DNA of 64,000 bases from the NCBI RefSeq assembly GCF_023195695.1, contig NZ_JALPQG010000002.1, forward strand, positions 186,001 to 250,000, in the 5' to 3' direction. Shown in pieces: positions 1-64,000 of this stretch; position 1 is the first letter of the stretch, and every line of letters begins with the position of its first letter. Source of the DNA: Aliiroseovarius sp. S1339. GTDB taxonomy: Bacteria > Pseudomonadota > Alphaproteobacteria > Rhodobacterales > Rhodobacteraceae. Below the pieces are notes generated by a model, which saw only the letters and a program-made list of their open reading frames with translations, made no database searches and was not told the origin of the DNA. A program made the translations under genes and the position numbers.

Positions 1-1571
1 CCCATATGCTGGCACTGGACAGCAACTTTTTTCGCGACAATTCACCCGGCACGTTGATCGAACGCGTGCGCGGTGACGCGCAAGCCATCGCCACGATATG
101 GGAGGTCGTTCTGGCCGCCGTCGCACGCGATGTTGTGTCGCTTCTGGCGCTGCTGGGTGTGGCACTGTCGATTGACTGGCTGTGGGTCGTTGTTGCAGTT
201 GCCGCCGCCCCGATCCTGACCATTCCGATGAGCATCCTGCAAAAACGGGTGCGTCGCACAACGACTGACAGCCGATCCTCTGCCGCCCAAATCTCGACGC
301 GGTTGGACGAGATTTTTCACGGCATCAACTCGATCAAACTGTCGGGCACTGAACGCCACGAACAAGGCCGCGTGGACCGCGAGATCGACACGTTCGCCCG
401 CACCCACTTGCAAAGCCAAGCCAACCAGGGCGGCATCGTCGCGATGGTCGACATCATCGCGGCGCTCGGTTTCTTCGGCGTGCTGGTTTATGGCGGCATT
501 CAAATCAATTCGGGTGCCAAGACCGTTGGCGAATTTATGAGCTTTTTCACGGCGATGGCGCTGGTCTTTGATCCGTTGCGAAACCTTGGCAAAGTGTCCG
601 GCGCGTGGCAAGCCGCGCTGGCCAGCCTTGAGCGGATCAGAAGTGTTTTCGACGAACGCCCCTCGATCCTGTCGCCGCCCAAACCGGCGGCACTGTCCGG
701 CCCGGCCCGTAAAGCGAAGATCGAGCTGAAGGACGTCGCCTTTTCCTACGGCGACACCCCCGTATTGCGCGGTGCCAGCTTCACGGCCGAGGCCGGCAAG
801 ACCACCGCATTGGTTGGCGCGTCAGGTGCGGGCAAGAGCACCGTGTTCAACCTGCTGACCCGTCTGGCAGATGCAAAGACCGGCAAGGTCACGATCGGTG
901 GGGCGGACGTAACAAAGTTGCCATTGGATCAACTGCGCGGCCTGTTTTCGGTTGTCAGTCAAGAGGCGCTGTTGTTCGACGAAACCCTGCGCGACAACAT
1001 CTTGATGGGCCGCTCGGATATCACCGAAAAGAAGCTAAAACACGCTTTGGATGTGGCGCATGTTTCCGACTTCCTGCCGCAGCTGGAAAAAGGGTTGGAT
1101 ACCGCCGCTGGGCCGCGCGGGTCGAACCTGTCGGGTGGGCAGCGCCAGCGTATCGCGATTGCCCGCGCGGTTCTTCGCGACGCGCCGTTTCTTTTGTTGG
1201 ACGAAGCCACATCCGCGTTGGATGCGAAGTCCGAAAAACTGGTGCAGCAGGCTTTGGACGAGCTGTCAAAAGACCGCACCACACTGGTCATCGCGCACCG
1301 ATTGGCAACAGTGCGCGACGCGGACAAGATCGTCGTGATGGATCAAGGCAAAGTGGTTGATCAGGGCACCCATGAAGAGCTGTTGGCCGGTGGCGGCATC
1401 TATGCCCAGCTATACAAACTGCAGTTTCAGGATGACGGTAAGGCCGCAAAAGCTGCCCCGAAAGGCAGACGCCGCAAGCGTCACGTGTCTCAGGTCGAAC
1501 ACGCAGAACCCTCCCGCTGGTCGGTGCGCCGTCTGTTTACCGGGGGTCTTCTGGGGCGCAAGCGCGGTTGA
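1..1571 (+). CDS. MsbA-like ABC transporter, fused permease and ATPase (5' truncated)
   Basis: Half-transporter of the exporter type that would dimerise in the inner membrane and move a lipid or hydrophobic substrate out using ATP. The window opens inside the gene: the frame is open from the first bases, and the ATG at position 6 is probably internal because part of the transmembrane domain is missing. Visible are three or four membrane segments, then an ATPase domain with Walker A GASGAGKST near residue 272 of the visible part, signature LSGGQRQR near 375, Walker B FLLLDEATS near 395 and the H-loop in VIAHRL. A basic tail follows the ATPase. The next gene starts 54 bp downstream on the same strand. 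The substrate cannot be told from the sequence; MsbA-like lipid export is the family default. Confidence 0.85.
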   Translation, partial: HMLALDSNFFRDNSPGTLIERVRGDAQAIATIWEVVLAAVARDVVSLLALLGVALSIDWLWVVVAVAAAPILTIPMSILQKRVRRTTTDSRSSAAQISTRLDEIFHGINSIKLSGTERHEQGRVDREIDTFARTHLQSQANQGGIVAMVDIIAALGFFGVLVYGGIQINSGAKTVGEFMSFFTAMALVFDPLRNLGKVSGAWQAALASLERIRSVFDERPSILSPPKPAALSGPARKAKIELKDVAFSYGDTPVLRGASFTAEAGKTTALVGASGAGKSTVFNLLTRLADAKTGKVTIGGADVTKLPLDQLRGLFSVVSQEALLFDETLRDNILMGRSDITEKKLKHALDVAHVSDFLPQLEKGLDTAAGPRGSNLSGGQRQRIAIARAVLRDAPFLLLDEATSALDAKSEKLVQQALDELSKDRTTLVIAHRLATVRDADKIVVMDQGKVVDQGTHEELLAGGGIYAQLYKLQFQDDGKAAKAAPKGRRRKRHVSQVEHAEPSRWSVRRLFTGGLLGRKRG

Positions 1572-1624
1572 CCCTTTCGCTCTGATCACGCCACCCTATA
1601 TTGGTGCGGCGACAGGAGAATATC

Positions 1625-2368
1625 ATGACCACAGACATCACGCGCACAGTTTTGCGCATCACCGGCGCAGACCGCGAAAGCTTTCTTCAGGGCCTCGTGA
1701 CAAACGACGTGAACAAGCTGGCGGACGGGATCGTCTATGCCGCCATTCTGACGCCGCAGGGGAAGTATCTGGCGGATTTCTTTCTGGCGCCGGACGGAGG
1801 CGCGATCTTGTTGGACGTCGCAACTGAACTTGCCCCGTCGCTGACCCAACGCCTGACCATGTATAAACTGCGCGCAGATGTGCAGATCACACCCACCGAC
1901 ATTGTACCTGCCCGTGGTCTGGGCGATGCTCCGCAAGGCGCTTTTGCAGACCCACGACATGACGCCGTGGGTTGGCGCGCCTATGACGGACGCGCCGGGC
2001 AGGAAGAAGTCGACTGGGACGCCATCCGCGTCGGCCATTGCATCCCCGAAACGGGTGTTGAGCTGACGCCGGATACCTATCTGCTGGAAGCTGGCTTAGA
2101 TCGGTTGAACGGGGTCGATTTTCGCAAAGGGTGCTATGTCGGGCAAGAGGTCACAGCCCGCATGAAGCACAAGACAGAGCTGAAGAAGGGGCTGAGTGTG
2201 GTCCAGATCAGCGGCGCAGCCCCGGTGGGCACCCCCATCACGTCGCACGGCAAACCCGTTGGCACGCTGTTCACCCAATCCGGTGACCAAGCCATTGCCT
2301 ATCTGCGCTTTGACCGCGCCGGGACTGATATGCAGGCGGGCGACGCCAGCGTCTCGTGGGTCGGGTAA
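1625..2368 (+). CDS. ygfZ: YgfZ/GcvT-like folate-binding protein
   Basis: Cytoplasmic protein of the YgfZ (IBA57-like) branch of the aminomethyltransferase fold. Family members use tetrahydrofolate in the maintenance or assembly of some iron-sulfur enzymes. The hallmark KGCYVGQE, with the conserved cysteine, is present about two thirds of the way along, followed by TARMKHK. Length (247 residues) is slightly short but usual for alphaproteobacterial members. The chosen ATG is preceded by a purine-rich GACAGGAG. It lies just downstream of the ABC transporter gene and converges on rluE with a 13-bp gap. A true glycine-cleavage T protein is unlikely: it would be longer and sit near gcvH/gcvP. Confidence 0.85.
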   Translation: MTTDITRTVLRITGADRESFLQGLVTNDVNKLADGIVYAAILTPQGKYLADFFLAPDGGAILLDVATELAPSLTQRLTMYKLRADVQITPTDIVPARGLGDAPQGAFADPRHDAVGWRAYDGRAGQEEVDWDAIRVGHCIPETGVELTPDTYLLEAGLDRLNGVDFRKGCYVGQEVTARMKHKTELKKGLSVVQISGAAPVGTPITSHGKPVGTLFTQSGDQAIAYLRFDRAGTDMQAGDASVSWVG

Positions 2369-2381
2369 AACGGCGCGTATG

Positions 2382-2975
2382 CTAGACCTGTCGCCACTGG
2401 CCTGTGGTCAACCCATCCAAGGACCAATCCCCAACCGCATATCGGATCAACCGCAGTGTCGGGTGCCCCACCGCCGCGGTCATTCTGCGCACTTGTCGGT
2501 TTTTACCTTCACGGATCGTCAGTTCAATCCAGCAATCTGGCACAGACTTTCGAAACCGCACAGGCGGATCACGCTGCCATAACGCGTCGGGTTCATCCAT
2601 GCGCCGCACCGTGGCCGGACGCGTCATACCGTCTTTCAGCGTGACGCCACCCCGCAGCGCTTGCAGGGCGGCGTCATCCGGCACCCCCTCGACCTGCACC
2701 CAATAGGTCTTGGCCAGCTTGTGGCGTGGATCGGCAATCCGCGCTTGCAGCTTGCCGTCATCCGTCAGCACCAACAGCCCCTCGCTGTCGCGATCAAGGC
2801 GGCCTGCCGCATAAACGCCGGGCGCATCAATAAAATCTGACAGGGTCTGACGCGGCGACCCCTGGCTGCCCTTGTCGGTAAACTGTGACAGCACGTTGTA
2901 AGGCTTATTGAACAGGATCGTGGTCAAGCTGTGTTCCCATAAAAAAGGGCAGAGCGACCGCCCTGCCCTGTTCAT
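2382..2975 (-). CDS. rluE: 23S rRNA pseudouridine synthase, RluE/RsuA family
   Basis: Converts a uridine in 23S rRNA to pseudouridine (U2457 in E. coli for RluE). The N-terminus [13 protein letters not shown] and the catalytic block [14 protein letters not shown], with the nucleophilic Asp, are typical of the RluE/RluB/RsuA group. There is no N-terminal S4 domain, which favours RluE over RluB or RsuA. The ATG at 2975 lies 15 bp after the stop of efp, so the two translation genes are likely cotranscribed. A TTG at 2927, preceded by GGGA, would give a start next to the conserved domain and is a real alternative, because the first 16 residues look unlike the family. Confidence 0.85.
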
Positions 2976-2990
2976 CTTACCGATGCTGCG

Positions 2991-3554
2991 TCAGGCGCGC
3001 TCGGAATATTCCATGGATTCGGTGTTCACGATGATCGCCTCGCCCTGACCGACAAAGGGCGGCACCGAAATGCGCACGCCATTGTCCAGAAGTGCGGGTT
3101 TGAAGCTGTTGGCAGCAGTCTGGCCTTTGACCACCGGCTCGGTTTCTTCAATCGTGCAGGTCACTTTCTGCGGCAGCGTCGCGTTCAGCGCCTCGCTGTC
3201 GTAGAATTCAACCACGATGGTCATACCATCTTGTAGGAACGGACGGCGGTCCCCCAGAAGGTCAGCGGGCAGTTGAATCTGCTCATAGGTTTCGGTGTCC
3301 ATGAAAATCAGCATCCCGTCGTCTTCGTACAAGAACTGCTGGTCTTTCTGCTCGAGACGCACGCGTTCGACCTTGTCCGCCGACCGGAAGCGTTCATTCA
3401 GCTTTGAGCCATTGCGCAGGTTGCGCATTTCGACCTGAGCGAACGCGCCGCCTTTGCCGGGTTTGACGTGGTCAACCTTTACCGCAGCCCACAGGCCACC
3501 ATTATGCTCCAGCACGTTGCCGGGGCGGATTTCGTTACCGTTGATTTTGGGCAT
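2991..3554 (-). CDS. efp: elongation factor P
   Basis: Translation factor that binds between the P and E sites and relieves ribosome stalling at proline runs. The 187-residue length and three-domain pattern are standard. The N-terminal KOW-like domain carries the loop [10 protein letters not shown] with Lys34 at its tip, the position that is beta-lysylated in bacteria with the EpmA/EpmB pathway; no modification genes are in the window. The start follows GAAGG at a normal distance. It is the upstream gene of a likely efp-rluE operon. About 215 bp lies between this gene and the divergent gene at 3770, room for both promoters. Confidence 0.97.
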
Positions 3555-3769
3555 GTCTTAAACCTTCGCAAAAGGTTGAACTCTGTTGGCCTGCACCTAT
3601 ATCTTGACGGTCTGGTTCTGGCAAGGCGACGGAATTCGCATGTCTGGAGCCATAGATATGCATCAGACGCATAGCAGGCATGTGGCTGCGGGGATACCGA
3701 ATCACGCAGAAAAAGCCATATTGTCTGCTACTCCGACGAACGCAAGAGCAAGAACAATAAGGGACGACC

Positions 3770-4087
3770 ATGCTGGACTCCGTAGACAGTACTGCTTTCA
3801 ACAACGAACAGGGCAATCGCGCGCGCAAGCTTTTTGCGGCCGTGGTGCTGGCTGCGTTGGATGACGCGATCGCTGATGACAAAAAATACGGCAATGGCCC
3901 CGATCAGATTGCCCGCTGGGCGCGTTCGCGCGACGGCCGCGAAGTGCTGAGCTGCGCAGGCATCGACCCGAACGAACGTGTCGTGAAGGGCCTGATGGAG
4001 TTCGTGTCAAAAGGTGTCCGCACCTCGGTGGCGCTAAGCCGCGAGGAAAGCGAACGTCGCAACGCCGCACAGGCCGAAGCCGCGTAA
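3770..4087 (+). CDS. small conserved alphaproteobacterial protein (DUF6280-like)
   Basis: A 105-residue, mostly helical soluble protein with no signal peptide or membrane segment. From memory it matches a strongly conserved Rhodobacterales family annotated as DUF6280; this could not be checked. Distinctive words are FNNEQGNRARKLFAAVVL near the N-terminus, GNGPDQIARWARSRDGRE in the middle and LSREESERRNAA at the end. The start follows AAGGGACGACC. It stands alone, diverging from efp and ending before a hairpin terminator. Function is unknown. Confidence 0.8.
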   Translation: MLDSVDSTAFNNEQGNRARKLFAAVVLAALDDAIADDKKYGNGPDQIARWARSRDGREVLSCAGIDPNERVVKGLMEFVSKGVRTSVALSREESERRNAAQAEAA

Positions 4088-4111
4088 GCGCACCAAGCTG
4101 CCTAGTTTTTT

Positions 4112-4145
4112 CGAAAGCCGCGCCCCTTAACGGGCGCGATTTTCG
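4112..4145 (+). terminator. intrinsic terminator after the DUF6280-like gene
   Basis: A 7-bp GC stem (4119-4125 with 4132-4138) with a 6-base loop is extended by CGAAA/TTTCG on the outside, and ends in a T-containing run. It sits 25 bp after the stop codon. The outer A/T pairs may let it work in both directions. Confidence 0.7.
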
Positions 4146-4210
4146 TTTGTGGGGGGCTTTGAGTCGGTTCGGGGCTGGGCGGGCTTGCGAAAAGCCCCTA
4201 TTCACCCCCT

Positions 4211-5656
4211 ATGACCAAAGCGATCATGATACAGGGCGCGGGCTCGAATGTGGGAAAGTCCCTGCTTGTGGCAGGGATCGCGCGTGCCTGCGTCGCACGG
4301 GGTTTGAATGTTGCACCTTTCAAACCCCAAAACATGTCCAACAACGCCGCCGTGACAGCAGATGGGGGCGAGATCGGGCGTGCACAAGCGCTTCAGGCGC
4401 GCGCCTGTGGGCTGGATCCAATAGCCGATATGAACCCTGTGCTGTTGAAACCCGAGACTGACACCGGCGCGCAGGTGATCGTTCAAGGGCAACGCTTTAC
4501 GACCATGAAAGCTGGCGATTTCGGCACGGCAAAGGGCGATCTGCTGCCGCGGGTTCTGGAAAGCTTCCACCGGTTGGGTCAAGGCCGTGATCTGGTGATC
4601 GTCGAAGGGGCCGGCAGCCCCGCCGAAACCAACCTGCGCACAGGCGATATCGCGAACATGGGCTTTGCCGAGGCCGCGAACGTGCCCGTCGTGTTGGCCG
4701 GTGACATTGACCGTGGCGGTGTCATCGCCCAATTAGTCGGCACCCATGTCGTGCTGTCGCCGACGGATCGAAACCGGATCAAAGCCTTCTTGGTAAACAA
4801 GTTTCGCGGAGACACCTCCTTGTTCGCCGAAGGCGCTGCCGAGATTGCCAAACGCACTGGCTGGCACGACTTAGGCGCGCTACCGTGGTTTGCCGATGCA
4901 TGGCGGCTGCCTGCCGAGGATGTCATGGATATCGCGACCCGCGCCGGTGGCGCCTTCAAAATCGCCGTGCCACGTTTGAGCCGAATTGCAAATTTTGACG
5001 ATCTCGACCCATTGGTGAGCGAACCTGATGTGACGGTTGAGATCATTGAACCCGGTCGCCCCCTGCCCGGCGACGCCAATTTGGTGCTTATTCCCGGCTC
5101 AAAATCAACCATCGCTGATCTTGCGCATTTCCGCGCGCAAGGTTGGGACATAGACCTTGCAGCCCATATCCGACGCGGCGGGCATGTGCTGGGGATTTGC
5201 GGCGGCTACCAGATGCTGGGCCAAAAGATCATTGACCAAGACGGGATCGAGGGACAGCCGGGTCAGGTCTTGGGGCTGGGGTATCTGGATATCACCACCC
5301 ATCTTGAACCTAATAAAACGCTTGCGATATCGCGGGCCAAACATATCGCATCGGGCGAACAAGTTTCAGGCTATGAAATCCATCTGGGCCGAAGCACGGG
5401 CCCCGACACAGCACGCGCATGGCTGTCGGTGGATCGCCGACCAGAAGGGGCCGCCAGCGCGGACGGGCGCGTTCTGGGGTGTTATCTGCACGGGTTGTTC
5501 TCAGCCGACGGGTTCAGAAAGACCTATCTGGAAAATCTGGGCGCACGCGCGAGCGCGGCTGGGTACGAGGCAGGTGTGGACGACACGCTGGACGCTTTGG
5601 CCCAGCACATCGAGACTCATCTGGACTTGGATCGCCTGCTAGGCTTGGCCGAATGA
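4211..5656 (+). CDS. cobQ: cobyric acid synthase
   Basis: ATP- and glutamine-dependent amidation of adenosylcobyrinic acid a,c-diamide to adenosylcobyric acid in cobalamin synthesis. The 481-residue protein has an N-terminal dethiobiotin-synthetase-like ATPase domain with P-loop GAGSNVGKS (residues 9-17) and a C-terminal class I glutamine amidotransferase domain with the nucleophile in [10 protein letters not shown] (Cys near 330) and a late histidine in CYLHGLF. No other cob gene is in the window, so it is separated from the rest of the pathway. It converges on the PopZ-like gene with a 15-bp gap. Confidence 0.96.
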
Positions 5657-5671
5657 CGGCGGTCCGTCCGC

Positions 5672-6550
5672 TTACTCCAACCCTTTCAGGGTCAAGGAGC
5701 GTTCGATTTCGCGCCGAACAAAGCGGCGGATGGATTGGGTGATCTTCTCACCCACCTCGCCTTGCAGCTCTTCGCGCACAAGTCGGGCGACCATCGCGTG
5801 AACAACCTCTTCGTCGATGATGTCGGTGTCATCGCCAACTATCTCGACGTCCTGCGCGGGTGCTTCAGGTGCTCGACTTGGTGCGGTTGCTGACTGGGTT
5901 TGGCGCGTCCCAACCGGCGGCTGAGGTTCAGCATCCGCCGGGTCTTTCACGGCGACAAACGGGGCTTCAGGCGCATCGCCACTTTCCGACCAACCGCCTG
6001 CTTCGCTTTCCCCAACAATGCCATCTTCGTCTTCGGTCCGCAGCCGTGCTGCGTGGAACATCAACACATCCGACTGGGTTGTATCTTCACCCCCATCCGG
6101 CTCCCAAAGATCGGTTTTCAGGTTCACGGCATCTTCGAATTCTGCGACCCGTCCTGTCAGAGTTGGGTCATCCCGTCGCGCAGCCTGCTCGCGGGACGGC
6201 AGTTCTTCTGCATCCTCGACCGGCCCTGCGCCATAACCGCGGTGCGAGAAGACCGGGACCGCGTGATCATCAGCACCCTTGGACGCTGCCTCGGGTTTGG
6301 CATCACCGCGCGCCGCATCCTGTGACGCCGCTTCACGGGCGGCAGGCTTTGCCACCTGATCATCGTCACGCCGCACGGTGCCGGAAGGTTTGGGGCTGCT
6401 GTCGTCATGAACTCGAAAGGCTGGCGTCAGGACCAGTTTTTCCGTTTTTGTCGAAGCTTCACGCCCTTCTGTCGCCTTGCTTTCAGAGATCAGTCGGCGA
6501 ATCGACGACAGAACATCTTCAATCTCGGCATTTGAAACCGGGTCAGACAT
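5672..6550 (-). CDS. PopZ-like polar organizing protein (DUF2497 family)
   Basis: 292 residues with the three-part layout of PopZ: a short N-terminal helix (EIEDVLSSIRRLISE, residues about 9-23), a long acidic and proline-rich linker of low complexity, and a C-terminal helical block (LVREELQGEVGEKI then FVRREIERSL) that drives multimerisation in Caulobacter PopZ. PopZ forms a polar matrix that anchors the chromosome origin through ParB. The linker is longer than in Caulobacter PopZ, so the role here is inferred from the end motifs only. It lies upstream of tolC on the same strand in transcription order after it, across a 99-bp gap. Confidence 0.75.
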   Translation of the reverse strand: MSDPVSNAEIEDVLSSIRRLISESKATEGREASTKTEKLVLTPAFRVHDDSSPKPSGTVRRDDDQVAKPAAREAASQDAARGDAKPEAASKGADDHAVPVFSHRGYGAGPVEDAEELPSREQAARRDDPTLTGRVAEFEDAVNLKTDLWEPDGGEDTTQSDVLMFHAARLRTEDEDGIVGESEAGGWSESGDAPEAPFVAVKDPADAEPQPPVGTRQTQSATAPSRAPEAPAQDVEIVGDDTDIIDEEVVHAMVARLVREELQGEVGEKITQSIRRFVRREIERSLTLKGLE

Positions 6551-6649
6551 GCAATAACACCTGCAAATTGTTCCTTGGACCGGTCTATCCGGCCTTCATT
6601 GCGAGAACATTACCCAATGCAGCGCGTTCGCACAACTGAACGAACTGTT

Positions 6650-8044
6650 TCAATTTTTGCCAAGCGCTTCCAACAGGCTGTCCAGACGCTTCCCTTGCGG
6701 GCTAACGCGGTGCACCGGGGCGGATTTCACGGTATTGAAATATGCTTCGGGATCATAGGTCACCACGCCCAGCTTCAGATGCTCGGCGGTCAGCAGACCC
6801 ATCGACGACAACAGCGAATAGGCTGCAAGATACTGATTTGATTGCGCTGTAATTCGGCTGGCTTCGGCGTTCAAAAGCTCCTGTTCGGCATTCAGAACGT
6901 CCAATGTGGTGCGCGAGCCCAGTGTCGCCTCTTCACGTGCGCCGCGCAGGGCCACGCGGCTTGCGCGGATCTGCCGCTCAGTCGCTTCCAGCGACGCGGC
7001 TGCGATGGCAAGCTGTGCCCAGGCATTGGCAACGCCTTGATCTACCGCCAGACGCGCTTGATGCAATCCAGCACGCGCGGCTTCAGCCTTAGCAATGGCT
7101 TTGCGGTATTCAGCCGACAGTTTGCCACCCGAATAGATCGTGCCCTGAAGCGCCACGCCGACGGAGTTGGAGAAGAAATCCTGCCCCCCCGCGTCCTGCC
7201 ATTTGGTTTGCGCATTGCCGACCAGCGCCGGTTTCATCGCCGCCATCGATATCTCGGTTAACAGATCAGACGCGGCCACATTGTGCTGTGCGGCAAGAAT
7301 GTCGGGGTGACGTTGGCGCGCGATCCCCTTAGCGGCATCCAATGTCTTGGCCGTCATCGGCAGCGCAGGCGGCACTGACAACGACCCTGGCAAATCGCCG
7401 GTTGCTGCTCGGTATTCCTCGCGCGCGATGGCAAGATCGCCGCGGGCTGACGCCTCGCTTGCGCGGGCTGCTGCCAGACGGGCTTGTGCCAAGGCCACAT
7501 CCGTTTGGGTCACTTCGCCAACTTCAAACCGATCATTTGCGGCCCGCAGTTCTTGCGTCAGCACCCGAACCGAGTTGGACTGCAATTGCGCGTTCTCGAC
7601 CGCGGATCGGACATCGACATAAGCTTTCACGGCGCGCAGCAGGATTTGCTGCTCGACACTGGTCAGGCTGTCGCGCGTCGCCAGTACAACTTCTTTCTGG
7701 GCCGCAACCGCAGCCTTGCCCCGTCCGAAATTGAAGATCAGGAACTCGGCAGTCAGCTGGGCCGACGTGCCCCAGGCAGAATTGCCAGAGATGCTGGCAT
7801 TCGGATCCGTCCAGCCGTGTTGGATGGCATAGCTTAGGGTCGGGCGCAAAGCAGCTTGTGCGATTGCAACATCTTCGTCCGCCGCCCGCAGAAGCGCTTG
7901 GTTTTGCTCAAGCAAGCCGCTGTGTTTATACGCCGACGCCATCGCGTCAGAAAGCGTTTCAGCCAGCGCCAACGGTGCCGAAGCGAAAGACACCCCGATG
8001 GCCAGCACAGCGCCGATATAATTCTTTCTAAAACGTCTGACCAT
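6650..8044 (-). CDS. tolC: TolC-family outer membrane efflux protein
   Basis: Trimeric outer-membrane channel that joins with inner-membrane pumps in type I secretion or drug efflux. The protein (464 residues) starts with a signal peptide ending near ALAETLSDAM, followed by the duplicated coiled-coil and beta pattern of the OEP family; QARLAAARASEASARGDLA and the late TTLDVLNAEQELLNAE are typical helices. It is 60 bp downstream of the Pcm-type methyltransferase gene on the same strand, and the pairing suggests an operon. No pump or membrane-fusion partner is adjacent; the ABC gene at the window start is not close enough to be assigned as partner. Confidence 0.9.
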   Translation of the reverse strand: MVRRFRKNYIGAVLAIGVSFASAPLALAETLSDAMASAYKHSGLLEQNQALLRAADEDVAIAQAALRPTLSYAIQHGWTDPNASISGNSAWGTSAQLTAEFLIFNFGRGKAAVAAQKEVVLATRDSLTSVEQQILLRAVKAYVDVRSAVENAQLQSNSVRVLTQELRAANDRFEVGEVTQTDVALAQARLAAARASEASARGDLAIAREEYRAATGDLPGSLSVPPALPMTAKTLDAAKGIARQRHPDILAAQHNVAASDLLTEISMAAMKPALVGNAQTKWQDAGGQDFFSNSVGVALQGTIYSGGKLSAEYRKAIAKAEAARAGLHQARLAVDQGVANAWAQLAIAAASLEATERQIRASRVALRGAREEATLGSRTTLDVLNAEQELLNAEASRITAQSNQYLAAYSLLSSMGLLTAEHLKLGVVTYDPEAYFNTVKSAPVHRVSPQGKRLDSLLEALGKN

Positions 8045-8104
8045 TTCGCCACCTCACTGAAATCACATGTGGTATGGCCCGGTACGGGCCAATTCTGCGC
8101 AGAA

Positions 8105-8758
8105 TTACAGAACGAATTCCCGGGGTTTCTGAAACCCGTCGATCAAAGGTGCACCGGCGCTGAAGCTGTGGCGCCAAACAACGTTTCCGTCGATCTTATA
8201 GCCCACCTTCACAGTGCCCAGCATGCCTTCGGCAAAGATGCAGCAAATACGGCCGCCATCTTTCAATTGATCGGTGATCGCGGGCGGCACAACCTCAACG
8301 GCGCCTTGAACCAGCACCACATCATACGGCCCGTTCTTGGCGTTTCCTTCAACCAACGGCCCCGCGATGACGGCCACGTTGTCCGCGCCATGTTCTGACA
8401 GGTTGGCTTGCGCATCCGCCGCCATAGCCTGGTCTTCTTCGACGGCAACCACAAAATCCGCAATGCGCGCAATCACAGCCGAGCTGTATCCAAGCCCACA
8501 TCCCAGATCGAGCACCATTTCGTCGCGCTGAATATCCACCGCGTCCAACATCTTGGCCAAGGTGCGCGGCTCAAGCACAACCCGGCCACCATCAAGCGCG
8601 ATATTTTCGCCCATATAAGCCGCTTCGCGTTTCGCATCAGGCACATAGTCTTCGCGCGGGACAGAGAGCAGTGCATCAATTATCGGGAACTTGGTCACAT
8701 CCGAAGGGCGGACCTGTGTGTCCACCATCATCGTGCGGCGCATGGCAAAATCGGTCAT
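8105..8758 (-). CDS. pcm: protein-L-isoaspartate O-methyltransferase family protein
   Basis: SAM-dependent methyltransferase of the PCMT family, which repairs isoaspartyl residues in aged proteins. The 217-residue protein carries motif I in VLDLGCGLGYSSAVIA and an Asn/Asp-type acidic motif after it. The N-terminus (RRTMMVDTQVRPSDV) is that of the alphaproteobacterial subgroup next to tolC. Enzymatic repair activity is assumed from the family. It is the first gene of the probable pcm-tolC unit; a hairpin directly abuts its start codon. Confidence 0.85.
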   Translation of the reverse strand: MTDFAMRRTMMVDTQVRPSDVTKFPIIDALLSVPREDYVPDAKREAAYMGENIALDGGRVVLEPRTLAKMLDAVDIQRDEMVLDLGCGLGYSSAVIARIADFVVAVEEDQAMAADAQANLSEHGADNVAVIAGPLVEGNAKNGPYDVVLVQGAVEVVPPAITDQLKDGGRICCIFAEGMLGTVKVGYKIDGNVVWRHSFSAGAPLIDGFQKPREFVL

Positions 8759-8812
8759 GTCTAGCCTATCTATTCAGAGACGTCTTGCTTCTCTTGCCAT
8801 AGATAGCCAGAC
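8759..8812 (-). promoter_or_regulatory. hairpin in the 5' leader of the pcm-like gene
   Basis: Two arms (8759-8773 and 8799-8812) are near-perfect inverted repeats with GTCT/AGAC ends and a CTATCTAT/ATAGATAG core. In the pcm transcript the stem would reach the base before the ATG, where no good ribosome-binding site is seen. It could control translation or be an operator. Confidence 0.35.
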
Positions 8813-8835
8813 GCGGCAATCCCGCACGGCAGGTT

Positions 8836-8868
8836 CGGCGGAAGGTGTCGCATCCGTCCGCCGTTTTT
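8836..8868 (+). terminator. terminator-like hairpin with no + strand gene before it
   Basis: CGGCGGA (8836-8842) pairs with TCCGCCG (8857-8863), followed by five T. It reads on the + strand, but the only gene upstream is pcm, which runs the other way. It could end a short untranslated transcript starting near 8770, or shield the tRNA gene from read-through. Confidence 0.5.
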
Positions 8869-8952
8869 CGTCCTCATAGATTTACCACCCCCCACCGTTC
8901 CGGGCTGGACAAGCCCCTGCGATTGGCGATAGAGAATCCCGAAACCACGGAT

Positions 8953-9026
8953 GGCGAGTTGGCGGAGTGGTTACGCAGCGGATTGCAAATCCGTGTACAC
9001 CGGTTCGATTCCGGTACTCGCCTCCA
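8953..9026 (+). tRNA. tRNA-Cys (GCA)
   Basis: The acceptor arms GGCGAGT and ACTCGCC pair, the anticodon loop TTGCAAA carries GCA, the T arm CCGGTTCGATTCCGG is intact, and CCA is encoded (9024-9026). It is the integration site of the following element: the 3' part from 8979 is repeated at 27943, and the gene is left complete by integration. Confidence 0.96.
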
Positions 9027-9029
9027 TTT
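8979..9029 (+). repeat. left attachment site: direct repeat in the tRNA-Cys 3' end
   Basis: 51 bp identical to 27943-27993, running from the anticodon stem through CCA and three further T. Looser similarity continues about 17 bp past both copies (TTTTCAA and CTTAGC shared). Confidence 0.95.
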
Positions 9030-9041
9030 ATTTTCAAGCAC

Positions 9042-10157
9042 TTAGCTCTCTCCTCTCTTTGCCCCATCTGGGGCGTTTACAATAGCGTTTACAGTTTTGC
9101 CCTCGCGGCGCTGTTTTTCGCGCTCCAGTAAGTCGAGGACTTCCGCGCTTTCAGCAGGCGAAACGGCAGCGTAATGCTCGATCACAGCGGCGGCGTAACG
9201 CAGCTCCCAGCCCATGTGGTTTGCGATCTGGTTGAGGCCAAGGCCTGCACGTAGCAGCCGCGTGGCCGCAGTTCCGCGCATATCTTGAAGCCTCAGCGTC
9301 GGATCACTCAGCTTGTCAGAGACGACATCCCGGTATCGTTTGATGGCTCGACTTGCAGACGTGGAGTTTAGTGGGTTGTTTCGGTCATTGGCCAACAAAG
9401 TATGCTGGTCTGCCGGTGTTTCATCGATCAATTGTCGAAGCTCTTGCGTCACCGGGACATGCGCTACACGCCCTCGTTTCTGAGTCCGCACTCGAAAGCG
9501 TTCAACACCATCGAAGCTTTCAAGGCTTCCTCGCGTCAAGCGCACAAGATCTGCAGGCCGCAGCCCTGTTTCGCAGGCGAGTGTCATCACACGCTGTACC
9601 CAAGGCGGGGCAACTTCCTTGAAAACCCGCTGGTCCGCATCGGTCCAGACGATCTCAGACCGATCTACAGTATAGATACGATGTAATCGGTCACAGTAGT
9701 GTGCTGCGATCTTCCCTTCACCCCGTGCCCAATTGAGAATGCGTACCGCAATAGTCCCTGCGTAGTCATGCTGCTTTGGAGAGTCTTTCCATTTGGCTCG
9801 CCATTCGTTCATTTCCCCCCTCGACTTCGGGTTCTCCCACATCGCCGCTGGGTCGGCCGCGAATTCCTCGGCAAATCTAAGTGCCCACATTTTATATTCG
9901 TCTTGTGTGCGCCGCCCCGGGGGCATAGCGGTACTATTCAGAAACTCATCAACCATCTGATGCGTCATGTATTGACTTGAATGGCGTGTTTTAATGGCTT
10001 CAGAAAATGCGATGAGAAATTCTGGCTCACGCGGGAACCGCTCCGTTGATGTCCAGTATTTCGGTCCACCACGCCAAGCGTAAAAATGATAGCGCGTGCC
10101 GTCTTTTGTCACCCTCTTTACACGGTGAACTCCTTTAGGGAGACTACCTCGCGGCAA
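9042..10157 (-). CDS. tyrosine site-specific integrase of the tRNA-Cys element
   Basis: 371-residue phage-type recombinase expected to integrate and excise the element at tRNA-Cys. The catalytic domain shows Arg200 in TGLRPADL, Arg294 in LQDMRGTA and the nucleophile Tyr329 in EHYAAV. The position usually held by His three residues before the second Arg is Gln291. The start is a TTG with a strong GGAGGG in front, overlapping the preceding small gene by 14 bp. The gene ends 13 bp from the att repeat, and the two GCGTTTACA arm-like repeats lie inside its last codons, encoding the doubled VNA in the tail. Confidence 0.93.
   Translation of the reverse strand: MPRGSLPKGVHRVKRVTKDGTRYHFYAWRGGPKYWTSTERFPREPEFLIAFSEAIKTRHSSQYMTHQMVDEFLNSTAMPPGRRTQDEYKMWALRFAEEFAADPAAMWENPKSRGEMNEWRAKWKDSPKQHDYAGTIAVRILNWARGEGKIAAHYCDRLHRIYTVDRSEIVWTDADQRVFKEVAPPWVQRVMTLACETGLRPADLVRLTRGSLESFDGVERFRVRTQKRGRVAHVPVTQELRQLIDETPADQHTLLANDRNNPLNSTSASRAIKRYRDVVSDKLSDPTLRLQDMRGTAATRLLRAGLGLNQIANHMGWELRYAAAVIEHYAAVSPAESAEVLDLLEREKQRREGKTVNAIVNAPDGAKRGES
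9073..9093 (+). repeat. paired GCGTTTACA repeats, candidate integrase arm sites (left)
   Basis: GCGTTTACA occurs at 9073-9081 and 9085-9093, 12 bp apart start to start. Related words lie near the right att copy (27852, 27905, inverted at 27916, 27932). Arm-type binding by the integrase is inferred from position and repetition. Confidence 0.5.
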
Positions 10158-10395
10158 TTCGCGCCCTCCTTAGCTCAACCAAGTCACAATCGCCTGACAG
10201 GCCAACTCCCACTGCGCTCAGTCCCTGTGCCAAATCAAGCTTAGCTCTAACCAATTTGGGGTCGTACCAGCCTCTTCGGCCAGGAACTGGCAGGATACCC
10301 ACGCGCCGGCAAAACTCATAAAATGCGGTTGATGGCTCTTCATATCCAAATGAAGAGGCAAGTTCTTGAGTGGAAATCAGCTGAATGCCCTCCAT
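10144..10395 (-). CDS. small DNA-binding protein before the integrase, possible excisionase
   Basis: 83 residues; the ATG at 10395 is chosen because AGGAGGGAG precedes it at the right distance. Words such as LISTQELASSFGY and a later RRGWYDPKLVRAKLD resemble MerR/excisionase-like winged helix proteins in which a short helix-turn-helix is followed by a basic wing. It overlaps the integrase start by 14 bp, so it should be translationally coupled to it, which fits a recombination directionality factor. The family was not recognised with certainty; an ordinary regulator is the alternative. Confidence 0.6.
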   Translation of the reverse strand: MEGIQLISTQELASSFGYEEPSTAFYEFCRRVGILPVPGRRGWYDPKLVRAKLDLAQGLSAVGVGLSGDCDLVELRRARIAAR

Positions 10396-10409
10396 GTTCG
10401 CACTCCCTC

Positions 10410-10631
10410 CTACGAACGAAGCAACGCGTCGACATGTTCCGGGAGAAGCAGCATCCGCTTCCCACACATGATGAAATCTCCATGCTCACGTGCACGCTGT
10501 TTTAGCGTTCTAACTCCGACTCTGACACCATGCTGCTCTCGAAGAGCTTCACACCAAGCCTCTACAGTCCGCCCTCTGGCTAAGACATCTGGTAGAACAT
10601 CGGATTCCAATTGCTTCTTGGTACTAGACAT
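10410..10631 (-). CDS. small helix-turn-helix-like protein
   Basis: 73-residue protein. VGVRTLKQRAREHGDFIM followed by MLLLPEHVDALL resembles the helix and wing of excisionase or AlpA-like proteins that read a short DNA site. It is the first gene of the leftward operon with the second small protein and the integrase, and diverges from the XRE repressor across 92 bp. Either this or the next gene may be the excisionase; the other may regulate. No known family was recognised beyond the general fold. Confidence 0.55.
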   Translation of the reverse strand: MSSTKKQLESDVLPDVLARGRTVEAWCEALREQHGVRVGVRTLKQRAREHGDFIMCGKRMLLLPEHVDALLRS

Positions 10632-10723
10632 TTGTTACACCCTTTTTCCACGCCACGTTGCAAGGTACTTCATTTTTGGGCATTATACCGACAGGTTAAC
10701 GCTATATACGAACATTTAACGAC
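10632..10723. promoter_or_regulatory. divergent promoter region between repressor and integrase operon
   Basis: AT-rich 92 bp separating the leftward small protein/integrase operon from the rightward repressor. TTAACG occurs at 10696-10701 and 10716-10721, two helical turns apart, the second abutting the repressor ATG. This would suit cooperative binding by the XRE protein to control both directions; the promoters themselves are not clear. Confidence 0.4.
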
Positions 10724-11167
10724 ATGATACGAAAAAATGATCATGAATCAACTCTACGCGCGGAAATTGGCGAACGACTTGCCGAATTCCGCCAGCATTT
10801 GGGGCTGTCGCAGAAGGAGTTAGCCGCCAGTATCGGTGTGGTCTGGCGCTCCTACCAAAACTATGAATTGGGTATCCGAGAGGCTTCAGCACAAACGATG
10901 GCCAACTTGGCAAACGTACACACCTTAAACTGTGATTGGTTAGTTTCGGGCCGCGGACACATGCTTTACTCTCCGCCGGAAGAAACGGCTCGGCAGTCTT
11001 TGGCGCTCTTGATTGACCAGATTGATGAAACAGGCGTCGATGTCCCCCGCAACAAAATACCAGACTTACTGGCACTGATAATGGCAAGCGCCTTCAAGCA
11101 GGATCAGATGACCAAAGAGAATGTTCTTGAACTATTAAAACTAGTGGAGGTTAACGATGCAAAGTGA
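10724..11167 (+). CDS. XRE-family transcriptional repressor
   Basis: 147 residues with an N-terminal helix-turn-helix of the Cro/C1 type (RLAEFRQHLGLSQKELAASI, then WRSYQNYELG) and the common phage-repressor continuation CDWLVSGRGHM near residue 75. There is no C-terminal LexA-like peptidase, so SOS cleavage is not expected. No clear ribosome-binding site precedes the ATG, so it may be leaderless. It sits between the integrase operon and the cargo and overlaps the next gene by 11 bp. Likely job: keep the element's excision genes silent, possibly also control the methyltransferase operon. Confidence 0.85.
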   Translation: MIRKNDHESTLRAEIGERLAEFRQHLGLSQKELAASIGVVWRSYQNYELGIREASAQTMANLANVHTLNCDWLVSGRGHMLYSPPEETARQSLALLIDQIDETGVDVPRNKIPDLLALIMASAFKQDQMTKENVLELLKLVEVNDAK

Positions 11168-11399
11168 AGCAAACAAAACTGCCAACGAACTACGTGAATT
11201 TCGTCGCCACGACAAAAAACGGGTAAAGCAATTCTTGGTTGCTGGCTGCTTACTAGGTCTTTCTGGATTTGGGGCAAGCTTTCTCTTCGAACTCACCCCA
11301 TGGCTGGAAACTTCAACGCTTCTAGTACCGGTATTTGCGATCGGCGCGATGGCGATGAGCATAGACAAAAAGCGTTTTGATTTCGCACGTAAAATTTGA
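11157..11399 (+). CDS. small two-helix membrane protein
   Basis: 80 residues: a charged N-terminus, then two hydrophobic stretches (VAGCLLGLSGFGASFLFEL and a second beginning at STLLVPVFAIGAM) separated by a short turn, and a basic tail. The ATG overlaps the repressor gene, indicating coupling. No family was recognised. It could be an accessory of the repressor or a small toxin-like or exclusion protein; nothing in the sequence decides this. Confidence 0.6.
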   Translation: MQSEANKTANELREFRRHDKKRVKQFLVAGCLLGLSGFGASFLFELTPWLETSTLLVPVFAIGAMAMSIDKKRFDFARKI

Positions 11400-11537
11400 G
11401 ACTTCAGTTGCGATATACCAAGCAAAATTTTTGGCGAATGGCGCGGTTTGTCACGCTGCTAGGCCGTAGTCATATTCGTGCCATTCCAGCCTTCAACGAG
11501 CGACTGCCGCAGCAATCGTTTCAGGTGAGTACCGCTG

Positions 11538-12734
11538 ATGTTTGACACGAACAACAGCATCGGTCGGGTGGTTAGCCTGTTCTCTGGCTGCGGAGGATTA
11601 GACTATGGCTTCGCACATGCTGGTTTCAATGTGCAAGCTGCATTCGACAATGATGAACACGCGGTCTCATGCTATAATCTCAATCACTTCGGCAAGGCAA
11701 AACAACAGGTTATAGACGAGTCTTGGAGCCTTGAGGCACCTGTTGACGTAATAGTGGCTGGCCCGCCCTGCCAAGGCTTCTCCACCGGGGGTGGCTACAC
11801 GGAAAACGATCCCAGGAATTCTTTGCTATTGGCCACTTGCAGGCTGGTAGTGAAAAGCAAGGCCAGACTGGCAGTCATCGAAAATGTTGCTGCTTTGACT
11901 AATAAGCGAAATCAAGAATACCTAACGCAAGCACAAGAGATACTCGTCAAAGGAGGATATTGGTGCTCGGTACAAGTCTACTCAGCCGCCGACTTTGGCG
12001 TGGCACAAAGAAGAAAACGCACCGTAATACTGGCGCGCTTCGGAAATGCTCCTTTCCGAGGTCCGATTCCTCATAAGACTGAAATGCCAACTGTAGCGAA
12101 GGCGTTTCGTGGCATTTTCAGTTCTCTTCAGGCCCACAACCCGAAATTTCCGAAACCAAATAGTAAACACGCAGTTATCGCGAAGCGCATCGGTGCAGGT
12201 CAAAAACTTTGCAACGTCCGTGGTGGTGACGCAAGTATCCCAACTTGGGATATTCCTGAGTGGTTTGGGCAAACTTCAAGTTTTGAGAAACAAATTCTCA
12301 CAACAATTCGAGCACTCAGAAGACGAAATAGGAAGAGAGATTTCGGCGATGCGGATCCTGTTTCGCTATCTGAAATCAAAATGGAGATACCTCAAGTTTC
12401 ACAGGACCAGTTGACCTCTTTGATTCAGCGAGGCTTCATGCGTTCGTCAGATGACCTGTATGATCTGAAGGACACCTTTAATGGCAAGTATCGGAGGTTG
12501 GATCCTGAAGATGTTTCGCCAACCGTGGACACTAGATTTGGAGATGTTCAGCTCTTTCTTCACCCAACAGAAAATCGAGGCCTTACCGTTAGAGAAGCTG
12601 CTAGGCTGCAAGGGTTTCCTGATGAATTTGTTTTTCCTGAGCAAGAGAAAGAAGCATACAGGTTAATCGGAAATGCCGTTCCCCCACCGATGTCGATACA
12701 AATCGCTGAAGCCTGTAGGGAGTTGTTAGCGTGA
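11538..12734 (+). CDS. DNA (cytosine-5) methyltransferase
   Basis: 398-residue m5C methyltransferase. Motif I is SLFSGCGGLDYGFAHAGF (from about residue 11), motif IV GPPCQGFSTGG with the catalytic Cys near 76, motif VI ENV near 114, motif VIII QRRKRT near 156 and motif X GNAVPPPMSIQIA at the end; the segment between VIII and IX (about 200-300) is the target-recognition region. All catalytic elements are intact. It is the first gene of a four-gene operon; the next start codon (GTG) overlaps its stop. No restriction endonuclease follows, so it probably marks self DNA for an unusual effector set. The target sequence cannot be predicted. Confidence 0.95.
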   Translation: MFDTNNSIGRVVSLFSGCGGLDYGFAHAGFNVQAAFDNDEHAVSCYNLNHFGKAKQQVIDESWSLEAPVDVIVAGPPCQGFSTGGGYTENDPRNSLLLATCRLVVKSKARLAVIENVAALTNKRNQEYLTQAQEILVKGGYWCSVQVYSAADFGVAQRRKRTVILARFGNAPFRGPIPHKTEMPTVAKAFRGIFSSLQAHNPKFPKPNSKHAVIAKRIGAGQKLCNVRGGDASIPTWDIPEWFGQTSSFEKQILTTIRALRRRNRKRDFGDADPVSLSEIKMEIPQVSQDQLTSLIQRGFMRSSDDLYDLKDTFNGKYRRLDPEDVSPTVDTRFGDVQLFLHPTENRGLTVREAARLQGFPDEFVFPEQEKEAYRLIGNAVPPPMSIQIAEACRELLA

Positions 12735-13681
12735 CCAAATTGACTCAGATCCCCCCCTCCTGGGACTTTCCGGTTGAAGATAGCCCCTTGCCTCCAGAAT
12801 CCGTGTCCATGATCGACTTTCTGAGCAAGAAAGTTCTCAATGACTACGAACCTTCACAATTTCACCCGTTTCGCCAGCGCCTCCTAGACTGGTTGAACAA
12901 TGTTGATTCCGAAGAGGATCAACAGCACTTGCTTGCCCTTCTCCTGAAGGTTTTCTTTGTCGGCCGTCGTGAATTCGAAGCTCTCTACCGCACAGTGTTT
13001 CACGGGAATATTTTCCGCTGGATGCTCGAAGTGGAAGATGTGGATGTATTCTCGAACGACTTGGAGAAAAGCATCGTGAACAGGGTCAACAAGGCTTGGA
13101 TTTGCCCCATATCGGATAGCTTGCGTATCAACTCCTTCTTAAAGGTAAACGGCCTCAAAAGCTTGGATAAACGCCCAGACTGGCGATCCCTCCGGCAGTT
13201 TGGAGATGTCAAAAAGATACAGACTTACGTTGAGGACAAAAAAATCCGAGATCTCGTACTTTTGGAAGACTTTGTCGGCTCCGGAACACAGGCAAAGGGT
13301 GTAGTTAAGTTTGCTGCCCATGCGCTTCCGGAAACCCGGATACTGTTGTGCCCCCTTATCGTCTGCCCAAAAGGTGATGAAGCTCTGATCGACACGGTTA
13401 GCAAACTAGACAACGTGACATACGACCCTGCGCTTTTGCTGCCATCGTCAGCGTTTCACGCCTATGAGAATATCAAGGCCAATCAAGCGACTAAAGCTGA
13501 AAAATTTCTTTGCGGTCTCAAAGACAAGGTAGGAATGCCGTCAGAGAAACAAATGTTCGGGTTCAAACAAACAGGTGCTAAGGTGGTAATGTATTCCAAC
13601 TGCCCCAACAACTCGCTGCCAATTTTCCATTTTGAATCGGACACTTGGACGCCGCTGTTCCCAAGAGTGAATAGACAATAA
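12731..13681 (+). CDS. phosphoribosyltransferase-like protein of a defence-type operon
   Basis: 316 residues, GTG start overlapping the methyltransferase stop (GTGA). LVLLEDFVGSGTQ (about residues 175-188) is a type I phosphoribosyltransferase PRPP-binding loop: two acidic residues after a hydrophobic strand, then a G-S-G-T turn. After a short strand/helix repeat comes MFGFKQTGAKVVMYSNC and an FPR ending. From memory this matches a PRTase-like family (PRTase-CE) predicted in prokaryotic conflict systems; that assignment was not checked. The N-terminal 150 residues are helical without a known domain. A nucleotide-scavenging enzyme is unlikely given the neighbours. It may act on a ribose-phosphate ligand or be the effector. 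Confidence 0.75.
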   Translation: MTKLTQIPPSWDFPVEDSPLPPESVSMIDFLSKKVLNDYEPSQFHPFRQRLLDWLNNVDSEEDQQHLLALLLKVFFVGRREFEALYRTVFHGNIFRWMLEVEDVDVFSNDLEKSIVNRVNKAWICPISDSLRINSFLKVNGLKSLDKRPDWRSLRQFGDVKKIQTYVEDKKIRDLVLLEDFVGSGTQAKGVVKFAAHALPETRILLCPLIVCPKGDEALIDTVSKLDNVTYDPALLLPSSAFHAYENIKANQATKAEKFLCGLKDKVGMPSEKQMFGFKQTGAKVVMYSNCPNNSLPIFHFESDTWTPLFPRVNRQ

Positions 13682-15675
13682 TGAAAGCAAATCCATTCTT
13701 TGAACTCTATGTGGGTGATCGGATCAGCTCAAATGAATTCGTCACCATCTTTAGCCCTATGCTTGTGACGCACACAGAACCCCTGTTCATGCCCGGAAAC
13801 ATCGTTGTTACCGGGATTCAAGGGTGCGGGAAAAGCATGTTGCTCAAGCTGCTAAAACCGCAAACAAGGATCGAATACGAACAGGCCAACAGGGAATTCC
13901 CTGTATCTGAATCGATGCGGAAGTTTGTATGCGGTTCCGTCAACTTAGCTCATAGCAGCGTTATCGATTTCGGCTATCGTGACGCCATCGACAAAGACGT
14001 TCAAAAAACGGAACTCCTATTCGCTGATTTCCTAAACTACCTTATTTGCGACAGCCTCTTAGAGAGCATCGAAGTATATCTTGGTGCTTCAAAGGCCATC
14101 AGGGAAGAAGTTGGATTGAACTTCGACCAAGATAGGATGGATCAGCTTGCATCTCAAATCGCCTGTTTATCTGTCTGGGAAGGCTGGATAGCTGATTGCG
14201 CTTCAATCAATGAATTGAGGCTTCAGCTACAGCGTCGCGCCAAACTATATCGCCGGTTCGTTCACGGGAAAGATTTGGAGCTTTCCAGTGAAATGTTCGA
14301 CACGGCGACTCCGATCGGCGCCCCACAAATTGCGCTGGCCGAGCTCCTCCATTCAAGTGGAGCCCTGGACACCGACACAAATGTCTTTGTCGATATCGAT
14401 CAATACGAAGAACTGGGAAATATTTCTTCACGCGATACACCCGGCAAAACCGTGGATTATCGTGCTGTAATCAACAAAGCACTTGCGTCACGAAATCCAG
14501 AACTATCCTATCGGATTGGCACAAGAGGCTATTCTTGGCGAAGTCACGGTCGCATTCACGGAACTAGCGGCAATCTGGAGTTCATGAGGGACTACAAATA
14601 CATCGATCTCGATCAAATCTTGAAGAAAGATGAAGATGACAGCGCGCGAGCAAACAATGTCTTCGACGACTTTGCAAAAGACGTGTTTGCACGACGACTC
14701 CGCTATGCACAGTTCACTTTCTCAGACGATCAAGACGAGGATCTATTAGAGCAAGTATACGGCTCAAACCTCACACCTATGCAAAAAGTTAACCAAGAGA
14801 TGGGTCTTCGAGAACCTGAAAAATATGTCAAAATCGATTCTAATTGGTCGAAGGAGACTAAAGAAGCGTTGATCCGCCTAGCCAAGAAAGACTTGTATTC
14901 CGCAAAACTTGGTGAGTTTTGGATTAGGCAGAAAGGCGATCGGGAAAATTTGGATGTTCGCGACGAACAACTACCTTGGATGCGGAACTCTAATCGTTGG
15001 TGGAGAAAAGAGCGAGCAAATGTACTAGCAGTGTTAGTTGCATCCCAGAGTAGACAAAAATCAATATGGGGTGGTGCGAAGGAAATTCTGGAACTTTCGG
15101 GTGGAAGTATCTTGGTTTTCCTCGGCATCAACCAGTTCATTTGGAGTACCTGGCTACAAAGAAATGACAGACCCGAGATTTCACGCTCTTCTCTACCCAC
15201 GATTAGCGTAGGGGTCCAATCTACAGCGATTCATAGAGCGAGCAATGCTTGGTACGATATGATCTTTCAACAATCGGGTCGCAGTGCTGAAAGAGCGAGA
15301 TTCGTAAAGAATGTGGGCGATCTCCTTCGCCACAAAATTTTGTCGGACGAAAAACTAAGTTATCCAGGGGCAAATGGTTTTTCCGTTATGAACGAAGAAC
15401 TTGACAACCTTCCTGCAGTAAGAGGCTTCCTTGAGCAACTAGCAGATTATGCCAACATGCTTATGCTTCGACATACAACAAAGAATTCAGGTGCTGGGCA
15501 GCGAACGAAGTTCTACTTTCACCCCATATTCTGCCCGACTTTGGGACTTCCTTACGTCCGAACCAAGGAACCATACTACGCGCGTATTCGCGAAGTTGCT
15601 GACTGGATTTACAAAGCAGGTTATGATGTTCCGCTCGCTCAAAACCAGCAAGCGCAGCAAGAAGAGTTATTTTAA
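13681..15675 (+). CDS. P-loop ATPase, ORC/CDC6-like (defence-type operon)
   Basis: 664 residues. Walker A is TGIQGCGKSM (about 44-53), preceded by NPFFELYVGDR and an FSP element; the Walker B-like strand is NVFVDIDQYEEL near 235-246. The arginine-containing RIGTRGYSW near 280 may be a sensor. The C-terminal 300 residues are helical with a late YFHPIFCPTLGLPY motif that looks like a winged-helix region. The overall pattern resembles ORC/CDC6-like AAA+ proteins predicted in conflict systems (recalled, not checked). The start overlaps the previous stop by one base (TAATG). It would be the energy-using, possibly DNA-loading part of the system. Confidence 0.75.
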   Translation: MKANPFFELYVGDRISSNEFVTIFSPMLVTHTEPLFMPGNIVVTGIQGCGKSMLLKLLKPQTRIEYEQANREFPVSESMRKFVCGSVNLAHSSVIDFGYRDAIDKDVQKTELLFADFLNYLICDSLLESIEVYLGASKAIREEVGLNFDQDRMDQLASQIACLSVWEGWIADCASINELRLQLQRRAKLYRRFVHGKDLELSSEMFDTATPIGAPQIALAELLHSSGALDTDTNVFVDIDQYEELGNISSRDTPGKTVDYRAVINKALASRNPELSYRIGTRGYSWRSHGRIHGTSGNLEFMRDYKYIDLDQILKKDEDDSARANNVFDDFAKDVFARRLRYAQFTFSDDQDEDLLEQVYGSNLTPMQKVNQEMGLREPEKYVKIDSNWSKETKEALIRLAKKDLYSAKLGEFWIRQKGDRENLDVRDEQLPWMRNSNRWWRKERANVLAVLVASQSRQKSIWGGAKEILELSGGSILVFLGINQFIWSTWLQRNDRPEISRSSLPTISVGVQSTAIHRASNAWYDMIFQQSGRSAERARFVKNVGDLLRHKILSDEKLSYPGANGFSVMNEELDNLPAVRGFLEQLADYANMLMLRHTTKNSGAGQRTKFYFHPIFCPTLGLPYVRTKEPYYARIREVADWIYKAGYDVPLAQNQQAQQEELF

Positions 15676-15680
15676 CACAT

Positions 15681-16718
15681 ATGCAGAGCTTTAAATTTCG
15701 CCCTTGGGGCCGACCTTCCTGGTTGCGAGAAAAATATGACGCGGGCAAATGGAGCTTCATCGCCAGTCACGGCTTTGAAAAGCGTAGCGCTAAATCTGTG
15801 GCTGGTTCTGCGACCGAAAAAGACGAAGTTTTTTTCATTCGAATTGACGACCCTTTGCTAGGCCAAGCCCAGGAACAAAGTGAGCGTGAACAGGCTTACA
15901 GCGCCAATTTTGACTTTGTGAAAAACAATTGTTCCGCGCAGATCAATCAAGTTCGTGAACCGTTGAAGGCGTCTCTCGATACCATCAGGGCCGTTTGCGA
16001 AAGAGCTGGAGCGGTGTCTGGCAACGTCGTTCTGGACATTACTTCTTTGCCGAAACGCTGGTTCTTCCCGATGGTAAGGTACTTGGTTCAGAATCCAGAT
16101 GTGACCAATCTGCAAGTCATCTACACCAAAGGTGATTTTCACGCTGAAGCTCTTTCGGAGAACCCGGAAACTCTTCGAGTTCTCCCTACATTTATGTCAG
16201 AAGACGACCGCGACGATCATGATTTTGCTTTCGTCGGAGTTGGCTTTCACACTCATAGTATGATGCAACTTTTTGGAGATGACAAAGCCATGTCGCTTCA
16301 ATTGCTTTTTCCATTCCCTCCGGGCCCGCCAGGAATCCATCGAAACTGGAAGTTCGTTCAGGAGGTGGAAATGAAGGTGCAAAAAGATGACAGCTTAGTC
16401 GAAGGATCGGAACCGATAAATTATTTGCACTTGGATTCCATTGATGTGTCGCAAACGTTTGATGCTATCAAGATCGTAACCGAAGGCGGAGACAAAACCT
16501 CAGTTATGGCGCCGTATGGCCCCAAACCGTTTTCGTTGGCTATGTGCCTATTTGCGATCGCTACGGAACGATCTGGAAAGGCAGAGGTCCCTGTCTACTA
16601 TTCGCAGCCGCAAAAGTACGCCGTCAACTACACGAATGACGTGGCGCTAAGACATGGAGCCCTGGATAGCTGGGCATATGCGGTGAAGAAGGATGGTAAA
16701 TTTGTCTACGAACTTTGA
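15681..16718 (+). CDS. two-lobed Rossmann-like protein, last gene of the defence-type operon
   Basis: 345 residues, soluble. VVLDITSLPKRWFFPMVRYL (about 115-134) reads as a strand, an acidic turn and a helix of a Rossmann-like fold; a second lobe has APYGPKPFSLAM (about 277) and PVYYSQPQKYAVNY (about 303), a pattern I associate with CARF-like or similar sensor proteins near defence genes. No nuclease motif was found. It follows the ATPase by 5 bp and is ended by a strong terminator, so it belongs to the operon. Likely a ligand sensor or effector; the assignment is tentative. Confidence 0.6.
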   Translation: MQSFKFRPWGRPSWLREKYDAGKWSFIASHGFEKRSAKSVAGSATEKDEVFFIRIDDPLLGQAQEQSEREQAYSANFDFVKNNCSAQINQVREPLKASLDTIRAVCERAGAVSGNVVLDITSLPKRWFFPMVRYLVQNPDVTNLQVIYTKGDFHAEALSENPETLRVLPTFMSEDDRDDHDFAFVGVGFHTHSMMQLFGDDKAMSLQLLFPFPPGPPGIHRNWKFVQEVEMKVQKDDSLVEGSEPINYLHLDSIDVSQTFDAIKIVTEGGDKTSVMAPYGPKPFSLAMCLFAIATERSGKAEVPVYYSQPQKYAVNYTNDVALRHGALDSWAYAVKKDGKFVYEL

Positions 16719-16740
16719 CGGCGGCCCCTCGGGGCCGCCG
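16719..16740 (+). terminator. terminator of the four-gene methyltransferase operon
   Basis: CGGCGGCCC pairs with GGGCCGCCG around a CTCG loop (up to 10 bp of stem), starting right after the TGA stop, then TTG. It marks the operon as one unit. Confidence 0.75.
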
Positions 16741-17778
16741 TTGCAAATTAGTTCAAACCGCTACTCTCCCACACAGGTAAACGTGTATGAGATGTCTGCC
16801 ATGGCATGAAGCCACAACGCCCGCGGACAAGCCTCAAAGCTGGTTTCGCGGTTTGGAGCTGATGATTTATGGGGAAATCACACTCTGGTCAACCGTTCGC
16901 AACGGAAAGTGTATTTTTAGCCTTGACAAAGCATAACGCATTATTTCGTGCGGAGCACAACACCTAGATGTTGCCCCATGACAAGCCCTCTACAACTGGT
17001 ATTATTTTTCCAAGAAAGAAGTCTCTAAAAATTTTGCTAGCTTCTTCAGATACAGCAAATGTTTGCCCGTTTCAGGAGAAAGTTGACGACCCGTTCAGTA
17101 TTGCTGGTGTGTGGAACGTCACAAACCTTTGACTCGAAGCCACGGGTTTTCTGAATCCGATCAATGAACCACGTCATGCAATTCTGGCCCAAACGGCAAG
17201 CATTTCTGACCCAGATCGAGAAGCAGCCGTTCATGCGCCGCGTAGCGAAAGCTGACTGAGAGCCCAACCTGCTCGTCATCCAAAGGTCATAGAGTGTCTG
17301 GTTTTTGGGTTCGAAGCACCGGATTGACCTCCTGTTATCGACGGAATCAGGTAACGAGAGATGGTTTTGAGAGGAACGTAATGCCTCGTCCTTCTGCCAG
17401 CAGCACACCATGTTTCACCTCCTAAAACGATCATTTTCAAGACACACCCGTGACAGTTATTGGTGAGACGCCAGATGAAAGCTGGCCAGACAATTCAATG
17501 AATCAATTTGTAAAATAAATCAGTAGCCAATCGATCTTTGAACTCGACTCGAGTAGCTGAAAATCGATGCTAAAACGACCTAATCTGCTCAGCACGTCAA
17601 TCCGATTTAGTCTAGAAGTAGGGCGTCAGCTAGCCTCATCTCATGGACAAATCGAGCAAAATGAACTAATATATTCTTGTCTGAGCACGAAAAAAATGAC
17701 GAGCAATCGCATTTTGGACGCGTTGCGTGCAGTTTTATTTTTACGACCATATTCAATGATATTTGAAGAGAGAGAGTT
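16741..17778. other. 1-kb gap between the cargo operons, with a possible decayed gene
   Basis: AT-rich stretch with no convincing gene. On the minus strand, roughly 17050-17340, one frame reads like a coding remnant broken by stops (words such as DEQVGLSVSFRYAAHERLLL and LGQKCLPFGPELHDVVH), while the frame that is open there (17046-17411) has unnatural composition. It is probably a relic of an older cargo gene. The final 300 bp should contain the promoter of the gene at 17779. Confidence 0.4.
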
Positions 17779-18168
17779 ATGTTTGAGATCGAATTCACCA
17801 ATGGCGTCACAATCTCAAGCGAGCCCTTTAGAATTGCCTGGCCTTCAGCGTTCGAAGACATCGATGATAACATTCTCCTCCACGCCTATACCATACTCGC
17901 TGTCTCGAACGAGACCGGACGAGACGTCGAGATTTTAGTTAGCTCGGAATTCACAGGGGAAGAAGTACTCGCAAGCGATGACGAGCCGGTTCAGCTCACT
18001 GTTGGTAGTACGTTGGGAAGCGAACCTGAGAACCAAAATCCCATTGAGCATTCGGGAACACTCAAAATAAAGGAGGGAAGTCATATTGTGCGATACAATG
18101 TGCACTGTGAAACCGGAGGCGAAAAGAAAATGGTTGCTACTCAAAGCTCAAGTTATTTTGGAGAGTAA
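17779..18168 (+). CDS. unknown beta-rich protein, first gene of the second cargo cassette
   Basis: 129 residues, acidic, alternating hydrophobic/polar as in a beta-sandwich; no signal peptide or membrane segment. The start follows GAGAGAGTT. TVGSTLGSEPENQNPIEHSG is a polar loop in the middle, and the end is Ser-rich (TQSSSYFGE). The next gene starts 3 bp after the stop, so the two should be made together. I do not recognise a family. By size and position it may be a chaperone, immunity or binding partner of the large protein that follows. Confidence 0.7.
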   Translation: MFEIEFTNGVTISSEPFRIAWPSAFEDIDDNILLHAYTILAVSNETGRDVEILVSSEFTGEEVLASDDEPVQLTVGSTLGSEPENQNPIEHSGTLKIKEGSHIVRYNVHCETGGEKKMVATQSSSYFGE

Positions 18169-18170
18169 CC

Positions 18171-20792
18171 ATGGTTGGAGTTTTTACAAACAACAAAGAC
18201 AAAGGGTTAAAGGTTAGCTCGCAGGATAAACTACATTCAGAACTCCTCAAGCACACAAAGCTTGGAAGTATTACCGCAAACGAAAGAGATATTGACGTCG
18301 TTTCATTTTCTCGAAGCCGCGAAGCCGAAATTGACTGGAAAAAGATAGTAAATCACGAAGAAACGCCCAGTGTTAACCACCCTTATGAGTTGGGCTACGG
18401 ACTTTCTTATGTGAAACGAGAATTCGAAAAGCGATTGAACGTTGGTCCAGTTGTGACTACGGCGGATTTGCCAAGGATCAATAAAAGCATAGCCACTCAC
18501 GATCCGCCTGCGGTTTGGTTTCAGGTGCCGGGGTATAACCGGAGATTGATTGTTAGTAGCGTGATCGGCGTGCCTCAGAACCGATTTGATAACGTTGATC
18601 ATTATGAGAACTTTTGGAGCAACGCTGAATCAGCGCAATTTTGGGGAAGTAGCGCCCAATCAAAAGCGCGAGTTGTGGAACTCGCGCCCGCGATCATACA
18701 TCGCCAGTACAGAGAACTTATTGAGCTGGAGAAAGTAGGTGGAGCGCTTTCTGCTGCCGCGGATAAACTTGTATCTTCACAGATTGACGGTTTCTTATCA
18801 CAAGGAGACATCGATGATTTAGTGTCGAGCTATGGCCGGATGCGTTCGGTTGGCCTGAACATTCAGGAGCGCTTAGAACGTCTTAGGGACAAGTCAAGTG
18901 ATTTGGGTTACATTCTGGTTCTGGAAGACGGATTAGAATACAAGTATCCTGATGGTTCCTCAGAAGTGCTCCAAAAGGGACAGTTGTACCAACCATATGA
19001 AACCGAGATTACTTGGGTTTCTCAATATACGCTCACTGAATATGTAGAAATGTTCCCCTTGCTAAGGATTCCGAGGACTATCAACGTTACTGAATACCAT
19101 CGAAAGGAAGTGACAAAGTACAGCAAAGTCATTCCTGACTTCGATCCGTGGGTGGAAGAAGAAAATAGACTGTCCAACTCAGGTTACAACGTATTTCGCT
19201 TTTCCCGTGTTGGGAGCAAATATATCTCCCAATCTGGAGAAGAACTTGAAGACATCATAGAACGATGTGAACTGGACCCGAATTTTGGAAAAATGTGCGC
19301 TGTACTTCTACCAGTATACGAGCAGAGCCTGATTGCCGGAGAGATTCTGTCAAAATATGTAGTTATTAGAGCACCTAGACGTGGCTTGGAACCAATTCAT
19401 GCACCTCGCATATACATCGAAGAGGATCTCGTCTTCTCAACAAAGTACATAGGTGCCGAAGTTGGCGAGCTTGCAAGCTCAATAAATCTGGCCCCAGGTG
19501 AAAGAAGAGAGATTCTGGTGGAGAAATCCACCAAAACAGAGCTGGAAGTTAGAAGAACCGCAACTTCTCTTTCTGATCTAAACGAAAACTCTGCCACCGA
19601 CTATGCCTCCGAATTGGAGAACGAAGCTAAGGCGTCCCGGGAGTCGACTAAGACACAAAGCTTGAGCGCGAGCGCGGGTGGGAGCTACGGTGGATTTTCG
19701 GCAAGTGCGTCTGGCTCTAGTTCATCCAGCCAAACCACCAAGGATTTCGCTCGAAATCTTTCAAAAGTTGCAAGAAAGGCGGCGAGGTCGGTTACTAAAC
19801 AAACTAGGCTAGAAGTACAGAGCTCTAGCCTAAGAAAAACAACCACTTCTTCCCGCGAAAGTACAAAGATTGAGATTGAGAATATAAATGACGGCAGGTC
19901 GCTGAACTTGCTACTTTTTCATTTGTACAATGTGTATCGTGCTCAATTGAAGCTCGAGAGATTAACCTTTACTTTCCTCTCAGGAATTGAAGTTGTCTCA
20001 GGGTCAGGAATTGTTTTGCCACAACAGTTTTCCCTAGATGAGCTTCCAGAGCTGTTGAGAAAATTCTCGCTTGATGGGCTGCCGATCCGTCCAAACAAAC
20101 CTGACTTTCCAGACGATCCTCAAGAAGCCGCGTTGGAACGGGTGCTTGACGCATTGATTGACACGTTAATGGAGTATCACGGGAGTGGCAGTGCGAGCTC
20201 AAGATCAGTCTTAATACCAGACTTCCCTCCAAGCGGTGACAATATCGACGAAAAGATTGCTAACCTAACAAAATCACTTACGAGTATGATTTACTCAGGA
20301 GCAGAAATTCCCCTCTACACTGAAACTGAAATAAACGGAAGTAAGCGACTGTCTGAGTTCCTTATTGGCTCCCCAGGCCTGTACCTTGACGCACACATTG
20401 GCGATAGAGACGCAACCGAACCGTATTCAAATGCCATGCGGGAGGCAGAAGTGCGTCGACAACACTCCGAAGTTCGTGAAATCGAAACCCGTGCGCTATA
20501 CAACGTTGCCCGCGCTTCCAGGTTGGGGCGGATTGACAGCCCGTTTGGAGTTTTCGGAGTGTTTATAGGCGACGATAAAATACGTGTCACTTTGGAGGGT
20601 GAGCCTTTGGTAGGAGTTTACCATATTATTCATGATGCCGCCAAAGTTGGTGAATTTGAGTTCAATGAAGGTGACGACGTCAGTTTTGAAGTTACAATTG
20701 ACACGCCGGGACCTTGGTTGCAGCCGTCTGGTGCCGATTTGGTGTTGGTTCGACACCTAGGCTCTGGCCACGAAGCACTGTTCCTAATTTAA
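18171..20792 (+). CDS. unknown 873-residue protein with Ser-rich toxin-like central segment
   Basis: A large soluble protein, no signal peptide. Residues about 1-320 are mixed and hydrophilic; 400-460 holds VRAP-like strands and LAPGERREILVEKSTKTE; about 494-520 is a Ser/Gly/Ala block in which small and polar residues alternate (SLSASAGGSYGG, then FSASASGSSSSS), as in membrane-inserting beta-hairpins of pore-forming toxins; a basic coiled stretch follows (RKAARSVTKQTRLEVQ), then ENINDGRSLNLLLFHLYN near 570. The C-terminal 60 residues look like a beta domain. GGAGAG precedes the ATG. No family was recognised. A pore-forming or contact-dependent effector, or a structural protein, is possible. 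Confidence 0.7.
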   Translation: MVGVFTNNKDKGLKVSSQDKLHSELLKHTKLGSITANERDIDVVSFSRSREAEIDWKKIVNHEETPSVNHPYELGYGLSYVKREFEKRLNVGPVVTTADLPRINKSIATHDPPAVWFQVPGYNRRLIVSSVIGVPQNRFDNVDHYENFWSNAESAQFWGSSAQSKARVVELAPAIIHRQYRELIELEKVGGALSAAADKLVSSQIDGFLSQGDIDDLVSSYGRMRSVGLNIQERLERLRDKSSDLGYILVLEDGLEYKYPDGSSEVLQKGQLYQPYETEITWVSQYTLTEYVEMFPLLRIPRTINVTEYHRKEVTKYSKVIPDFDPWVEEENRLSNSGYNVFRFSRVGSKYISQSGEELEDIIERCELDPNFGKMCAVLLPVYEQSLIAGEILSKYVVIRAPRRGLEPIHAPRIYIEEDLVFSTKYIGAEVGELASSINLAPGERREILVEKSTKTELEVRRTATSLSDLNENSATDYASELENEAKASRESTKTQSLSASAGGSYGGFSASASGSSSSSQTTKDFARNLSKVARKAARSVTKQTRLEVQSSSLRKTTTSSRESTKIEIENINDGRSLNLLLFHLYNVYRAQLKLERLTFTFLSGIEVVSGSGIVLPQQFSLDELPELLRKFSLDGLPIRPNKPDFPDDPQEAALERVLDALIDTLMEYHGSGSASSRSVLIPDFPPSGDNIDEKIANLTKSLTSMIYSGAEIPLYTETEINGSKRLSEFLIGSPGLYLDAHIGDRDATEPYSNAMREAEVRRQHSEVREIETRALYNVARASRLGRIDSPFGVFGVFIGDDKIRVTLEGEPLVGVYHIIHDAAKVGEFEFNEGDDVSFEVTIDTPGPWLQPSGADLVLVRHLGSGHEALFLI

Positions 20793-20794
20793 AG

Positions 20795-21691
20795 ATGGGC
20801 AAAGAGCATGTTATACCACCGATTGCCTATCCTCAGTGTAGCGTATTGGATGTGCCAACGGACGCGCCGACATTAAGTCGAGCGCCTTGGTACAAAGAAT
20901 CTAGTCATGATAGTTTTGATTTTGTTGTGCCTGGTATCGACTTTGATGATGCGGTTACGCTGTTGAAGAAAAATGGTGATGTGCTCAACGTAACAAGTGA
21001 CGTAGTGAAAAGCTCTGGGAAAGCTGGCGCGCTATACGAAGACTTAATCAAAGTATCGGTTAAACGCTTCGAAAGGACGGTCCGTGAAGTGGCCGACGAA
21101 GCAAAAGCCGCTCAAAAATACACTCCCGAGATGGGGCGAAAAATCATTGCGGCTCGCCGAACAATGATAAGCGAACTCAAAGGAGTATCTCCAGTTGGCA
21201 CTTATTTCAAATTCGAACCCAATTACCCAGAGCTAAAATCCGCCATAAAAACGGAGAGAATCGCAAAGAGGCTACAGACTCTGTCGGAACGAGGCGTTGT
21301 TTCGAGCCCCAGTGTTCGATCCCTTGTTAAGAAGGGGAGACGAAACCTTCCGGTGTCGGAAAAGTACGTACAAACGTCTCGCCGATATGCCAAATCTTTA
21401 AAGCGGCTAGGTGGTTTTGTGGAGGCCGTGCAAATCGCGCCAGAAATAGCTACTGTTTTGACTACAGACGACCAAGAAGAGTTTAAGCGGTCCCTCGCAT
21501 CACTAGCGGGCGCAGGCACTGGATTGCTCGTTTCTCGTGCCGCGCCATTCCTTTGTTTAGGTTTCGGACTTGCAACTGGTGGCTTTGGGCTGATTGCTTG
21601 CGGAGTCGCTATCAATGTCGCGGGTGGCACGATTCTGGCTGACATTGTCGAGCTGCAGACAAAGCAAATCTTAGACGCGCACACACTATAA
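20795..21691 (+). CDS. unknown protein with C-terminal glycine-rich hydrophobic hairpin
   Basis: 298 residues from the ATG 2 bp after the preceding stop; an in-frame upstream extension into that gene is possible but has no ribosome-binding site. The first 60 residues are polar, 70-225 are helical and basic (SVKRFERTVREVADEAKAA, then RTMISELKGV), and about 232-285 is a long glycine/alanine hydrophobic region (APFLCLGFGLATGGFGLIAC, then GVAINVAGGTIL), ending in a short polar tail. That layout recalls colicin-type channel domains or glycine-zipper membrane proteins. No family was recognised. It is the third gene of the cassette and a candidate membrane-active effector. Confidence 0.65.
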   Translation: MGKEHVIPPIAYPQCSVLDVPTDAPTLSRAPWYKESSHDSFDFVVPGIDFDDAVTLLKKNGDVLNVTSDVVKSSGKAGALYEDLIKVSVKRFERTVREVADEAKAAQKYTPEMGRKIIAARRTMISELKGVSPVGTYFKFEPNYPELKSAIKTERIAKRLQTLSERGVVSSPSVRSLVKKGRRNLPVSEKYVQTSRRYAKSLKRLGGFVEAVQIAPEIATVLTTDDQEEFKRSLASLAGAGTGLLVSRAAPFLCLGFGLATGGFGLIACGVAINVAGGTILADIVELQTKQILDAHTL

Positions 21692-21708
21692 CTTCCGCAA
21701 ATCACGAC

Positions 21709-21730
21709 ATTAATATACTGGCGTATTAAT
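21709..21730 (+). terminator. weak AT hairpin after the third cassette gene
   Basis: ATTAATA (21709-21715) pairs with TATTAAT (21724-21730) around 8 bases, 17 bp after the stop, followed by TTGG. Low stability makes it a doubtful terminator. The rest of 21692-22060 has no gene; it includes the 12-bp palindrome GATCATATGATC at 21821-21832 and presumably the promoter of the next gene. Confidence 0.3.
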
Positions 21731-22060
21731 TTGGCAATCTTCCAAATATTCTCGACACATTTACATAATGCTACATCCGAACCATATGAGTGGGAAGAAA
21801 TCTGAAGCGGCGGCATCGTCGATCATATGATCTTTCCTAAAACGAGTAATCTTCTAGATGGACGCGAGAATACATCCTTGCAGCCGTTCTATACCTAGAA
21901 AACTCAGTTCGACCGTGCGGATTCAAGTTAAAACGACAATAATAGGCATCATCTCAAGTCGATTGATTGTCATTGGTGTGCATAGTACGCTTTCGACACT
22001 CAGTACCGCTATTGGATCAAGAACCATTGATCTTTGAAGGCGGAAGGTGGAGATCTAGCT

Positions 22061-22465
22061 ATGAGAAATTTTGAGATTTGCGCTAAGTTCGAATTGTTTC
22101 CAAGTGGGCACAAACTACCACCAGCATTCAACTTTTCGTCAATGAACTTTGTCCACAATAGCGGCAGCAAACCTTTGGTCTTGACGGAAGCGAACGAGAA
22201 TGGATTGAGATTTGAAGATCAAGGTATCAAGGTAACTTTGCCAACTGATGCAGACGCGATCAGCATTCGCTGTGGCTCATGGGCAGATCATGTACTCATC
22301 GAATGCTATGATCGTAGCGGTACGCTTGTTGCCTCGCAAAATGTAGTGCCCTCTGGATATCTAGACTTCGAGCTAGTGGGAAACCAGATAAGGACCGTGG
22401 CGTTTTTAGGTGGTTCAAACGAAGCGCTGATTGCGAGCATCTGTGCCAGTCTCGATTGCGACTGA
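22061..22465 (+). CDS. unknown beta-sandwich-like protein, last gene of the second cassette
   Basis: 134 residues; the ATG at 22061 is preferred over one 27 bp upstream because GGTGGAG precedes it. The protein alternates short strands and turns (GLRFEDQGIKVTLPTDAD, then AISIRCGSWADHVLIECYD, then LDFELVGNQIRTVAFLGG), which resembles small lectin- or carbohydrate-binding-type beta-sandwiches. No signal peptide. About 370 bp separate it from the previous gene, so it may have its own promoter. A target-binding or immunity partner of the large protein is possible; no family was recognised. Confidence 0.6.
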   Translation: MRNFEICAKFELFPSGHKLPPAFNFSSMNFVHNSGSKPLVLTEANENGLRFEDQGIKVTLPTDADAISIRCGSWADHVLIECYDRSGTLVASQNVVPSGYLDFELVGNQIRTVAFLGGSNEALIASICASLDCD

Positions 22466-23354
22466 TTATTCAATTGAACTGGAAACGCACCTAAAAGGTC
22501 TGATTCCGGTCAAAAAATCATATCCGGTACAAGCGTATTTAGTGACATCTAGTTTGATTATGGCATTTTACTTGAAGCGAACAACCCTCTGTAGCTCAAC
22601 GGTCGTTTCACAATTCAAATGACAGAACGATACTATGAATTGAGCACGATGCATCAGATCGCAAATCCGTTGAGTCGTCTCGCCACTAGGTGTCCAAAGC
22701 GGACCTTGGGTTAGTGTCGGCTTTGTCCCGCATCCTGTGAATTCCATTTCTGAAATCCAATGACTGTAATGGTGGCGGGGCTGATGGCCCCGCCACCTTC
22801 GTTTCGTGGGCCAGCGGGATTTGGACAAGCCCAACGCCCCTGGCCGTCAGGGTGAGGGCGCTGCCCTCCCCCTCGGGCAACCCTATTAGACAGGGCCGTG
22901 TCCTCGGCTGCCCCTGCGGGCCGCACCACCCTGTCGAATATCATTGCCTCGCCCCCTCCCGCGTTCGCCACGTGGCAGATTGGCAGGAACAGGCGGCTTA
23001 GCCGTCTGACCTGCAAATCTGCCCTGATTTTCCGAAGGGAAGGTCAGATCAAACGAAACAACCTACGGGAGCCTGAAATGGGGGTGCTGGGTCAATTCAT
23101 GACGCAAAGGTCAAATTTGTCTGACGTTCAACATGGTGTGGTCACGCAGTGGCACATGATTCAGTGGCTTCCCTCCGGACATATCAATCATGATCTCTAG
23201 GTAGTCCTGGACCGTTACCCGCAGGTCAAGAAATGGAAAGGGCAATGCGGTCGCGCGCAAAGCCTCCGTTGGTCAATATAGGTGAAAAATCAACCCGGAT
23301 TAAGAAGGTGATTGGGGAACAACTGACCTGCTCTGTTCTATTCTTCAACCTCCG
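22466..23354. other. gene-poor junction between cargo and mobilization genes
   Basis: No convincing gene. Composition switches sharply to GC-rich at about 22730-23040. A perfect 11-bp stem lies at 22771-22797 (GGTGGCGGGGC with GCCCCGCCACC, 5-base loop), followed by TTCGTTT. The GC-rich part looks like a relic of a plasmid-type region joined to the AT-rich cargo, and is one place to look for an origin of transfer. Confidence 0.45.
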
Positions 23355-23552
23355 CTACTCGTGCAGGAAAAGCCGCTCCTTCAGCGCCTCCACCATCAAT
23401 CGTTCAATGTCGGCCAAGCGCATGCCCTTCTCGTACGCCAAGCGATAAACCAGATCGGCAATTTCTGAATTCTTAGGGCCAAAGAGATGCCAGTCATTCA
23501 GTTCATGAGAATCTGGATGGCTCCCGTCCTGTGGAGGGTCTGGATCAGTCAT
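23355..23552 (-). CDS. small unknown protein at the end of the mobilization region
   Basis: 65 residues; an acidic, Pro/Asp/His-rich start (DPDPPQDGSHPDSHELND) is followed by a compact helical part (NSEIADLVYRLAYEKGMRLA, then DIERLMVEALKERLFL). No signal peptide. It is in the same orientation as the mob genes, 169 bp after the VirB6-like gene. No family recognised; codon pattern is compatible with a real gene. Confidence 0.5.
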   Translation of the reverse strand: MTDPDPPQDGSHPDSHELNDWHLFGPKNSEIADLVYRLAYEKGMRLADIERLMVEALKERLFLHE

Positions 23553-23721
23553 CGCATTTCCCTAGCCTTCAACGCTCCAAACTCCTCTGCACTCATCAAG
23601 ATGAACGCTCGCCTGCCTCGTTTGATTATCCTAACCGGGGAAGCGGTTGCCGCTGTCCAGAGGGTCTTAGGCCTCCGACGCAACTGAGTGATCGTAAATT
23701 CAGGAAATTCATTCATTTACC

Positions 23722-24714
23722 TCATCTCCAGGGTCTCGGCGTAGAGCGGCTGGCAAGCCACTGAACGGTATTGAGTCGTCTGGAAACCGTCGGAGACTGG
23801 GCTACCCTGTTCACCGCCGCCATTGCTGTATGTGCGCCCTTCTCTGTGACTGAGCGGGCTACTTGGCCCGAACCAGACACCGAAATTCGCGCGAGAGAAT
23901 GGGCAACACGATCTATCCCGAGATTTGCGGATGCGAGCGTTTCCGAAATGCCGGGAACTTTGAGGATGACCAGGCTACCGAGCATCATGACAAACATAAA
24001 CCCCAACAGATCGCCAATGTTACTCACCGATGCCATGTCAGTAGGTGCGACGTCCTGGGCGATGACAAGAACCACCCCGGCTGCGGCTGCCATCATCAAC
24101 GGGATGAGTGCGGCCTGAATCGTAGCTCGAAGCCACCCTTCAAAGATCCCTGTCGTTGGTTTGAACATCGTGCACAAAAGCGCCGCGGGAGCGAGCACAA
24201 TCATCAATGCGATGACGATCTTCGCCATTCCCAAGACAACGACGCAAATGACAGAGAAAAACACCGCAACAAGAAACACTACGACACTGGCAATCGCACC
24301 AGCTATAAAACTGCCATTCTGCGCAACGGCATTGCCAGCGTTCACGCTTCCTTCGTAAAGTTGATCCAGACCAGCGTATAGGCCATCCACGGCCGCTTCA
24401 AAGCCTAGGCTTGCCATGATCGTTCCACCGACCTCAGAAGGTGCATTGGTCAACACTCCGTATACTGAATCAAAATTTGACCAACTCGACAGAAAGGCGG
24501 CGACAAGCCCAATACGGGCAATGAGACTGACCCCATTTTGTAGTGTCATCGGCACAGCCTGAATGGCGAGATTTGTCCCTACCAGGGTGATCAGAAGTAT
24601 AGCCATCACACGAAATACAGGGATCAATTGGCTCGCAATTGCATCAAAAGCTGTCGCTGCCATTGCAGCTGTTGCACCGTCGATCAGGCTCATTACGCTT
24701 TCAATGAAACCCAT
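23722..24714 (-). CDS. solitary VirB6/TrbL-like membrane protein
   Basis: 330 residues; ATG at 24714, one base after the previous stop, chosen over a longer frame that would overlap the upstream gene. At least five membrane segments are visible (for example VFRVMAILLITLVGTNLAI, IASVVVFLVAVFFSVICVVV and MAKIVIALMIVLAPAALLC), with the central phenylalanine/glycine region (FKPTTGIFEGWLRATIQAAL) usual in VirB6, the inner-membrane channel part of type IV secretion systems. No other secretion subunit was recognised in the element. It may replace or modify the helper plasmid's VirB6, or act in exclusion. Confidence 0.8.
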   Translation of the reverse strand: MGFIESVMSLIDGATAAMAATAFDAIASQLIPVFRVMAILLITLVGTNLAIQAVPMTLQNGVSLIARIGLVAAFLSSWSNFDSVYGVLTNAPSEVGGTIMASLGFEAAVDGLYAGLDQLYEGSVNAGNAVAQNGSFIAGAIASVVVFLVAVFFSVICVVVLGMAKIVIALMIVLAPAALLCTMFKPTTGIFEGWLRATIQAALIPLMMAAAAGVVLVIAQDVAPTDMASVSNIGDLLGFMFVMMLGSLVILKVPGISETLASANLGIDRVAHSLARISVSGSGQVARSVTEKGAHTAMAAVNRVAQSPTVSRRLNTVQWLASRSTPRPWR

Positions 24715-24715
24715 G

Positions 24716-25087
24716 TCACTCGCCCTCATGACATTGGGCCGAGAAAAACTCTCCGTAGGCCCGCAGAATTGCAACACCTTCGGCATCTGACCATTGGCGG
24801 AGTGCACGAATTTCCTGTTGGTTCAGTTCACCGACCGGCTTGTCCAGGCGAAAGTGTATGAATGCACCGAATCCCCAATTGTCAAATGGGCAAGCGCAAG
24901 ACTGAGCTGCCACCGCCCTTTCCTTTGCGGCCAGCTGGTAGGCATTGCGCGCCTGCCCGCGATTAGCAATATGCTGTTCAAACACCGTCAGTTGAGGCAT
25001 TTGCGGTTCACACTCAGAAGCCGCTCCTAATAGCGGCACTGTCGCCACAATCAGAGAAATTGCTGTCGCTTTACAAACCGAAATCAT
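24716..25087 (-). CDS. small exported Cys-containing protein next to virB6
   Basis: 123 residues with an N-terminal signal peptide (ATAISLIVATVPLLGAASEC). The mature part has several cysteines (SCACPFDNWGFG, SAQC) and a helical C-terminus (LNQQEIRALRQWSDAEG). The start overlaps the relaxase stop by 17 bp, and the virB6-like start follows its stop at once, so the three genes are coupled. Position beside virB6 suggests a periplasmic partner such as VirB5 or an entry-exclusion factor, but the sequence does not match VirB5 clearly. Confidence 0.6.
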   Translation of the reverse strand: MISVCKATAISLIVATVPLLGAASECEPQMPQLTVFEQHIANRGQARNAYQLAAKERAVAAQSCACPFDNWGFGAFIHFRLDKPVGELNQQEIRALRQWSDAEGVAILRAYGEFFSAQCHEGE

Positions 25088-26630
25088 AGTTGTGCTCCCC
25101 TTCTATCTCGGCAAGGCGTTCTTCAACCGCGTCTCTGCGAGCTTCGTTAACCGAATACTCTCGTTCAGCCTGTCGTTGACGATCTCCCAACTCCGCTCGT
25201 CTTCCATCCAGCACTGCAATGCTTCGACCAACCGACCGTGCGAAAGTAGAAGCTCGTTCACGCAATCTTCCAATCCAGTCACTCGAGCGTTCATCGCCTG
25301 CACCCATTGCCTCTCCAAGTTTTCCAAGCTTTTGGCTGAGGTTTCGGATGCTGCGGTCAACCGCTCCACATATCTGAGCAATTCGCGCTCGAGTGCTGTC
25401 AGGCTCGCCATGGTTCATTCCTTCCCGATCCGAATACAGGGAAGAACTTGATCCTCGATCGTGCAACGAGTCGTTCTGCTGCGAGAAGGATCCAAAATCA
25501 GATATGTTGCCTCCGCTTCGTTGATCTTCGTGATCCCAAGGGCGTTCGATTCTGTCCGTTTGGTCAGTTCCACCACTGCCAACGCCGTCGCAATGATCAT
25601 CACGATCGCAAGGCCAAATGCTGAATAGATCATCGCTGGCAACCTCATCTCGGTTCGGCGAATTTGCTTGGTCTGGCGCCGTAAGCTCGACGAGATCTCG
25701 TTCACGAGCTGTGCCGTATCGCCCGCGATTGTAGTCTGCGCGCGCATCACAATACGTTCGATATCGGTCGACAAGCTCTGCACTTGACCATCCATCAAGG
25801 CGAGATGGTCCGCGACCCTCTCCTCGATCTCCGAGGTCAGTCGCTCGTTCAACCGTTGTTTCTGTTCTCCAGTTTTCATTGAAAATCTCCCCTCGGAGAC
25901 GCCAGCGCTCGCCACTCTCCGGATCTTTGACAGTTATGTAGTTCTTGCCCAGCCTGGGCAGTTCAAAGCCCGCTTCATTCAATGCGGTGGCAATCTCGTC
26001 GCGGTTTGTCAGTATGCCCACCGATACCTGATCAAGGATCCATTCATGTAGCGCCTCGCGCCCCTTCGCTTTTTGGGGAGCTTCGGGGACGAGGCACACT
26101 TCCTGCCGGCGCGTCTCATCCATTGGATCTGCCCAACCGTAGGCCTTGTTAAACATGTCACGCAAACTATCGAACACACGTTCATAGCCAGGTGGTGCGA
26201 CATTGAGGCTCCGTCCGCTCGTCAACTCCATGCGAGGCGTACAGAAATGCAGTTCGACACGGCATTCGTGGCTGTGGCGGACCCACAAGGTAGAAAATTG
26301 ATCGGCATCAAGGCCCGCGAAAGCCAAATCCTCAAAACGGTCGATTACTTCCTGCTGTTGGAACTCTGTCGGATCATCACCAGGAGCAAAGCTGATGACA
26401 CCGGCCCTATAGCTCCAACCATGCGGACAAGCATCAATCAGCATTTTCATGTGACCGGGATTGCCGCGCAGAACTTCTGGCAGCGGGTCGCGTATGACAG
26501 TTTCCGGCTCGCCTGATGCTTTGCGGATAAGGTCGCGGTTCTCATCGTAAGCAAGCACCTCACGTGCAACTAGATAGTTGACCGGCGCGTTGCCACCGCC
26601 TTGGCCGTTTCGGAAGAACTTGATCAGCAT
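25071..26630 (-). CDS. mobA: ColE1-type (HEN/MOBP5) relaxase
   Basis: 519 residues. The N-terminus MLIKFFRNGQGGGNAPVNYL and the block HSHECRVELHF (119-129) align with the GRGGG start and the HxxxxRxELNF motif of ColE1 MobA. In this group the metal-binding and catalytic residues differ from classical relaxases (the HEN signature); here the N of ELNF is His. The second half is hydrophilic and coiled, as in ColE1 MobA. It nicks oriT and leads the strand into the helper's secretion channel. MobC overlaps its start by 7 bp, and two genes are nested in another frame within its 3' half. Confidence 0.88.
   Translation of the reverse strand: MLIKFFRNGQGGGNAPVNYLVAREVLAYDENRDLIRKASGEPETVIRDPLPEVLRGNPGHMKMLIDACPHGWSYRAGVISFAPGDDPTEFQQQEVIDRFEDLAFAGLDADQFSTLWVRHSHECRVELHFCTPRMELTSGRSLNVAPPGYERVFDSLRDMFNKAYGWADPMDETRRQEVCLVPEAPQKAKGREALHEWILDQVSVGILTNRDEIATALNEAGFELPRLGKNYITVKDPESGERWRLRGEIFNENWRTETTVERATDLGDRGEGRGPSRLDGWSSAELVDRYRTYCDARADYNRGRYGTARERDLVELTAPDQANSPNRDEVASDDLFSIWPCDRDDHCDGVGSGGTDQTDRIERPWDHEDQRSGGNISDFGSFSQQNDSLHDRGSSSSLYSDREGMNHGEPDSTRARIAQICGAVDRSIRNLSQKLGKLGEAMGAGDERSSDWIGRLRERASTFARSVGRSIAVLDGRRAELGDRQRQAEREYSVNEARRDAVEERLAEIEGEHNYDFGL
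25103..25411 (-). CDS. nested small helical protein inside mobA (MobD-like position)
   Basis: 102 residues entirely inside the relaxase gene in another frame. The ATG is preceded by AAGGAA and lies 3 bp after the stop of the other nested gene, so re-initiation is likely. It is a charged helical protein (SLTALERELLRYVERLTAA, then LNESIRLTKLAETRLKN) with heptad patterns suggesting a coiled coil. ColE1 plasmids carry mobB and mobD nested in mobA in just this way. The two frames constrain each other, so composition cannot prove coding; layout and start signals support it. Confidence 0.6.
   Translation of the reverse strand: MASLTALERELLRYVERLTAASETSAKSLENLERQWVQAMNARVTGLEDCVNELLLSHGRLVEALQCWMEDERSWEIVNDRLNESIRLTKLAETRLKNALPR
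25415..25879 (-). CDS. mobB: nested membrane protein inside mobA (MobB-like)
   Basis: 154 residues in another frame inside the relaxase gene. The ATG at 25879 is chosen for GAGGGGAG eight bases upstream. The protein has a charged coiled N-terminal half (NERLTSEIEERVADHLALMD), one strong membrane segment (MIYSAFGLAIVMIIATALAV) and a short C-terminal domain with two cysteines (TRCTIEDQVLPCIRIG). ColE1 MobB is likewise a nested, membrane-anchored accessory of the relaxase that stabilises relaxosome contact with the secretion system. A hydrophobic helix arising by chance here is unlikely. Confidence 0.68.
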   Translation of the reverse strand: MKTGEQKQRLNERLTSEIEERVADHLALMDGQVQSLSTDIERIVMRAQTTIAGDTAQLVNEISSSLRRQTKQIRRTEMRLPAMIYSAFGLAIVMIIATALAVVELTKRTESNALGITKINEAEATYLILDPSRSRTTRCTIEDQVLPCIRIGKE

Positions 26631-27085
26631 CGGGCGTGCTCCTGCATGAGTGCACCCAACTGGCGCTCAATGGTGACGAGGCGAGCGGAGACATCAAGCA
26701 GGTCGATTTGCGCGCTTTGTCCGCGGCGGTCAGCCGAGTTCAGACAGCGGGCAATCTGATTGAGGTTGCTGCCAATCCGGCCAACCGCCAACATCAGGGC
26801 CGGATCAACACGCGGCATGGGCTTGCGTCGACGAGCGGAGGTTTGCCCAAGCGCTTCGCGCATAAGGTCAGCTGCGGGTATCCCGGCAGCGGCGGCCTTG
26901 GTACGAAGCTCAGACTTTTCAGATGCTGTGCAACGGAAAACGAAGGTTTCTGTCAGCGGCTCCTTTGCGCGTGCCTTAGCCGCATCGGAGGGGTTTGAAG
27001 GGGAGGCTTGCCGCCCCTCACGAGGTCCCGTGTCAGAAGCGACAGCGTATGACATGGGTCGCCTTGCTCTTTGCTCAGATTGCAC
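26624..27085 (-). CDS. mobC: MobC-like relaxosome accessory protein
   Basis: 153 residues. TFVFRCTASEKSELRTKAAA (from about 47) begins a ribbon-helix-helix-like DNA-binding domain, and VGRIGSNLNQIARCLN (about 101-116) is the family motif of bacterial mobilization protein MobC. It binds near oriT and opens the nick region for the relaxase. The stop overlaps the relaxase start by 7 bp; the start overlaps the end of the winged-helix gene by 11 bp. A shorter start at the second Met (residue 11) is possible. Confidence 0.85.
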   Translation of the reverse strand: MQSEQRARRPMSYAVASDTGPREGRQASPSNPSDAAKARAKEPLTETFVFRCTASEKSELRTKAAAAGIPAADLMREALGQTSARRRKPMPRVDPALMLAVGRIGSNLNQIARCLNSADRRGQSAQIDLLDVSARLVTIERQLGALMQEHARC

Positions 27086-27833
27086 GACACCTACCCTCCC
27101 GCTTTTCGAAGGGGCCAGCCATTTGCACGACTATCGAAATCTGATTTTGCTCAAGCGTACTTCCTTTAGGCCCTGGCCATTTCCCCGGCAGCCAATATCC
27201 TCGACGGCCTTCGTGAACTTGTTCTGACATGCATTCATGCAACGGCGGCAAACCCCGAGCACGAAGCCTGTCGTCCCACTCGCGTTCGAAAATGCTCCCG
27301 CCGGATGGAGCGTGTTCCAGCGCCAAGGCGGATTGCCCCCCATCAGGAAAATCCGTCGCAGTGCGCTGGTCTTTTCTTAATTTTGGATTCTCTATGTTTG
27401 GTGGACGTTTTTGTCCGGAGACGCTGGACACATTTGTCCTTCTTTGGAGACATTTTTGTCCACGGCTAGCACCGCGCAGGTGGACAATTTTGTCCGTCTT
27501 TCCCGCTTCCTGCTCTTCCCTTAAATTGTGAGCTTCCACATGAGAGGCGGGACTGATTTGATAAGTCGTCGGCGTGCTCGTGTTCTTTCCAGGCTCGATC
27601 AGGAACCATTTTCCATGCAGTTCCTTGATCGAGCGCTGGACAGTTTTGGTACAAATTCCGAGGTCATCGGCGATCACCGAGTGCGCAGTTTTTGCTAACT
27701 TCTGCCGCACATTGTAGCGCACCATCACCAAATAGAGCCCGACTTGAACCGCCCTGGCACTGAGACCTTTATCTTGTGATAGTAGTCGCAACCACTGCAA
27801 TTTGACTTCGTTAAATGGGCGGAGTTCAGACAT
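27075..27833 (-). CDS. winged-helix protein, replication-initiator-like
   Basis: 252 residues. Residues about 20-80 form a winged-helix domain (LSARAVQVGLYLVMVR, then SVIADDLGICTKTVQRSI) as in plasmid replication initiators and MarR-like helix-turn-helix proteins; the rest is polar, with basic words and a late GYWLPGKWPGPK. It is the first gene of the mob operon and overlaps mobC. It may start replication of the excised circle or regulate mob transcription. The upstream region to the right att copy holds the arm-like repeats. Confidence 0.6.
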   Translation of the reverse strand: MSELRPFNEVKLQWLRLLSQDKGLSARAVQVGLYLVMVRYNVRQKLAKTAHSVIADDLGICTKTVQRSIKELHGKWFLIEPGKNTSTPTTYQISPASHVEAHNLREEQEAGKTDKIVHLRGASRGQKCLQRRTNVSSVSGQKRPPNIENPKLRKDQRTATDFPDGGQSALALEHAPSGGSIFEREWDDRLRARGLPPLHECMSEQVHEGRRGYWLPGKWPGPKGSTLEQNQISIVVQMAGPFEKREGRCRAI

Positions 27834-27851
27834 AGCGAACCTGCCAAATGC

Positions 27852-27940
27852 CGTTTACACTCCGCCCGTAAGTCACTGATTTCTCGTAGTGAACAAAACG
27901 GGCTCGTTTACATAATAAACGTGAAAAATCAGCGTTTAGA
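27852..27940. repeat. CGTTTACA-type repeats beside the right att copy
   Basis: CGTTTACA at 27852-27859 and 27905-27912, TAAACG inverted at 27916-27921 (forming a 6-bp inverted repeat with 27905) and GCGTTTAGA at 27932-27940. A looser GCCCGT/ACGGGC inverted repeat lies between. Likely integrase arm sites; an iteron or oriT role is not excluded. Confidence 0.45.
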
Positions 27941-27942
27941 GC

Positions 27943-27993
27943 CGGATTGCAAATCCGTGTACACCGGTTCGATTCCGGTACTCGCCTCCATTT
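27943..27993 (+). repeat. right attachment site: copy of the tRNA-Cys 3' end
   Basis: Identical over 51 bp to 8979-9029, but without the 5' part of the tRNA, so it is not a working gene. It also serves as the boundary of the second integrase region to its right. Confidence 0.95.
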
Positions 27994-28036
27994 GTTTTCA
28001 ATAGCTTAGCGGTTTTCCTTTTTTGCTTGAAAATGC

Positions 28037-28057
28037 GTCTAAACAAATGTCTAAACA
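28037..28057 (+). repeat. paired GTCTAAACA repeats, candidate arm sites of the second integrase
   Basis: GTCTAAACA at 28037-28045 and 28049-28057, 12 bp apart, just as the GCGTTTACA pair beside the first att copy. The shared core GTTTA(C/G)A in opposite orientation suggests related integrase arm sites. Confidence 0.45.
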
Positions 28058-28116
28058 TTCTGTTTTTGTTCCGTTCTTTCGCACAGTTCTGACGCTCGCC
28101 GAATTATCAGCAAAAT

Positions 28117-28302
28117 CTATCGGTCGCCTGCGTCCCCAAGAGCTATAAGAAGCAAGATTGCGAGCAATGGACTACCGACCAGAGAGATAAGAATCCAGAT
28201 GATCACACTGCGACCACGGTCATTTGCCATTCTTGCAGGTAGGAGAATGTAGAGCCAAAGCAAGAACGCAAGAACGGCTAGGACCAATACAAATTCGATC
28301 AT
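28117..28302 (-). CDS. small membrane protein after the second integrase
   Basis: 61 residues from the ATG at 28302: two hydrophobic helices (FVLVLAVLAFLLWLYILLP and IIWILISLVGSPLLAILLLI) joined by a short basic loop. The end AIKKR is not present; the C-terminus is acidic (GDAGDR). It follows the integrase by about 50 bp on the same strand. Possibly a hypothetical backbone protein of the remnant element; no family recognised. The ribosome-binding site is weak. Confidence 0.5.
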   Translation of the reverse strand: MIEFVLVLAVLAFLLWLYILLPARMANDRGRSVIIWILISLVGSPLLAILLLIALGDAGDR

Positions 28303-28353
28303 GGTATCCAGTGGCCTTTGTTGAATTTTTGGCTGGTGACCGACAACAGCCAA

Positions 28354-29358
28354 TTAGTGGTTTTGTTCAATTCGCATTTGCTGCGCCTGTAACGCTCTGA
28401 CTTTCTGACGAACCGTTTTCGTGTAGTGCAGAACCATCGCGGGACTTTGTCCCGTCACCGAGGCCACGAGATCATCCCCGCAACCCGCCTCGACCAACTC
28501 ACAGGCCGCGTTATAGCGCCAGCTATGAATATCGTAGTCCAACGCGCCAATCGCCTGCCTAATGTTCCTGATGGCCTGAGAGGCCCCACGATACGACCAG
28601 CTATTGGTCCCTCGCTCATTAGTCAGAATGAAAACCGAGTGGCGACTAGCAGCGTCCAGCGTTGATTGCAATTCAGGTAAGATCGGAATCCAGAGCTCCT
28701 TGCCTGTTTTATTCTGACGAATAACAAACCCGCCTTCTTGAATATCGGACCACCGCATTTCCAGAACATCACCGATCCTTTGCCCAGTGCCGACGCATAG
28801 CTCCATCAGCAAACGCTCTCTTGTTCCGACAGGACAGTTGGCACGGAAAGCATCCAACAGCGACTGAGGCCAAGGTTCCCGCTCCTTCTTTGCGCTTTTG
28901 AACTCAGCGACACCTTTTGCCGGGTTTGACTCTCGCCAACCGAGGTCAACGCAATGCTCCATGAGGACGCGCAAAACGCGCAGAGAGTAGTTTGCGAAAT
29001 AGGGCTTCTCCGCATTCGCATCCCGAAGCCGGATCACGTCCTTGCGCTTCATCGCCGCTGGGTTTGCGTCCGCCATGATCCCGACAAAAAAATCCAGATA
29101 CTTGTCGTAGTCCAACGCTGTTCGCGGCTTAAGCCGCTTGTAACGCGGCGACTTGCGGTAATGTTCCACCAGCGCCCTAAAGTTACGCGATACAACCCGC
29201 TTCGGCGCCTCTTTGCAGGACAGAATGTCAGAATACTCTCTCCAAAACTCCGGCGTCGCAAACTCACTTTGGAACTTCTGAGAGGGCCATCCACGCCGCT
29301 GGAAATATAGACCATTCCTTTGTTTGTAGACGTGTCTTGGTAGCTCACGTTTTGCCAT
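28354..29358 (-). CDS. second tyrosine site-specific integrase
   Basis: 334 residues, shorter than and different from the integrase at 9042. The catalytic set is complete: Arg194 in GTGQRIGDVL, a Lys around 218 in NKTGKELW, His278 and Arg281 in HSWRYNAA, and Tyr312 in LHYTKT. The usual late His/Trp position is occupied by the TGQSP segment. Its start overlaps the end of the small upstream gene by 14 bp. It probably integrated an older element at tRNA-Cys and may still cut the 27943 att copy. Confidence 0.9.
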   Translation of the reverse strand: MAKRELPRHVYKQRNGLYFQRRGWPSQKFQSEFATPEFWREYSDILSCKEAPKRVVSRNFRALVEHYRKSPRYKRLKPRTALDYDKYLDFFVGIMADANPAAMKRKDVIRLRDANAEKPYFANYSLRVLRVLMEHCVDLGWRESNPAKGVAEFKSAKKEREPWPQSLLDAFRANCPVGTRERLLMELCVGTGQRIGDVLEMRWSDIQEGGFVIRQNKTGKELWIPILPELQSTLDAASRHSVFILTNERGTNSWSYRGASQAIRNIRQAIGALDYDIHSWRYNAACELVEAGCGDDLVASVTGQSPAMVLHYTKTVRQKVRALQAQQMRIEQNH

Positions 29359-29518
29359 GGCGCATATCTATCCCCTCAAATTCGTCAGCATCGTCTCTTT
29401 TGGTTAATACGATCTCTATTTTTCGGCCATCGACCGAGATACGGCTGACAGACTTACCAGCATTCTCAAATGCTTTGAGCAAGCCCAGCGCTCTCTGTTC
29501 GATGCTTCTCGCCGACAT
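29345..29518 (-). CDS. small protein encoded before the second integrase
   Basis: 57 residues; the ATG at 29518 is preferred because AGGAAGAG precedes it. The pattern is SIEQRALGLLKAFENAGKSV then a short beta part with RISVDGRKIEIVLTK and an acidic end. Similar small proteins sit upstream of integrases in many Rhodobacterales (from memory). The overlap with the integrase start suggests coupling and a regulatory or directionality role. The remaining 29519-29812 has no gene except the start region of msrB. Confidence 0.55.
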   Translation of the reverse strand: MSARSIEQRALGLLKAFENAGKSVSRISVDGRKIEIVLTKRDDADEFEGIDMRHGKT

Positions 29519-29812
29519 TTCTCTTCCTACATACTTAGCCGTATTAGAATTAGTTTGCGCACCCGATAGGGTGAATGTGCCCAAATGGCCCATGCAAACT
29601 GTTCGGATAACTGAGTCTAGTCAGGGAAGAATCTTGCTACAAGAACCAGAGATATTTTCTGAGCTGAAGCCTGTAATTGTTTCGCTAAGCACATACAGGG
29701 ATTAGCGTCCTTTTGATCACAACGCCTGGCTTTCCTGTTTACTGCCCCCATGGAATATTCGCCTTAGAACCCCCATATACGACCGACGCACCAAGACAGA
29801 GGGGGAACTGAG

Positions 29813-30259
29813 TTGAGCACTTACAAGAAAACAGCGGACGCCATCACCAAGCTGTCACCCGAGCAATATCGTGTGACGCAAGAAAACGGCACCGAGCGGC
29901 CCGGAAGTGGTGAGTATCTTGGCAACAAGGAGCCGGGAATTTATGTTGATATCGTCTCAGGCGAACCTTTATTTGCGTCATCCGACAAATACGAAAGCGG
30001 CTGTGGCTGGCCCAGCTTTACCAAGCCGATAGAGCCTGCTCATGTGGCCGAGTTGCGCGACGCAACTTTGGGCATGGTCAGGACTGAAGTTCGGTCAACC
30101 CATGGCGACAGCCATTTGGGACACGTCTTCCCCGATGGGCCGAAAGATCGCGGCGGTCTGCGCTATTGCATCAACTCTGCCTCGCTTCGCTTCGTGCACC
30201 GCGACGACATGGAAGCCGAAGGCTATGGTGACTACATTAACCAAGTGGAGGATATCTGA
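29813..30259 (+). CDS. msrB: peptide-methionine (R)-S-oxide reductase
   Basis: Reduces the R form of methionine sulfoxide in proteins using thioredoxin. 148 residues; TTG start with AGAGGGGGAAC just ahead. [18 protein letters not shown] and the catalytic [11 protein letters not shown] are all present; the two CxxC zinc motifs of the other subtype are absent, so this is the zinc-free type. The next gene, msrA, starts at its stop codon (TGATG overlap), so both stereoisomers are repaired by one operon. It is the first backbone gene after the integrated elements. Confidence 0.95.
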
Positions 30260-30768
30260 TGACACATCAACGAGCGGTCTTTGCCGGTGGGTGTTTTTGG
30301 GGCATGCAGGACCTGATCCGCAAGCTGCCCGGTGTCACCGCGACCCGCGTGGGATATACCGGCGGCGACGTGCCCAACGCGACCTATCGCAACCACGGCA
30401 GTCATGCCGAAGCGATCGAAATCGAGTTTGACCCCGGCAAGATCACCTATCGCCGGTTGTTGGAATTTTTCTTCCAGATCCACGACCCAACCACGCCAAT
30501 GCGGCAAGGCAATGACAGGGGCAGTTCTTACCGCTCGGCCATCTATTATGTCGACGACGCCCAGAAAGCAGAGGCGCTGGACACGATCGCCGATGTCGAC
30601 GCATCTGGCCTGTGGCCCGGCAAAGTCGTGACCGAGGTCGAACCAGCGGGTGATTTTTGGGAGGCTGAGCCCGAACATCAGGATTATCTGGAGCGCGTTC
30701 CCAACGGCTACACCTGCCACTTTGTGCGCCCTGATTGGGTTCTTCCCAAGCGCGACGCAGCCGAGTAA
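30259..30768 (+). CDS. msrA: peptide-methionine (S)-S-oxide reductase
   Basis: Companion enzyme for the S form of methionine sulfoxide. 169 residues; the catalytic motif GGCFWG is at residues 10-15 with the nucleophilic Cys, and the family words GYTGG and [15 protein letters not shown] follow. The length is short, usual for bacterial MsrA without extra domains, and there is no signal peptide, so it works in the cytoplasm. It ends 6 bp before a strong hairpin. Confidence 0.95.
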
Positions 30769-30774
30769 AGCCAC

Positions 30775-30811
30775 CACCCAGCCCGCGAGCCTGTGTGCCG
30801 CGGGCTGGGTG
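30775..30811 (+). terminator. strong hairpin after msrBA
   Basis: A perfect 13-bp stem, CACCCAGCCCGCG (30775-30787) with CGCGGGCTGGGTG (30799-30811), with an 11-base loop, 6 bp after the msrA stop. There is no T run, so termination could be hairpin-only or Rho-assisted. Confidence 0.6.
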
Positions 30812-30868
30812 CGACCTATCTGCGACCTTTCTTGTCGCACCAAAAGGCCTTGCCGCCCTTGCCTGCAT

Positions 30869-30888
30869 ATCGTTATCTGCTCAACGAT
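30869..30888 (+). promoter_or_regulatory. Mo-box-like inverted repeat before modA
   Basis: ATCGTT (30869-30874) and AACGAT (30883-30888) are inverted repeats 8 bp apart directly before the modA ATG. ModE boxes of Rhodobacter and E. coli have CGTTAT-type half-sites in this arrangement; the inner part fits poorly. A ModE gene is not in the window. Confidence 0.4.
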
Positions 30889-30889
30889 C

Positions 30890-31711
30890 ATGATGAGCTT
30901 TCGCACCCTCTCTCCTGTCCATCGGCACACCCGCTCGGTTGTCGCGCAATGCGTCAGCATCTTCCCGGCGGCGATCTTGGCTGTGTGCGTCATCGCCCCA
31001 ACAGCACAGGCCGAACCGATTACGGTGTTCGCGGCGGCGAGTCTGAAAGGCGCGTTGGACGAGGTCGTACAAGACTACAAGACCCAGAGCGGCAATGACG
31101 TTCAACTGTCCTATGCCGGGTCGTCGGTGCTGGCGCGCCAAATTTCACTTGGGGCGCCGGTGGATCTGTTTATTTCGGCAAATACGGATTGGATGGAGGT
31201 TCTGGACCAAGGCGGCCATATCGCATCTGGAACGCGGGTTGATCTTCTGGGCAATACACTGGTTCTGATTGCCCCTGCCACGGCGACGCCGCCAACGCCA
31301 GACGAGCTGAAAGATTTAGCCGGGTATCTGGACACTCGCCGGTTCGCCATGGCGCTGGTCCAAGCGGTGCCAGCCGGCATCTATGGCAAGGCGGCGTTAA
31401 AGCATCTTGGGCAGTGGGACGATCTGGCCCCGCTTGTCGCGCAGACCGACAATGTCCGCGCAGCTTTGGCGCTTGTCGCACTTGGGCAGACACCATTGGG
31501 CGTCGTCTATGGCAGCGACGCGCAAGCCGAACCAAAGGTGCAAGTCGTTATGACATTCGCACCGGACAGCCACCCTGCAATCAAGTACCCGGCAGCCATC
31601 ATAGCCAATGGAAACCAGCTTGAGGCAGGCGCATTTCTGGATTGGCTGCAACAAAACGCAGCAATGCAGACCTTCATCGACAACGGCTTTACCGCGTTGG
31701 AGGGATCATGA
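30890..31711 (+). CDS. modA: molybdate ABC transporter substrate-binding protein
   Basis: Periplasmic receptor that binds molybdate or tungstate and delivers it to ModB. 273 residues from the ATG at 30890 (a second Met follows). The N-terminal signal peptide has a basic stretch then SIFPAAILAVCVIAPTAQAE; the mature protein opens with ITVFAAASLKGALDEV, the standard ModA start, and YAGSSVLARQI carries ligand-binding Ser. An in-frame extension to 30650 overlaps msrA and the hairpin and is rejected. The stop overlaps the modB start (ATGA). Confidence 0.95.
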   Translation: MMSFRTLSPVHRHTRSVVAQCVSIFPAAILAVCVIAPTAQAEPITVFAAASLKGALDEVVQDYKTQSGNDVQLSYAGSSVLARQISLGAPVDLFISANTDWMEVLDQGGHIASGTRVDLLGNTLVLIAPATATPPTPDELKDLAGYLDTRRFAMALVQAVPAGIYGKAALKHLGQWDDLAPLVAQTDNVRAALALVALGQTPLGVVYGSDAQAEPKVQVVMTFAPDSHPAIKYPAAIIANGNQLEAGAFLDWLQQNAAMQTFIDNGFTALEGS

Positions 31712-32403
31712 CCGGATGGCTCGGCCCCGAAGAATGGCAGGCCGTTGCTTTGTCATTGAAAGTCGCCATCTGGGCCACGATCCTATCGCTTCCGTTTGCC
31801 ATTTTTGTCTCGCATGCCTTGGCGCGGTGGGACTTTCGCGGCAAGCAAATTGCCAATGGTGTGGTCCACCTGCCCCTGATCTTGCCGCCGGTCGTTACGG
31901 GTTATCTTCTGTTGCTGATCTTTGGTGTCACAGGTCCCGGTGGCCGTCTGCTTGACGCGTTGGGTTTGGGCATTGCGTTTCAATGGACTGGCGCCGCCTT
32001 GGCCGCCGCGATCATGGGATTTCCCCTGATGGTGCGCGCCATTCGCCAGTCTATCGAGGCGGTCGATCAACGGTTGGAAGACGCCGCTGCAACCCTTGGG
32101 GCCAGCCGCCTGCAAATCTTTGCAACCGTCACCCTGCCCCTTGCCCTGCCCGGTGTTCTGACCGGCACGATCCTTGGCTTCGCGAAAGCCATGGGCGAAT
32201 TTGGAGCGACCATTACTTTTGTGTCGAACATTCCGGGCCAAACGCAAACATTGCCGTCGGCCATCTATAGTTTTTTGCAAGTGCCCGGTGGTGAAACTGC
32301 AGCAATGCGGCTGGTCATCATCTCGATCATCATCGCTATGGCCGCACTGATCCTGTCCGAGGTCTTTGCCCGGCGCATAAAAAACCGCATGGAGGGCGCA
32401 TGA
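31708..32403 (+). CDS. modB: molybdate ABC transporter permease
   Basis: 231-residue inner-membrane permease. It has five or six hydrophobic helices and the EAA loop: LEDAAATLGASRLQIF and then AMGEFGATITFVSNIPG, which is typical of ModB/CysT permeases. The ATG at 31708 is preceded by GAGGGATC and overlaps the modA stop; the frame extends upstream but only into modA. The stop overlaps modC (ATGA). Confidence 0.95.
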   Translation: MTGWLGPEEWQAVALSLKVAIWATILSLPFAIFVSHALARWDFRGKQIANGVVHLPLILPPVVTGYLLLLIFGVTGPGGRLLDALGLGIAFQWTGAALAAAIMGFPLMVRAIRQSIEAVDQRLEDAAATLGASRLQIFATVTLPLALPGVLTGTILGFAKAMGEFGATITFVSNIPGQTQTLPSAIYSFLQVPGGETAAMRLVIISIIIAMAALILSEVFARRIKNRMEGA

Positions 32404-33500
32404 CCCCCCCAGCTCTCTCCGTTCATCTGCGCCAAGCGCTGGCAAACTTCACGCTGGCAGTGGATTTCAACGCCCCAGCAGGTCTGACCGTACTGTTTGG
32501 TGCGTCCGGGTCGGGCAAGACTTCGGTGATTGATGCTGTGGCAGGATTAAGCCGCGCGGCAATGGGGCGGGTAGCTTTGGGAGATCAGGTTTTGATGGAC
32601 TCAAAGCTCGGCCTGCACCTGCCAACGCATCAACGACAGCTTGGTTATATCTTTCAGGATGCCCGCCTGTTTCCGCACATGAGCGTTGAACGCAATCTGG
32701 ATTACGCACGTTGGGTCACCCGCGCGCCAAAAGACCGAGTTGCGTTTGATCGGGTTGTCGACATGCTGGGCATCGGCCCGCTTTTGTTACGCCGCCCCAA
32801 CCGTCTTTCGGGCGGTGAAAAGCAACGCGTCGCCATCGGGCGCGCACTTTTGGCCCGTCCCAAGCTGATCCTGGCTGACGAACCACTGGCCGCGCTGGAT
32901 GACGCGCGAAAATCAGAAATATTGCCGTATTTCGAACGCTTACGCGACGAAAGTGATGTGCCGATCCTGTATGTCACCCACGCCGCGACCGAGGTCGCGC
33001 GGTTGGCCACCACCGTCGTCGCGCTGGATGCGGGCCAAGTGATCCGCCAAGGCACCGCAGCCGAAGTCTTGGGAGATCCCAGTTTTGCCCCCGGCGGGGA
33101 TCGCGCAATGGGGGCCGTGATCGAAGCGCGCGTAAGAACCCATCACGATGATGGGTTGACCGAGCTGGACGCGGGCGGACTGCCACTGCTTTTGCCCCAT
33201 GTGGCCCAGTCGCCCGGTGACAGGCTGCGGCTGCGCATCGCGGCGCAGGACGTGATCTTGTCAAAGACCCGGCCCGAAGGGATGTCAGCTCTGAACATTC
33301 TGCCCGGCACCATTGCTGACATTCGCATGGGAGACGGGCCGGGGGCTGTCGTGTCACTGGACACGGCCGCCGGGCGGGTATTGGCGCGGTTGACCAAGCG
33401 CTCGGTTCATTCATTGGAATTGCGGCAGGGATCAGACGTGTTCGCAGTGGTGAAATCAGTCGCCGTCGCGCCGGGCGATGTTGGCGGGCCTGCCCGTTAA
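32400..33500 (+). CDS. modC: molybdate ABC transporter ATP-binding protein
   Basis: 366 residues. Walker A is GASGSGKTS near residue 37, signature LSGGEKQR near 137, Walker B LILADEPLAALD near 157, followed by the H-loop in YVTHAATE. The C-terminal 100 residues form a molybdate-binding TOBE-type domain, consistent with ModC. ATGA overlaps on both sides of modB indicate one transcript. The gene converges with the FAD oxidase gene; the last four bases overlap. Confidence 0.95.
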   Translation: MTPPALSVHLRQALANFTLAVDFNAPAGLTVLFGASGSGKTSVIDAVAGLSRAAMGRVALGDQVLMDSKLGLHLPTHQRQLGYIFQDARLFPHMSVERNLDYARWVTRAPKDRVAFDRVVDMLGIGPLLLRRPNRLSGGEKQRVAIGRALLARPKLILADEPLAALDDARKSEILPYFERLRDESDVPILYVTHAATEVARLATTVVALDAGQVIRQGTAAEVLGDPSFAPGGDRAMGAVIEARVRTHHDDGLTELDAGGLPLLLPHVAQSPGDRLRLRIAAQDVILSKTRPEGMSALNILPGTIADIRMGDGPGAVVSLDTAAGRVLARLTKRSVHSLELRQGSDVFAVVKSVAVAPGDVGGPAR

Positions 33501-34798
33501 AGCTTGTCGCGTAGTGAAAACCAGAACATCGCCGCCACCAGCAACGGCCAGCGCATTGCGACCCCACCGGGGAAGCGCGGCGTCGGGACCGAGGCCATCA
33601 GGTCATACCGTTCCGCCTGACCTGCAATCGCTTCGGCTGCCAGTTTGCCGCCCAGCGTTGCCATCGACACGCCATGCCCGGAATAGCCAGAGGCTGACAG
33701 GATATTGCCCTGAAGACGTGCGAAATGCGGCATACGGTTCAACGTGATCCCAAGCGTGCCGCCCCATGCATAGTCGATCTTGGTGTCCTTCAGCTGGGGA
33801 TAAATCTCTAGCATCGGCTTTGACACCAGCTTCACAATGTCTTTCGGGAACCGATAGCCATAGCTTTCCGCGCCGCCAAACAACATCCGGTTGTCCTCGG
33901 ACAGCCGGAAATAGTTGATCACGAACTTGCTGTCGGCAACGCCATGGTTTTCGCGGATCAGCTCTTTCGCGAGATCTTCGCCAAGCGGCTCGGTCGCCAG
34001 AATAAAATTATTGATCGGCATCACCCGCGCGGCGACCTGTCGTTCGGCGTGACCCAAATAGCCGTTACACGCCCAAAGCACGTGTTTGGCCGACACCTTG
34101 GCGCTGTCTGTTTCGACCAGCACAGTCGCGCCCTCAGTGACGCGGTTCGCGCGGCTAACCTCATGTATACGCGCACCTTTTGCCGTGGCGGCCCGTGCAA
34201 GCCCGAACGCATAGCGCAGCGGATGGATATGCCCCGCGCCCATATCCAGCGTGCCGCCGTGATAAGCGGGTGATCCGCAGAGGTGGCGCATTTCGTCCCG
34301 GTCCACGGGCCGGATCAAGTCATAGCCATAGTCTTCGTTCAGTTTGCGCGCATAGTCGTGGCTGTGCGGCACGAACCGCGCGCGGTGATCGGCATGCAGG
34401 ATGCCGTCGACGAAATTGGCGTCGGGCGCGTGGGCGGCCACGAGATCACGAACAAGCTGCACACTTTCCAGCGCCATGTCCCAAAGCTTGCGGGCGTCGT
34501 CTTTGCCGACCATCTCCTCCAGCTCGTCTTGTTCCAGACGTTGGCCGGTGCCGACCTGCCCTCCATTGCGCCCCGAGGCTCCGAAACCGACCCGGTGCGC
34601 CTCTAACAGCACCACGTCATAGCCGCGTTCGGCCAAATGAAGCGCCGCAGACAAGCCTGTGAAACCGCCACCGATAACGCAGACGTCACAGGACAAATCG
34701 CCTTCGGCCGCCGGATAGGGTCCGGGGGCGTCAGCGGTCGCTGAATACCACGACTGCGGATAGTTACCGGTCGTGTCGTTGGCGGTCAGAATGTCCAT
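33497..34798 (-). CDS. FAD-dependent oxidoreductase, PuuB-like (gamma-glutamylputrescine oxidase family)
   Basis: 433 residues of the DAO/glycine-oxidase-like fold. The FAD dinucleotide motif is VCVIGGGFTGLSAALHLAE near residue 35, and ASGRNGGQ follows near 74, a family signature. In the Puu pathway the enzyme oxidises gamma-glutamylputrescine to the aldehyde. A second member of the same family is at 42559, with the transporter and PuuA between, so the two may oxidise different polyamines. It lies 63 bp downstream of the aminotransferase gene on the same strand. Confidence 0.8.
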   Translation of the reverse strand: MDILTANDTTGNYPQSWYSATADAPGPYPAAEGDLSCDVCVIGGGFTGLSAALHLAERGYDVVLLEAHRVGFGASGRNGGQVGTGQRLEQDELEEMVGKDDARKLWDMALESVQLVRDLVAAHAPDANFVDGILHADHRARFVPHSHDYARKLNEDYGYDLIRPVDRDEMRHLCGSPAYHGGTLDMGAGHIHPLRYAFGLARAATAKGARIHEVSRANRVTEGATVLVETDSAKVSAKHVLWACNGYLGHAERQVAARVMPINNFILATEPLGEDLAKELIRENHGVADSKFVINYFRLSEDNRMLFGGAESYGYRFPKDIVKLVSKPMLEIYPQLKDTKIDYAWGGTLGITLNRMPHFARLQGNILSASGYSGHGVSMATLGGKLAAEAIAGQAERYDLMASVPTPRFPGGVAMRWPLLVAAMFWFSLRDKL

Positions 34799-34861
34799 GA
34801 AAGCCCCTGCGAAAGTATGGGGCCGACCCAGTTAGTGTCACTGTGGCCGACCCTTTTCTGA

Positions 34862-36256
34862 TCAACCTGCGACCAGCAGGCCCTTTTCTTTGACGATCTC
34901 GTATGCTTCGTCCAGGGACTTGCGGGCACGCTCGACCAAGGTGTCAATCTCGTCCTTGGTGATTACCAACGGCGGCGAGATGATCATCCGGTCGCCCACA
35001 TGACGCATGATCAGGTTGTTGGCAAAACAGCGTTCGCGGGTGATATAGCCAACCGTGCCTTCGTCAGCCTCAAACGGCGCGCGGGCGTCCTTGTCGGGCG
35101 TCAGGGCAAGCGACGCCATCATCCCGACAACCTTGGTTTCGCCCACGAAGGGGTGGTCTGCCAGCGAATTCCACTTTTCGGCCAGATAAGGCGCTGTCTC
35201 GGCCCCGACACGATCCACGATGCCTTCTTCTTCCAGAATGCGCAGGTTTTCCAACGCGACGGCGCAGGCCACAGGATGGCCGGAATAGGTATAGCCGTGG
35301 TTGAATTCAGTCTCTGCCAGCACGTCAGCAACCTTGTCGCACACAATCGACGCGCCAATCGGGACATAGCCCGAGCTAAGACCCTTTGCGACCGTCATGA
35401 TATCCGGCTGGATGCCCAACGTCTGGCTGCCAAACCAATTACCGGTGCGGCCAAACGCCGTGATCACCTCGTCGACAATCAGAAGGATGTCGTATTTCTT
35501 GCAGATGCGCTGGATCTCGGGCCAGTAGCTGGCGGGCGGCACGATCACGCCGCCAGCACCTTGAATCGGCTCACCGATGAAAGCCGCGACGCGCTCTGGG
35601 CCAACTTCCTTGATCTTGGCTTCCAGTTGGCGGGCGCGCTCCAGACCGAATTTCTCCGGGTCTGTTTCGCCGCCTTCGGCATACCAGTTGGGTTGATCAA
35701 TGAATTCGATACCTGGGATCGGCAGGTTGCCCTGCCCGTGCATCCCCTTCATGCCGCCCAACGATGTGCCACCAATGGTCGAGCCATGATAGGCGTTCCA
35801 GCGCGAGATGATCACGTCGCGATCCGGCTGGCCTTTTTCGGCCCAATAGGTGCGCACCATACGAATGTTGGTGTCGTTCGCATCCGACCCACCATTGGCA
35901 AAGAAGACGTGGTTCAGATCGCCCGGCGCCAGTTGGGCCAGTTTCTGTGCCAGCGCGATGGCGGGCACGTGGGTCGTTTGAAAGAACGTGTTGTAAAACG
36001 GCAGCTCTCGCATTTGACGGGCGGCGACGTCTGCCAATTCATCCCGCCCATAGCCGATATTGACGCACCACAGGCCCGCCATTCCATCAAGCAATTCTTC
36101 GCCTTCACTGTCTTTCAGCCAGATCCCATCGGCCGAGGTGATCACGCGCACGCCTTTCTGTTTCAACTCACTATCCGTGGTGAAAGGATGCATATGGTGG
36201 GCGGCGTCGATGGCCTGAAGCTCGGCGGTGGGCAGGTGGTTGGTGATCTTGTTCAT
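34862..36256 (-). CDS. class III aminotransferase (putrescine/GABA-pyruvate type)
   Basis: 464-residue PLP enzyme. ILLIVDEVITAFGRTGNWFG carries the PLP-contacting Asp, and the Schiff-base Lys is in TVAKGLSSGYVPIGA near 290; GGSDANDTNIRMVR contacts cofactor phosphate. Such enzymes (SpuC-like) transfer the amino group of putrescine or of a gamma-amino acid to pyruvate. The exact substrate is inferred from the neighbours: FAD oxidase, GntR regulator and potFGHI. The start follows GGAACTCCTAG-type purines weakly, and a TGATCAAA word lies about 90 bp before the start. Confidence 0.85.
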   Translation of the reverse strand: MNKITNHLPTAELQAIDAAHHMHPFTTDSELKQKGVRVITSADGIWLKDSEGEELLDGMAGLWCVNIGYGRDELADVAARQMRELPFYNTFFQTTHVPAIALAQKLAQLAPGDLNHVFFANGGSDANDTNIRMVRTYWAEKGQPDRDVIISRWNAYHGSTIGGTSLGGMKGMHGQGNLPIPGIEFIDQPNWYAEGGETDPEKFGLERARQLEAKIKEVGPERVAAFIGEPIQGAGGVIVPPASYWPEIQRICKKYDILLIVDEVITAFGRTGNWFGSQTLGIQPDIMTVAKGLSSGYVPIGASIVCDKVADVLAETEFNHGYTYSGHPVACAVALENLRILEEEGIVDRVGAETAPYLAEKWNSLADHPFVGETKVVGMMASLALTPDKDARAPFEADEGTVGYITRERCFANNLIMRHVGDRMIISPPLVITKDEIDTLVERARKSLDEAYEIVKEKGLLVAG

Positions 36257-36287
36257 GTCGGGAACTCCTAGAAACAGTCCGAAGCAA

Positions 36288-36321
36288 GGCCGTTGGCATG
36301 GAATCAGTCAGTGCCACGGCC
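36288..36321 (-). promoter_or_regulatory. hairpin between gntR and the aminotransferase gene
   Basis: GGCCG-T-TGGCA (36288-36298) pairs with TGCCACGGCC (36312-36321) with one bulge. It lies between the gntR stop and the aminotransferase start on the minus strand. No T run, so attenuation or mRNA protection are as likely as termination. Confidence 0.3.
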
Positions 36322-36345
36322 CTGCGAAAAGCTGCGCTCAGAATA

Positions 36346-36391
36346 TGATCAAAAAATCTACTGTCAACGGCGAGACGACAATCTGATCAAA
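36346..36391. promoter_or_regulatory. two TGATCAAA words before the aminotransferase gene
   Basis: TGATCAAA at 36346-36353 and 36384-36391, the latter at the end of gntR. A third copy is at 37159-37166 upstream of potF and gntR. The palindromic TTGATCA/TGATCAA core fits a GntR-type operator, so the regulator may control all three transcripts; this is inference. Confidence 0.4.
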
Positions 36392-37046
36392 TCTTCTCGA
36401 CCAGAAGCGTCTCGCGAACCTGGGCGATTCCCTGTTCGATGTCGCCGCGAACGGCAGCCGCAACGCGGTCGCCGTCCCCGGACCGCATCGCATCCATCGC
36501 TTCGGCGTGCTTGTCGGGCAGGTTGGCGGTTCCATAACGCCCCAGCACCACACGCAACGACGGGCCAGCCCGCAACCAAAGCATATTGGCAATCGAAGAC
36601 AGCACCTCTGTGCCCGCCAAATCGTAAAGATAGGCATGGAAACGATAGTTGTTTTCCAAATAGCCACGCACGTCGCCACGATCGATGGACGCGTTCAGTT
36701 GATCGTCATATTCAACCAGACGCTCAAGATCGGACGGACCAATGTTTTTCGTAGCTAAACGAGCTAATTCTGGCTCAATACTCAAACGAGCAAAGGCGAT
36801 TTCATTCCACTGCGCCAAGTCCGGTTGCGGCACCGACACGCGGCGATTTCCCTTGAAGATCAGCGCGCCTTCCGATGTCAGCCTGCGGATCGCCTCGCGC
36901 ACCGGGGTCATACCGACATCCAGCACGCCAACAAGCCCTTGTATGGTCACCGGTTGTCCAGGTGCGAGTTCACCAAACAGAATCATCTCACGCAGTTTGC
37001 GATAAACACGTTGGTGGTCTGGCAATTTCGCGGGTTTCTCGGACAC
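36387..37046 (-). CDS. GntR-family regulator, FCD domain
   Basis: 219 residues: N-terminal winged helix-turn-helix (VYRKLREMILFGELAPGQPV, with TPVREAIRRLTSEGAL about 50-65) and an all-helical FCD ligand-binding domain with the metal-binding His set in the second half (FHAYLYDLAG). FadR/FCD regulators usually repress catabolic genes and release on substrate. It lies between the leftward aminotransferase and the rightward potF, so it likely senses a polyamine or downstream intermediate and controls both. The 164-bp region to potF holds a TGATCAAA word. Confidence 0.88.
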   Translation of the reverse strand: MSEKPAKLPDHQRVYRKLREMILFGELAPGQPVTIQGLVGVLDVGMTPVREAIRRLTSEGALIFKGNRRVSVPQPDLAQWNEIAFARLSIEPELARLATKNIGPSDLERLVEYDDQLNASIDRGDVRGYLENNYRFHAYLYDLAGTEVLSSIANMLWLRAGPSLRVVLGRYGTANLPDKHAEAMDAMRSGDGDRVAAAVRGDIEQGIAQVRETLLVEKI

Positions 37047-37158
37047 GCGCGCCCCCTTCTTAACAAATGTTTTGCCAATTCAGGCACCAAAGATAATCTT
37101 TGAAAGCAATCTACTATGCTATCCGCAATTTTACCATATTGCGCAGAAGGTATTTTTT

Positions 37159-37166
37159 TGATCAAA
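37159..37166. promoter_or_regulatory. TGATCAAA word upstream of potF
   Basis: Third copy of the candidate GntR operator, 45 bp before the potF ATG and 113 bp before the gntR start, inside an AT-rich region (TTTTTTTGATCAAATG). Confidence 0.4.
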
Positions 37167-37210
37167 TGTCGCGGATCGGGGCGTTGGCCTCAAACAGGGA
37201 GAAATAAGAA

Positions 37211-38296
37211 ATGAAGAAGACTTGGGTAACGTTGGGTGTCGCACTGGCAATGGGGGCAAGTGCCGCCACCGCCGACGAAGTGCGCGTATATAACTGGTCT
37301 GACTATATCGACGAAGATCTGCTGGCGAAATTTGAAGAAGAGACCGGGATCGACTTGGTCTATGACGTGTTCGATTCGAACGAAGTGCTTGAAACCAAAA
37401 TGCTTGCTGGTGGTTCAGGGTATGATGTGGTTGTGCCGACCGCTGACTTCCTGCAACGCCAAATCACCGCAGGCGCATTCCAGAAACTCGACAAGTCAAA
37501 GCTGCCGAACATCGCCAACATGTGGGACGTGATTGAAGCGCGCACCGCACAATACGACCCCGGCAATGAGTATTCGATCAACTATATGTGGGGCACGACG
37601 GGGCTTGGGATCAACGTTGGCAAGGTGAAGGAAATCCTTGGGGACGACGCGCCAATCGACAGCATGGAACTGGTGCTAAACCCTGAGAACATGGAGAAAC
37701 TGGCGGAATGCGGTGTGCATTTCCTGGACGCCCCCACCGAGATCATCCCGATGGCACTGAAATATCTGGGTGAAAATCCTGACAGCGCCGACCCGGACGT
37801 AATTGCAAAGGTTGAACCTGTCCTGCTGGCGGTCCGCCCTTATATTCAAAAGTTCCACAGTTCAGAATATATCAACGCGCTGGCCAACGGTGATATCTGT
37901 GTCGCCGTCGGATGGTCTGGTGATGTGCTGCAAGCACGTGACCGCGCAGCAGAAGCCGATAATGGCGTCGAGATTGCGTATAACGCGTTTACCGAAGGGT
38001 CGCTGATGTGGTTTGACCAGATGGCAATCCCGACCGACGCGCCAAATCCGGACGCGGCGCACACATTCCTGAACTTCATCATGGATGCGGAAAACATGGC
38101 CGCAGCGTCGAATTACGTCTATTACGCGAATGGCAACAAAGCCTCGCAAGAGTTTCTTGTAGAGGACGTAATTGGCGATCCGGCGATCTATCCGGGTGAA
38201 GAGACTGTAAAGAACCTCTATACTAAATCGCCTTATGAATCGAAGGTGCAGCGCGTGTTGACGCGTATGTGGACCAAGATCAAATCGGGCACCTAA
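37211..38296 (+). CDS. potF: putrescine/spermidine ABC transporter binding protein
   Basis: 361-residue periplasmic solute-binding protein. Signal peptide MKKTWVTLGVALAMGASAAT then a mature start with VRVYNWSDYIDEDLL, the PotD/PotF hallmark; further words are FDSNEVLETKML and the ligand-binding VGWSGDVLQARD. A GGGAGAAATAAG ribosome-binding site precedes. It is the first gene of the potFGHI-puuA-puuB run, separated from potG by a hairpin that would let it be made in excess. Confidence 0.93.
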   Translation: MKKTWVTLGVALAMGASAATADEVRVYNWSDYIDEDLLAKFEEETGIDLVYDVFDSNEVLETKMLAGGSGYDVVVPTADFLQRQITAGAFQKLDKSKLPNIANMWDVIEARTAQYDPGNEYSINYMWGTTGLGINVGKVKEILGDDAPIDSMELVLNPENMEKLAECGVHFLDAPTEIIPMALKYLGENPDSADPDVIAKVEPVLLAVRPYIQKFHSSEYINALANGDICVAVGWSGDVLQARDRAAEADNGVEIAYNAFTEGSLMWFDQMAIPTDAPNPDAAHTFLNFIMDAENMAAASNYVYYANGNKASQEFLVEDVIGDPAIYPGEETVKNLYTKSPYESKVQRVLTRMWTKIKSGT

Positions 38297-38308
38297 GCCC
38301 TAGCCTTT

Positions 38309-38343
38309 GCGCCTCCCGCATGGATTGCTCCTGCGGGGGGCGC
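38309..38343 (+). terminator. attenuator-like hairpin between potF and potG
   Basis: GCGCCTCCCGCA (38309-38320) pairs with TGCGGGGGGCGC (38332-38343) with one G-T pair, followed by CACCTTTTCCCC. Such partial terminators are common after the binding-protein gene of ABC importers and give it higher expression. Confidence 0.6.
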
Positions 38344-38368
38344 CACCTTTTCCCCTCCCGAGGTTATC

Positions 38369-39514
38369 ATGTCTGACGCCGCCACCGCACCGGTCTCTGT
38401 TTTCGCACCATGGGAAGACGCCCAGGCCAAGCCTTTGATCCAGTTCCAGAATGTCACCAAACGCTGGGGTGACTTCACTGCGATTGACGACCTTTCCATC
38501 GACATTTACCCAGAAGAATTTTTTGCGCTTCTCGGCCCGTCCGGCTGTGGCAAGACCACGATGATGCGGATGCTTGCCGGATTTGAAACGCCGACCGAGG
38601 GGAAAATCTTGATCGACGGGCAGGACGTGGCCCGTATCCCGCCAAACAAGCGCGCCGTGAACATGATGTTTCAAAGCTATGCGCTGTTTCCGCACCTGTC
38701 GGTTGCTGAGAACATCGCGTTCGGCTTGAAACGCGACAAACAGCCAAAAGACAAGATCGAAGCGCGCGTCGAGGAAATGCTGTCTCTTGTCCAATTGAAC
38801 AAATTCGCCAACCGCAAACCGCATCAAATCTCGGGCGGTCAACGCCAGCGCGTCGCGCTTGCGCGGTCACTGGCGAAAGCTCCGAAACTGCTGCTCTTGG
38901 ACGAACCGCTTGGCGCGCTGGACAAAAAGCTGCGCCAAGACACCCAGTTTGAACTGATGGACATTCAGGAAAAGACCGGCACCACCTTCGTGATCGTGAC
39001 CCACGACCAGGAAGAGGCGATGACCGTCGCCAGCCGGATCGCCGTGATGGATCATGGCAAAATCATTCAGGTGGATACGCCTTCGAAAATTTATGAGGAA
39101 CCGAAATCCATCTATGTGGCGGACTTCATTGGCGACGTGAACCTGATCAGGGGCAATGTGACCAAGACCAGCGAAGGGCATGCGTCCATCAGTTGGGCCG
39201 AAGGGCAATCAGAACTCACAGGTATCGCACGCAGCGAAATAGAAGCAGGCGCGGTTGCGACCTTGGCGGTGCGGCCCGAAAAACTCAGCATCTATACCTC
39301 ACGCCCCAAGGATCAGACGAACGTGATCAAGGGCAAGGTTCTGGACATCGCCTATCTTGGCAACATGTCCACTTATGTGATCGAGACTGCGTCAGGTGAA
39401 ACGATCAAGGCGCAGGTCGCCAACACAAGACGCATCCAACGCCGTCAGATCACGTGGGAAGAAAAGGTCTGGCTTAGCTTCACCGACACGGCCGGCGTGG
39501 TGTTAAACCAATGA
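38369..39514 (+). CDS. potG: putrescine ABC transporter ATP-binding protein
   Basis: 381 residues. Walker A GPSGCGKTT near residue 60, signature SGGQRQR near 156, Walker B LLLLDEPLGALD near 175 and the H-loop in VTHDQEEAM; the C-terminal TOBE-like domain is present. Belongs to the PotA/PotG group. It overlaps potH by 4 bp (ATGA). Polyamine specificity is taken from the binding protein and pathway neighbours. Confidence 0.93.
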   Translation: MSDAATAPVSVFAPWEDAQAKPLIQFQNVTKRWGDFTAIDDLSIDIYPEEFFALLGPSGCGKTTMMRMLAGFETPTEGKILIDGQDVARIPPNKRAVNMMFQSYALFPHLSVAENIAFGLKRDKQPKDKIEARVEEMLSLVQLNKFANRKPHQISGGQRQRVALARSLAKAPKLLLLDEPLGALDKKLRQDTQFELMDIQEKTGTTFVIVTHDQEEAMTVASRIAVMDHGKIIQVDTPSKIYEEPKSIYVADFIGDVNLIRGNVTKTSEGHASISWAEGQSELTGIARSEIEAGAVATLAVRPEKLSIYTSRPKDQTNVIKGKVLDIAYLGNMSTYVIETASGETIKAQVANTRRIQRRQITWEEKVWLSFTDTAGVVLNQ

Positions 39515-40401
39515 AACGCTTTGGCCTGATCTCTGTCCCCTATCTGTGGCTTCTCGCCCTGTTTCTGGTGCCGTTCCTGATCGTGCTGAAAATCAGCCTG
39601 TCAGACACCGCACTTGCCATTCCGCCCTACACCCCGACGCTTGATATCTCGCAAGGGTGGGAAGGCATCAAGGCCTGGTGGATTGCGCTTGATCTGGAAA
39701 ACTACTTCTGGCTCGCCTCGGATGATCTTTACTGGAAGGCCTATCTGTCCAGCCTGAAGATCGCCATCATCTCGACCATCCTGACGCTGATGGTCGGTTA
39801 TCCCATCGCCTATGGGATGAGCCGCGCGCCGGACGAATGGCGCCCGACCCTGATGATGTTGATCATCCTGCCATTCTGGACCAGCTTCCTGATCCGCGTT
39901 TATTCGTGGAAGGCGATCCTGTCGAACGAGGGGCTGTTGAACCAGCTTTTGATGTATCTGGGCGTTATTCAGGAGCCTCTGGTCATCCTGAACACCAACA
40001 TCGCCGTCTATATCGGCATCGTTTACACCTATTTGCCATTCATGGTCCTACCGATCTATTCGGCGCTGGAACGGCTGGACGAAAGCCTGCTGGAAGCGGC
40101 GGAGGATCTGGGATGTTCCCGCCTGAAAGCCTTCTGGCTCGTGACGATGCCGCTGTCCAAGCAGGGGATCATCGCGGGATCGTTCCTCGTCTTCATCCCG
40201 GCCATGGGTGAGTTTGTCATTCCGGCCCTTCTGGGCGGATCGAAAACCCTGATGATCGGTAAGGTCTTGTGGGAGGAGTTCTTCTCGAACCGCGACTGGC
40301 CGGTTGCCTCGGCGGTCGCCGTCGTCCTTTTGCTGCTTCTGATCATCCCCATCGTTCTGTTCCAACGGAACGAAGAAAAACAGCGGGAGGCCGAGAAATG
40401 A
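39511..40401 (+). CDS. potH: putrescine ABC transporter permease
   Basis: 296 residues with six hydrophobic helices and the EAA loop ESLLEAAEDLGCSRLKAFWL that contacts the ATPase. The N-terminus is longer than in potI, as in E. coli PotH. Overlaps with potG upstream and potI downstream (ATGA) indicate a coupled operon. Confidence 0.93.
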   Translation: MKRFGLISVPYLWLLALFLVPFLIVLKISLSDTALAIPPYTPTLDISQGWEGIKAWWIALDLENYFWLASDDLYWKAYLSSLKIAIISTILTLMVGYPIAYGMSRAPDEWRPTLMMLIILPFWTSFLIRVYSWKAILSNEGLLNQLLMYLGVIQEPLVILNTNIAVYIGIVYTYLPFMVLPIYSALERLDESLLEAAEDLGCSRLKAFWLVTMPLSKQGIIAGSFLVFIPAMGEFVIPALLGGSKTLMIGKVLWEEFFSNRDWPVASAVAVVLLLLLIIPIVLFQRNEEKQREAEK

Positions 40402-41210
40402 GGCGTCTATCCTGGTTCAACACCGTATCCCTGACGCTGGGCTTTGCGTTCCTCTATATCCCGATGATCATTCTGATCACCTATTCGTTCAACGCAGGCA
40501 AACTTGTCACCGTCTGGTCGGGCTTTTCGACCAAGTGGTATGGCGAGCTGTTCCGCAACGAGGCGTTTCTGGACGCGGCATGGGTCACGCTGAAAGTGGC
40601 TGTGATGTCGTCGTCCATTGCCACCGTTTTGGGCACCATGGCCGCTTATGTCATGGTGCGGGCGGGCCGCTTCCCCGGTCGCACAGTGTTTTCGGGCATG
40701 ATCTATGCGCCCCTCGTGATGCCTGAAGTCATCACCGGTCTGTCGCTGCTTTTGCTATTCATCGCAATCGGGTTGGATCGCGGGGTGCTGACGATCGTGC
40801 TTGCACACACCACATTCTCGATGTGTTTTGTGTCTGTCGTGGTGTCATCGCGCCTTGTGACCTTCGACCAGTCACTGGAAGAGGCCGCGCTTGATCTGGG
40901 CTGCACGGGGTTTGAGGCGTTTCGCCTTGTCACCCTACCCATCATCATGCCCGCGGTCGTATCGGGTTGGCTGTTGGCCTTCACCCTATCGCTGGACGAT
41001 CTGGTGATCGCCTCATTCACCTCGGGCCCAAGCTCGACCACCCTTCCGATCAAAATCTTCTCGGCGGTGCGTCTGGGGGTCAGTCCTGAAATCAACGCCC
41101 TGTCCACGATCATGATCGGCCTTGTGACAGTGGGTGTGATTGGTGCCTCGCTCACCTCGAAACGATCCATTGCCAAACGTCAGAAAGACGAACAAGAGGC
41201 CATCATATGA
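40398..41210 (+). CDS. potI: putrescine ABC transporter permease
   Basis: 270 residues from the ATG overlapping the potH stop; a longer frame begins inside potH and is not used. Six membrane helices with the EAA loop QSLEEAALDLGCTGFEAFRL. FSLDDLVIASFTSGP-like words (LSLDDLVIASFTSGPSS) are the PotC/PotI signature. The stop overlaps the puuA start. Confidence 0.93.
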   Translation: MRRLSWFNTVSLTLGFAFLYIPMIILITYSFNAGKLVTVWSGFSTKWYGELFRNEAFLDAAWVTLKVAVMSSSIATVLGTMAAYVMVRAGRFPGRTVFSGMIYAPLVMPEVITGLSLLLLFIAIGLDRGVLTIVLAHTTFSMCFVSVVVSSRLVTFDQSLEEAALDLGCTGFEAFRLVTLPIIMPAVVSGWLLAFTLSLDDLVIASFTSGPSSTTLPIKIFSAVRLGVSPEINALSTIMIGLVTVGVIGASLTSKRSIAKRQKDEQEAII

Positions 41211-42553
41211 GCGATTTTCTTGAGGAATACGCGCAGTATTGCAAAACCCATGGCCGACCGGACCGGCTTGAGCTGATGTTGTGTGACATCAATGCCGTTC
41301 TGCGGGGCAAATGGCTGCCGGGCGATGACGAAAAGAAGCTGACGGAAGGTGCCGTGCGCCTGCCCCATTCGACCTATGTGCCGAATATCTTGGGCGCAGA
41401 GGTGACAGAAACCGGGTTGGGCATCGTTGTCGGCGACCCGGACGGACGCATCGTGCCGATCCCCGGATCGCTGAAACCAGTGCCGTGGGCCAAAGGCAAC
41501 ATGGCGCAGGTTCAGGTCGAAATGCTTGACCCGGATACCGGCAAGATCAGTGAATTATCCTCGCGCAAGTTGCTGGCAAACATGGTTGACCGGTTCCACG
41601 ACAAAGGTTGGCATCCTGTCTTGGCGAGCGAGCTGGAATTCTATCTGATCCAACCGCGCCAGAGCGAAGACGAACCCCCAACCCCGCCCGACCGCAGCCC
41701 GGACGCGCAGAACTATGACCTTGAGGTGCTGGAACGCACCCAAGATGTGTTGGACGACATTCTTGAGGTTTCGGCCATTCAAGGTATCGCCACCGATACG
41801 CTGATCGCCGAATACGGCCCCGGTCAGTTCGAGGTGAACTTCCACCATACCGATGACGTGATGAAGGCCGCCGACACGGCGTTGTTGTTCAAGCGGCTGG
41901 TGCGCGGTGTCGCACGCAATCACGGGATGGAGGCCACGTTTATGGCCAAACCCTATGCCGATCACCCCGGCAATGGGATGCATCTGCACGCCTCGGTCGT
42001 GGATCGTGAGGGCAAGAACATCTTTGACGATGGCAGCGGAGAGGCGTCTGATACGCTGCGCGCAGCGGTGGGTGGGTCGCTTGACACCATGCGCGATCTG
42101 CAGGCCATCTTTGCACCGCACCTGAACTCCTATCGCCGCTATCGCCCGATGAGCTTTGCCCCCTCGGCCCCCGATTGGGGCTATGACAACCGCGCCGCCG
42201 GTGTCCGCCTGCCTGAGGTCTCGGGCCCCGGCGCAAGGCTGGAGCACCGCATCGCAGGGGCGGATGTGAACCCCTATCTGGTCATCACCGCCATTCTCGG
42301 CGGCATTCTGCATGGGTTGGAAACGAAACCAGACCTGCCGTTGCCCTTGGATGACCCAAACGCCGAGACCGCACCACGTTTGACCGCAGACTGGATCCGC
42401 GCTGTCGACCGGTTCTCGCAATCCGACATCGCCGCCGACATCTTTGGCGAACGCTACCGCGACATCTATTCCGCCGTGCGATTGGATGAAATCGACCAAC
42501 TGACCAATGAAATCAGTCATGTTGAATATCGCGCCTATCTTGGCCGCCTCTAA
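41207..42553 (+). CDS. puuA: gamma-glutamylputrescine synthetase (glutamine synthetase family)
   Basis: 448 residues. ATP-dependent joining of glutamate to putrescine, first step of the Puu pathway. Glutamine-synthetase motifs are visible: ASELEFYL metal-binding Glu, GPGQFEVNF, the HAS stretch GNGMHLHAS and the late NRAAGVRLP near 330. It lacks the C-terminal adenylylation region of GlnA. The placement directly behind potI and before puuB supports polyamine rather than ammonium use. A spermidine or other amine substrate is the alternative. Confidence 0.88.
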   Translation: MSDFLEEYAQYCKTHGRPDRLELMLCDINAVLRGKWLPGDDEKKLTEGAVRLPHSTYVPNILGAEVTETGLGIVVGDPDGRIVPIPGSLKPVPWAKGNMAQVQVEMLDPDTGKISELSSRKLLANMVDRFHDKGWHPVLASELEFYLIQPRQSEDEPPTPPDRSPDAQNYDLEVLERTQDVLDDILEVSAIQGIATDTLIAEYGPGQFEVNFHHTDDVMKAADTALLFKRLVRGVARNHGMEATFMAKPYADHPGNGMHLHASVVDREGKNIFDDGSGEASDTLRAAVGGSLDTMRDLQAIFAPHLNSYRRYRPMSFAPSAPDWGYDNRAAGVRLPEVSGPGARLEHRIAGADVNPYLVITAILGGILHGLETKPDLPLPLDDPNAETAPRLTADWIRAVDRFSQSDIAADIFGERYRDIYSAVRLDEIDQLTNEISHVEYRAYLGRL

Positions 42554-42558
42554 GGCCC

Positions 42559-43887
42559 ATGACGCGCCGTATTTACGAAGACTACGCGTATTCCGGCGCC
42601 GCACGGGCCGAATGTATCTGGCCCGTGCCGCAAGGGGATTGGCCGTCGCTGGAAGGTGATGCTCGCGCCGAAGTGGCGGTCATCGGCGGTGGCTATACCG
42701 GTCTCTCTGCCGCGCTTCACTTGGCGCAAGCGGGCGTTCAGGTCACTCTGCTGGAAGCGCATAGCCCCGGTTGGGGCGCGTCCGGTCGCAATGGCGGGTT
42801 TTGTTGCATCGGCGGTGACAAGCTGGGCCTTAGCGCGATCCGGAAGCGCTTTGGCGCGGACGCAGCACAGGCCTATTTCAACGCCCAGCGCGATGCGATT
42901 GATCTTGTGGCCCACCTTCTGGACGCCCACGACATAGATGCCGACACCCATTCCAATGGTGAACTGCAACTGGCCCACCATCCCCGCATCATGTCCGACC
43001 TGCGCGCTGAACAGGAAGAATGGGCAGCCTATGGCGTAAGGGCCACGCTGATCGAATGCGCTGAACTGGCCGCACGCGGCATGGCTGGCACCTTTCATGG
43101 CGGGCTTCATGTGCCGTTGGGCTTTGCCCTAAACCCCGGGGCATACGCCTCTGGACTAACGAACGCGGCCAATGACGCCGGGGTGACAATTCATGCAGAT
43201 AGCCCGGTGTTGAATATCACCCAGACCGACTTCGGTTATCTGCTTGAAACGCCAACCGGACGACTGACGACCCAAAAGCTGATCCTTGCCACCAACGGGT
43301 ATGGGACCGACGGCCTGCCAGATTGGATGACCGGGCGATACCTGCCGCTGCAGTCCAACATCCTCGTGACCCGTCCGCTGACAGATGACGAGATCGCCGC
43401 GCAAGGCTGGACCACCGATCTGATGGCCTATGACAGCCGCCACCTGCTGCATTATTTCCGCCTTTTGCCCGACCGGCGTTTCCTGTTCGGTGCGCGCGGA
43501 AATGTGGGGGCAAGCGCGCAGGGGCAAGCGGCAATGCGCGCGCGCCTGAACAGAGAACTCGCGGCCATGTTCCCCGCTTGGGCCGATATCGAGACACCAC
43601 ATTTCTGGTCAGGCCTCGTCAGCCTTTCGCGCGATCTGTTGCCCTATGCTGGCCCGGTCGGCGATTGGGACAATGCTTGGGCCGGAATGAACTATCACGG
43701 CAACGGGGTCGCGATGGGCACGTGGGTGGGCGCACGGCTGGCGGATATGGCACTTGGGCGCGGGGGCGAGCTACCCGTCCATACCCGCACCCTGCCCCGC
43801 TTTCCGTTCCCACGGCTGCGACGCAGCTATTTGCATGGGGCGGTGTTGGGTTACCGCCTGAAGGATGGTCCACCGCCCAAGCCTTAA
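42559..43887 (+). CDS. puuB: FAD-dependent oxidoreductase, PuuB-like, second copy
   Basis: 442 residues. The FAD motif is VAVIGGGYTGLSAALHLAQ near residue 38, with ASGRNGGF near 76 and a late GMNYHGNGVAMGTW that closes the cofactor site. Expected to oxidise gamma-glutamylputrescine made by PuuA; it starts 6 bp after puuA. It is only moderately similar by eye to the family member at 33497. Genes for the following aldehyde dehydrogenase and gamma-glutamyl-GABA hydrolase are not in the window. It overlaps the end of matB by 4 bp in convergent orientation. Confidence 0.85.
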   Translation: MTRRIYEDYAYSGAARAECIWPVPQGDWPSLEGDARAEVAVIGGGYTGLSAALHLAQAGVQVTLLEAHSPGWGASGRNGGFCCIGGDKLGLSAIRKRFGADAAQAYFNAQRDAIDLVAHLLDAHDIDADTHSNGELQLAHHPRIMSDLRAEQEEWAAYGVRATLIECAELAARGMAGTFHGGLHVPLGFALNPGAYASGLTNAANDAGVTIHADSPVLNITQTDFGYLLETPTGRLTTQKLILATNGYGTDGLPDWMTGRYLPLQSNILVTRPLTDDEIAAQGWTTDLMAYDSRHLLHYFRLLPDRRFLFGARGNVGASAQGQAAMRARLNRELAAMFPAWADIETPHFWSGLVSLSRDLLPYAGPVGDWDNAWAGMNYHGNGVAMGTWVGARLADMALGRGGELPVHTRTLPRFPFPRLRRSYLHGAVLGYRLKDGPPPKP

Positions 43888-45410
43888 GCTTTCAGCACAT
43901 CCGCATAGGTCTGGCGCATCACGTTTTTCTGCACTTTACCCATCGTGTTGCGGGGCAGCTCGTCCACGATGATTGCGCGCTTGGGCTGTTTGAACTTGGC
44001 AAGTTTGCCCGCAACGCCCGCCATGATTGCGGCTTCATCCATGGACGCGACCGGCTGCGCGACGACCACGGCGACAACGCCCTCGCCAAAATCCTCATGC
44101 GGCACGCCGATGACGGCGCTTTCCAGCACGCCCGGCAGATCGTCGATGACGGCTTCAACCTCTTTCGGGTAGACATTGAAGCCGCCTGTGATGATCAAAT
44201 CATTGCCGCGCCCGACGATGGTAACATAGCCATCTGCGTCAATCATCGCCAGATCGCCGGTGATGAACCACCCATCAGGCCGCAATTCTTCGGCAGTTTT
44301 GTCGGGCATCTGCCAATAGCCCGCAAAGACATTGTCGCCGCGCACTTCAAGCACGCCAATTTCACCCTCGGGCAAGGTCGCGTCAGTGTCGGGGTCACAG
44401 ACTTTCACCTCGACCCCCGGCAGTGGCAGGCCCACTGTTCCCGCGCGGCGGTCGCCATCATAGGGGTTCGAGGTGTTCATGTTCGTCTCGGTCATACCGT
44501 AACGCTCTAGGATTGCGTGGCCTGTGACCTCGCGCCACCGGTCGTGGGTTTCCGCCAAAAGCGGGGCCGAGCCTGACACAAACAGCCGCATATTCTTTGA
44601 CGCATCCGCCAAACGCGGGTCTTTCAAAAGCCGGGTATAGTAGGTCGGCACGCCCATCAACGCGGTCGCCTTCGGCATGGCGGCGATGATCGCGTCGGCA
44701 TCGAACCCCGGCAGAAAGACCGCTGATCCACCTGCCATCAGCGTCACGTTGGTCGCGACGAACAAGCCATGGGTGTGGAAGATTGGAAGCGCGTGGATCA
44801 AAACGTCTGTGTCGGTAAACCGCCAGTAATCACTGAGCGTTTCGCTGTTTGAGGCCAACGCCCGATGGGTCAACATCGCACCCTTCGAGCGCCCCGTCGT
44901 ACCCGAGGTATAGAGGATCGCGGCCAGATCCAGCGGCTCACGTGCGACAGCATTGAAGCCGTGCGATTGCGCATCGCGAAGATCAACCAAACTGCCCGCC
45001 TCGCCTATGCCCAGTGTTAGGACATGTTCCACCTCGGCATTTTGCGCCACAGGGCTCAGGGCCTCCAGCTTCGCCGTGTCGCAGACGAAAACGCGCGGGC
45101 TTGCGTCGCCAAGAAAATACGCGACCTCGTCCGGTGTATAGGCCGTATTCAGCGGCAGGAAGACACCACCTGCCAGCACCGTGCCCACGTAGAGTTCCAA
45201 CATCGCTGTTTCTTTGGGCGCCTGCACGGCCACTCGGTCACCTGGTTGCAACCCCAAGCCAACCAACGCCGCCGCCATCCGTTCCGCATTTGCCCAAAAC
45301 GCGCCATAGGTTGTGGTATTCCCCGCCTGCCCATCGGTCAGAAAAACCGCGTCATGGCGCCCGTCCGAGGCGCGCGAGATGGCTTGGGCAAGATGGTTCA
45401 GATCGTACAT
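43884..45410 (-). CDS. matB: malonyl-CoA synthetase
   Basis: 508-residue AMP-forming ligase that makes malonyl-CoA from malonate. P-loop-like LYTSGTTGRSKGAMLTH near residue 165, RYGMTETNMNTSNPYDGD near 295, which is characteristic of MatB, and GRGNDLIITGGFNVYPKE near 420; the catalytic C-terminal Lys lies in TMGKVQKN. The start has GGAGGACGAA ahead. Malonate transporter or decarboxylase genes are not adjacent. Confidence 0.9.
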   Translation of the reverse strand: MYDLNHLAQAISRASDGRHDAVFLTDGQAGNTTTYGAFWANAERMAAALVGLGLQPGDRVAVQAPKETAMLELYVGTVLAGGVFLPLNTAYTPDEVAYFLGDASPRVFVCDTAKLEALSPVAQNAEVEHVLTLGIGEAGSLVDLRDAQSHGFNAVAREPLDLAAILYTSGTTGRSKGAMLTHRALASNSETLSDYWRFTDTDVLIHALPIFHTHGLFVATNVTLMAGGSAVFLPGFDADAIIAAMPKATALMGVPTYYTRLLKDPRLADASKNMRLFVSGSAPLLAETHDRWREVTGHAILERYGMTETNMNTSNPYDGDRRAGTVGLPLPGVEVKVCDPDTDATLPEGEIGVLEVRGDNVFAGYWQMPDKTAEELRPDGWFITGDLAMIDADGYVTIVGRGNDLIITGGFNVYPKEVEAVIDDLPGVLESAVIGVPHEDFGEGVVAVVVAQPVASMDEAAIMAGVAGKLAKFKQPKRAIIVDELPRNTMGKVQKNVMRQTYADVLKA

Positions 45411-45436
45411 TTCGTCCTCCTGACAACAGGTGCGGA

Positions 45437-45541
45437 TTAGCCTTGCGTGGTTACGTAAACATTGACGTTTGGGACGTCTGGCAGACTATTCGCAGGTTGC
45501 GCCGCAAAAAGTTTCACCATCGCATCCAGCGGCAGAGTCAT
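45437..45541 (-). CDS. 34-residue ORF upstream of matB
   Basis: A short open frame with a strong ribosome-binding site (GGAGG seven bases before ATG) and a stop 26 bp before the matB start. The product begins MTLPLDAMVKLFAAQP and ends NVYVTTQG. It is a candidate leader peptide or small protein; TTACGTAA at 45451 lies inside it, so it could instead overlap an operator. Homology unknown. Confidence 0.45.
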   Translation of the reverse strand: MTLPLDAMVKLFAAQPANSLPDVPNVNVYVTTQG

Positions 45542-45595
45542 GGCATTTCCTCCACACATGCCGTCAACCTAACTTGCCTTTGACACCGTCGCCAG

Positions 45596-46168
45596 TTGCG
45601 TCATCTTGGCGGAATGAAAAATCGAATGATTTGCTTGCCCTATTTCTCGGGATTTGGTCACACCAAACGCATCGCCGCAGCGATTGCAGACGGGATTGGC
45701 ACATCTGCGCGCCTGATCAATGTCGAGGCAATATCCAATGACGATTGGGCCGCGCTTGACGCCGCCGATGCCATCATCTTCGGCGCGCCCACCTATATGG
45801 GATCCGCCGCCGCCCGTTTCAGCCAATTTCTCGAAGAGGTCGACACAAGGTGGGAGGACGGGCTGTGGGTCGATAAAATCGCCGCAGGCTTCACAACGGG
45901 CATCCACCCGTCGGGCGACAAACTTGCCACATTGCAGCGGCTATCCACCTTTGCCGCCCAAATGGGTATGATCTGGGTCGGTCAATCCGACATCGGCGCG
46001 CCGGTCAAACCAAACAGGCCCGGCGTGAATCGAGATGGAAGTTGGCTGGGTTTGATGGTGACGGAACAACTGGGTGAAGCCGATGACCTGCCCGCAGACG
46101 ATCTTGATAACGCCCGTCGGTTCGGTGCGCGCATCCTATTGGCGACAAAACGGTGGGCTGAAGGCTAG
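45596..46168 (+). CDS. flavodoxin-like NAD(P)H:quinone oxidoreductase, WrbA-type
   Basis: About 190 residues of the flavodoxin fold. ICLPYFSGFGHTKRIAAAIA holds the phosphate-binding loop for FMN; FGAPTYMGSAAARFSQFLEE and AAGFTTGIHPSGDK are the later FMN-contacting loops. It likely reduces quinones or similar molecules in the cytoplasm. The start is uncertain: ATG codons at 45614 and 45626 also fit and are closer to the conserved domain. Stands between divergent matB and convergent ushA-type gene. Confidence 0.8.
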   Translation: MRHLGGMKNRMICLPYFSGFGHTKRIAAAIADGIGTSARLINVEAISNDDWAALDAADAIIFGAPTYMGSAAARFSQFLEEVDTRWEDGLWVDKIAAGFTTGIHPSGDKLATLQRLSTFAAQMGMIWVGQSDIGAPVKPNRPGVNRDGSWLGLMVTEQLGEADDLPADDLDNARRFGARILLATKRWAEG

Positions 46169-46202
46169 ATTGCCCGCTGCCGCGTCGTCTGACTACGAAT
46201 AT

Positions 46203-46226
46203 CCCCCGCCGTTCGCACCGCGGGGG
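46203..46226. terminator. hairpin between convergent flavodoxin-like and 5'-nucleotidase genes
   Basis: CCCCCGC (46203-46209) pairs with GCGGGGG (46220-46226) around 10 bases, between two stop codons facing each other. No T run on either strand; bidirectional use is plausible. Confidence 0.45.
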
Positions 46227-46246
46227 AAATGCTTTAATAACCCGAC

Positions 46247-47806
46247 TTACTTCTGGGTAATGCGCCCATCCAGCATCGGTGTGACCGGACCCATCTTGGC
46301 CATGTATTCGGCGGTTACATCCGCCAGATCAGGACCAAAATCATAAGCGTTCTCAGCGTCGAGGAACATTTTAAAGCCGTCGCCGCCGTTGCGCACGTAG
46401 TTGTTAGACACAACGCCATAGGTCTTCTCTGGATCAATCGGCGCCTCGCCTACCATCACGTCCGACACACGTTCGCCTGCCGGCTTCGACACATCAAACG
46501 CGTATTTTAGACCGGCAACCTGGAGAAAGCGGCCCGCGCCTTCTTCATGTTGGCTGACGCCATTCTCCAGCGCCTCGAGAATTGTCGCGCCGGACACTTG
46601 GAAGGTCGACAGAGTGTTCTGAAACGGAAGCACGGTCAGCACTTCGCCCATCGTCACCTCACCCGCATCAATTGACGCGCGGATACCACCGCCATTCGCA
46701 AGTGCGATCTCAATGCCTTGATCTTTCACCCGGTCCAGCATCGCATCGGCGATGATGTTGCCCATGGCGCATTCCTTGGCGCGACAGCTGTCCCGTTCAC
46801 CGTCGATCAACTCGGCTGTTTCAGCCACCACTTTGTTGCGGATTTCCTCAAGCGGTGCTGCAGCTTCTGTGATGCGCGCAACAGTCGCCTCGTCTTCAGC
46901 GACAGCTCCGTCCATGATGATCGGCTCGCCTGTGGCTTCTGTGATATTGCCCTCATCGTCGAACGTTACATTTAGCTCGCCAAGAAACTTGCCATAGGCA
47001 TAGGCCGACACGATCGCGGTCGAGCCGACCATTGTCGGGTAAGGCCCCTCGGCACTTTCGTTTGTGTTGGACAGAAGCGTGTTGGTATGGCCGCCCACAA
47101 TGATATCGACACCCGTCGTTCCCTCGGCAATCGTCTGGTCAACGCGATAGCCCGAATGGCTTAGCACGATGATCTTGTTCACGCCTTCGGCGGTCAGCTT
47201 GTCGACCTCGCCCTGCACCGCTTGTACCGGATCGGTAAAAATCACGTTGGGTCCGGGCGACGCCAGTTCGTCGGTGTCTTGCGGGGTTAGGCCGATCAGG
47301 CCCAGCTTTTCGCCGCCACGTTCGATCACGGCGGACTTTGCAAGCTTACCGGCCAGCAGTTCTTCACCCGAGACATCGGCGTTTGACATCAACACGGGAA
47401 AATCCACCGCATCCATAAAGCCGCTTAGAACTTCTGGGCCATCGTCAAACTCGTGGTTGCCCACAGTCATCGCGTCATAGCCCATCTTGTTCATCATTTC
47501 GGCAGCCAGTTTGCCCTTGTAATAGGTATAAAACAGCGTGCCCTGGAATTGGTCGCCACCGTCCACGAGGATCGAGTTGTTGGACCGTGCGCGCGCCTCG
47601 GCCAGTGCGCTGACCAGACGGGCTGAACCGCCAAAGCACTCGCCTGCTGTGTTATCTTCTGCCGAACAGCCGGAATCGTATTTGCTGATCGGCTCGAACC
47701 GGGCATGAAAGTCGTTGGTGTGTAGTACGGTCAGCGTATAGTCCGCAGCCGCCGTGCCAGCTGTCACCGCCAGTGCTGCAACCGTTGTCAAAAAACGCGT
47801 TATCAT
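46247..47806 (-). CDS. periplasmic 5'-nucleotidase, UshA family
   Basis: 519 residues from the ATG at 47806, after GGGGG. The signal peptide ITRFLTTVAALAVTAGTAAA precedes a metallophosphatase domain (LTVLHTNDFHARFEP, GNHEFDDG, GGHTNT) and the C-terminal 5'-nucleotidase domain (NGGGIRASIDAG, NYVRNGGDGF). Expected to hydrolyse nucleotides in the periplasm for phosphate and nucleoside uptake. Longer upstream frame is not used because it would remove the signal peptide from the N-terminus. Upstream, a TTGACGTAACGG word sits near 47892. Confidence 0.9.
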   Translation of the reverse strand: MITRFLTTVAALAVTAGTAAADYTLTVLHTNDFHARFEPISKYDSGCSAEDNTAGECFGGSARLVSALAEARARSNNSILVDGGDQFQGTLFYTYYKGKLAAEMMNKMGYDAMTVGNHEFDDGPEVLSGFMDAVDFPVLMSNADVSGEELLAGKLAKSAVIERGGEKLGLIGLTPQDTDELASPGPNVIFTDPVQAVQGEVDKLTAEGVNKIIVLSHSGYRVDQTIAEGTTGVDIIVGGHTNTLLSNTNESAEGPYPTMVGSTAIVSAYAYGKFLGELNVTFDDEGNITEATGEPIIMDGAVAEDEATVARITEAAAPLEEIRNKVVAETAELIDGERDSCRAKECAMGNIIADAMLDRVKDQGIEIALANGGGIRASIDAGEVTMGEVLTVLPFQNTLSTFQVSGATILEALENGVSQHEEGAGRFLQVAGLKYAFDVSKPAGERVSDVMVGEAPIDPEKTYGVVSNNYVRNGGDGFKMFLDAENAYDFGPDLADVTAEYMAKMGPVTPMLDGRITQK

Positions 47807-47985
47807 TGGGAACCCCCTGTTATTGGTATATTGCGAACAGGTTGACGCGAGTCGGCCTGCCTTGTCAAAGACCGCGCTTAAGATGGCAGGTTGACGTAAC
47901 GGTAGAATGACGTGCCTTCGTGCGCCTTTCCTAGTCAAATCCTACATGTCTTGACGAATGTTGCCCCGCGAGTCACATCAGGGGC

Positions 47986-48324
47986 ATGCAGATATACAAA
48001 ATTCTACGCGCCGCCGAATGGCAGGCATTTCAGACCTCAGGCAAGACAATGGGTGCCCCCATTGATTTGGACGACGGCTATATCCATTTCTCAACCGCTG
48101 AACAGGCGCAAGAAACTGCTGCAAAGCATTTCGCGGGTGAGGACGGCTTGGTGCTGGTAGCATTTGAAGCAGACGCCATGGGTGACGCCCTGAAATGGGA
48201 GCCCGCGCGCGGCGGTACCCTGTTTCCGCATCTTTATCGCGAATTAATGTTGTCCGAAGCTTTATGGCATCGCGCGCTACCTCTTGGCCCCGATGGGCAC
48301 AAATTTCCCGAGAGCCTTGCATGA
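47986..48324 (+). CDS. DUF952 family protein
   Basis: 112 residues. [35 protein letters not shown] and [14 protein letters not shown] are the conserved words of DUF952, a small protein of unknown function found in many proteobacteria and related in fold to ADP-ribosyltransferase-type proteins. Its stop overlaps the pyrD start by 4 bp, so the two are cotranscribed. Confidence 0.9.
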
Positions 48325-49385
48325 ACCTGATCGAGAAAATTGCGCTTAAGGCACTTCATCAGGTGGATCCCGAACGATCGCATGGCTTGGCGCTGATGGC
48401 GATGAAAGCAGGCATTGTGCCGCTTTCGGGGATGGTCACGACAGACCGGCTTAAGACCAAGTTCTGCGGGATGGACCTTTTGAACCCAGTGGGACTTGCG
48501 GCAGGTTACGATAAGAATGCAACCGTGGTTGACGCGTTGACCCAAGCCGGGTTCGGGTTTGTCGAGGTCGGGGCGGTGACGCCGCGTCCGCAACGGGGCA
48601 ATCCCAAGCCCCGCCTGTTCCGACTGACGGAAGATCAGGCCGTCATCAACCGCTTCGGTTTTAACAATGAAGGGATGGAGGCCGCCGCCGCGCGGCTAAC
48701 CCGCCGCTCGCGCCGCCGCCCGGTACCCGTTGGATTGAACCTTGGGGCCAATAAGGACAGCGAAGATCGTGCCGCCGATTATGTGCACGTGTTTGAAACC
48801 TGCGGCCCGCATGTGGATTTTGCCACCATCAATGTCAGTTCGCCCAACACCGAAAAGCTGCGCGATTTGCAAGGCGCTGATGCGCTGCGCGGGCTGTTGT
48901 CCGGCGTGCTTGAAGCCCGCGAAGGGCAGGACAAATACACGCCAATCTTTCTGAAAATCGCCCCCGACCTCAGCGACGAGGAACTGTCCGAAGTTGCAGG
49001 CGTCGCGCTTGAGGTTAACGTCGATGCCGTCATCGCCACCAACACCACCCTGTCACGCGAAGGTCTGAAAAGCCCGTTTAAGGCAGAGGCCGGTGGCCTG
49101 TCTGGCCCGCCCCTGTTTGAGAGATCGACCCGCGTTCTGGCCCGCTTGTCCGAATTGACAGACGGCAAGATGCCCCTGATCGGCGTCGGCGGGATCGCTT
49201 CGGCCGACGATGCCTATCAGAAAATCCGCGCTGGCGCCTCGATCGTGCAACTTTATTCTTCGCTGGCCTATAAGGGGCTCAGCCTCGTGGAAGAGATCGC
49301 CTTGGGTCTTGATAAGCTTTTGGAACGCGATGGCTTTGACCATGTCTCAGATGCTGTCGGCACAGGTCGGAAGGACTGGCTATGA
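48321..49385 (+). CDS. pyrD: dihydroorotate dehydrogenase (quinone), class 2
   Basis: 354 residues. Oxidises dihydroorotate to orotate on the membrane with quinone as acceptor. The N-terminal helical segment is the membrane/quinone tunnel, then [20 protein letters not shown] and [11 protein letters not shown] (catalytic Ser), and [12 protein letters not shown] for FMN phosphate. The ATG overlaps the DUF952 stop; arsC overlaps its own stop. Confidence 0.96.
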
Positions 49386-49723
49386 CCGAGATTTGGCACA
49401 ACCCGCGCTGTTCAAAATCGCGCCAGACACTGGCAATCCTTGAAGAGCGTGGCGAGGATGTGGTCGTGCGCCGCTATCTTGACGACGCGCCGGACGAGGC
49501 CACGCTGCGCGCAGTTCTGACCGCGCTGGCGGTCCCCCCAATCGCGATCATGCGCAAAGGCGAAAAGCAGTTTAAAGAGCTTGGGCTAAGCGCAGACACC
49601 CCCGACAATGATCTGATCGCCGCGATGGTCGCGCACCCGATCCTGATCGAACGCCCCATTGTGATCAAAGACGGAAAAGCCCGGATCGGTCGCCCACCTG
49701 AAAGCGTAATCGACATTCTTTAG
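49382..49723 (+). CDS. arsC: ArsC family glutaredoxin-dependent arsenate reductase
   Basis: 113 residues. The redox Cys is in NPRCSKSR near residue 10, and the anion-binding arginines lie in [10 protein letters not shown] and ARIGRP. The family reduces arsenate to arsenite; a related YffB/Spx-type role is the alternative. No ars operon is adjacent; it is the last gene of the DUF952-pyrD-arsC unit. It converges with the MATE gene by a 4-bp overlap. Confidence 0.88.
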
Positions 49724-51033
49724 GTCGCCACCTCCAACGCAGGATAACGCAGACCCAGCGTCACGCCGCGCGCGATGTACGAAACAAGCAACGCCAACCA
49801 TAGCCCGTGATTGCCGAAAATCGGCATCAGGCTCAGCACAGCGATGATATAGATCACCGCGGATACGATCATCATGTTGCGCATATCGGCGGTGCGGGTT
49901 GCACCGATGAATATCCCGTCCAGCATCCAAGACGGCCAGCCGAGCAAAGGCGCGAAGACCATATAGATCAGGAAGACCCGCGCAGTGGCGCGCACCTCTT
50001 CTGCGGTGGTCATCAGGTCAATGGCCATCCCCCCGAACAACAGGAACCCCAATGCCAGCACACAAGAAATGCCCGCCCCCCACTGGCTGGACATGATCGC
50101 AGCGCGGCGCAGCCCAGCCTTATTGCGCGCGCCCAGCGCTTGGCCAACGAAGGTTTCCGCCCCGAAGGCAAACCCGTCCATCGCATAGGCCGTCACGTGC
50201 AGAAATTGCAAAAGGATCTGGTTGGCCGCAAGTTCGACGTCCGAGAAACGCGCGCCAAAGAACATGAAGCTGGTGAAGATCGCAGTCAGCAGCAGCGAGC
50301 GGATCATGATGTCCGAATTGACGACGGCCATGCGCGTCAAGGTCGCGCGGTCCAGCACCCGTGTGCGGTCGCGCCAGGCCGGGTTGTGGAAGGCATCACG
50401 GCACAGCCACAGGCCCAGCACCGCGCCGCCAAATTCCGCGATCAAGGTAGCCACGGCCACACCTTCGATCCCCCAGCCCAGACCAAGAACGAACCACAGG
50501 TCCAGCACGATGTTGATGCCGTTCAACGCGACTTGCAGCACCAGCACCGACTTGGCGCGTTCCAGCGCAATCAGCCAGCCTGTCAGCGCATAAATCGAAA
50601 TGGCGAAGGGCGCACCCCAGATCCGAATGGAAAGATAGTCTTGCGCCATGCGCTCAACTTCAGCCGAGGCGGGCGCGATCTGGAAAGCCGCCCAAAACAG
50701 CGGGAGCTGCAGCACAACCAACGCAAGACCGGCCACCCCCGCAATCATCATGGCGCGGGTCAGCATCGCCGACACCTCGCCCGTGCGTCCGGCACCATGC
50801 GCCTGCGCGGTCAGGCCGGTGGTGCCCATCCTGAGAAAGCCGAACAACCAATAGAAGGTCGTGATCACAACCGCGCCAATACCAACCGCGCCAATCGGTG
50901 CTGCCTCGCCTAACTGGCCGATGACACCGGTGTCCACGATGCCCAAAATGGGTACCGTGACGTTGGACAGGACGATCGGCCCCGCAACCGCAAAGATGCG
51001 GCGGTGGGTGATCTGCGCAGGGCGGGTTGTCAT
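49720..51033 (-). CDS. MATE family efflux protein
   Basis: 437 residues; twelve or so hydrophobic helices in the DinF/NorM pattern (VLSNVTVPILGIVDTGVIGQ at the start; LTGWLIALERAKSVLV; GAETFVGQALGARN). Expected to export drugs or toxic metabolites against Na+ or H+. The start at 51033 overlaps the stop of the thioesterase gene before it (ATGA); an upstream in-frame extension would run into that gene. Confidence 0.9.
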   Translation of the reverse strand: MTTRPAQITHRRIFAVAGPIVLSNVTVPILGIVDTGVIGQLGEAAPIGAVGIGAVVITTFYWLFGFLRMGTTGLTAQAHGAGRTGEVSAMLTRAMMIAGVAGLALVVLQLPLFWAAFQIAPASAEVERMAQDYLSIRIWGAPFAISIYALTGWLIALERAKSVLVLQVALNGINIVLDLWFVLGLGWGIEGVAVATLIAEFGGAVLGLWLCRDAFHNPAWRDRTRVLDRATLTRMAVVNSDIMIRSLLLTAIFTSFMFFGARFSDVELAANQILLQFLHVTAYAMDGFAFGAETFVGQALGARNKAGLRRAAIMSSQWGAGISCVLALGFLLFGGMAIDLMTTAEEVRATARVFLIYMVFAPLLGWPSWMLDGIFIGATRTADMRNMMIVSAVIYIIAVLSLMPIFGNHGLWLALLVSYIARGVTLGLRYPALEVAT

Positions 51034-51545
51034 TTCGTGGGCATCAGGAAATGACCCGTGGCCTGCGCATACAGTTTGTTGCGGTTGTCCTGCCATGCTT
51101 CAACATGCACCGACGCATAGCGCCGCCCTTGCCGAACGATCCGCGCCCGCGCATAGGCGTCGCGCGGCAGGCCAGACCGCAGATAGTCGATTGAGAAGTC
51201 GATGGTCTTGGGCAGATACGGCAGGTTGTCCGGGCCAAGCGTGCCGGGATCCAGCTTGCCCGACTCCATATCTTCCCAAAGCGATACCCAGCTGAGTTCT
51301 ATCACTGCCGCAGTTTCCAGAAATGCCGCCGTGACACCGCCATGAATTGCCGGCAGCAGCGGGTTGCCAATCAGCTTGTCCGAGAACGGAAGGATAGCTG
51401 TCAGTTCATCCCCATGACGTTCCACGCTGATACCCAGAAATTTCAAATAGGGAACGCTGTCGACAAGAGCAGATAAGGTGGCATCGCGGCGTTTCTTGAC
51501 CACTTCGACGGGTTCTGGGCGGGGGCGTTTCACAGTACCTTTCAT
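51030..51545 (-). CDS. PaaI-type hotdog thioesterase (first)
   Basis: 171 residues of the hotdog fold. [20 protein letters not shown] carries the catalytic Asn/Gly-helix region typical of the 4HBT/PaaI group (HGG then A). The N-terminus is basic and longer than usual. Expected to hydrolyse acyl-CoA thioesters. The stop overlaps the MATE start, and the preceding thioesterase gene overlaps its start (ATGA). The substrate is unknown. Confidence 0.82.
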
Positions 51546-52033
51546 GGCTTGTCACCTCCGCTGATCTCAACCGAGATTTCGGTGGACCGTCGTTTTGGAT
51601 CACCATCTGCCGAAAAGGCTCCTGTCGCGGTTGCCACTGGGCGATTTTCGTCTTCGTCCAAGGCGACGGCACGCACAAACGCGACTGATCGCGTGACGTG
51701 ATAGCAGGTCGCGCGGGCGGTGATCTTCTGGCCGGGCGTGGCGGGGCGCATATAATCAATGCGCAGATCAATCGTGGCAGTGATCGCGGGGGCGTCAGGG
51801 TGGCTCATTACTGCGGTTCCACAGCACGTATCCATCAGCGCCGACACCGCGCCGCCGTGGATGACACCCGTGCGCGGATCACCGATAAAACGTGCATCGT
51901 AAGGCATCGACATCACCGCCTCGCCGTCGCCCAGATGGTCCAGCGTCATCCCCAATGCACCGCAATGCGGAATGGCCTCGGTGAATTTCCGAGCGATTTC
52001 CGCCTTTTTCTCTGGCGTCAGGTTCTTAATCAT
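51542..52033 (-). CDS. PaaI-type hotdog thioesterase (second)
   Basis: 163 residues; [20 protein letters not shown] is the hotdog active-site helix with the conserved HGG and Asp. It is a parallel member of the family at 51030 and is transcribed just before it. Diverges from the MerR gene at 52224. Together with the nearby beta-oxidation genes it may clear dead-end acyl-CoA species. Confidence 0.84.
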
Positions 52034-52223
52034 CCCGCATTCTCCTTTGGCATTTCCTGCCTTTTATTGGCCCTTGGAAATGGCGCGTCCACCCCTTACT
52101 TCGCCTTGGCACCCGGTTTCATGAACTGACGTTCCCAAAGTACAAGCAGGTGCTTTTACGCAATTGCGCCCTCTGCGCCGGTCCTTTACGTTAGGTCGTA
52201 TGAAGACTGGAAATGGGGCACAG

Positions 52224-52592
52224 ATGACCGAAGACCGCCTGACCTTCAAGGAAATGTGCGCGAAGTTTGACGTAACCCCGCGCACGCTCAGATACTATGA
52301 ATACATTGAGCTTCTGAGCCCGGAAAAGGAAGGCCGCACCCGGTTCTACACCCCGCGCGAGGTCGCCCGCATGACGCTGATTTTACGGGGACGGCGGTTT
52401 GGATTTTCGCTGGAAGAACTTCGCCAGTGGCTGTTGATCTATGATGAAAAAGGCACCGAGGCGCAAAACCGGGCTTGGGTTGAGCTGGCAGACCGCCAAT
52501 TGGCCGATCTGCGCACTCAGCAGTCGCAACTGGTAGAAAGCATCGCCGATCTGCAAAAACTGCGCGATGACGCGGCCAAAGCGCTGGACTAA
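52224..52592 (+). CDS. MerR-family regulator (first)
   Basis: 122 residues from the ATG following GGGGCACAG (52200 is an alternative start). Helix-turn-helix in LTFKEMCAKFDVTPRTLRYY, then the wing with RTRFYTPREVARM and a coiled dimer helix. No cysteine pair for metals, so it likely reads an acyl-CoA type signal like LiuR relatives. It diverges from the thioesterase operon and is followed by a small terminator. Confidence 0.88.
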   Translation: MTEDRLTFKEMCAKFDVTPRTLRYYEYIELLSPEKEGRTRFYTPREVARMTLILRGRRFGFSLEELRQWLLIYDEKGTEAQNRAWVELADRQLADLRTQQSQLVESIADLQKLRDDAAKALD

Positions 52593-52595
52593 TTC

Positions 52596-52617
52596 GGGGT
52601 GTTTCCCCTTTATTTTG
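52596..52617 (+). terminator. short terminator after the first merR gene
   Basis: GGGG (52596-52599) and CCCC (52605-52608) with a 5-base loop, then TTTATTTTG. Short stem but with a good T run. Confidence 0.4.
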
Positions 52618-52722
52618 TGCGATTTCCGGTCTTCACCGCAGTAGACGTGTTTTTTCGCTAACCTAGCGGAACCTCATTTCTTCTTGAAAAACATGCCCTT
52701 GCGTCATGTCGTCTTTTTTCGA

Positions 52723-52790
52723 CGTTACGTAACGACAACAAAACCTCTGACGCCACGTTACATTTACGTCAACGTAAGCTTACATAGTAT
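52723..52790 (+). promoter_or_regulatory. LiuR-like MerR operator and promoter before the second merR gene
   Basis: Perfect palindrome CGTTACGTAACG at 52723-52734, then TTACG-TCAA-CGTAA at 52764-52777. The second lies between TTTACG (52763-52768) and TAGTAT (52785-52790), which would be -35 and -10 elements, the usual place for a MerR site. The sequence resembles the LiuR-type TTTACGTAAACGTAAA motif known in proteobacteria. The second MerR protein or its neighbour is the likely binder. Confidence 0.5.
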
Positions 52791-52842
52791 GACGAGCTGG
52801 TTAGATCATACGACCGGCGTCGGGTAGTGATTGGAGAATAGT

Positions 52843-53244
52843 ATGACCGACGAACTTATGACCATTCGCCAGATGTGCGATGCCTTTGATGTGACGGCTA
52901 GGACGCTACGCTTTTATGAAGCAAAAGAGCTGATCGCGCCCATCCGCGAAGGCCAGAAACGGCTGTTCACCAAGCGCGACCGTGCGCGTCTGAAACTGAT
53001 CCTGCGCGGCAAACGCTTTGGGTTCTCGCTTGAAGAGATCCGGCAGTTGCTGGACCTTTACGATCGCGGCGACCAGCAGAAGACCCAACTCGAACGCACT
53101 TATGAGGTGGCACAAGGTCATCTTGAGGGGCTTAAACGCCAGCGCGAGGAATTGGACGACGCCATCGACGATCTGACAGAGCAGTTGAACTGGGTGAGCG
53201 AAAAGATCGCCACGTTCGACGATGACAATTCAGACCCGAAATAA
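52843..53244 (+). CDS. MerR-family regulator (second), head of the beta-oxidation operon
   Basis: 133 residues; ATG after TTGGAGAATAGT. Helix-turn-helix and wing: [20 protein letters not shown] and [15 protein letters not shown], then a long coiled helix and an acidic tail ([10 protein letters not shown]). Similar in sequence layout to the first MerR protein, but the two differ. It is 11 bp before the acyl-CoA dehydrogenase gene, so it is probably an autoregulated operon regulator, by analogy with LiuR. Confidence 0.88.
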
Positions 53245-53255
53245 GGACGACCTCT

Positions 53256-55028
53256 ATGCCCAGCTACACCGCTCCGACCAAGGACATGGCCTTCCTTCTG
53301 CATGAAGTGCTCAAGGCAGACAAACAAGACATCCCCGGATATGACGAACTGGAGCCCGATTTCACGGGCGCTGTTCTGGAAGAAGCCGGCAAAGTCGCGA
53401 GCGAGGTTCTTACGCCCTTGAACATTACCGGCGACCATGAAGGGTGCCGCCTGGAAAATGGCGTGGTTTATACCCCCACTGGATTCAAGGCCGCGTTTGA
53501 GCAGATGAAAGAAGGTGGCTGGACTGGGCTGGACATGCCCGAAGAATTCGGCGGCCAGAACATGCCCGTTCTGCTGGGCACGGCTGTGGGCGAGATGTTT
53601 TCCGCCGCCAACCAAGCGTTCACCATGTATCAGGGCCTGACTCACGGTGCCGCGTCGGCCATTTTGGCGCACGGCACGGACGAGCAGAAAGCAACCTATC
53701 TGCCCAAGATGGTCAGCTGTGAATGGACCGGCACGATGAACCTGACCGAACCGCATTGCGGCACCGATCTGGGCCTGATGCGGACCAAAGCCGAACCGCA
53801 GGACGATGGCAGCTATAAGGTGTCGGGCCAGAAGATTTTTATCTCGGCGGGCGATCACGACATGTCAGAGAACGTCATCCACCTTGTGCTGGCGAAAATC
53901 CCTGGTGGGCCTGACGGCATCAAAGGCGTCTCGCTGTTCATCGTGCCGAAGTTCAACCTGAACGAAGATGGCTCGGTCGGGTCGCGCAACGGCGTGACGG
54001 TCGGCAATATCGAGCACAAGATGGGCATCCACGGCAACGCGACCTGCGTCATGAACTATGACGAGGCGACGGGTTATCTGCTGGGTGACATGCACAAAGG
54101 CATGCGCGCCATGTTCACCATGATGAACGAGGCCCGTCTGGGTGTGGGCATGCAAGGCTTGGCACAGGCCGAAGCCGCTTATCAGAACGCCGTGATCTAT
54201 GCCAAGGACCGTCTGCAAGGGCGCGACGTGACAGGTTTAAAAAATCCGGATGGCCCCGCCGATCCGCTGATCGTGCACCCTGATATTCGCCGCTCGCTGA
54301 TGGACCAGAAAAGCTTCATCGAAGGTGCCCGCGGTTTCCTGTTGTGGGGCGCATTGTTGATCGACCAGGCACATCGTTCGGGCGACCAGCAAGCAGACGG
54401 CCTTATCAGCCTTATGACACCCGTCCTGAAAGGCTTCCTGACGGATCAGGGCTTTGATATGACCGTTCTGGCCCAGCAGGTCTATGGCGGCCACGGTTAC
54501 ATCGAAGAACATGGCATGAGCCAGTTCGTGCGCGACGCCCGCATCGCGCAGATCTATGAAGGCGCAAATGGCGTGCAGGCGCTGGACCTTGTGGGTCGCA
54601 AGTTGGCCGCAGATGGTGGCAAGCCGATCATGGCGTTCTTTGAGTTGATCAAGTCCTATTGCAAGGGACAGGACGGCGACGAAATGACGGATTTCATCGA
54701 GCCGCTGAAAGAAGCGTCAAAGCACCTGCAAGCCGCGTCGATGTATTTCATGCAAAACGGCATGAAAAATCCCAACAACGCGCTCGCTGGCAGCTATGAT
54801 TTCATGCACCTGTTTGGTCATGTCTGCTTGGGCTACGCTTGGGCACAACAGGCGCGCGCTGCGCTGGACGCCCTTGCAAACGGCGCAGCTGACGCCACGT
54901 TTTACGAGACCAAGCTGACCACCGCGCGCTACTATATGGCACGCCGCCTGCCCGCCACCGCCATGCATCTGGCGCGGATCGAAAGCGGCGCGGACACCGT
55001 GATGGCTTTGGACGCGGACGCGTTCTGA
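53256..55028 (+). CDS. acyl-CoA dehydrogenase with extended C-terminus (FadE/DmdC-like)
   Basis: 590 residues. The acyl-CoA dehydrogenase fold is seen in [16 protein letters not shown] (FAD/substrate loop), [15 protein letters not shown] and [16 protein letters not shown]; the catalytic base is expected in the [18 protein letters not shown] block, near 435. The extra C-terminal region (DUF-type domain of the 590-residue class) is shared with FadE-like and 3-methylmercaptopropionyl-CoA dehydrogenase DmdC proteins. The operon (thiolase, FadB) argues for general beta-oxidation, but a DMSP-related role is possible in a roseobacter. Confidence 0.85.
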
Positions 55029-55055
55029 GCCGGGCAAACAAAGCAAGGAGAGATC

Positions 55056-55268
55056 ATGCCGAAACGTTTCAAACTGACCCGCCGCTTCCCCTGTGCCATG
55101 ACAGAGGATGGCTATCGTCGGCTCAGGCGTTTCGCGAAAGAGGCAGGGCTTGACGAAGGTGAAGCCCTGTCCTTCCTGTTTGAGCATTTCGACAGTGTAA
55201 CGGACGAAGAAAACCTGACGGCCCGTCTGCGGCTGTTCAACTCTGAACTGGACGCACGCAAACGCTGA
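55056..55268 (+). CDS. small conserved protein in the beta-oxidation operon
   Basis: 70 residues, basic and helical: KRFKLTRRFPCAMTEDGYRR then LDEGEALSFLFEHFDSV and RLRLFNSELDAR. AAGGAG precedes the ATG. Spacing of 28 bp on both sides places it in the operon. I recall similar proteins next to FadE genes in Rhodobacterales, without a function. Confidence 0.65.
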   Translation: MPKRFKLTRRFPCAMTEDGYRRLRRFAKEAGLDEGEALSFLFEHFDSVTDEENLTARLRLFNSELDARKR

Positions 55269-55296
55269 TGCGGGCCACGTTCAACGGGAGGGAACG

Positions 55297-55932
55297 ATGA
55301 CGATCAAACTCTATTGCTTCGGTGAAAGCGGAAACGCCTATAAAGCCGCTTTGACACTGGAATTGTCCGAGCTGGAATGGGAACCCGTCTTCGTCGACTT
55401 CTTCAACGGCGAAACCCGCAGCCCGGAGTTTCGCGAACTGAACCCGATGGGCGAGGTGCCGGTGATGATTGACGGAGATGTGACACTGTCCCAGTCTGGC
55501 GTCATTCAGGACTATGTGTCCTCTAAATCCGGCAAGCTGGGCGGGCGTAGCGCCAATGAACGGCGTGAAATCCTGCGCTGGCAGTTTTGGGACAATCACA
55601 AGATGTCGTCCGTGGCGGGCACGACCCGGTTCCTGATGAATTTCCTGCCCGAAGACAAACGCCCCGCCGAAGTGATCGCTTTCAATCAGGCCCGTTTGAA
55701 GGGCGCATACAAAGTGCTGGAAGGCGAACTTTCAAGCCGCAACTGGCTGGTTGGCGACGCCATCACGCTCGCTGATATCTCATGCTGTGGCTACCTGTTT
55801 TACTCTGAACCCTTCGGCTTCGACCGCGCCGAATGGCCCGCAATTGACGCTTGGCTCACCCGTATTTCGGAAACGCCCGGCTGGAAACACCCCTATGACC
55901 TGATGCCCGGCTCCCCTGCGGACCGCGCGTGA
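55297..55932 (+). CDS. glutathione S-transferase family protein
   Basis: 211 residues: N-terminal thioredoxin-like domain (KLYCFGESGNAYKAALTLEL; NPMGEVPVMIDGD, with the cis-Pro, then QSGVI), C-terminal helical domain (LADISCCGYLFY). Acts with glutathione on electrophiles; the exact substrate is unknown. AGGGAACG precedes the ATG. It lies between the small protein and thiolase genes in the same operon. Confidence 0.88.
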   Translation: MTIKLYCFGESGNAYKAALTLELSELEWEPVFVDFFNGETRSPEFRELNPMGEVPVMIDGDVTLSQSGVIQDYVSSKSGKLGGRSANERREILRWQFWDNHKMSSVAGTTRFLMNFLPEDKRPAEVIAFNQARLKGAYKVLEGELSSRNWLVGDAITLADISCCGYLFYSEPFGFDRAEWPAIDAWLTRISETPGWKHPYDLMPGSPADRA

Positions 55933-55949
55933 TCTCGAAAGGACGAATG

Positions 55950-57155
<1,206 letters not shown>

Positions 57156-57170
57156 GAAGGAGACGTTAAA

Positions 57171-59375
57171 ATGGCTGATTTTCACTATTCCGTGGACGCC
57201 GATGGCGTCGCCACCATCACTTGGGATGTCCCCAACAAATCCATGAACGTGCTGTCCTATGACGCGCTTCGCGAGCTGGACGCCCATATCGACACCGTTC
57301 TGGCAGACGACGCCGTGAAAGGCGCGATCATCACCTCGGCGAAGAAGGACTTTGCCGGTGGAATGGACCTGAACGTCATCGCGCAGATGAAGAATGATGC
57401 GGGCGACAACCCGGCAAAGGGTCTGTTTGACGGTGTCATGGGTATGCACGGTGTGCTGCGCAAGATCGAACGCGCAGGCATGGACCCCAAAACCAACAAG
57501 GGCGGCAAACCGATTGTCGCCGCCCTGCCCGGCATCGCGCTTGGCATCGGTCTGGAAATCCCGCTGGCCTGTCACCGCATTATCGCCGCCGACAACCCGA
57601 AGGCCAAGATCGGCCTGCCGGAAATCATGGTCGGCATCTTCCCCGGCGCAGGCGGCACCACCCGTCTTGTGCGCAAAATGGGCGCGATGGCGGCGGCGCC
57701 ATTCCTTTTGGAAGGCAAGACTGTTTCGCCAGACAAAGCGAAAGCGGCTGGCCTGATCGACGAGGTTGTCGCGCCCGATGAACTGCAAGCCCGCGCGAAA
57801 GAGTGGGTTCTGAACGCCACCGACGCGGACATCGTGAAACCGTGGGATGCGAAGGGTTATAAAATGCCCGGCGGCGCGCCCTATCACCCCGCTGGGTTCC
57901 AAACCTTCGTTGGTGCGGCTGCGATGATTCACGGCAAGACCAACGGCGTCTATCCTGCCGCCAAGGCTCTGCTGGCAGCGGTCTATGAAGGCGCGATGGT
58001 GCCCTTTGACGACGCGCTGCGCGTGGAATGTCGCTGGTTCGTGAACGTGCTGATGAACCCGTCATCCAGCGCGATGATCCGCTCGCTCTTCATCAACAAG
58101 CAAGCGCTTGAAAAAGGCGCTGTGCGTCCGAAAGACGTGGCTGACCAGTCGGTCCAGAAAGTCGGCGTGTTGGGCGCAGGCATGATGGGGGCTGGCATCG
58201 CGCTGGTATCCGCCATGGCCGGGATGGAGGTCGTTCTGATCGACCAAACCCAAGAAGCGGCCGACCGAGGCAAAGCCTATTCCGAGGGCTATCTGGACAA
58301 AGGCATCGCCCGCAAGAAAGCCACGCCTGAGAAGAAAGAGGCCGTTCTGTCGGCCATCACCGCCACCACTGATCTGGAGGCCCTCAAGGGTGCGGACCTG
58401 ATCATCGAAGCGGTGTTCGAGGACGTGGGCGTAAAGGCCGAAATGACCAAAAAGGTCGAGGCCGTGGTGGGCACAGACTGCATCTATGCCACCAACACCT
58501 CGACCCTGCCGATCACCGAGCTGGCAAAGGCGTCTGAACGCCCGGATCAGTTCATCGGCATCCACTTCTTCAGCCCCGTCGAGCGCATGATGCTGGTCGA
58601 GATCATCAAGGGCAAGGAAACCGGCCCGCGTGCGGTCGCCAAGGCGCTCGACTATGTGCGCCAAATCCGCAAGACGCCGATTGTAGTCAACGACGCGCGC
58701 TTCTTCTACTGCAACCGCTGCATCATTCCCTACATCAACGAAGGGATGCGCATGGTTGGCGAGGGCGTCAGCCCTGCTCTGGTCGAAGGTGCCGCGAAAC
58801 TGCTGGGCTTCCCGGTGGGACCACTGCAACTGGTCGATGAAACCTCGATTGATCTGGGTGTGAAAATCGCCAAGGCCACCAAGGCCGCGATGGGCGACGA
58901 CTACCCGGATGCAGCTGTGGACGACATCATCTTCTGGATGGCCGACGAAGGCCGCTTGGGTCGCAAGGCCAACGCGGGCTTCTATGACTATGACGACAAG
59001 GGCAAACGCGCGGGTCTGTGGGAAGGTCTTGAAGGCAAGTTCCCGCATGCAGACGACCAGCCCGACTTGACCGAAGTCAAGCATCGCCTGATGATGGCGC
59101 AAGTGCTGGAAGCTGTCCGCGCGCTGGAAGAAGGCGTGTTGGAAGACATCCGCGAAGGCGACGTGGGCGCGATCCTGGCATGGGGCTTTGCGCCTTGGTC
59201 TGGCGGTCCGTTCAGCTGGCTTGACATGATCGGCGCGGACAAAGCGGTCGAGATTTGCGACAGCCTGACTGCAGAATATGGCGCTAGGTTCACGACGCCT
59301 GCCCTTTTGCGCGATCTGGCCGACAAGGGCGAAACGTTCTATGGCAGGTTCGACACCGCGCAAGACGCAGCCTAA
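57171..59375 (+). CDS. fadB: multifunctional enoyl-CoA hydratase / 3-hydroxyacyl-CoA dehydrogenase
   Basis: 734 residues, typical FadB length. N-terminal hydratase domain (VTSAKKDFAGGMDL-type loop: TSAKKDFAGGMDLNV; GLPEIMVGIFPGAGGTTRL) and C-terminal dehydrogenase with GVLGAGMMGAGIALVSAMAG near residue 330 for NAD and the active-site His in FIGIHFFSPVERM. It completes the two middle steps of beta-oxidation and is coupled to FadA upstream by 15 bp. A terminator follows. Confidence 0.95.
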   Translation: MADFHYSVDADGVATITWDVPNKSMNVLSYDALRELDAHIDTVLADDAVKGAIITSAKKDFAGGMDLNVIAQMKNDAGDNPAKGLFDGVMGMHGVLRKIERAGMDPKTNKGGKPIVAALPGIALGIGLEIPLACHRIIAADNPKAKIGLPEIMVGIFPGAGGTTRLVRKMGAMAAAPFLLEGKTVSPDKAKAAGLIDEVVAPDELQARAKEWVLNATDADIVKPWDAKGYKMPGGAPYHPAGFQTFVGAAAMIHGKTNGVYPAAKALLAAVYEGAMVPFDDALRVECRWFVNVLMNPSSSAMIRSLFINKQALEKGAVRPKDVADQSVQKVGVLGAGMMGAGIALVSAMAGMEVVLIDQTQEAADRGKAYSEGYLDKGIARKKATPEKKEAVLSAITATTDLEALKGADLIIEAVFEDVGVKAEMTKKVEAVVGTDCIYATNTSTLPITELAKASERPDQFIGIHFFSPVERMMLVEIIKGKETGPRAVAKALDYVRQIRKTPIVVNDARFFYCNRCIIPYINEGMRMVGEGVSPALVEGAAKLLGFPVGPLQLVDETSIDLGVKIAKATKAAMGDDYPDAAVDDIIFWMADEGRLGRKANAGFYDYDDKGKRAGLWEGLEGKFPHADDQPDLTEVKHRLMMAQVLEAVRALEEGVLEDIREGDVGAILAWGFAPWSGGPFSWLDMIGADKAVEICDSLTAEYGARFTTPALLRDLADKGETFYGRFDTAQDAA

Positions 59376-59397
59376 CCGATTGCATTGCGAAAAAGAA

Positions 59398-59424
59398 AAC
59401 GGCCCGGGCGATGCTCGGGCCGTT
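59398..59424 (+). terminator. terminator after fadB
   Basis: ACGGCCCGGGC (59399-59409) pairs with GCTCGGGCCGT (59413-59423) with one G-T pair and a GAT loop, followed by TCTTCGTTTG. It ends the operon that begins with the second MerR gene. Confidence 0.7.
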
Positions 59425-59455
59425 CTTCGTTTGTCGGGATCAGACGATCAACGGC

Positions 59456-60103
59456 CTAGAAATCATATCCAAACCGCTTGATGTCGCGCGCGCAAATATC
59501 ATCGACCAATGCCGCATCGTTATCATTGTAATAGCTGCGATAATCGGGGTTTCGGTCAGATCGGTTCTCGTGCGGCAAGGGGCCGAATTGGAAGCCCAAA
59601 TGAGCCTCGAACGGTGCAAGGTCAGCAGGCAACGCCTCCATCCGAGCGAAAAGATCGCACCGCTCATGCCCTGTCTGATCCGTGACATACGAGGCAAACG
59701 GCGCGCCGGCAAAGCTGTCCTTGGTGAATTGGTGGTTCAGAAACTCTGAGAAGGTCAGGGCATGTGCTAGATCGACCGCCGGGTGGTCGAAATGCTGTGC
59801 TTTCAGCCAATGATAATAGCTGACCAGCCTGTCCCACGGATTGCGCACCAAAGTGACGACGAAATAACTGTCGATCTGTTCTTGCGTCACCAATCCGTCA
59901 ATATCGCGCAACGTAGAATGCTTCCAAAGCCGACCCGAGGACGCGACGTGCTTTAACCGTCGCCGACGACGAACTGCCTTGGGCGTGTCGCCCAACAGAA
60001 TGTCGTCTTTCATCGCCCGCGCCTCTAGCGCCAACGCAAGCGATGTGCCCCCGGTTTTGGGTGGGTGAACGAAAATATAACGACGGCCGTGCGAAATGAT
60101 CAT
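59456..60103 (-). CDS. sulfotransferase family protein
   Basis: 215 residues. The 5'-phosphosulfate motif HPPKTGGTS (13-21) and the 3'-phosphate motif LVRNPWDRLVSYYHWL (about 90-105) mark a sulfotransferase-2/Gal-3-type fold, which moves sulfate from PAPS to a sugar or other acceptor. The end has CARDIKRFGYDF. It is small, as in many roseobacter paralogues. It lies between the fadB terminator and the transporter; the acceptor is unknown. Confidence 0.85.
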   Translation of the reverse strand: MIISHGRRYIFVHPPKTGGTSLALALEARAMKDDILLGDTPKAVRRRRRLKHVASSGRLWKHSTLRDIDGLVTQEQIDSYFVVTLVRNPWDRLVSYYHWLKAQHFDHPAVDLAHALTFSEFLNHQFTKDSFAGAPFASYVTDQTGHERCDLFARMEALPADLAPFEAHLGFQFGPLPHENRSDRNPDYRSYYNDNDAALVDDICARDIKRFGYDF

Positions 60104-60123
60104 GGCGCGATGTTAGCGGGCTT

Positions 60124-61029
60124 TCAGGCCGGGCGCGAGCGCAGCGAGATGATGGCGCCAGAGACAATGATCAAGACCATACCCAAAACAGACCTAAGCG
60201 ACACTGGATCACCGAAAAGCACGAAGCTCCACCCAGCCACGAAGGGCAGCAACAGGTATTCGTAAATGCCGACTTGCGCAGCGTCGGCCAGTTGATAGCC
60301 CTTGAAAACAAGCCCCACAGCGATCAGCGACCCGACCGCTTGCATGACAGTCAAACCCCACGCTTGCGGCGTAGGCCAGACCAGTCCGCGCAAAATGAAT
60401 CCCTCGGCCCCTGCGGGCACGCTCTGCGGCCAGATCATCAGCGCGACACATCCGACAAGCCCGAAAAGGCCCAACGCCAGAAAGAAATACAGCAGCATCG
60501 ACATTGCGCTTTCACCTTCGCACCATTGCCGGGTGGCAATCCCCCCGATGGCATAGAAAAAACCCGCCGCAAGAGGAACAATGGCGACAGGATCAAGGCC
60601 GTCAGCAAACGGGTTCAGGACGATCAGAACGCCTGCAAACCCGACCAATGCCGCACTGATGCGCGTCAGACCCACGGGTTGGCCCAGAAACAACGCACCG
60701 ACAAGCAAAATCCAGATGGGCGCTGTGAACAGCCCCGCCGCGACCTGTCCGATGGGCAAAAACGCCAGACAGCCGAAATAGATCAGCATTGCCAGCGCCG
60801 CAAAACCGCCGCGCACCATCACGGCCCAGCGGCGCATGGGGGTCAGGTGGGCACGCCCGATCCATGATAGCAGACCCAGTATGCCCACGGCCATGATCGC
60901 CCGCATCAGGTGGAATTGCCACAGCCCTAGGTCACGCGCGATCAGGGCGACGAAGTTGTCAAAGAACCCCAAAAGGAACATGGCCAGGCAAATTGCGCCA
61001 GCCGCCGCGAATGTTCGATTGCCCGTCAT
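60124..61029 (-). CDS. EamA family (DMT) transporter
   Basis: 301 residues; ATG at 61029 following GGCGGAAA. Ten hydrophobic helices in two EamA repeats (LAMFLLGFFDNFVALIARD; LGLWQFHLMRAIMAVGILG; RGLVWPTPQAWGLTVMQAVG). Members export metabolites such as amino acids or purines. The substrate is not deducible. It follows the sulfotransferase gene on the same strand, and diverges from the ligase gene at 61148. Confidence 0.87.
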   Translation of the reverse strand: MTGNRTFAAAGAICLAMFLLGFFDNFVALIARDLGLWQFHLMRAIMAVGILGLLSWIGRAHLTPMRRWAVMVRGGFAALAMLIYFGCLAFLPIGQVAAGLFTAPIWILLVGALFLGQPVGLTRISAALVGFAGVLIVLNPFADGLDPVAIVPLAAGFFYAIGGIATRQWCEGESAMSMLLYFFLALGLFGLVGCVALMIWPQSVPAGAEGFILRGLVWPTPQAWGLTVMQAVGSLIAVGLVFKGYQLADAAQVGIYEYLLLPFVAGWSFVLFGDPVSLRSVLGMVLIIVSGAIISLRSRPA

Positions 61030-61147
61030 GTCGTTTTCCGCCTGCTTTGTGCGTATCCAAGGCATTGACCACTAAGGTGTCGTTCTGGTCTGCTTCAATA
61101 ACGACATACACGACAAACGACGCGCGACAAGACAGGGAGTGAGGCAT

Positions 61148-62794
61148 ATGGGCTGGATGGCGGATGAGACCGGGTTGGAAAAATGCGCGGCGAATTTTGT
61201 TCCATTGACGCCCTTGTCTCACCTCAGACGGGCCGCCCGCGTCTTTCCCAATCGCGAGGCGTTGGTCTATGGCAAACGGCGGCTGACCTATGCGGCCTAT
61301 TTCGAACGAGTGTCCCGCCTTGCGTCGGCATTGGCGCAGCAGGGGATTGTACCCGGCGATGTGGTCGCGACGCTTTTGCCCAACGTGCTGCCGCATGTCG
61401 AAGCCAGCTTCGCCATTCCGGCCTGTGGGGCGGTCTTGAATACGATCAACACCCGGTTGGATGTGGACACCGTTGCCTTTATCTTCGCCCATGGGCAAGC
61501 CCGCGCGGTACTGGTCGACACCCAGTTTCTGCCACTGGCTGAACAGGCCATCGCGCAGATGAAGGCAGACGGCGCATCCGCCACGCCCAAGATTATCGAG
61601 GTCGCGGACCCCGACGCAGGCTTTCCCGCAACCGGTCGCCATCCGGAATACGAAAGCCTTGTCGCAGGCGGCGATGCCGATTTCGACTGGATCATGCCGC
61701 AGGACGAATGGGAAAGCCTTGCGCTGAACTATACCTCTGGCACGACGGGGCGGCCAAAGGGCGTCGTCTATCACCATCGCGGCGCGTACTTGATGACGAT
61801 GGGCACGCCAATCAGTTGGGGCATGACGCTTTACCCGCGCTACCTGACCATTGTGCCTTTGTTTCACTGCAACAATTGGAACCACTCATGGATGATGCCC
61901 GCGCTTGGCGGCACGATCATCTGTTGCCGCGATGTTACGGCCAAGGCGATCTATGATGCGATTGCGGATGAAGGCGTAACCCATTTCGGGGGGGCACCAA
62001 TAGTGCTGAACATGATCGTGAATGCGCCTGACAAAGATCGCCGCCCCTTCGACCACGTGGTGGACGTGTTCACGGCTGGTGCCCCACCCGCCGCTGCCAC
62101 CCTAGCTGCGATCGAGCCGTTGGGCTTCAACATCACGCAGGTTTACGGCCTGACCGAAACCTATGGGCATATTACCGAATGCCTGTGGAACGGCCCGGAA
62201 TGGAACGACCTGCCACAAAGCGAGAAGTCGTCCTTAAAAGCGCGCACAGGCGTCGCGATGCCGCAGATGGAGGATATCACCGTCCTGACCAGCGACACGA
62301 TGGAACAGGTCGCGATGGACGGCGAAACTATCGGCGAAATTATGATCCGCGGCAATTCGGTGATGAAAGGTTATTTGAAGAACCCCGACGCCACGCGCGA
62401 GGCGTTCAAGGGCGGCTATTTCCATTCAGGTGATATCGCGCACCAGACACCGGACGGCTATATCCGCATCACAGACCGGGCCAAGGATATCATCATCTCG
62501 GGCGGCGAAAACGTCAGCTCGGTCGAGGTTGAGGGCGCGTTGATGCACCACCCCGCCGTCAGCTTGTGTGCCGTGGTCGCCAAGCCTGATGACACGTGGG
62601 GCGAAGTGCCTTGCGCTTTTGTGGAACTTAAGGATGGTGCCAACGTGACGGAAGACGAGTTGATCGCCTTCGTTCGCGAACGGCTGGCCGGGTTCAAAAC
62701 CCCAAAAAAGATCGAGTTTTGCGAGCTTCCCAAGACCTCGACCGGTAAAATACAGAAGTTTGAACTGCGCGATCGCTTAAGGAACAAAAACTGA
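61148..62794 (+). CDS. AMP-forming acyl-CoA ligase, DmdB-like
   Basis: 548 residues; ATG at 61148 after CAGGGAG. The signature LNYTSGTTGRPKGVVYHHRG is at about 195-215, VYGLTETYGHITECLW at about 330 and GRGKD-type ITDRAKDIIISGGENVSSVE near 445; the C-terminal catalytic Lys is in STGKIQKFEL. The family includes medium/long-chain fatty acyl-CoA ligases and DmdB (3-methylmercaptopropionate-CoA ligase) of roseobacters. The terminator and gap separate it from the FadE/FadA/FadB operon, but the functions match. Confidence 0.86.
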   Translation: MGWMADETGLEKCAANFVPLTPLSHLRRAARVFPNREALVYGKRRLTYAAYFERVSRLASALAQQGIVPGDVVATLLPNVLPHVEASFAIPACGAVLNTINTRLDVDTVAFIFAHGQARAVLVDTQFLPLAEQAIAQMKADGASATPKIIEVADPDAGFPATGRHPEYESLVAGGDADFDWIMPQDEWESLALNYTSGTTGRPKGVVYHHRGAYLMTMGTPISWGMTLYPRYLTIVPLFHCNNWNHSWMMPALGGTIICCRDVTAKAIYDAIADEGVTHFGGAPIVLNMIVNAPDKDRRPFDHVVDVFTAGAPPAAATLAAIEPLGFNITQVYGLTETYGHITECLWNGPEWNDLPQSEKSSLKARTGVAMPQMEDITVLTSDTMEQVAMDGETIGEIMIRGNSVMKGYLKNPDATREAFKGGYFHSGDIAHQTPDGYIRITDRAKDIIISGGENVSSVEVEGALMHHPAVSLCAVVAKPDDTWGEVPCAFVELKDGANVTEDELIAFVRERLAGFKTPKKIEFCELPKTSTGKIQKFELRDRLRNKN

Positions 62795-62875
62795 CCCGTC
62801 ACGCGCATTGCCCGAACGGTTTCGAGCGAGTATCCTGACCGCAACAATAACGAGCAGGCGAGACCCGTCCAAAAA

Positions 62876-63892
62876 ATGACGGCCCTCACGAAATATGAAC
62901 GGCTGGAAGCAGCCGGGTTGTGGCGCGCTTCACCCGAGGCGCAGCGCCGCGACGTTATCCTATCGCTTGGCGATGCCACATTGGTGATCTCGGATCAGCA
63001 TGGCACCGCGCTGGCGCATTGGTCCCTGCCCGCCGTTATCCGCCTGAACCCCGCAGAGCGCCCGGCGCTTTTTTCACCCGGCGAGGATGCGACGGAAGAT
63101 CTGGAAATCGAGGACGACACGCTGATCAAGGCGATTGAGAAGGTGCGCACGGTCGTTGAAAGACGCCGCCCACATCCCGGACGCCTGCGCCATTGGGTCA
63201 CTGCTGGCATTATTGGCCTGTTGGTTGCGCTTTGTGTGTTTTGGCTGCCCAATGCGCTTCGCGACTACACGGTATCGGTGGTGCCCGATCCGACGCGGGA
63301 CGCCATCGGGCAACGTATCCTGAACCGAATTGGCCGGGTGGCCGGGCAGCAATGCGATGGGCAGATCGGACAAAGCGCGCTTGACCGGCTTACCGCCCGG
63401 GTGCTGGACACCGCCGCACCCCGCGTGATCGTGCTGTCAGGTGGCGTGCAGACGGCGACACATTTGCCGGGGCATATCACGCTTCTGAACCGCGCCCTGA
63501 TCGAAGATTACGAAGAACCAGACGTGGTCGCCGGGTTTCTATTGGCCGAGGATATGCGCAGGCAGGCCACCGACCCGATGAATGCCCTGCTGGAACATGC
63601 TGGGCTAAAGGCCACCGCTCAACTTCTGACGACAGGTGATCTGCCCGACGGCGTGATCGACAGCTACGCAGAGGATTTGTTGATCGCCGCCCCGGCCCCG
63701 CTGGATCACAGCGCGCTGCTTACCCGGTTCGAAAAAGCGGGCGTTCGCTCAACGCCTTACGCCTATGCGCTGGATCTGACGGGGGAAAGCACGCTTGATC
63801 TGATCGAAGCCGATCCCGTTGCGTTGGCCGACGCAACGCCGTTGCTTACAGATGCAAACTGGGTTCGCCTGCAAGGCATTTGCGGCGAATAG
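62876..63892 (+). CDS. membrane protein resembling a degenerate M48 peptidase
   Basis: 338 residues with one membrane segment (VTAGIIGLLVALCVFWLPN, about 105-123). The following segment has the outline of M48 proteins: a strand, LPGHITLLNRALIEDYEEPD, then an EDMRRQATDP stretch where an M48 enzyme would carry HEXXH. The zinc ligands are missing, so protease activity is unlikely. This is a conserved Rhodobacteraceae protein from memory. It converges with upp with a 24-bp gap. Confidence 0.6.
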   Translation: MTALTKYERLEAAGLWRASPEAQRRDVILSLGDATLVISDQHGTALAHWSLPAVIRLNPAERPALFSPGEDATEDLEIEDDTLIKAIEKVRTVVERRRPHPGRLRHWVTAGIIGLLVALCVFWLPNALRDYTVSVVPDPTRDAIGQRILNRIGRVAGQQCDGQIGQSALDRLTARVLDTAAPRVIVLSGGVQTATHLPGHITLLNRALIEDYEEPDVVAGFLLAEDMRRQATDPMNALLEHAGLKATAQLLTTGDLPDGVIDSYAEDLLIAAPAPLDHSALLTRFEKAGVRSTPYAYALDLTGESTLDLIEADPVALADATPLLTDANWVRLQGICGE

Positions 63893-63916
63893 CAACCGCA
63901 CCCACGTCCCCCAGAC

Positions 63917-64000
63917 CTATTTCGTCCCATACATCCGGTCGCCAGCGTCGCCAAGGCCGGGCACGATATAGCCCTTTTCATTCAGCTTTTCATCCAGCGC
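63917..64000 (-). CDS. upp: uracil phosphoribosyltransferase, C-terminus
   Basis: The last 27 residues are in the window, ending GYIVPGLGDAGDRMYGTK, which is the invariant C-terminus of Upp. The enzyme makes UMP from uracil and PRPP in pyrimidine salvage. The start and active site lie beyond the window end. Confidence 0.9.
   Translation of the reverse strand, partial: ALDEKLNEKGYIVPGLGDAGDRMYGTK

Follow-up and report, generated by a model that had tools for sequence, protein, structure and literature searches.

What might a four-gene unit do that opens with a DNA cytosine methylase, carries no recognisable nuclease and sits in a mobile island? The question arises from a stretch of 64,000 nucleotides of the Aliiroseovarius sp. 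S1339 genome (the window; positions 186,001 to 250,000 of contig NZ_JALPQG010000002.1), in which an earlier note had described a methyltransferase-led system composed of the following genes.

11538..12734, forward strand: C5-cytosine DNA methyltransferase of 398 aa, gene 1 of the unit (PF00145)
12731..13681, forward strand: PRTase-CE phosphoribosyltransferase-like protein of 316 aa, gene 2, proposed effector (PF24390)
13681..15675, forward strand: ORC-CDC6-like AAA+ ATPase of 664 aa, gene 3, proposed switch (PF24389)
15681..16718, forward strand: tandem-CARF (CARF6) protein of 345 aa with no effector domain, gene 4 (PDLC01923)

The four open reading frames and their junctions were as the note had given them, with the GTG start of gene 2 overlapping the TGA stop of gene 1, a TAATG junction between genes 2 and 3, and 5 bp between genes 3 and 4. 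The neighbourhood survey that the note had asked for revealed the same gene order in 13 of 14 distinct loci, the window itself included, which is above chance, and the divergence of all four genes was matched at the nine comparable loci. The domain guesses made from the letters alone also proved correct, the "two-lobed Rossmann-like" product being a tandem CARF protein. The components can no longer be regarded as uncatalogued, because CARF6 in PADLOC and the Pfam families PRTase-CE, ORC-CDC6-like and HD-CE already exist. For the four-gene system, no description was found among the literature matches listed, which cover their sources in part, and an earlier description may exist; the term "PRTase-CE" returned no literature match, and "CARF6" only an unrelated one.

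Gene 1 is by family a site-specific DNA methylase, as found in type II restriction-modification. It matched PF00145 (E 1.6e-58) and PADLOC MTase_II (4.9e-70), a profile built from 11 homologues matched M.HaeIII (1dct) at 2.2e-56, and the blocks PPCQGFST, ENV, QxRxR and GNAVPP were invariant in 11/11 aligned sequences. A C5 methylase that is complete and of the type II kind would suit an ordinary restriction-modification system with its nuclease hidden or encoded at another place and with the remaining genes as accessories, and the Vsr-type nuclease genes observed near the HD-type sister loci L036 and L078 can be counted on the same side. We consider this reading highly improbable, since the separate nuclease that the note had reported as missing was indeed not found: family searches recognised no nuclease domain in any of the four genes, and the structure models of genes 3 and 4 showed none among the folds that VIA lists. 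For gene 2 this argument is one of family assignment, and searching PDB sequences with a gene 2 profile yielded 0 matches at E values up to 1. Additionally, the methylase co-diverges with genes 2-4, and a comparison of 191 flanking ORFs from the 14 loci found no family shared by at least three loci, except an XRE regulator (4/14 loci) and mobilization genes (three loci). A supposed HNH gene in L039 (11226-11969) gave no match in Pfam. Altogether, the families, the gene 3 and gene 4 models and the flank comparison favour the view that the operon neither contains nor adjoins a cognate restriction endonuclease. Because a recognisable DNA-cutting enzyme is missing, the unit probably acts through signalling and metabolic shutdown and not by cutting DNA.

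The candidate for such a shutdown is gene 2, whose residues 53-312 matched PF24390 (E 9.7e-36; 124.4 bits against a cut-off of 27) and which also matched PADLOC PRTase_III-A (5.7e-29). Residues E179, D180, F181, G183, G185 and Q187 (EDFxGxGxQ), which form a motif that we take to be PRPP-loop-like, were invariant in 10/10 aligned PRTase sequences. Members of the family recur in dedicated anti-phage settings. At L048, one of the loci scanned, the PRTase is paired with a NADAR protein in the manner of DS-32, with both curated cut-offs exceeded, and PRTase-CE stands beside a type III-A retron reverse transcriptase in 7 of the 18 genomes with PRTase-CE above cut-off, a figure that comes from scanning seven hand-picked neighbours, all of which matched. 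In these retrons the PRTase is regarded as the effector (PMC12548924).

The switch and sensor roles proposed for genes 3 and 4 draw on family, conserved residues and predicted folds. Gene 3 matched PF24389 (E 2.8e-37; 129.1 bits against a cut-off of 27), and its Walker A and B motifs were invariant in 13/13 aligned sequences. Gene 4 matched the PADLOC CARF6 profile PDLC01923 at 2.9e-132, found nothing in Pfam at E values up to 1 and is predicted to adopt a tandem CARF fold. The Foldseek E-value ranking alone was rejected as a guide to either fold: for the gene 3 model nothing fell below 0.001 (the best being 1w5t, ORC2, at 0.011), and for gene 4 a KCC transporter and universal-stress-protein chains stood on top. 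For both genes the fold was assigned from the VIA re-alignment of what Foldseek had proposed, a step that does not count as independent of that search, and by this route the modelled gene 3 fold weakly resembles BrxC. A conserved lysine in each lobe of gene 4 (K125 and K282) would be in keeping with the binding of a cyclic oligonucleotide or a related ligand, and we propose that the protein is a sensor of a small nucleotide-type signal. CARF6 could also be an off-switch that, like a ring nuclease, destroys the signal and thereby restrains the PRTase or the ATPase, a role that we rate as very unlikely.

Comparison across the phylum showed which parts of the unit are constant. The ORC gene adjoins or is fused to CARF6 in 10/10 genomes in which ORC matched over a long stretch; two of these genomes are near-identical at the locus, and G190, found via CARF6/PRTase, was kept apart from the count. 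The enzyme beside this pair varies and may be a PRTase, an HD-CE protein, a metallophosphatase or a kinase; gene 2 of L033, for example, had been taken for a PRTase from its position and belongs to HD-CE by family. The constancy of ORC and CARF6, together with the exchange of the neighbouring enzyme, points to the pair as the sensor and to the enzyme as the effector. The description "methyltransferase-led" holds in the sense that the methylase is gene 1, but the core of the system appears to be ORC and CARF6, with the methylase as one of several recurrent partners. These methylases belong to different families (C5 in the window clade and L033, N6 in L032, N6/N4 in L080 and L081), which favours methylation as such, that is self-marking, as the shared property. 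No relative was confirmed on plasmids (ORC, CARF) or phages (ORC), nor on viral contigs (ORC, CARF and PRTase one at a time, as well as an ORC alignment), in pattern scans that are insensitive to distant relatives.

The variable partners also bear on a reading in which the PRTase uses PRPP to make or alter a nucleotide-like messenger that CARF6 receives, the ATPase, with a methylase-guided check of DNA, being the part that acts, by blocking replication as in BREX. The HD, metallophosphatase and kinase partners at the same ORC-CARF6 core would need different chemistry, the retron PRTase is viewed as an effector, and the resemblance to BrxC is weak. We regard this messenger-making role as unlikely, and return to the PRTase as effector below.

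The setting of the operon was described in the note as mobile cargo of low GC with a phage-type repressor next door, and the following features bear on this description.

8979..9029, forward strand: left 51-bp attachment repeat, the 3' part of tRNA-Cys 8953-9026 (direct repeat)
9042..10157, reverse strand: tyrosine integrase of the island (PF00589, 8.1e-14)
10724..11167, forward strand: HTH_3 (XRE) regulator, probable controller (PF01381, 2e-8)
11157..11399, forward strand: small protein of 80 aa that lies between regulator and methylase and looks hydrophobic by eye (ORF)
16718..16741, forward strand: GC-rich hairpin at the operon end, with no T-run (fold)
27943..27993, forward strand: right 51-bp attachment repeat (direct repeat)

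All three points were borne out. The tRNA-Cys repeats bound a 19 kb mobile island with an integrase and with MobC/NikA and TrbL genes (a relaxase-like gene scores below its cut-off), the GC fraction is 0.46-0.49 against 0.56-0.61 in 1-9000, and the HTH_3 regulator is the repressor in question. No empty integration site could be shown among four congeners: the left flank was present in 4/4, but the right flank (29813-30768), strongly matched in 3/4, lies there on a different contig or at a distance of over 1 Mb. The XRE regulator precedes the operon in the window and has homologues 0.3-0.6 kb upstream in loci L063, L067 and L068. In these three loci the regulator is followed by an ORF placed like the 80-aa protein, with no sequence similarity detected between them at E 1e-3. 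The single terminator that the note had placed at the operon end was only partly confirmed, since the strong GC hairpin that directly follows gene 4 (folding energy -29.1 kcal/mol, z -4.5) has no T-run and was not listed by the terminator scan.

This setting brings in the possibility that the unit is an addiction or epigenetic module of the mobile element, in which the methylase and CARF/ORC govern gene expression or a post-segregational killing that the PRTase carries out, with any phage protection arising as a side effect. The integrase or mobilization genes at the same four loci and the recurrent regulator fit such a module, and a methylase acting as antidote is known behaviour of restriction-modification systems. 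On the other side, relatives of the PRTase belong to dedicated anti-phage systems, and the operon is kept in at least one locus with no mobility gene by eye (L074). We judge the module quite unlikely. From the retron III-A and DS-32-like family context and the mobile setting, the unit looks like an anti-phage system.

The reading that we favour, tentatively and at somewhat less than an even chance, is a nuclease-free, methylation-gated signalling operon directed against phages or other mobile elements. In this scheme the C5 methylase, with its conserved active-site blocks, would modify a host sequence and so mark self. The ORC-CDC6-like ATPase, recognised by its family and Walker motifs, would act as a switch that may assemble on DNA by analogy with BrxC, check for unmodified foreign DNA or for replication, and change state with ATP. 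The tandem-CARF protein would set the threshold through a nucleotide-type ligand made or released in infection, and its state could be relayed to the ATPase or the PRTase through protein contact, because gene 4 does not carry the nuclease domain of Can1. Once released, the PRTase, placed by its family and motif, would be the effector: it would use up PRPP, or break down or alter nucleotides, and would halt both phage and cell growth (abortive infection), a role that published work has suggested for a DprA-PRTase pair. More doubtful is a scheme in which immunity would exploit DNA methylation in one more way: incoming DNA without the self-mark would trigger signalling by a soluble messenger, a PRTase product of new chemistry that the tandem CARF protein reads, and this signalling would take the place of restriction.

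If true, the favoured reading would join modification-based self recognition, as in restriction-modification and BREX, to CARF-type signalling, as in type III CRISPR, two strategies that are usually separate. The unit offers a compact, widely spread test case for the CARF ligand, in a genome where a Cas10 search with the Csm1 model gave one partial match (22 bits against a cut-off of 170) and where the SMODS nucleotidyltransferase family of CBASS (PF18144) gave 0 matches. It is equally a test case for what PRTase-CE proteins, found in retrons too, do, and from an ORC and CARF6 core whose partner enzyme can be exchanged, further systems of the same family would be expected.

Compared with known systems, genes 2 and 3 score above the curated thresholds of PRTase-CE and ORC-CDC6-like, but the entries PF24390, PF24389 and PF24391 (HD-CE), which presumably derive from the conflict-system survey of Burroughs and Aravind, name neither a cytosine methylase nor a tandem CARF partner. 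Type III-A retrons share the PRTase family of gene 2, whereas the window gave no reverse transcriptase among the six proteins scanned, and a search of Rfam at 8900-30000 for retron-like RNA in the island gave tRNA only. DS-32, the NCBIfam name for PRTase-like and NADAR anti-phage proteins, also shares the PRTase-CE family, but gene 2 scores 21.3 bits against the DS32_1 cut-off of 250, no NADAR was found among the same six proteins, and ORC, CARF and methylase are extra in the window. Type I BREX is alike only in the modelled, BrxC-like fold of the ATPase; its methylase PglX is N6 and that of the window C5, and by the profiles run the PRTase and CARF6 are not PglZ, BrxA, BrxB or BrxL. The CARF effectors of type III CRISPR (Can1, Can2, Card1, Csm6) differ from gene 4, which has no attached nuclease domain. 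The closing comparison is with the CARF6 clade of PADLOC-DB, which we take to follow the classification of Makarova et al. 2020: its entry PDLC01923 names a protein and not a system, and gene 4 matches it, with sister CARF6 proteins adjoining the same ORC family.

Four co-directional genes span 11538-16718 of the window. Genes 1 and 2 overlap by 4 bp, genes 2 and 3 meet at TAATG, and genes 3 and 4 are 5 bp apart; downstream of the operon stop lies a GC hairpin that lacks a T-run. The unit is carried as cargo by an island of roughly 19 kb, bounded on either side by direct repeats of the tRNA-Cys 3' end.

11538-12734, + strand: gene 1, complete C5-cytosine DNA methyltransferase (PF00145, 1.6e-58)
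12731-13681, + strand: gene 2, PRTase-CE phosphoribosyltransferase-like protein (9.7e-36; PADLOC PRTase_III-A, 5.7e-29)
13681-15675, + strand: gene 3, ORC-CDC6-like ATPase (2.8e-37)
15681-16718, + strand: gene 4, CARF6 (PADLOC profile PDLC01923, 2.9e-132)
8979-9029 and 27943-27993: direct repeats, 51 bp, tRNA-Cys 3' end

The family profile of gene 1 (11 members) matched M.HaeIII at 2.2e-56. Gene 4 matched no Pfam family at E values up to 1.

The earlier note had proposed a methyltransferase-led four-gene system, and the conserved gene order that this implies across genomes was borne out. PDLC01923 matched 4 of 390 genomes of the order, including the source genome, with an identical four-gene order in all four. 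Scanning genome contigs with the ORC alignment confirmed 12 loci from 149 candidate stretches, and the order methylase-PRTase-ORC-CARF was present in 11 of them. With L069 and L075 recognized as contigs of L064 and L065, and with the window and L063 added, 14 distinct loci were obtained; all four genes were found in 13, a proportion that reflects sampling by similarity to the window proteins and is not a population frequency. The exception was an Afipia locus (L070) with only CARF and an N-truncated ORC. Smaller defects were a PRTase without a full-length frame (L072, L076), a methylase cut by the contig end (L072) and a late start of the CARF frame (L068). Locus titles named Ruegeria, Mangrovicoccus, Roseobacter, Pseudorhodobacter, Sedimentitalea, Parasphingorhabdus, Afipia and Pseudomonas composti, as well as bins labelled Planctomycetaceae, Bythopirellula and Verrucomicrobia, labels that may reflect contamination. 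Aligned homologues were as little as 32% (ORC), 24% (CARF), 28% (PRTase) and 39% (methylase) identical to the window proteins. Across the nine loci present in all four alignments (L063, L068, L070, L072 and L076 were left out of the 14), pairwise distances of the four genes correlated at r 0.958-0.983, a level reached by at most 1 in 2000 permutations, which indicates that the four genes diverged together.

Beyond the four-gene unit, PF24389 scored above cut-off in 14 of 398 genomes of the phylum. Long ORC matches (at least 300 profile positions) occurred in 10 of the 14, including the source genome, and CARF6 was adjacent to or fused with ORC in all 10, a count that includes the near-identical L034 and L035. 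Four genomes (G331, G223, G055 and G362) matched PF24389 around the P-loop only, and CARF6 was absent from the six proteins scanned there. A further genome (G190), found via CARF6 and PRTase, carried the PRTase-ORC-CARF6 trio with its ORC match below cut-off. The enzyme beside ORC-CARF6 was PRTase-CE in the window, L032, L037, L038, L040 and L047, HD-CE in L033 and L036, and a calcineurin-like phosphoesterase in L034/L035, while in L039 a protein kinase, ORC and CARF were fused in a single chain. ORC-CARF6-PRTase was accompanied by a HAD/SIS-like protein and NADAR in L037, L040 and L047 (and, by eye, L038), with an additional ribokinase-like gene in L040. Together these genes resemble a small sugar-nucleotide pathway that could supply a messenger.

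A C5 methylase lies inside the operon in the window and L033, an N6-type methylase follows CARF in L032, and C5 genes lie near L036 and L039; none was recognized by eye in L034, L035, L037, L038, L040 or L047. A further search with an HD-type CARF6 profile matched 5 of 369 genomes, namely G366 once more, L078 (HD-ORC-CARF, immediately preceded by the contig start), L079 (CARF close to a contig end), L080 and L081. The last two carry a three-gene variant, in which an N6/N4 DNA methylase (Pfam, 9.2e-11 and 1.5e-11, respectively) is followed by a kinase-ORC protein and CARF6; Pfam recognized both kinase and ORC in L081, and only a weak ORC match in L080. The joining of different methylase families to one ORC-CARF6 core argues for methylation as such. 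Vsr-type mismatch endonuclease genes lie near the HD-type ORC-CARF6 genes of L036 and L078.

PF24390, the PRTase-CE family, scored above cut-off in 18 of 398 genomes: with ORC-CARF6 in six, beside a retron III-A reverse transcriptase in seven (all seven neighbours picked for scanning matched), and in a PRTase-NADAR layout in two; the other three, L050, L051 and L059, were left unassigned. The PADLOC name PRTase_III-A presumably refers to type III-A retrons. This fits PMC12548924, in which the PRTase is treated as the typical effector of type III retrons. In the PRTase-NADAR layout, L048 passed both curated cut-offs for DS-32, a PRTase-like and NADAR anti-phage pair, and L049 is alike in layout. 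The pair in L048, another PRTase-CE beside a DNA methylase, lies directly upstream of an HmaB-like DNA-adenine methylase, and L049 looks alike. In PMC13092281, the DS prefix marks systems whose anti-phage activity was validated in E. coli; DS-32 itself is absent from the main text, and we infer that the NCBIfam name is tied to this prefix. PMC9122126 reports that DprA and a PRTase together confer protection from T7 and lambda, and suggests the PRTase as a suicide effector.

The island (8979-27993), which is integrative and apparently mobilizable, also carries an integrase, an HTH regulator, TrbL and NikA/MobC, together with a relaxase-like gene that scored 18.6 bits against a cut-off of 24.6. 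Four congeners have the left flank, and none matches the window CARF6. In G235, two additional copies of the tRNA 3' end lie roughly 54 and 69 kb from tRNA-Cys, and in G604 one lies roughly 5 kb away, which makes the tRNA-Cys site look like a hot spot. A second cargo block at 17779-22465 holds four ORFs of 129, 873, 325 and 143 aa, for which Pfam gave nothing below E 0.01. The 873-aa product is Ser-rich in its central part, and the block may be a further defence or surface system. A second tyrosine integrase (28354-29358) lies immediately beyond the right repeat, next to genes judged by eye to be msrB/msrA. This flank sits far from tRNA-Cys in three of the four congeners, consistent with a second insertion or a rearrangement. 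Among 191 ORFs flanking the 14 loci, some with short flanks (L068, L070, L072, L073), the families recurring in at least three loci were an XRE regulator, present at 4, and two mobilization genes, each present at 3. Integrases/recombinases, a TrbL-like gene and two-component-type genes (named by eye) were common to locus pairs, and the L077 neighbour at 11216-11782 is, by eye, resolvase-like.

The protein families of the operon are already known. The four-gene methylase-coupled system was absent from the names met in PADLOC, Pfam and NCBIfam outputs, and no description of it was found among the literature matches listed. It is a system of a computationally foreseen kind, and its mechanism is where the real interest lies. 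We commit to a methylation-gated abortive-type defence, in which the methylase would mark self DNA, the ORC ATPase and tandem CARF would sense and switch, and the PRTase would act on nucleotides. This split between sensor and effector is proposed because ORC and CARF6 are constant and the enzyme is exchanged. In the source genome, no Csm1-type Cas10 scored above cut-off (22 bits vs 170, Csm1 model) and SMODS had no match. Candidate CARF ligands are a cyclic-ended RNA, as proposed for other systems in PMC11090510 and PMC4012209, or a PRTase product. The pairing of an ORC-like ATPase and a methylase in one mechanism has its precedent in BREX: PMC12839542 describes BrxC as a scaffold of the ORC/Cdc6 type, and reports that complexes of BrxX bind unmethylated sites.
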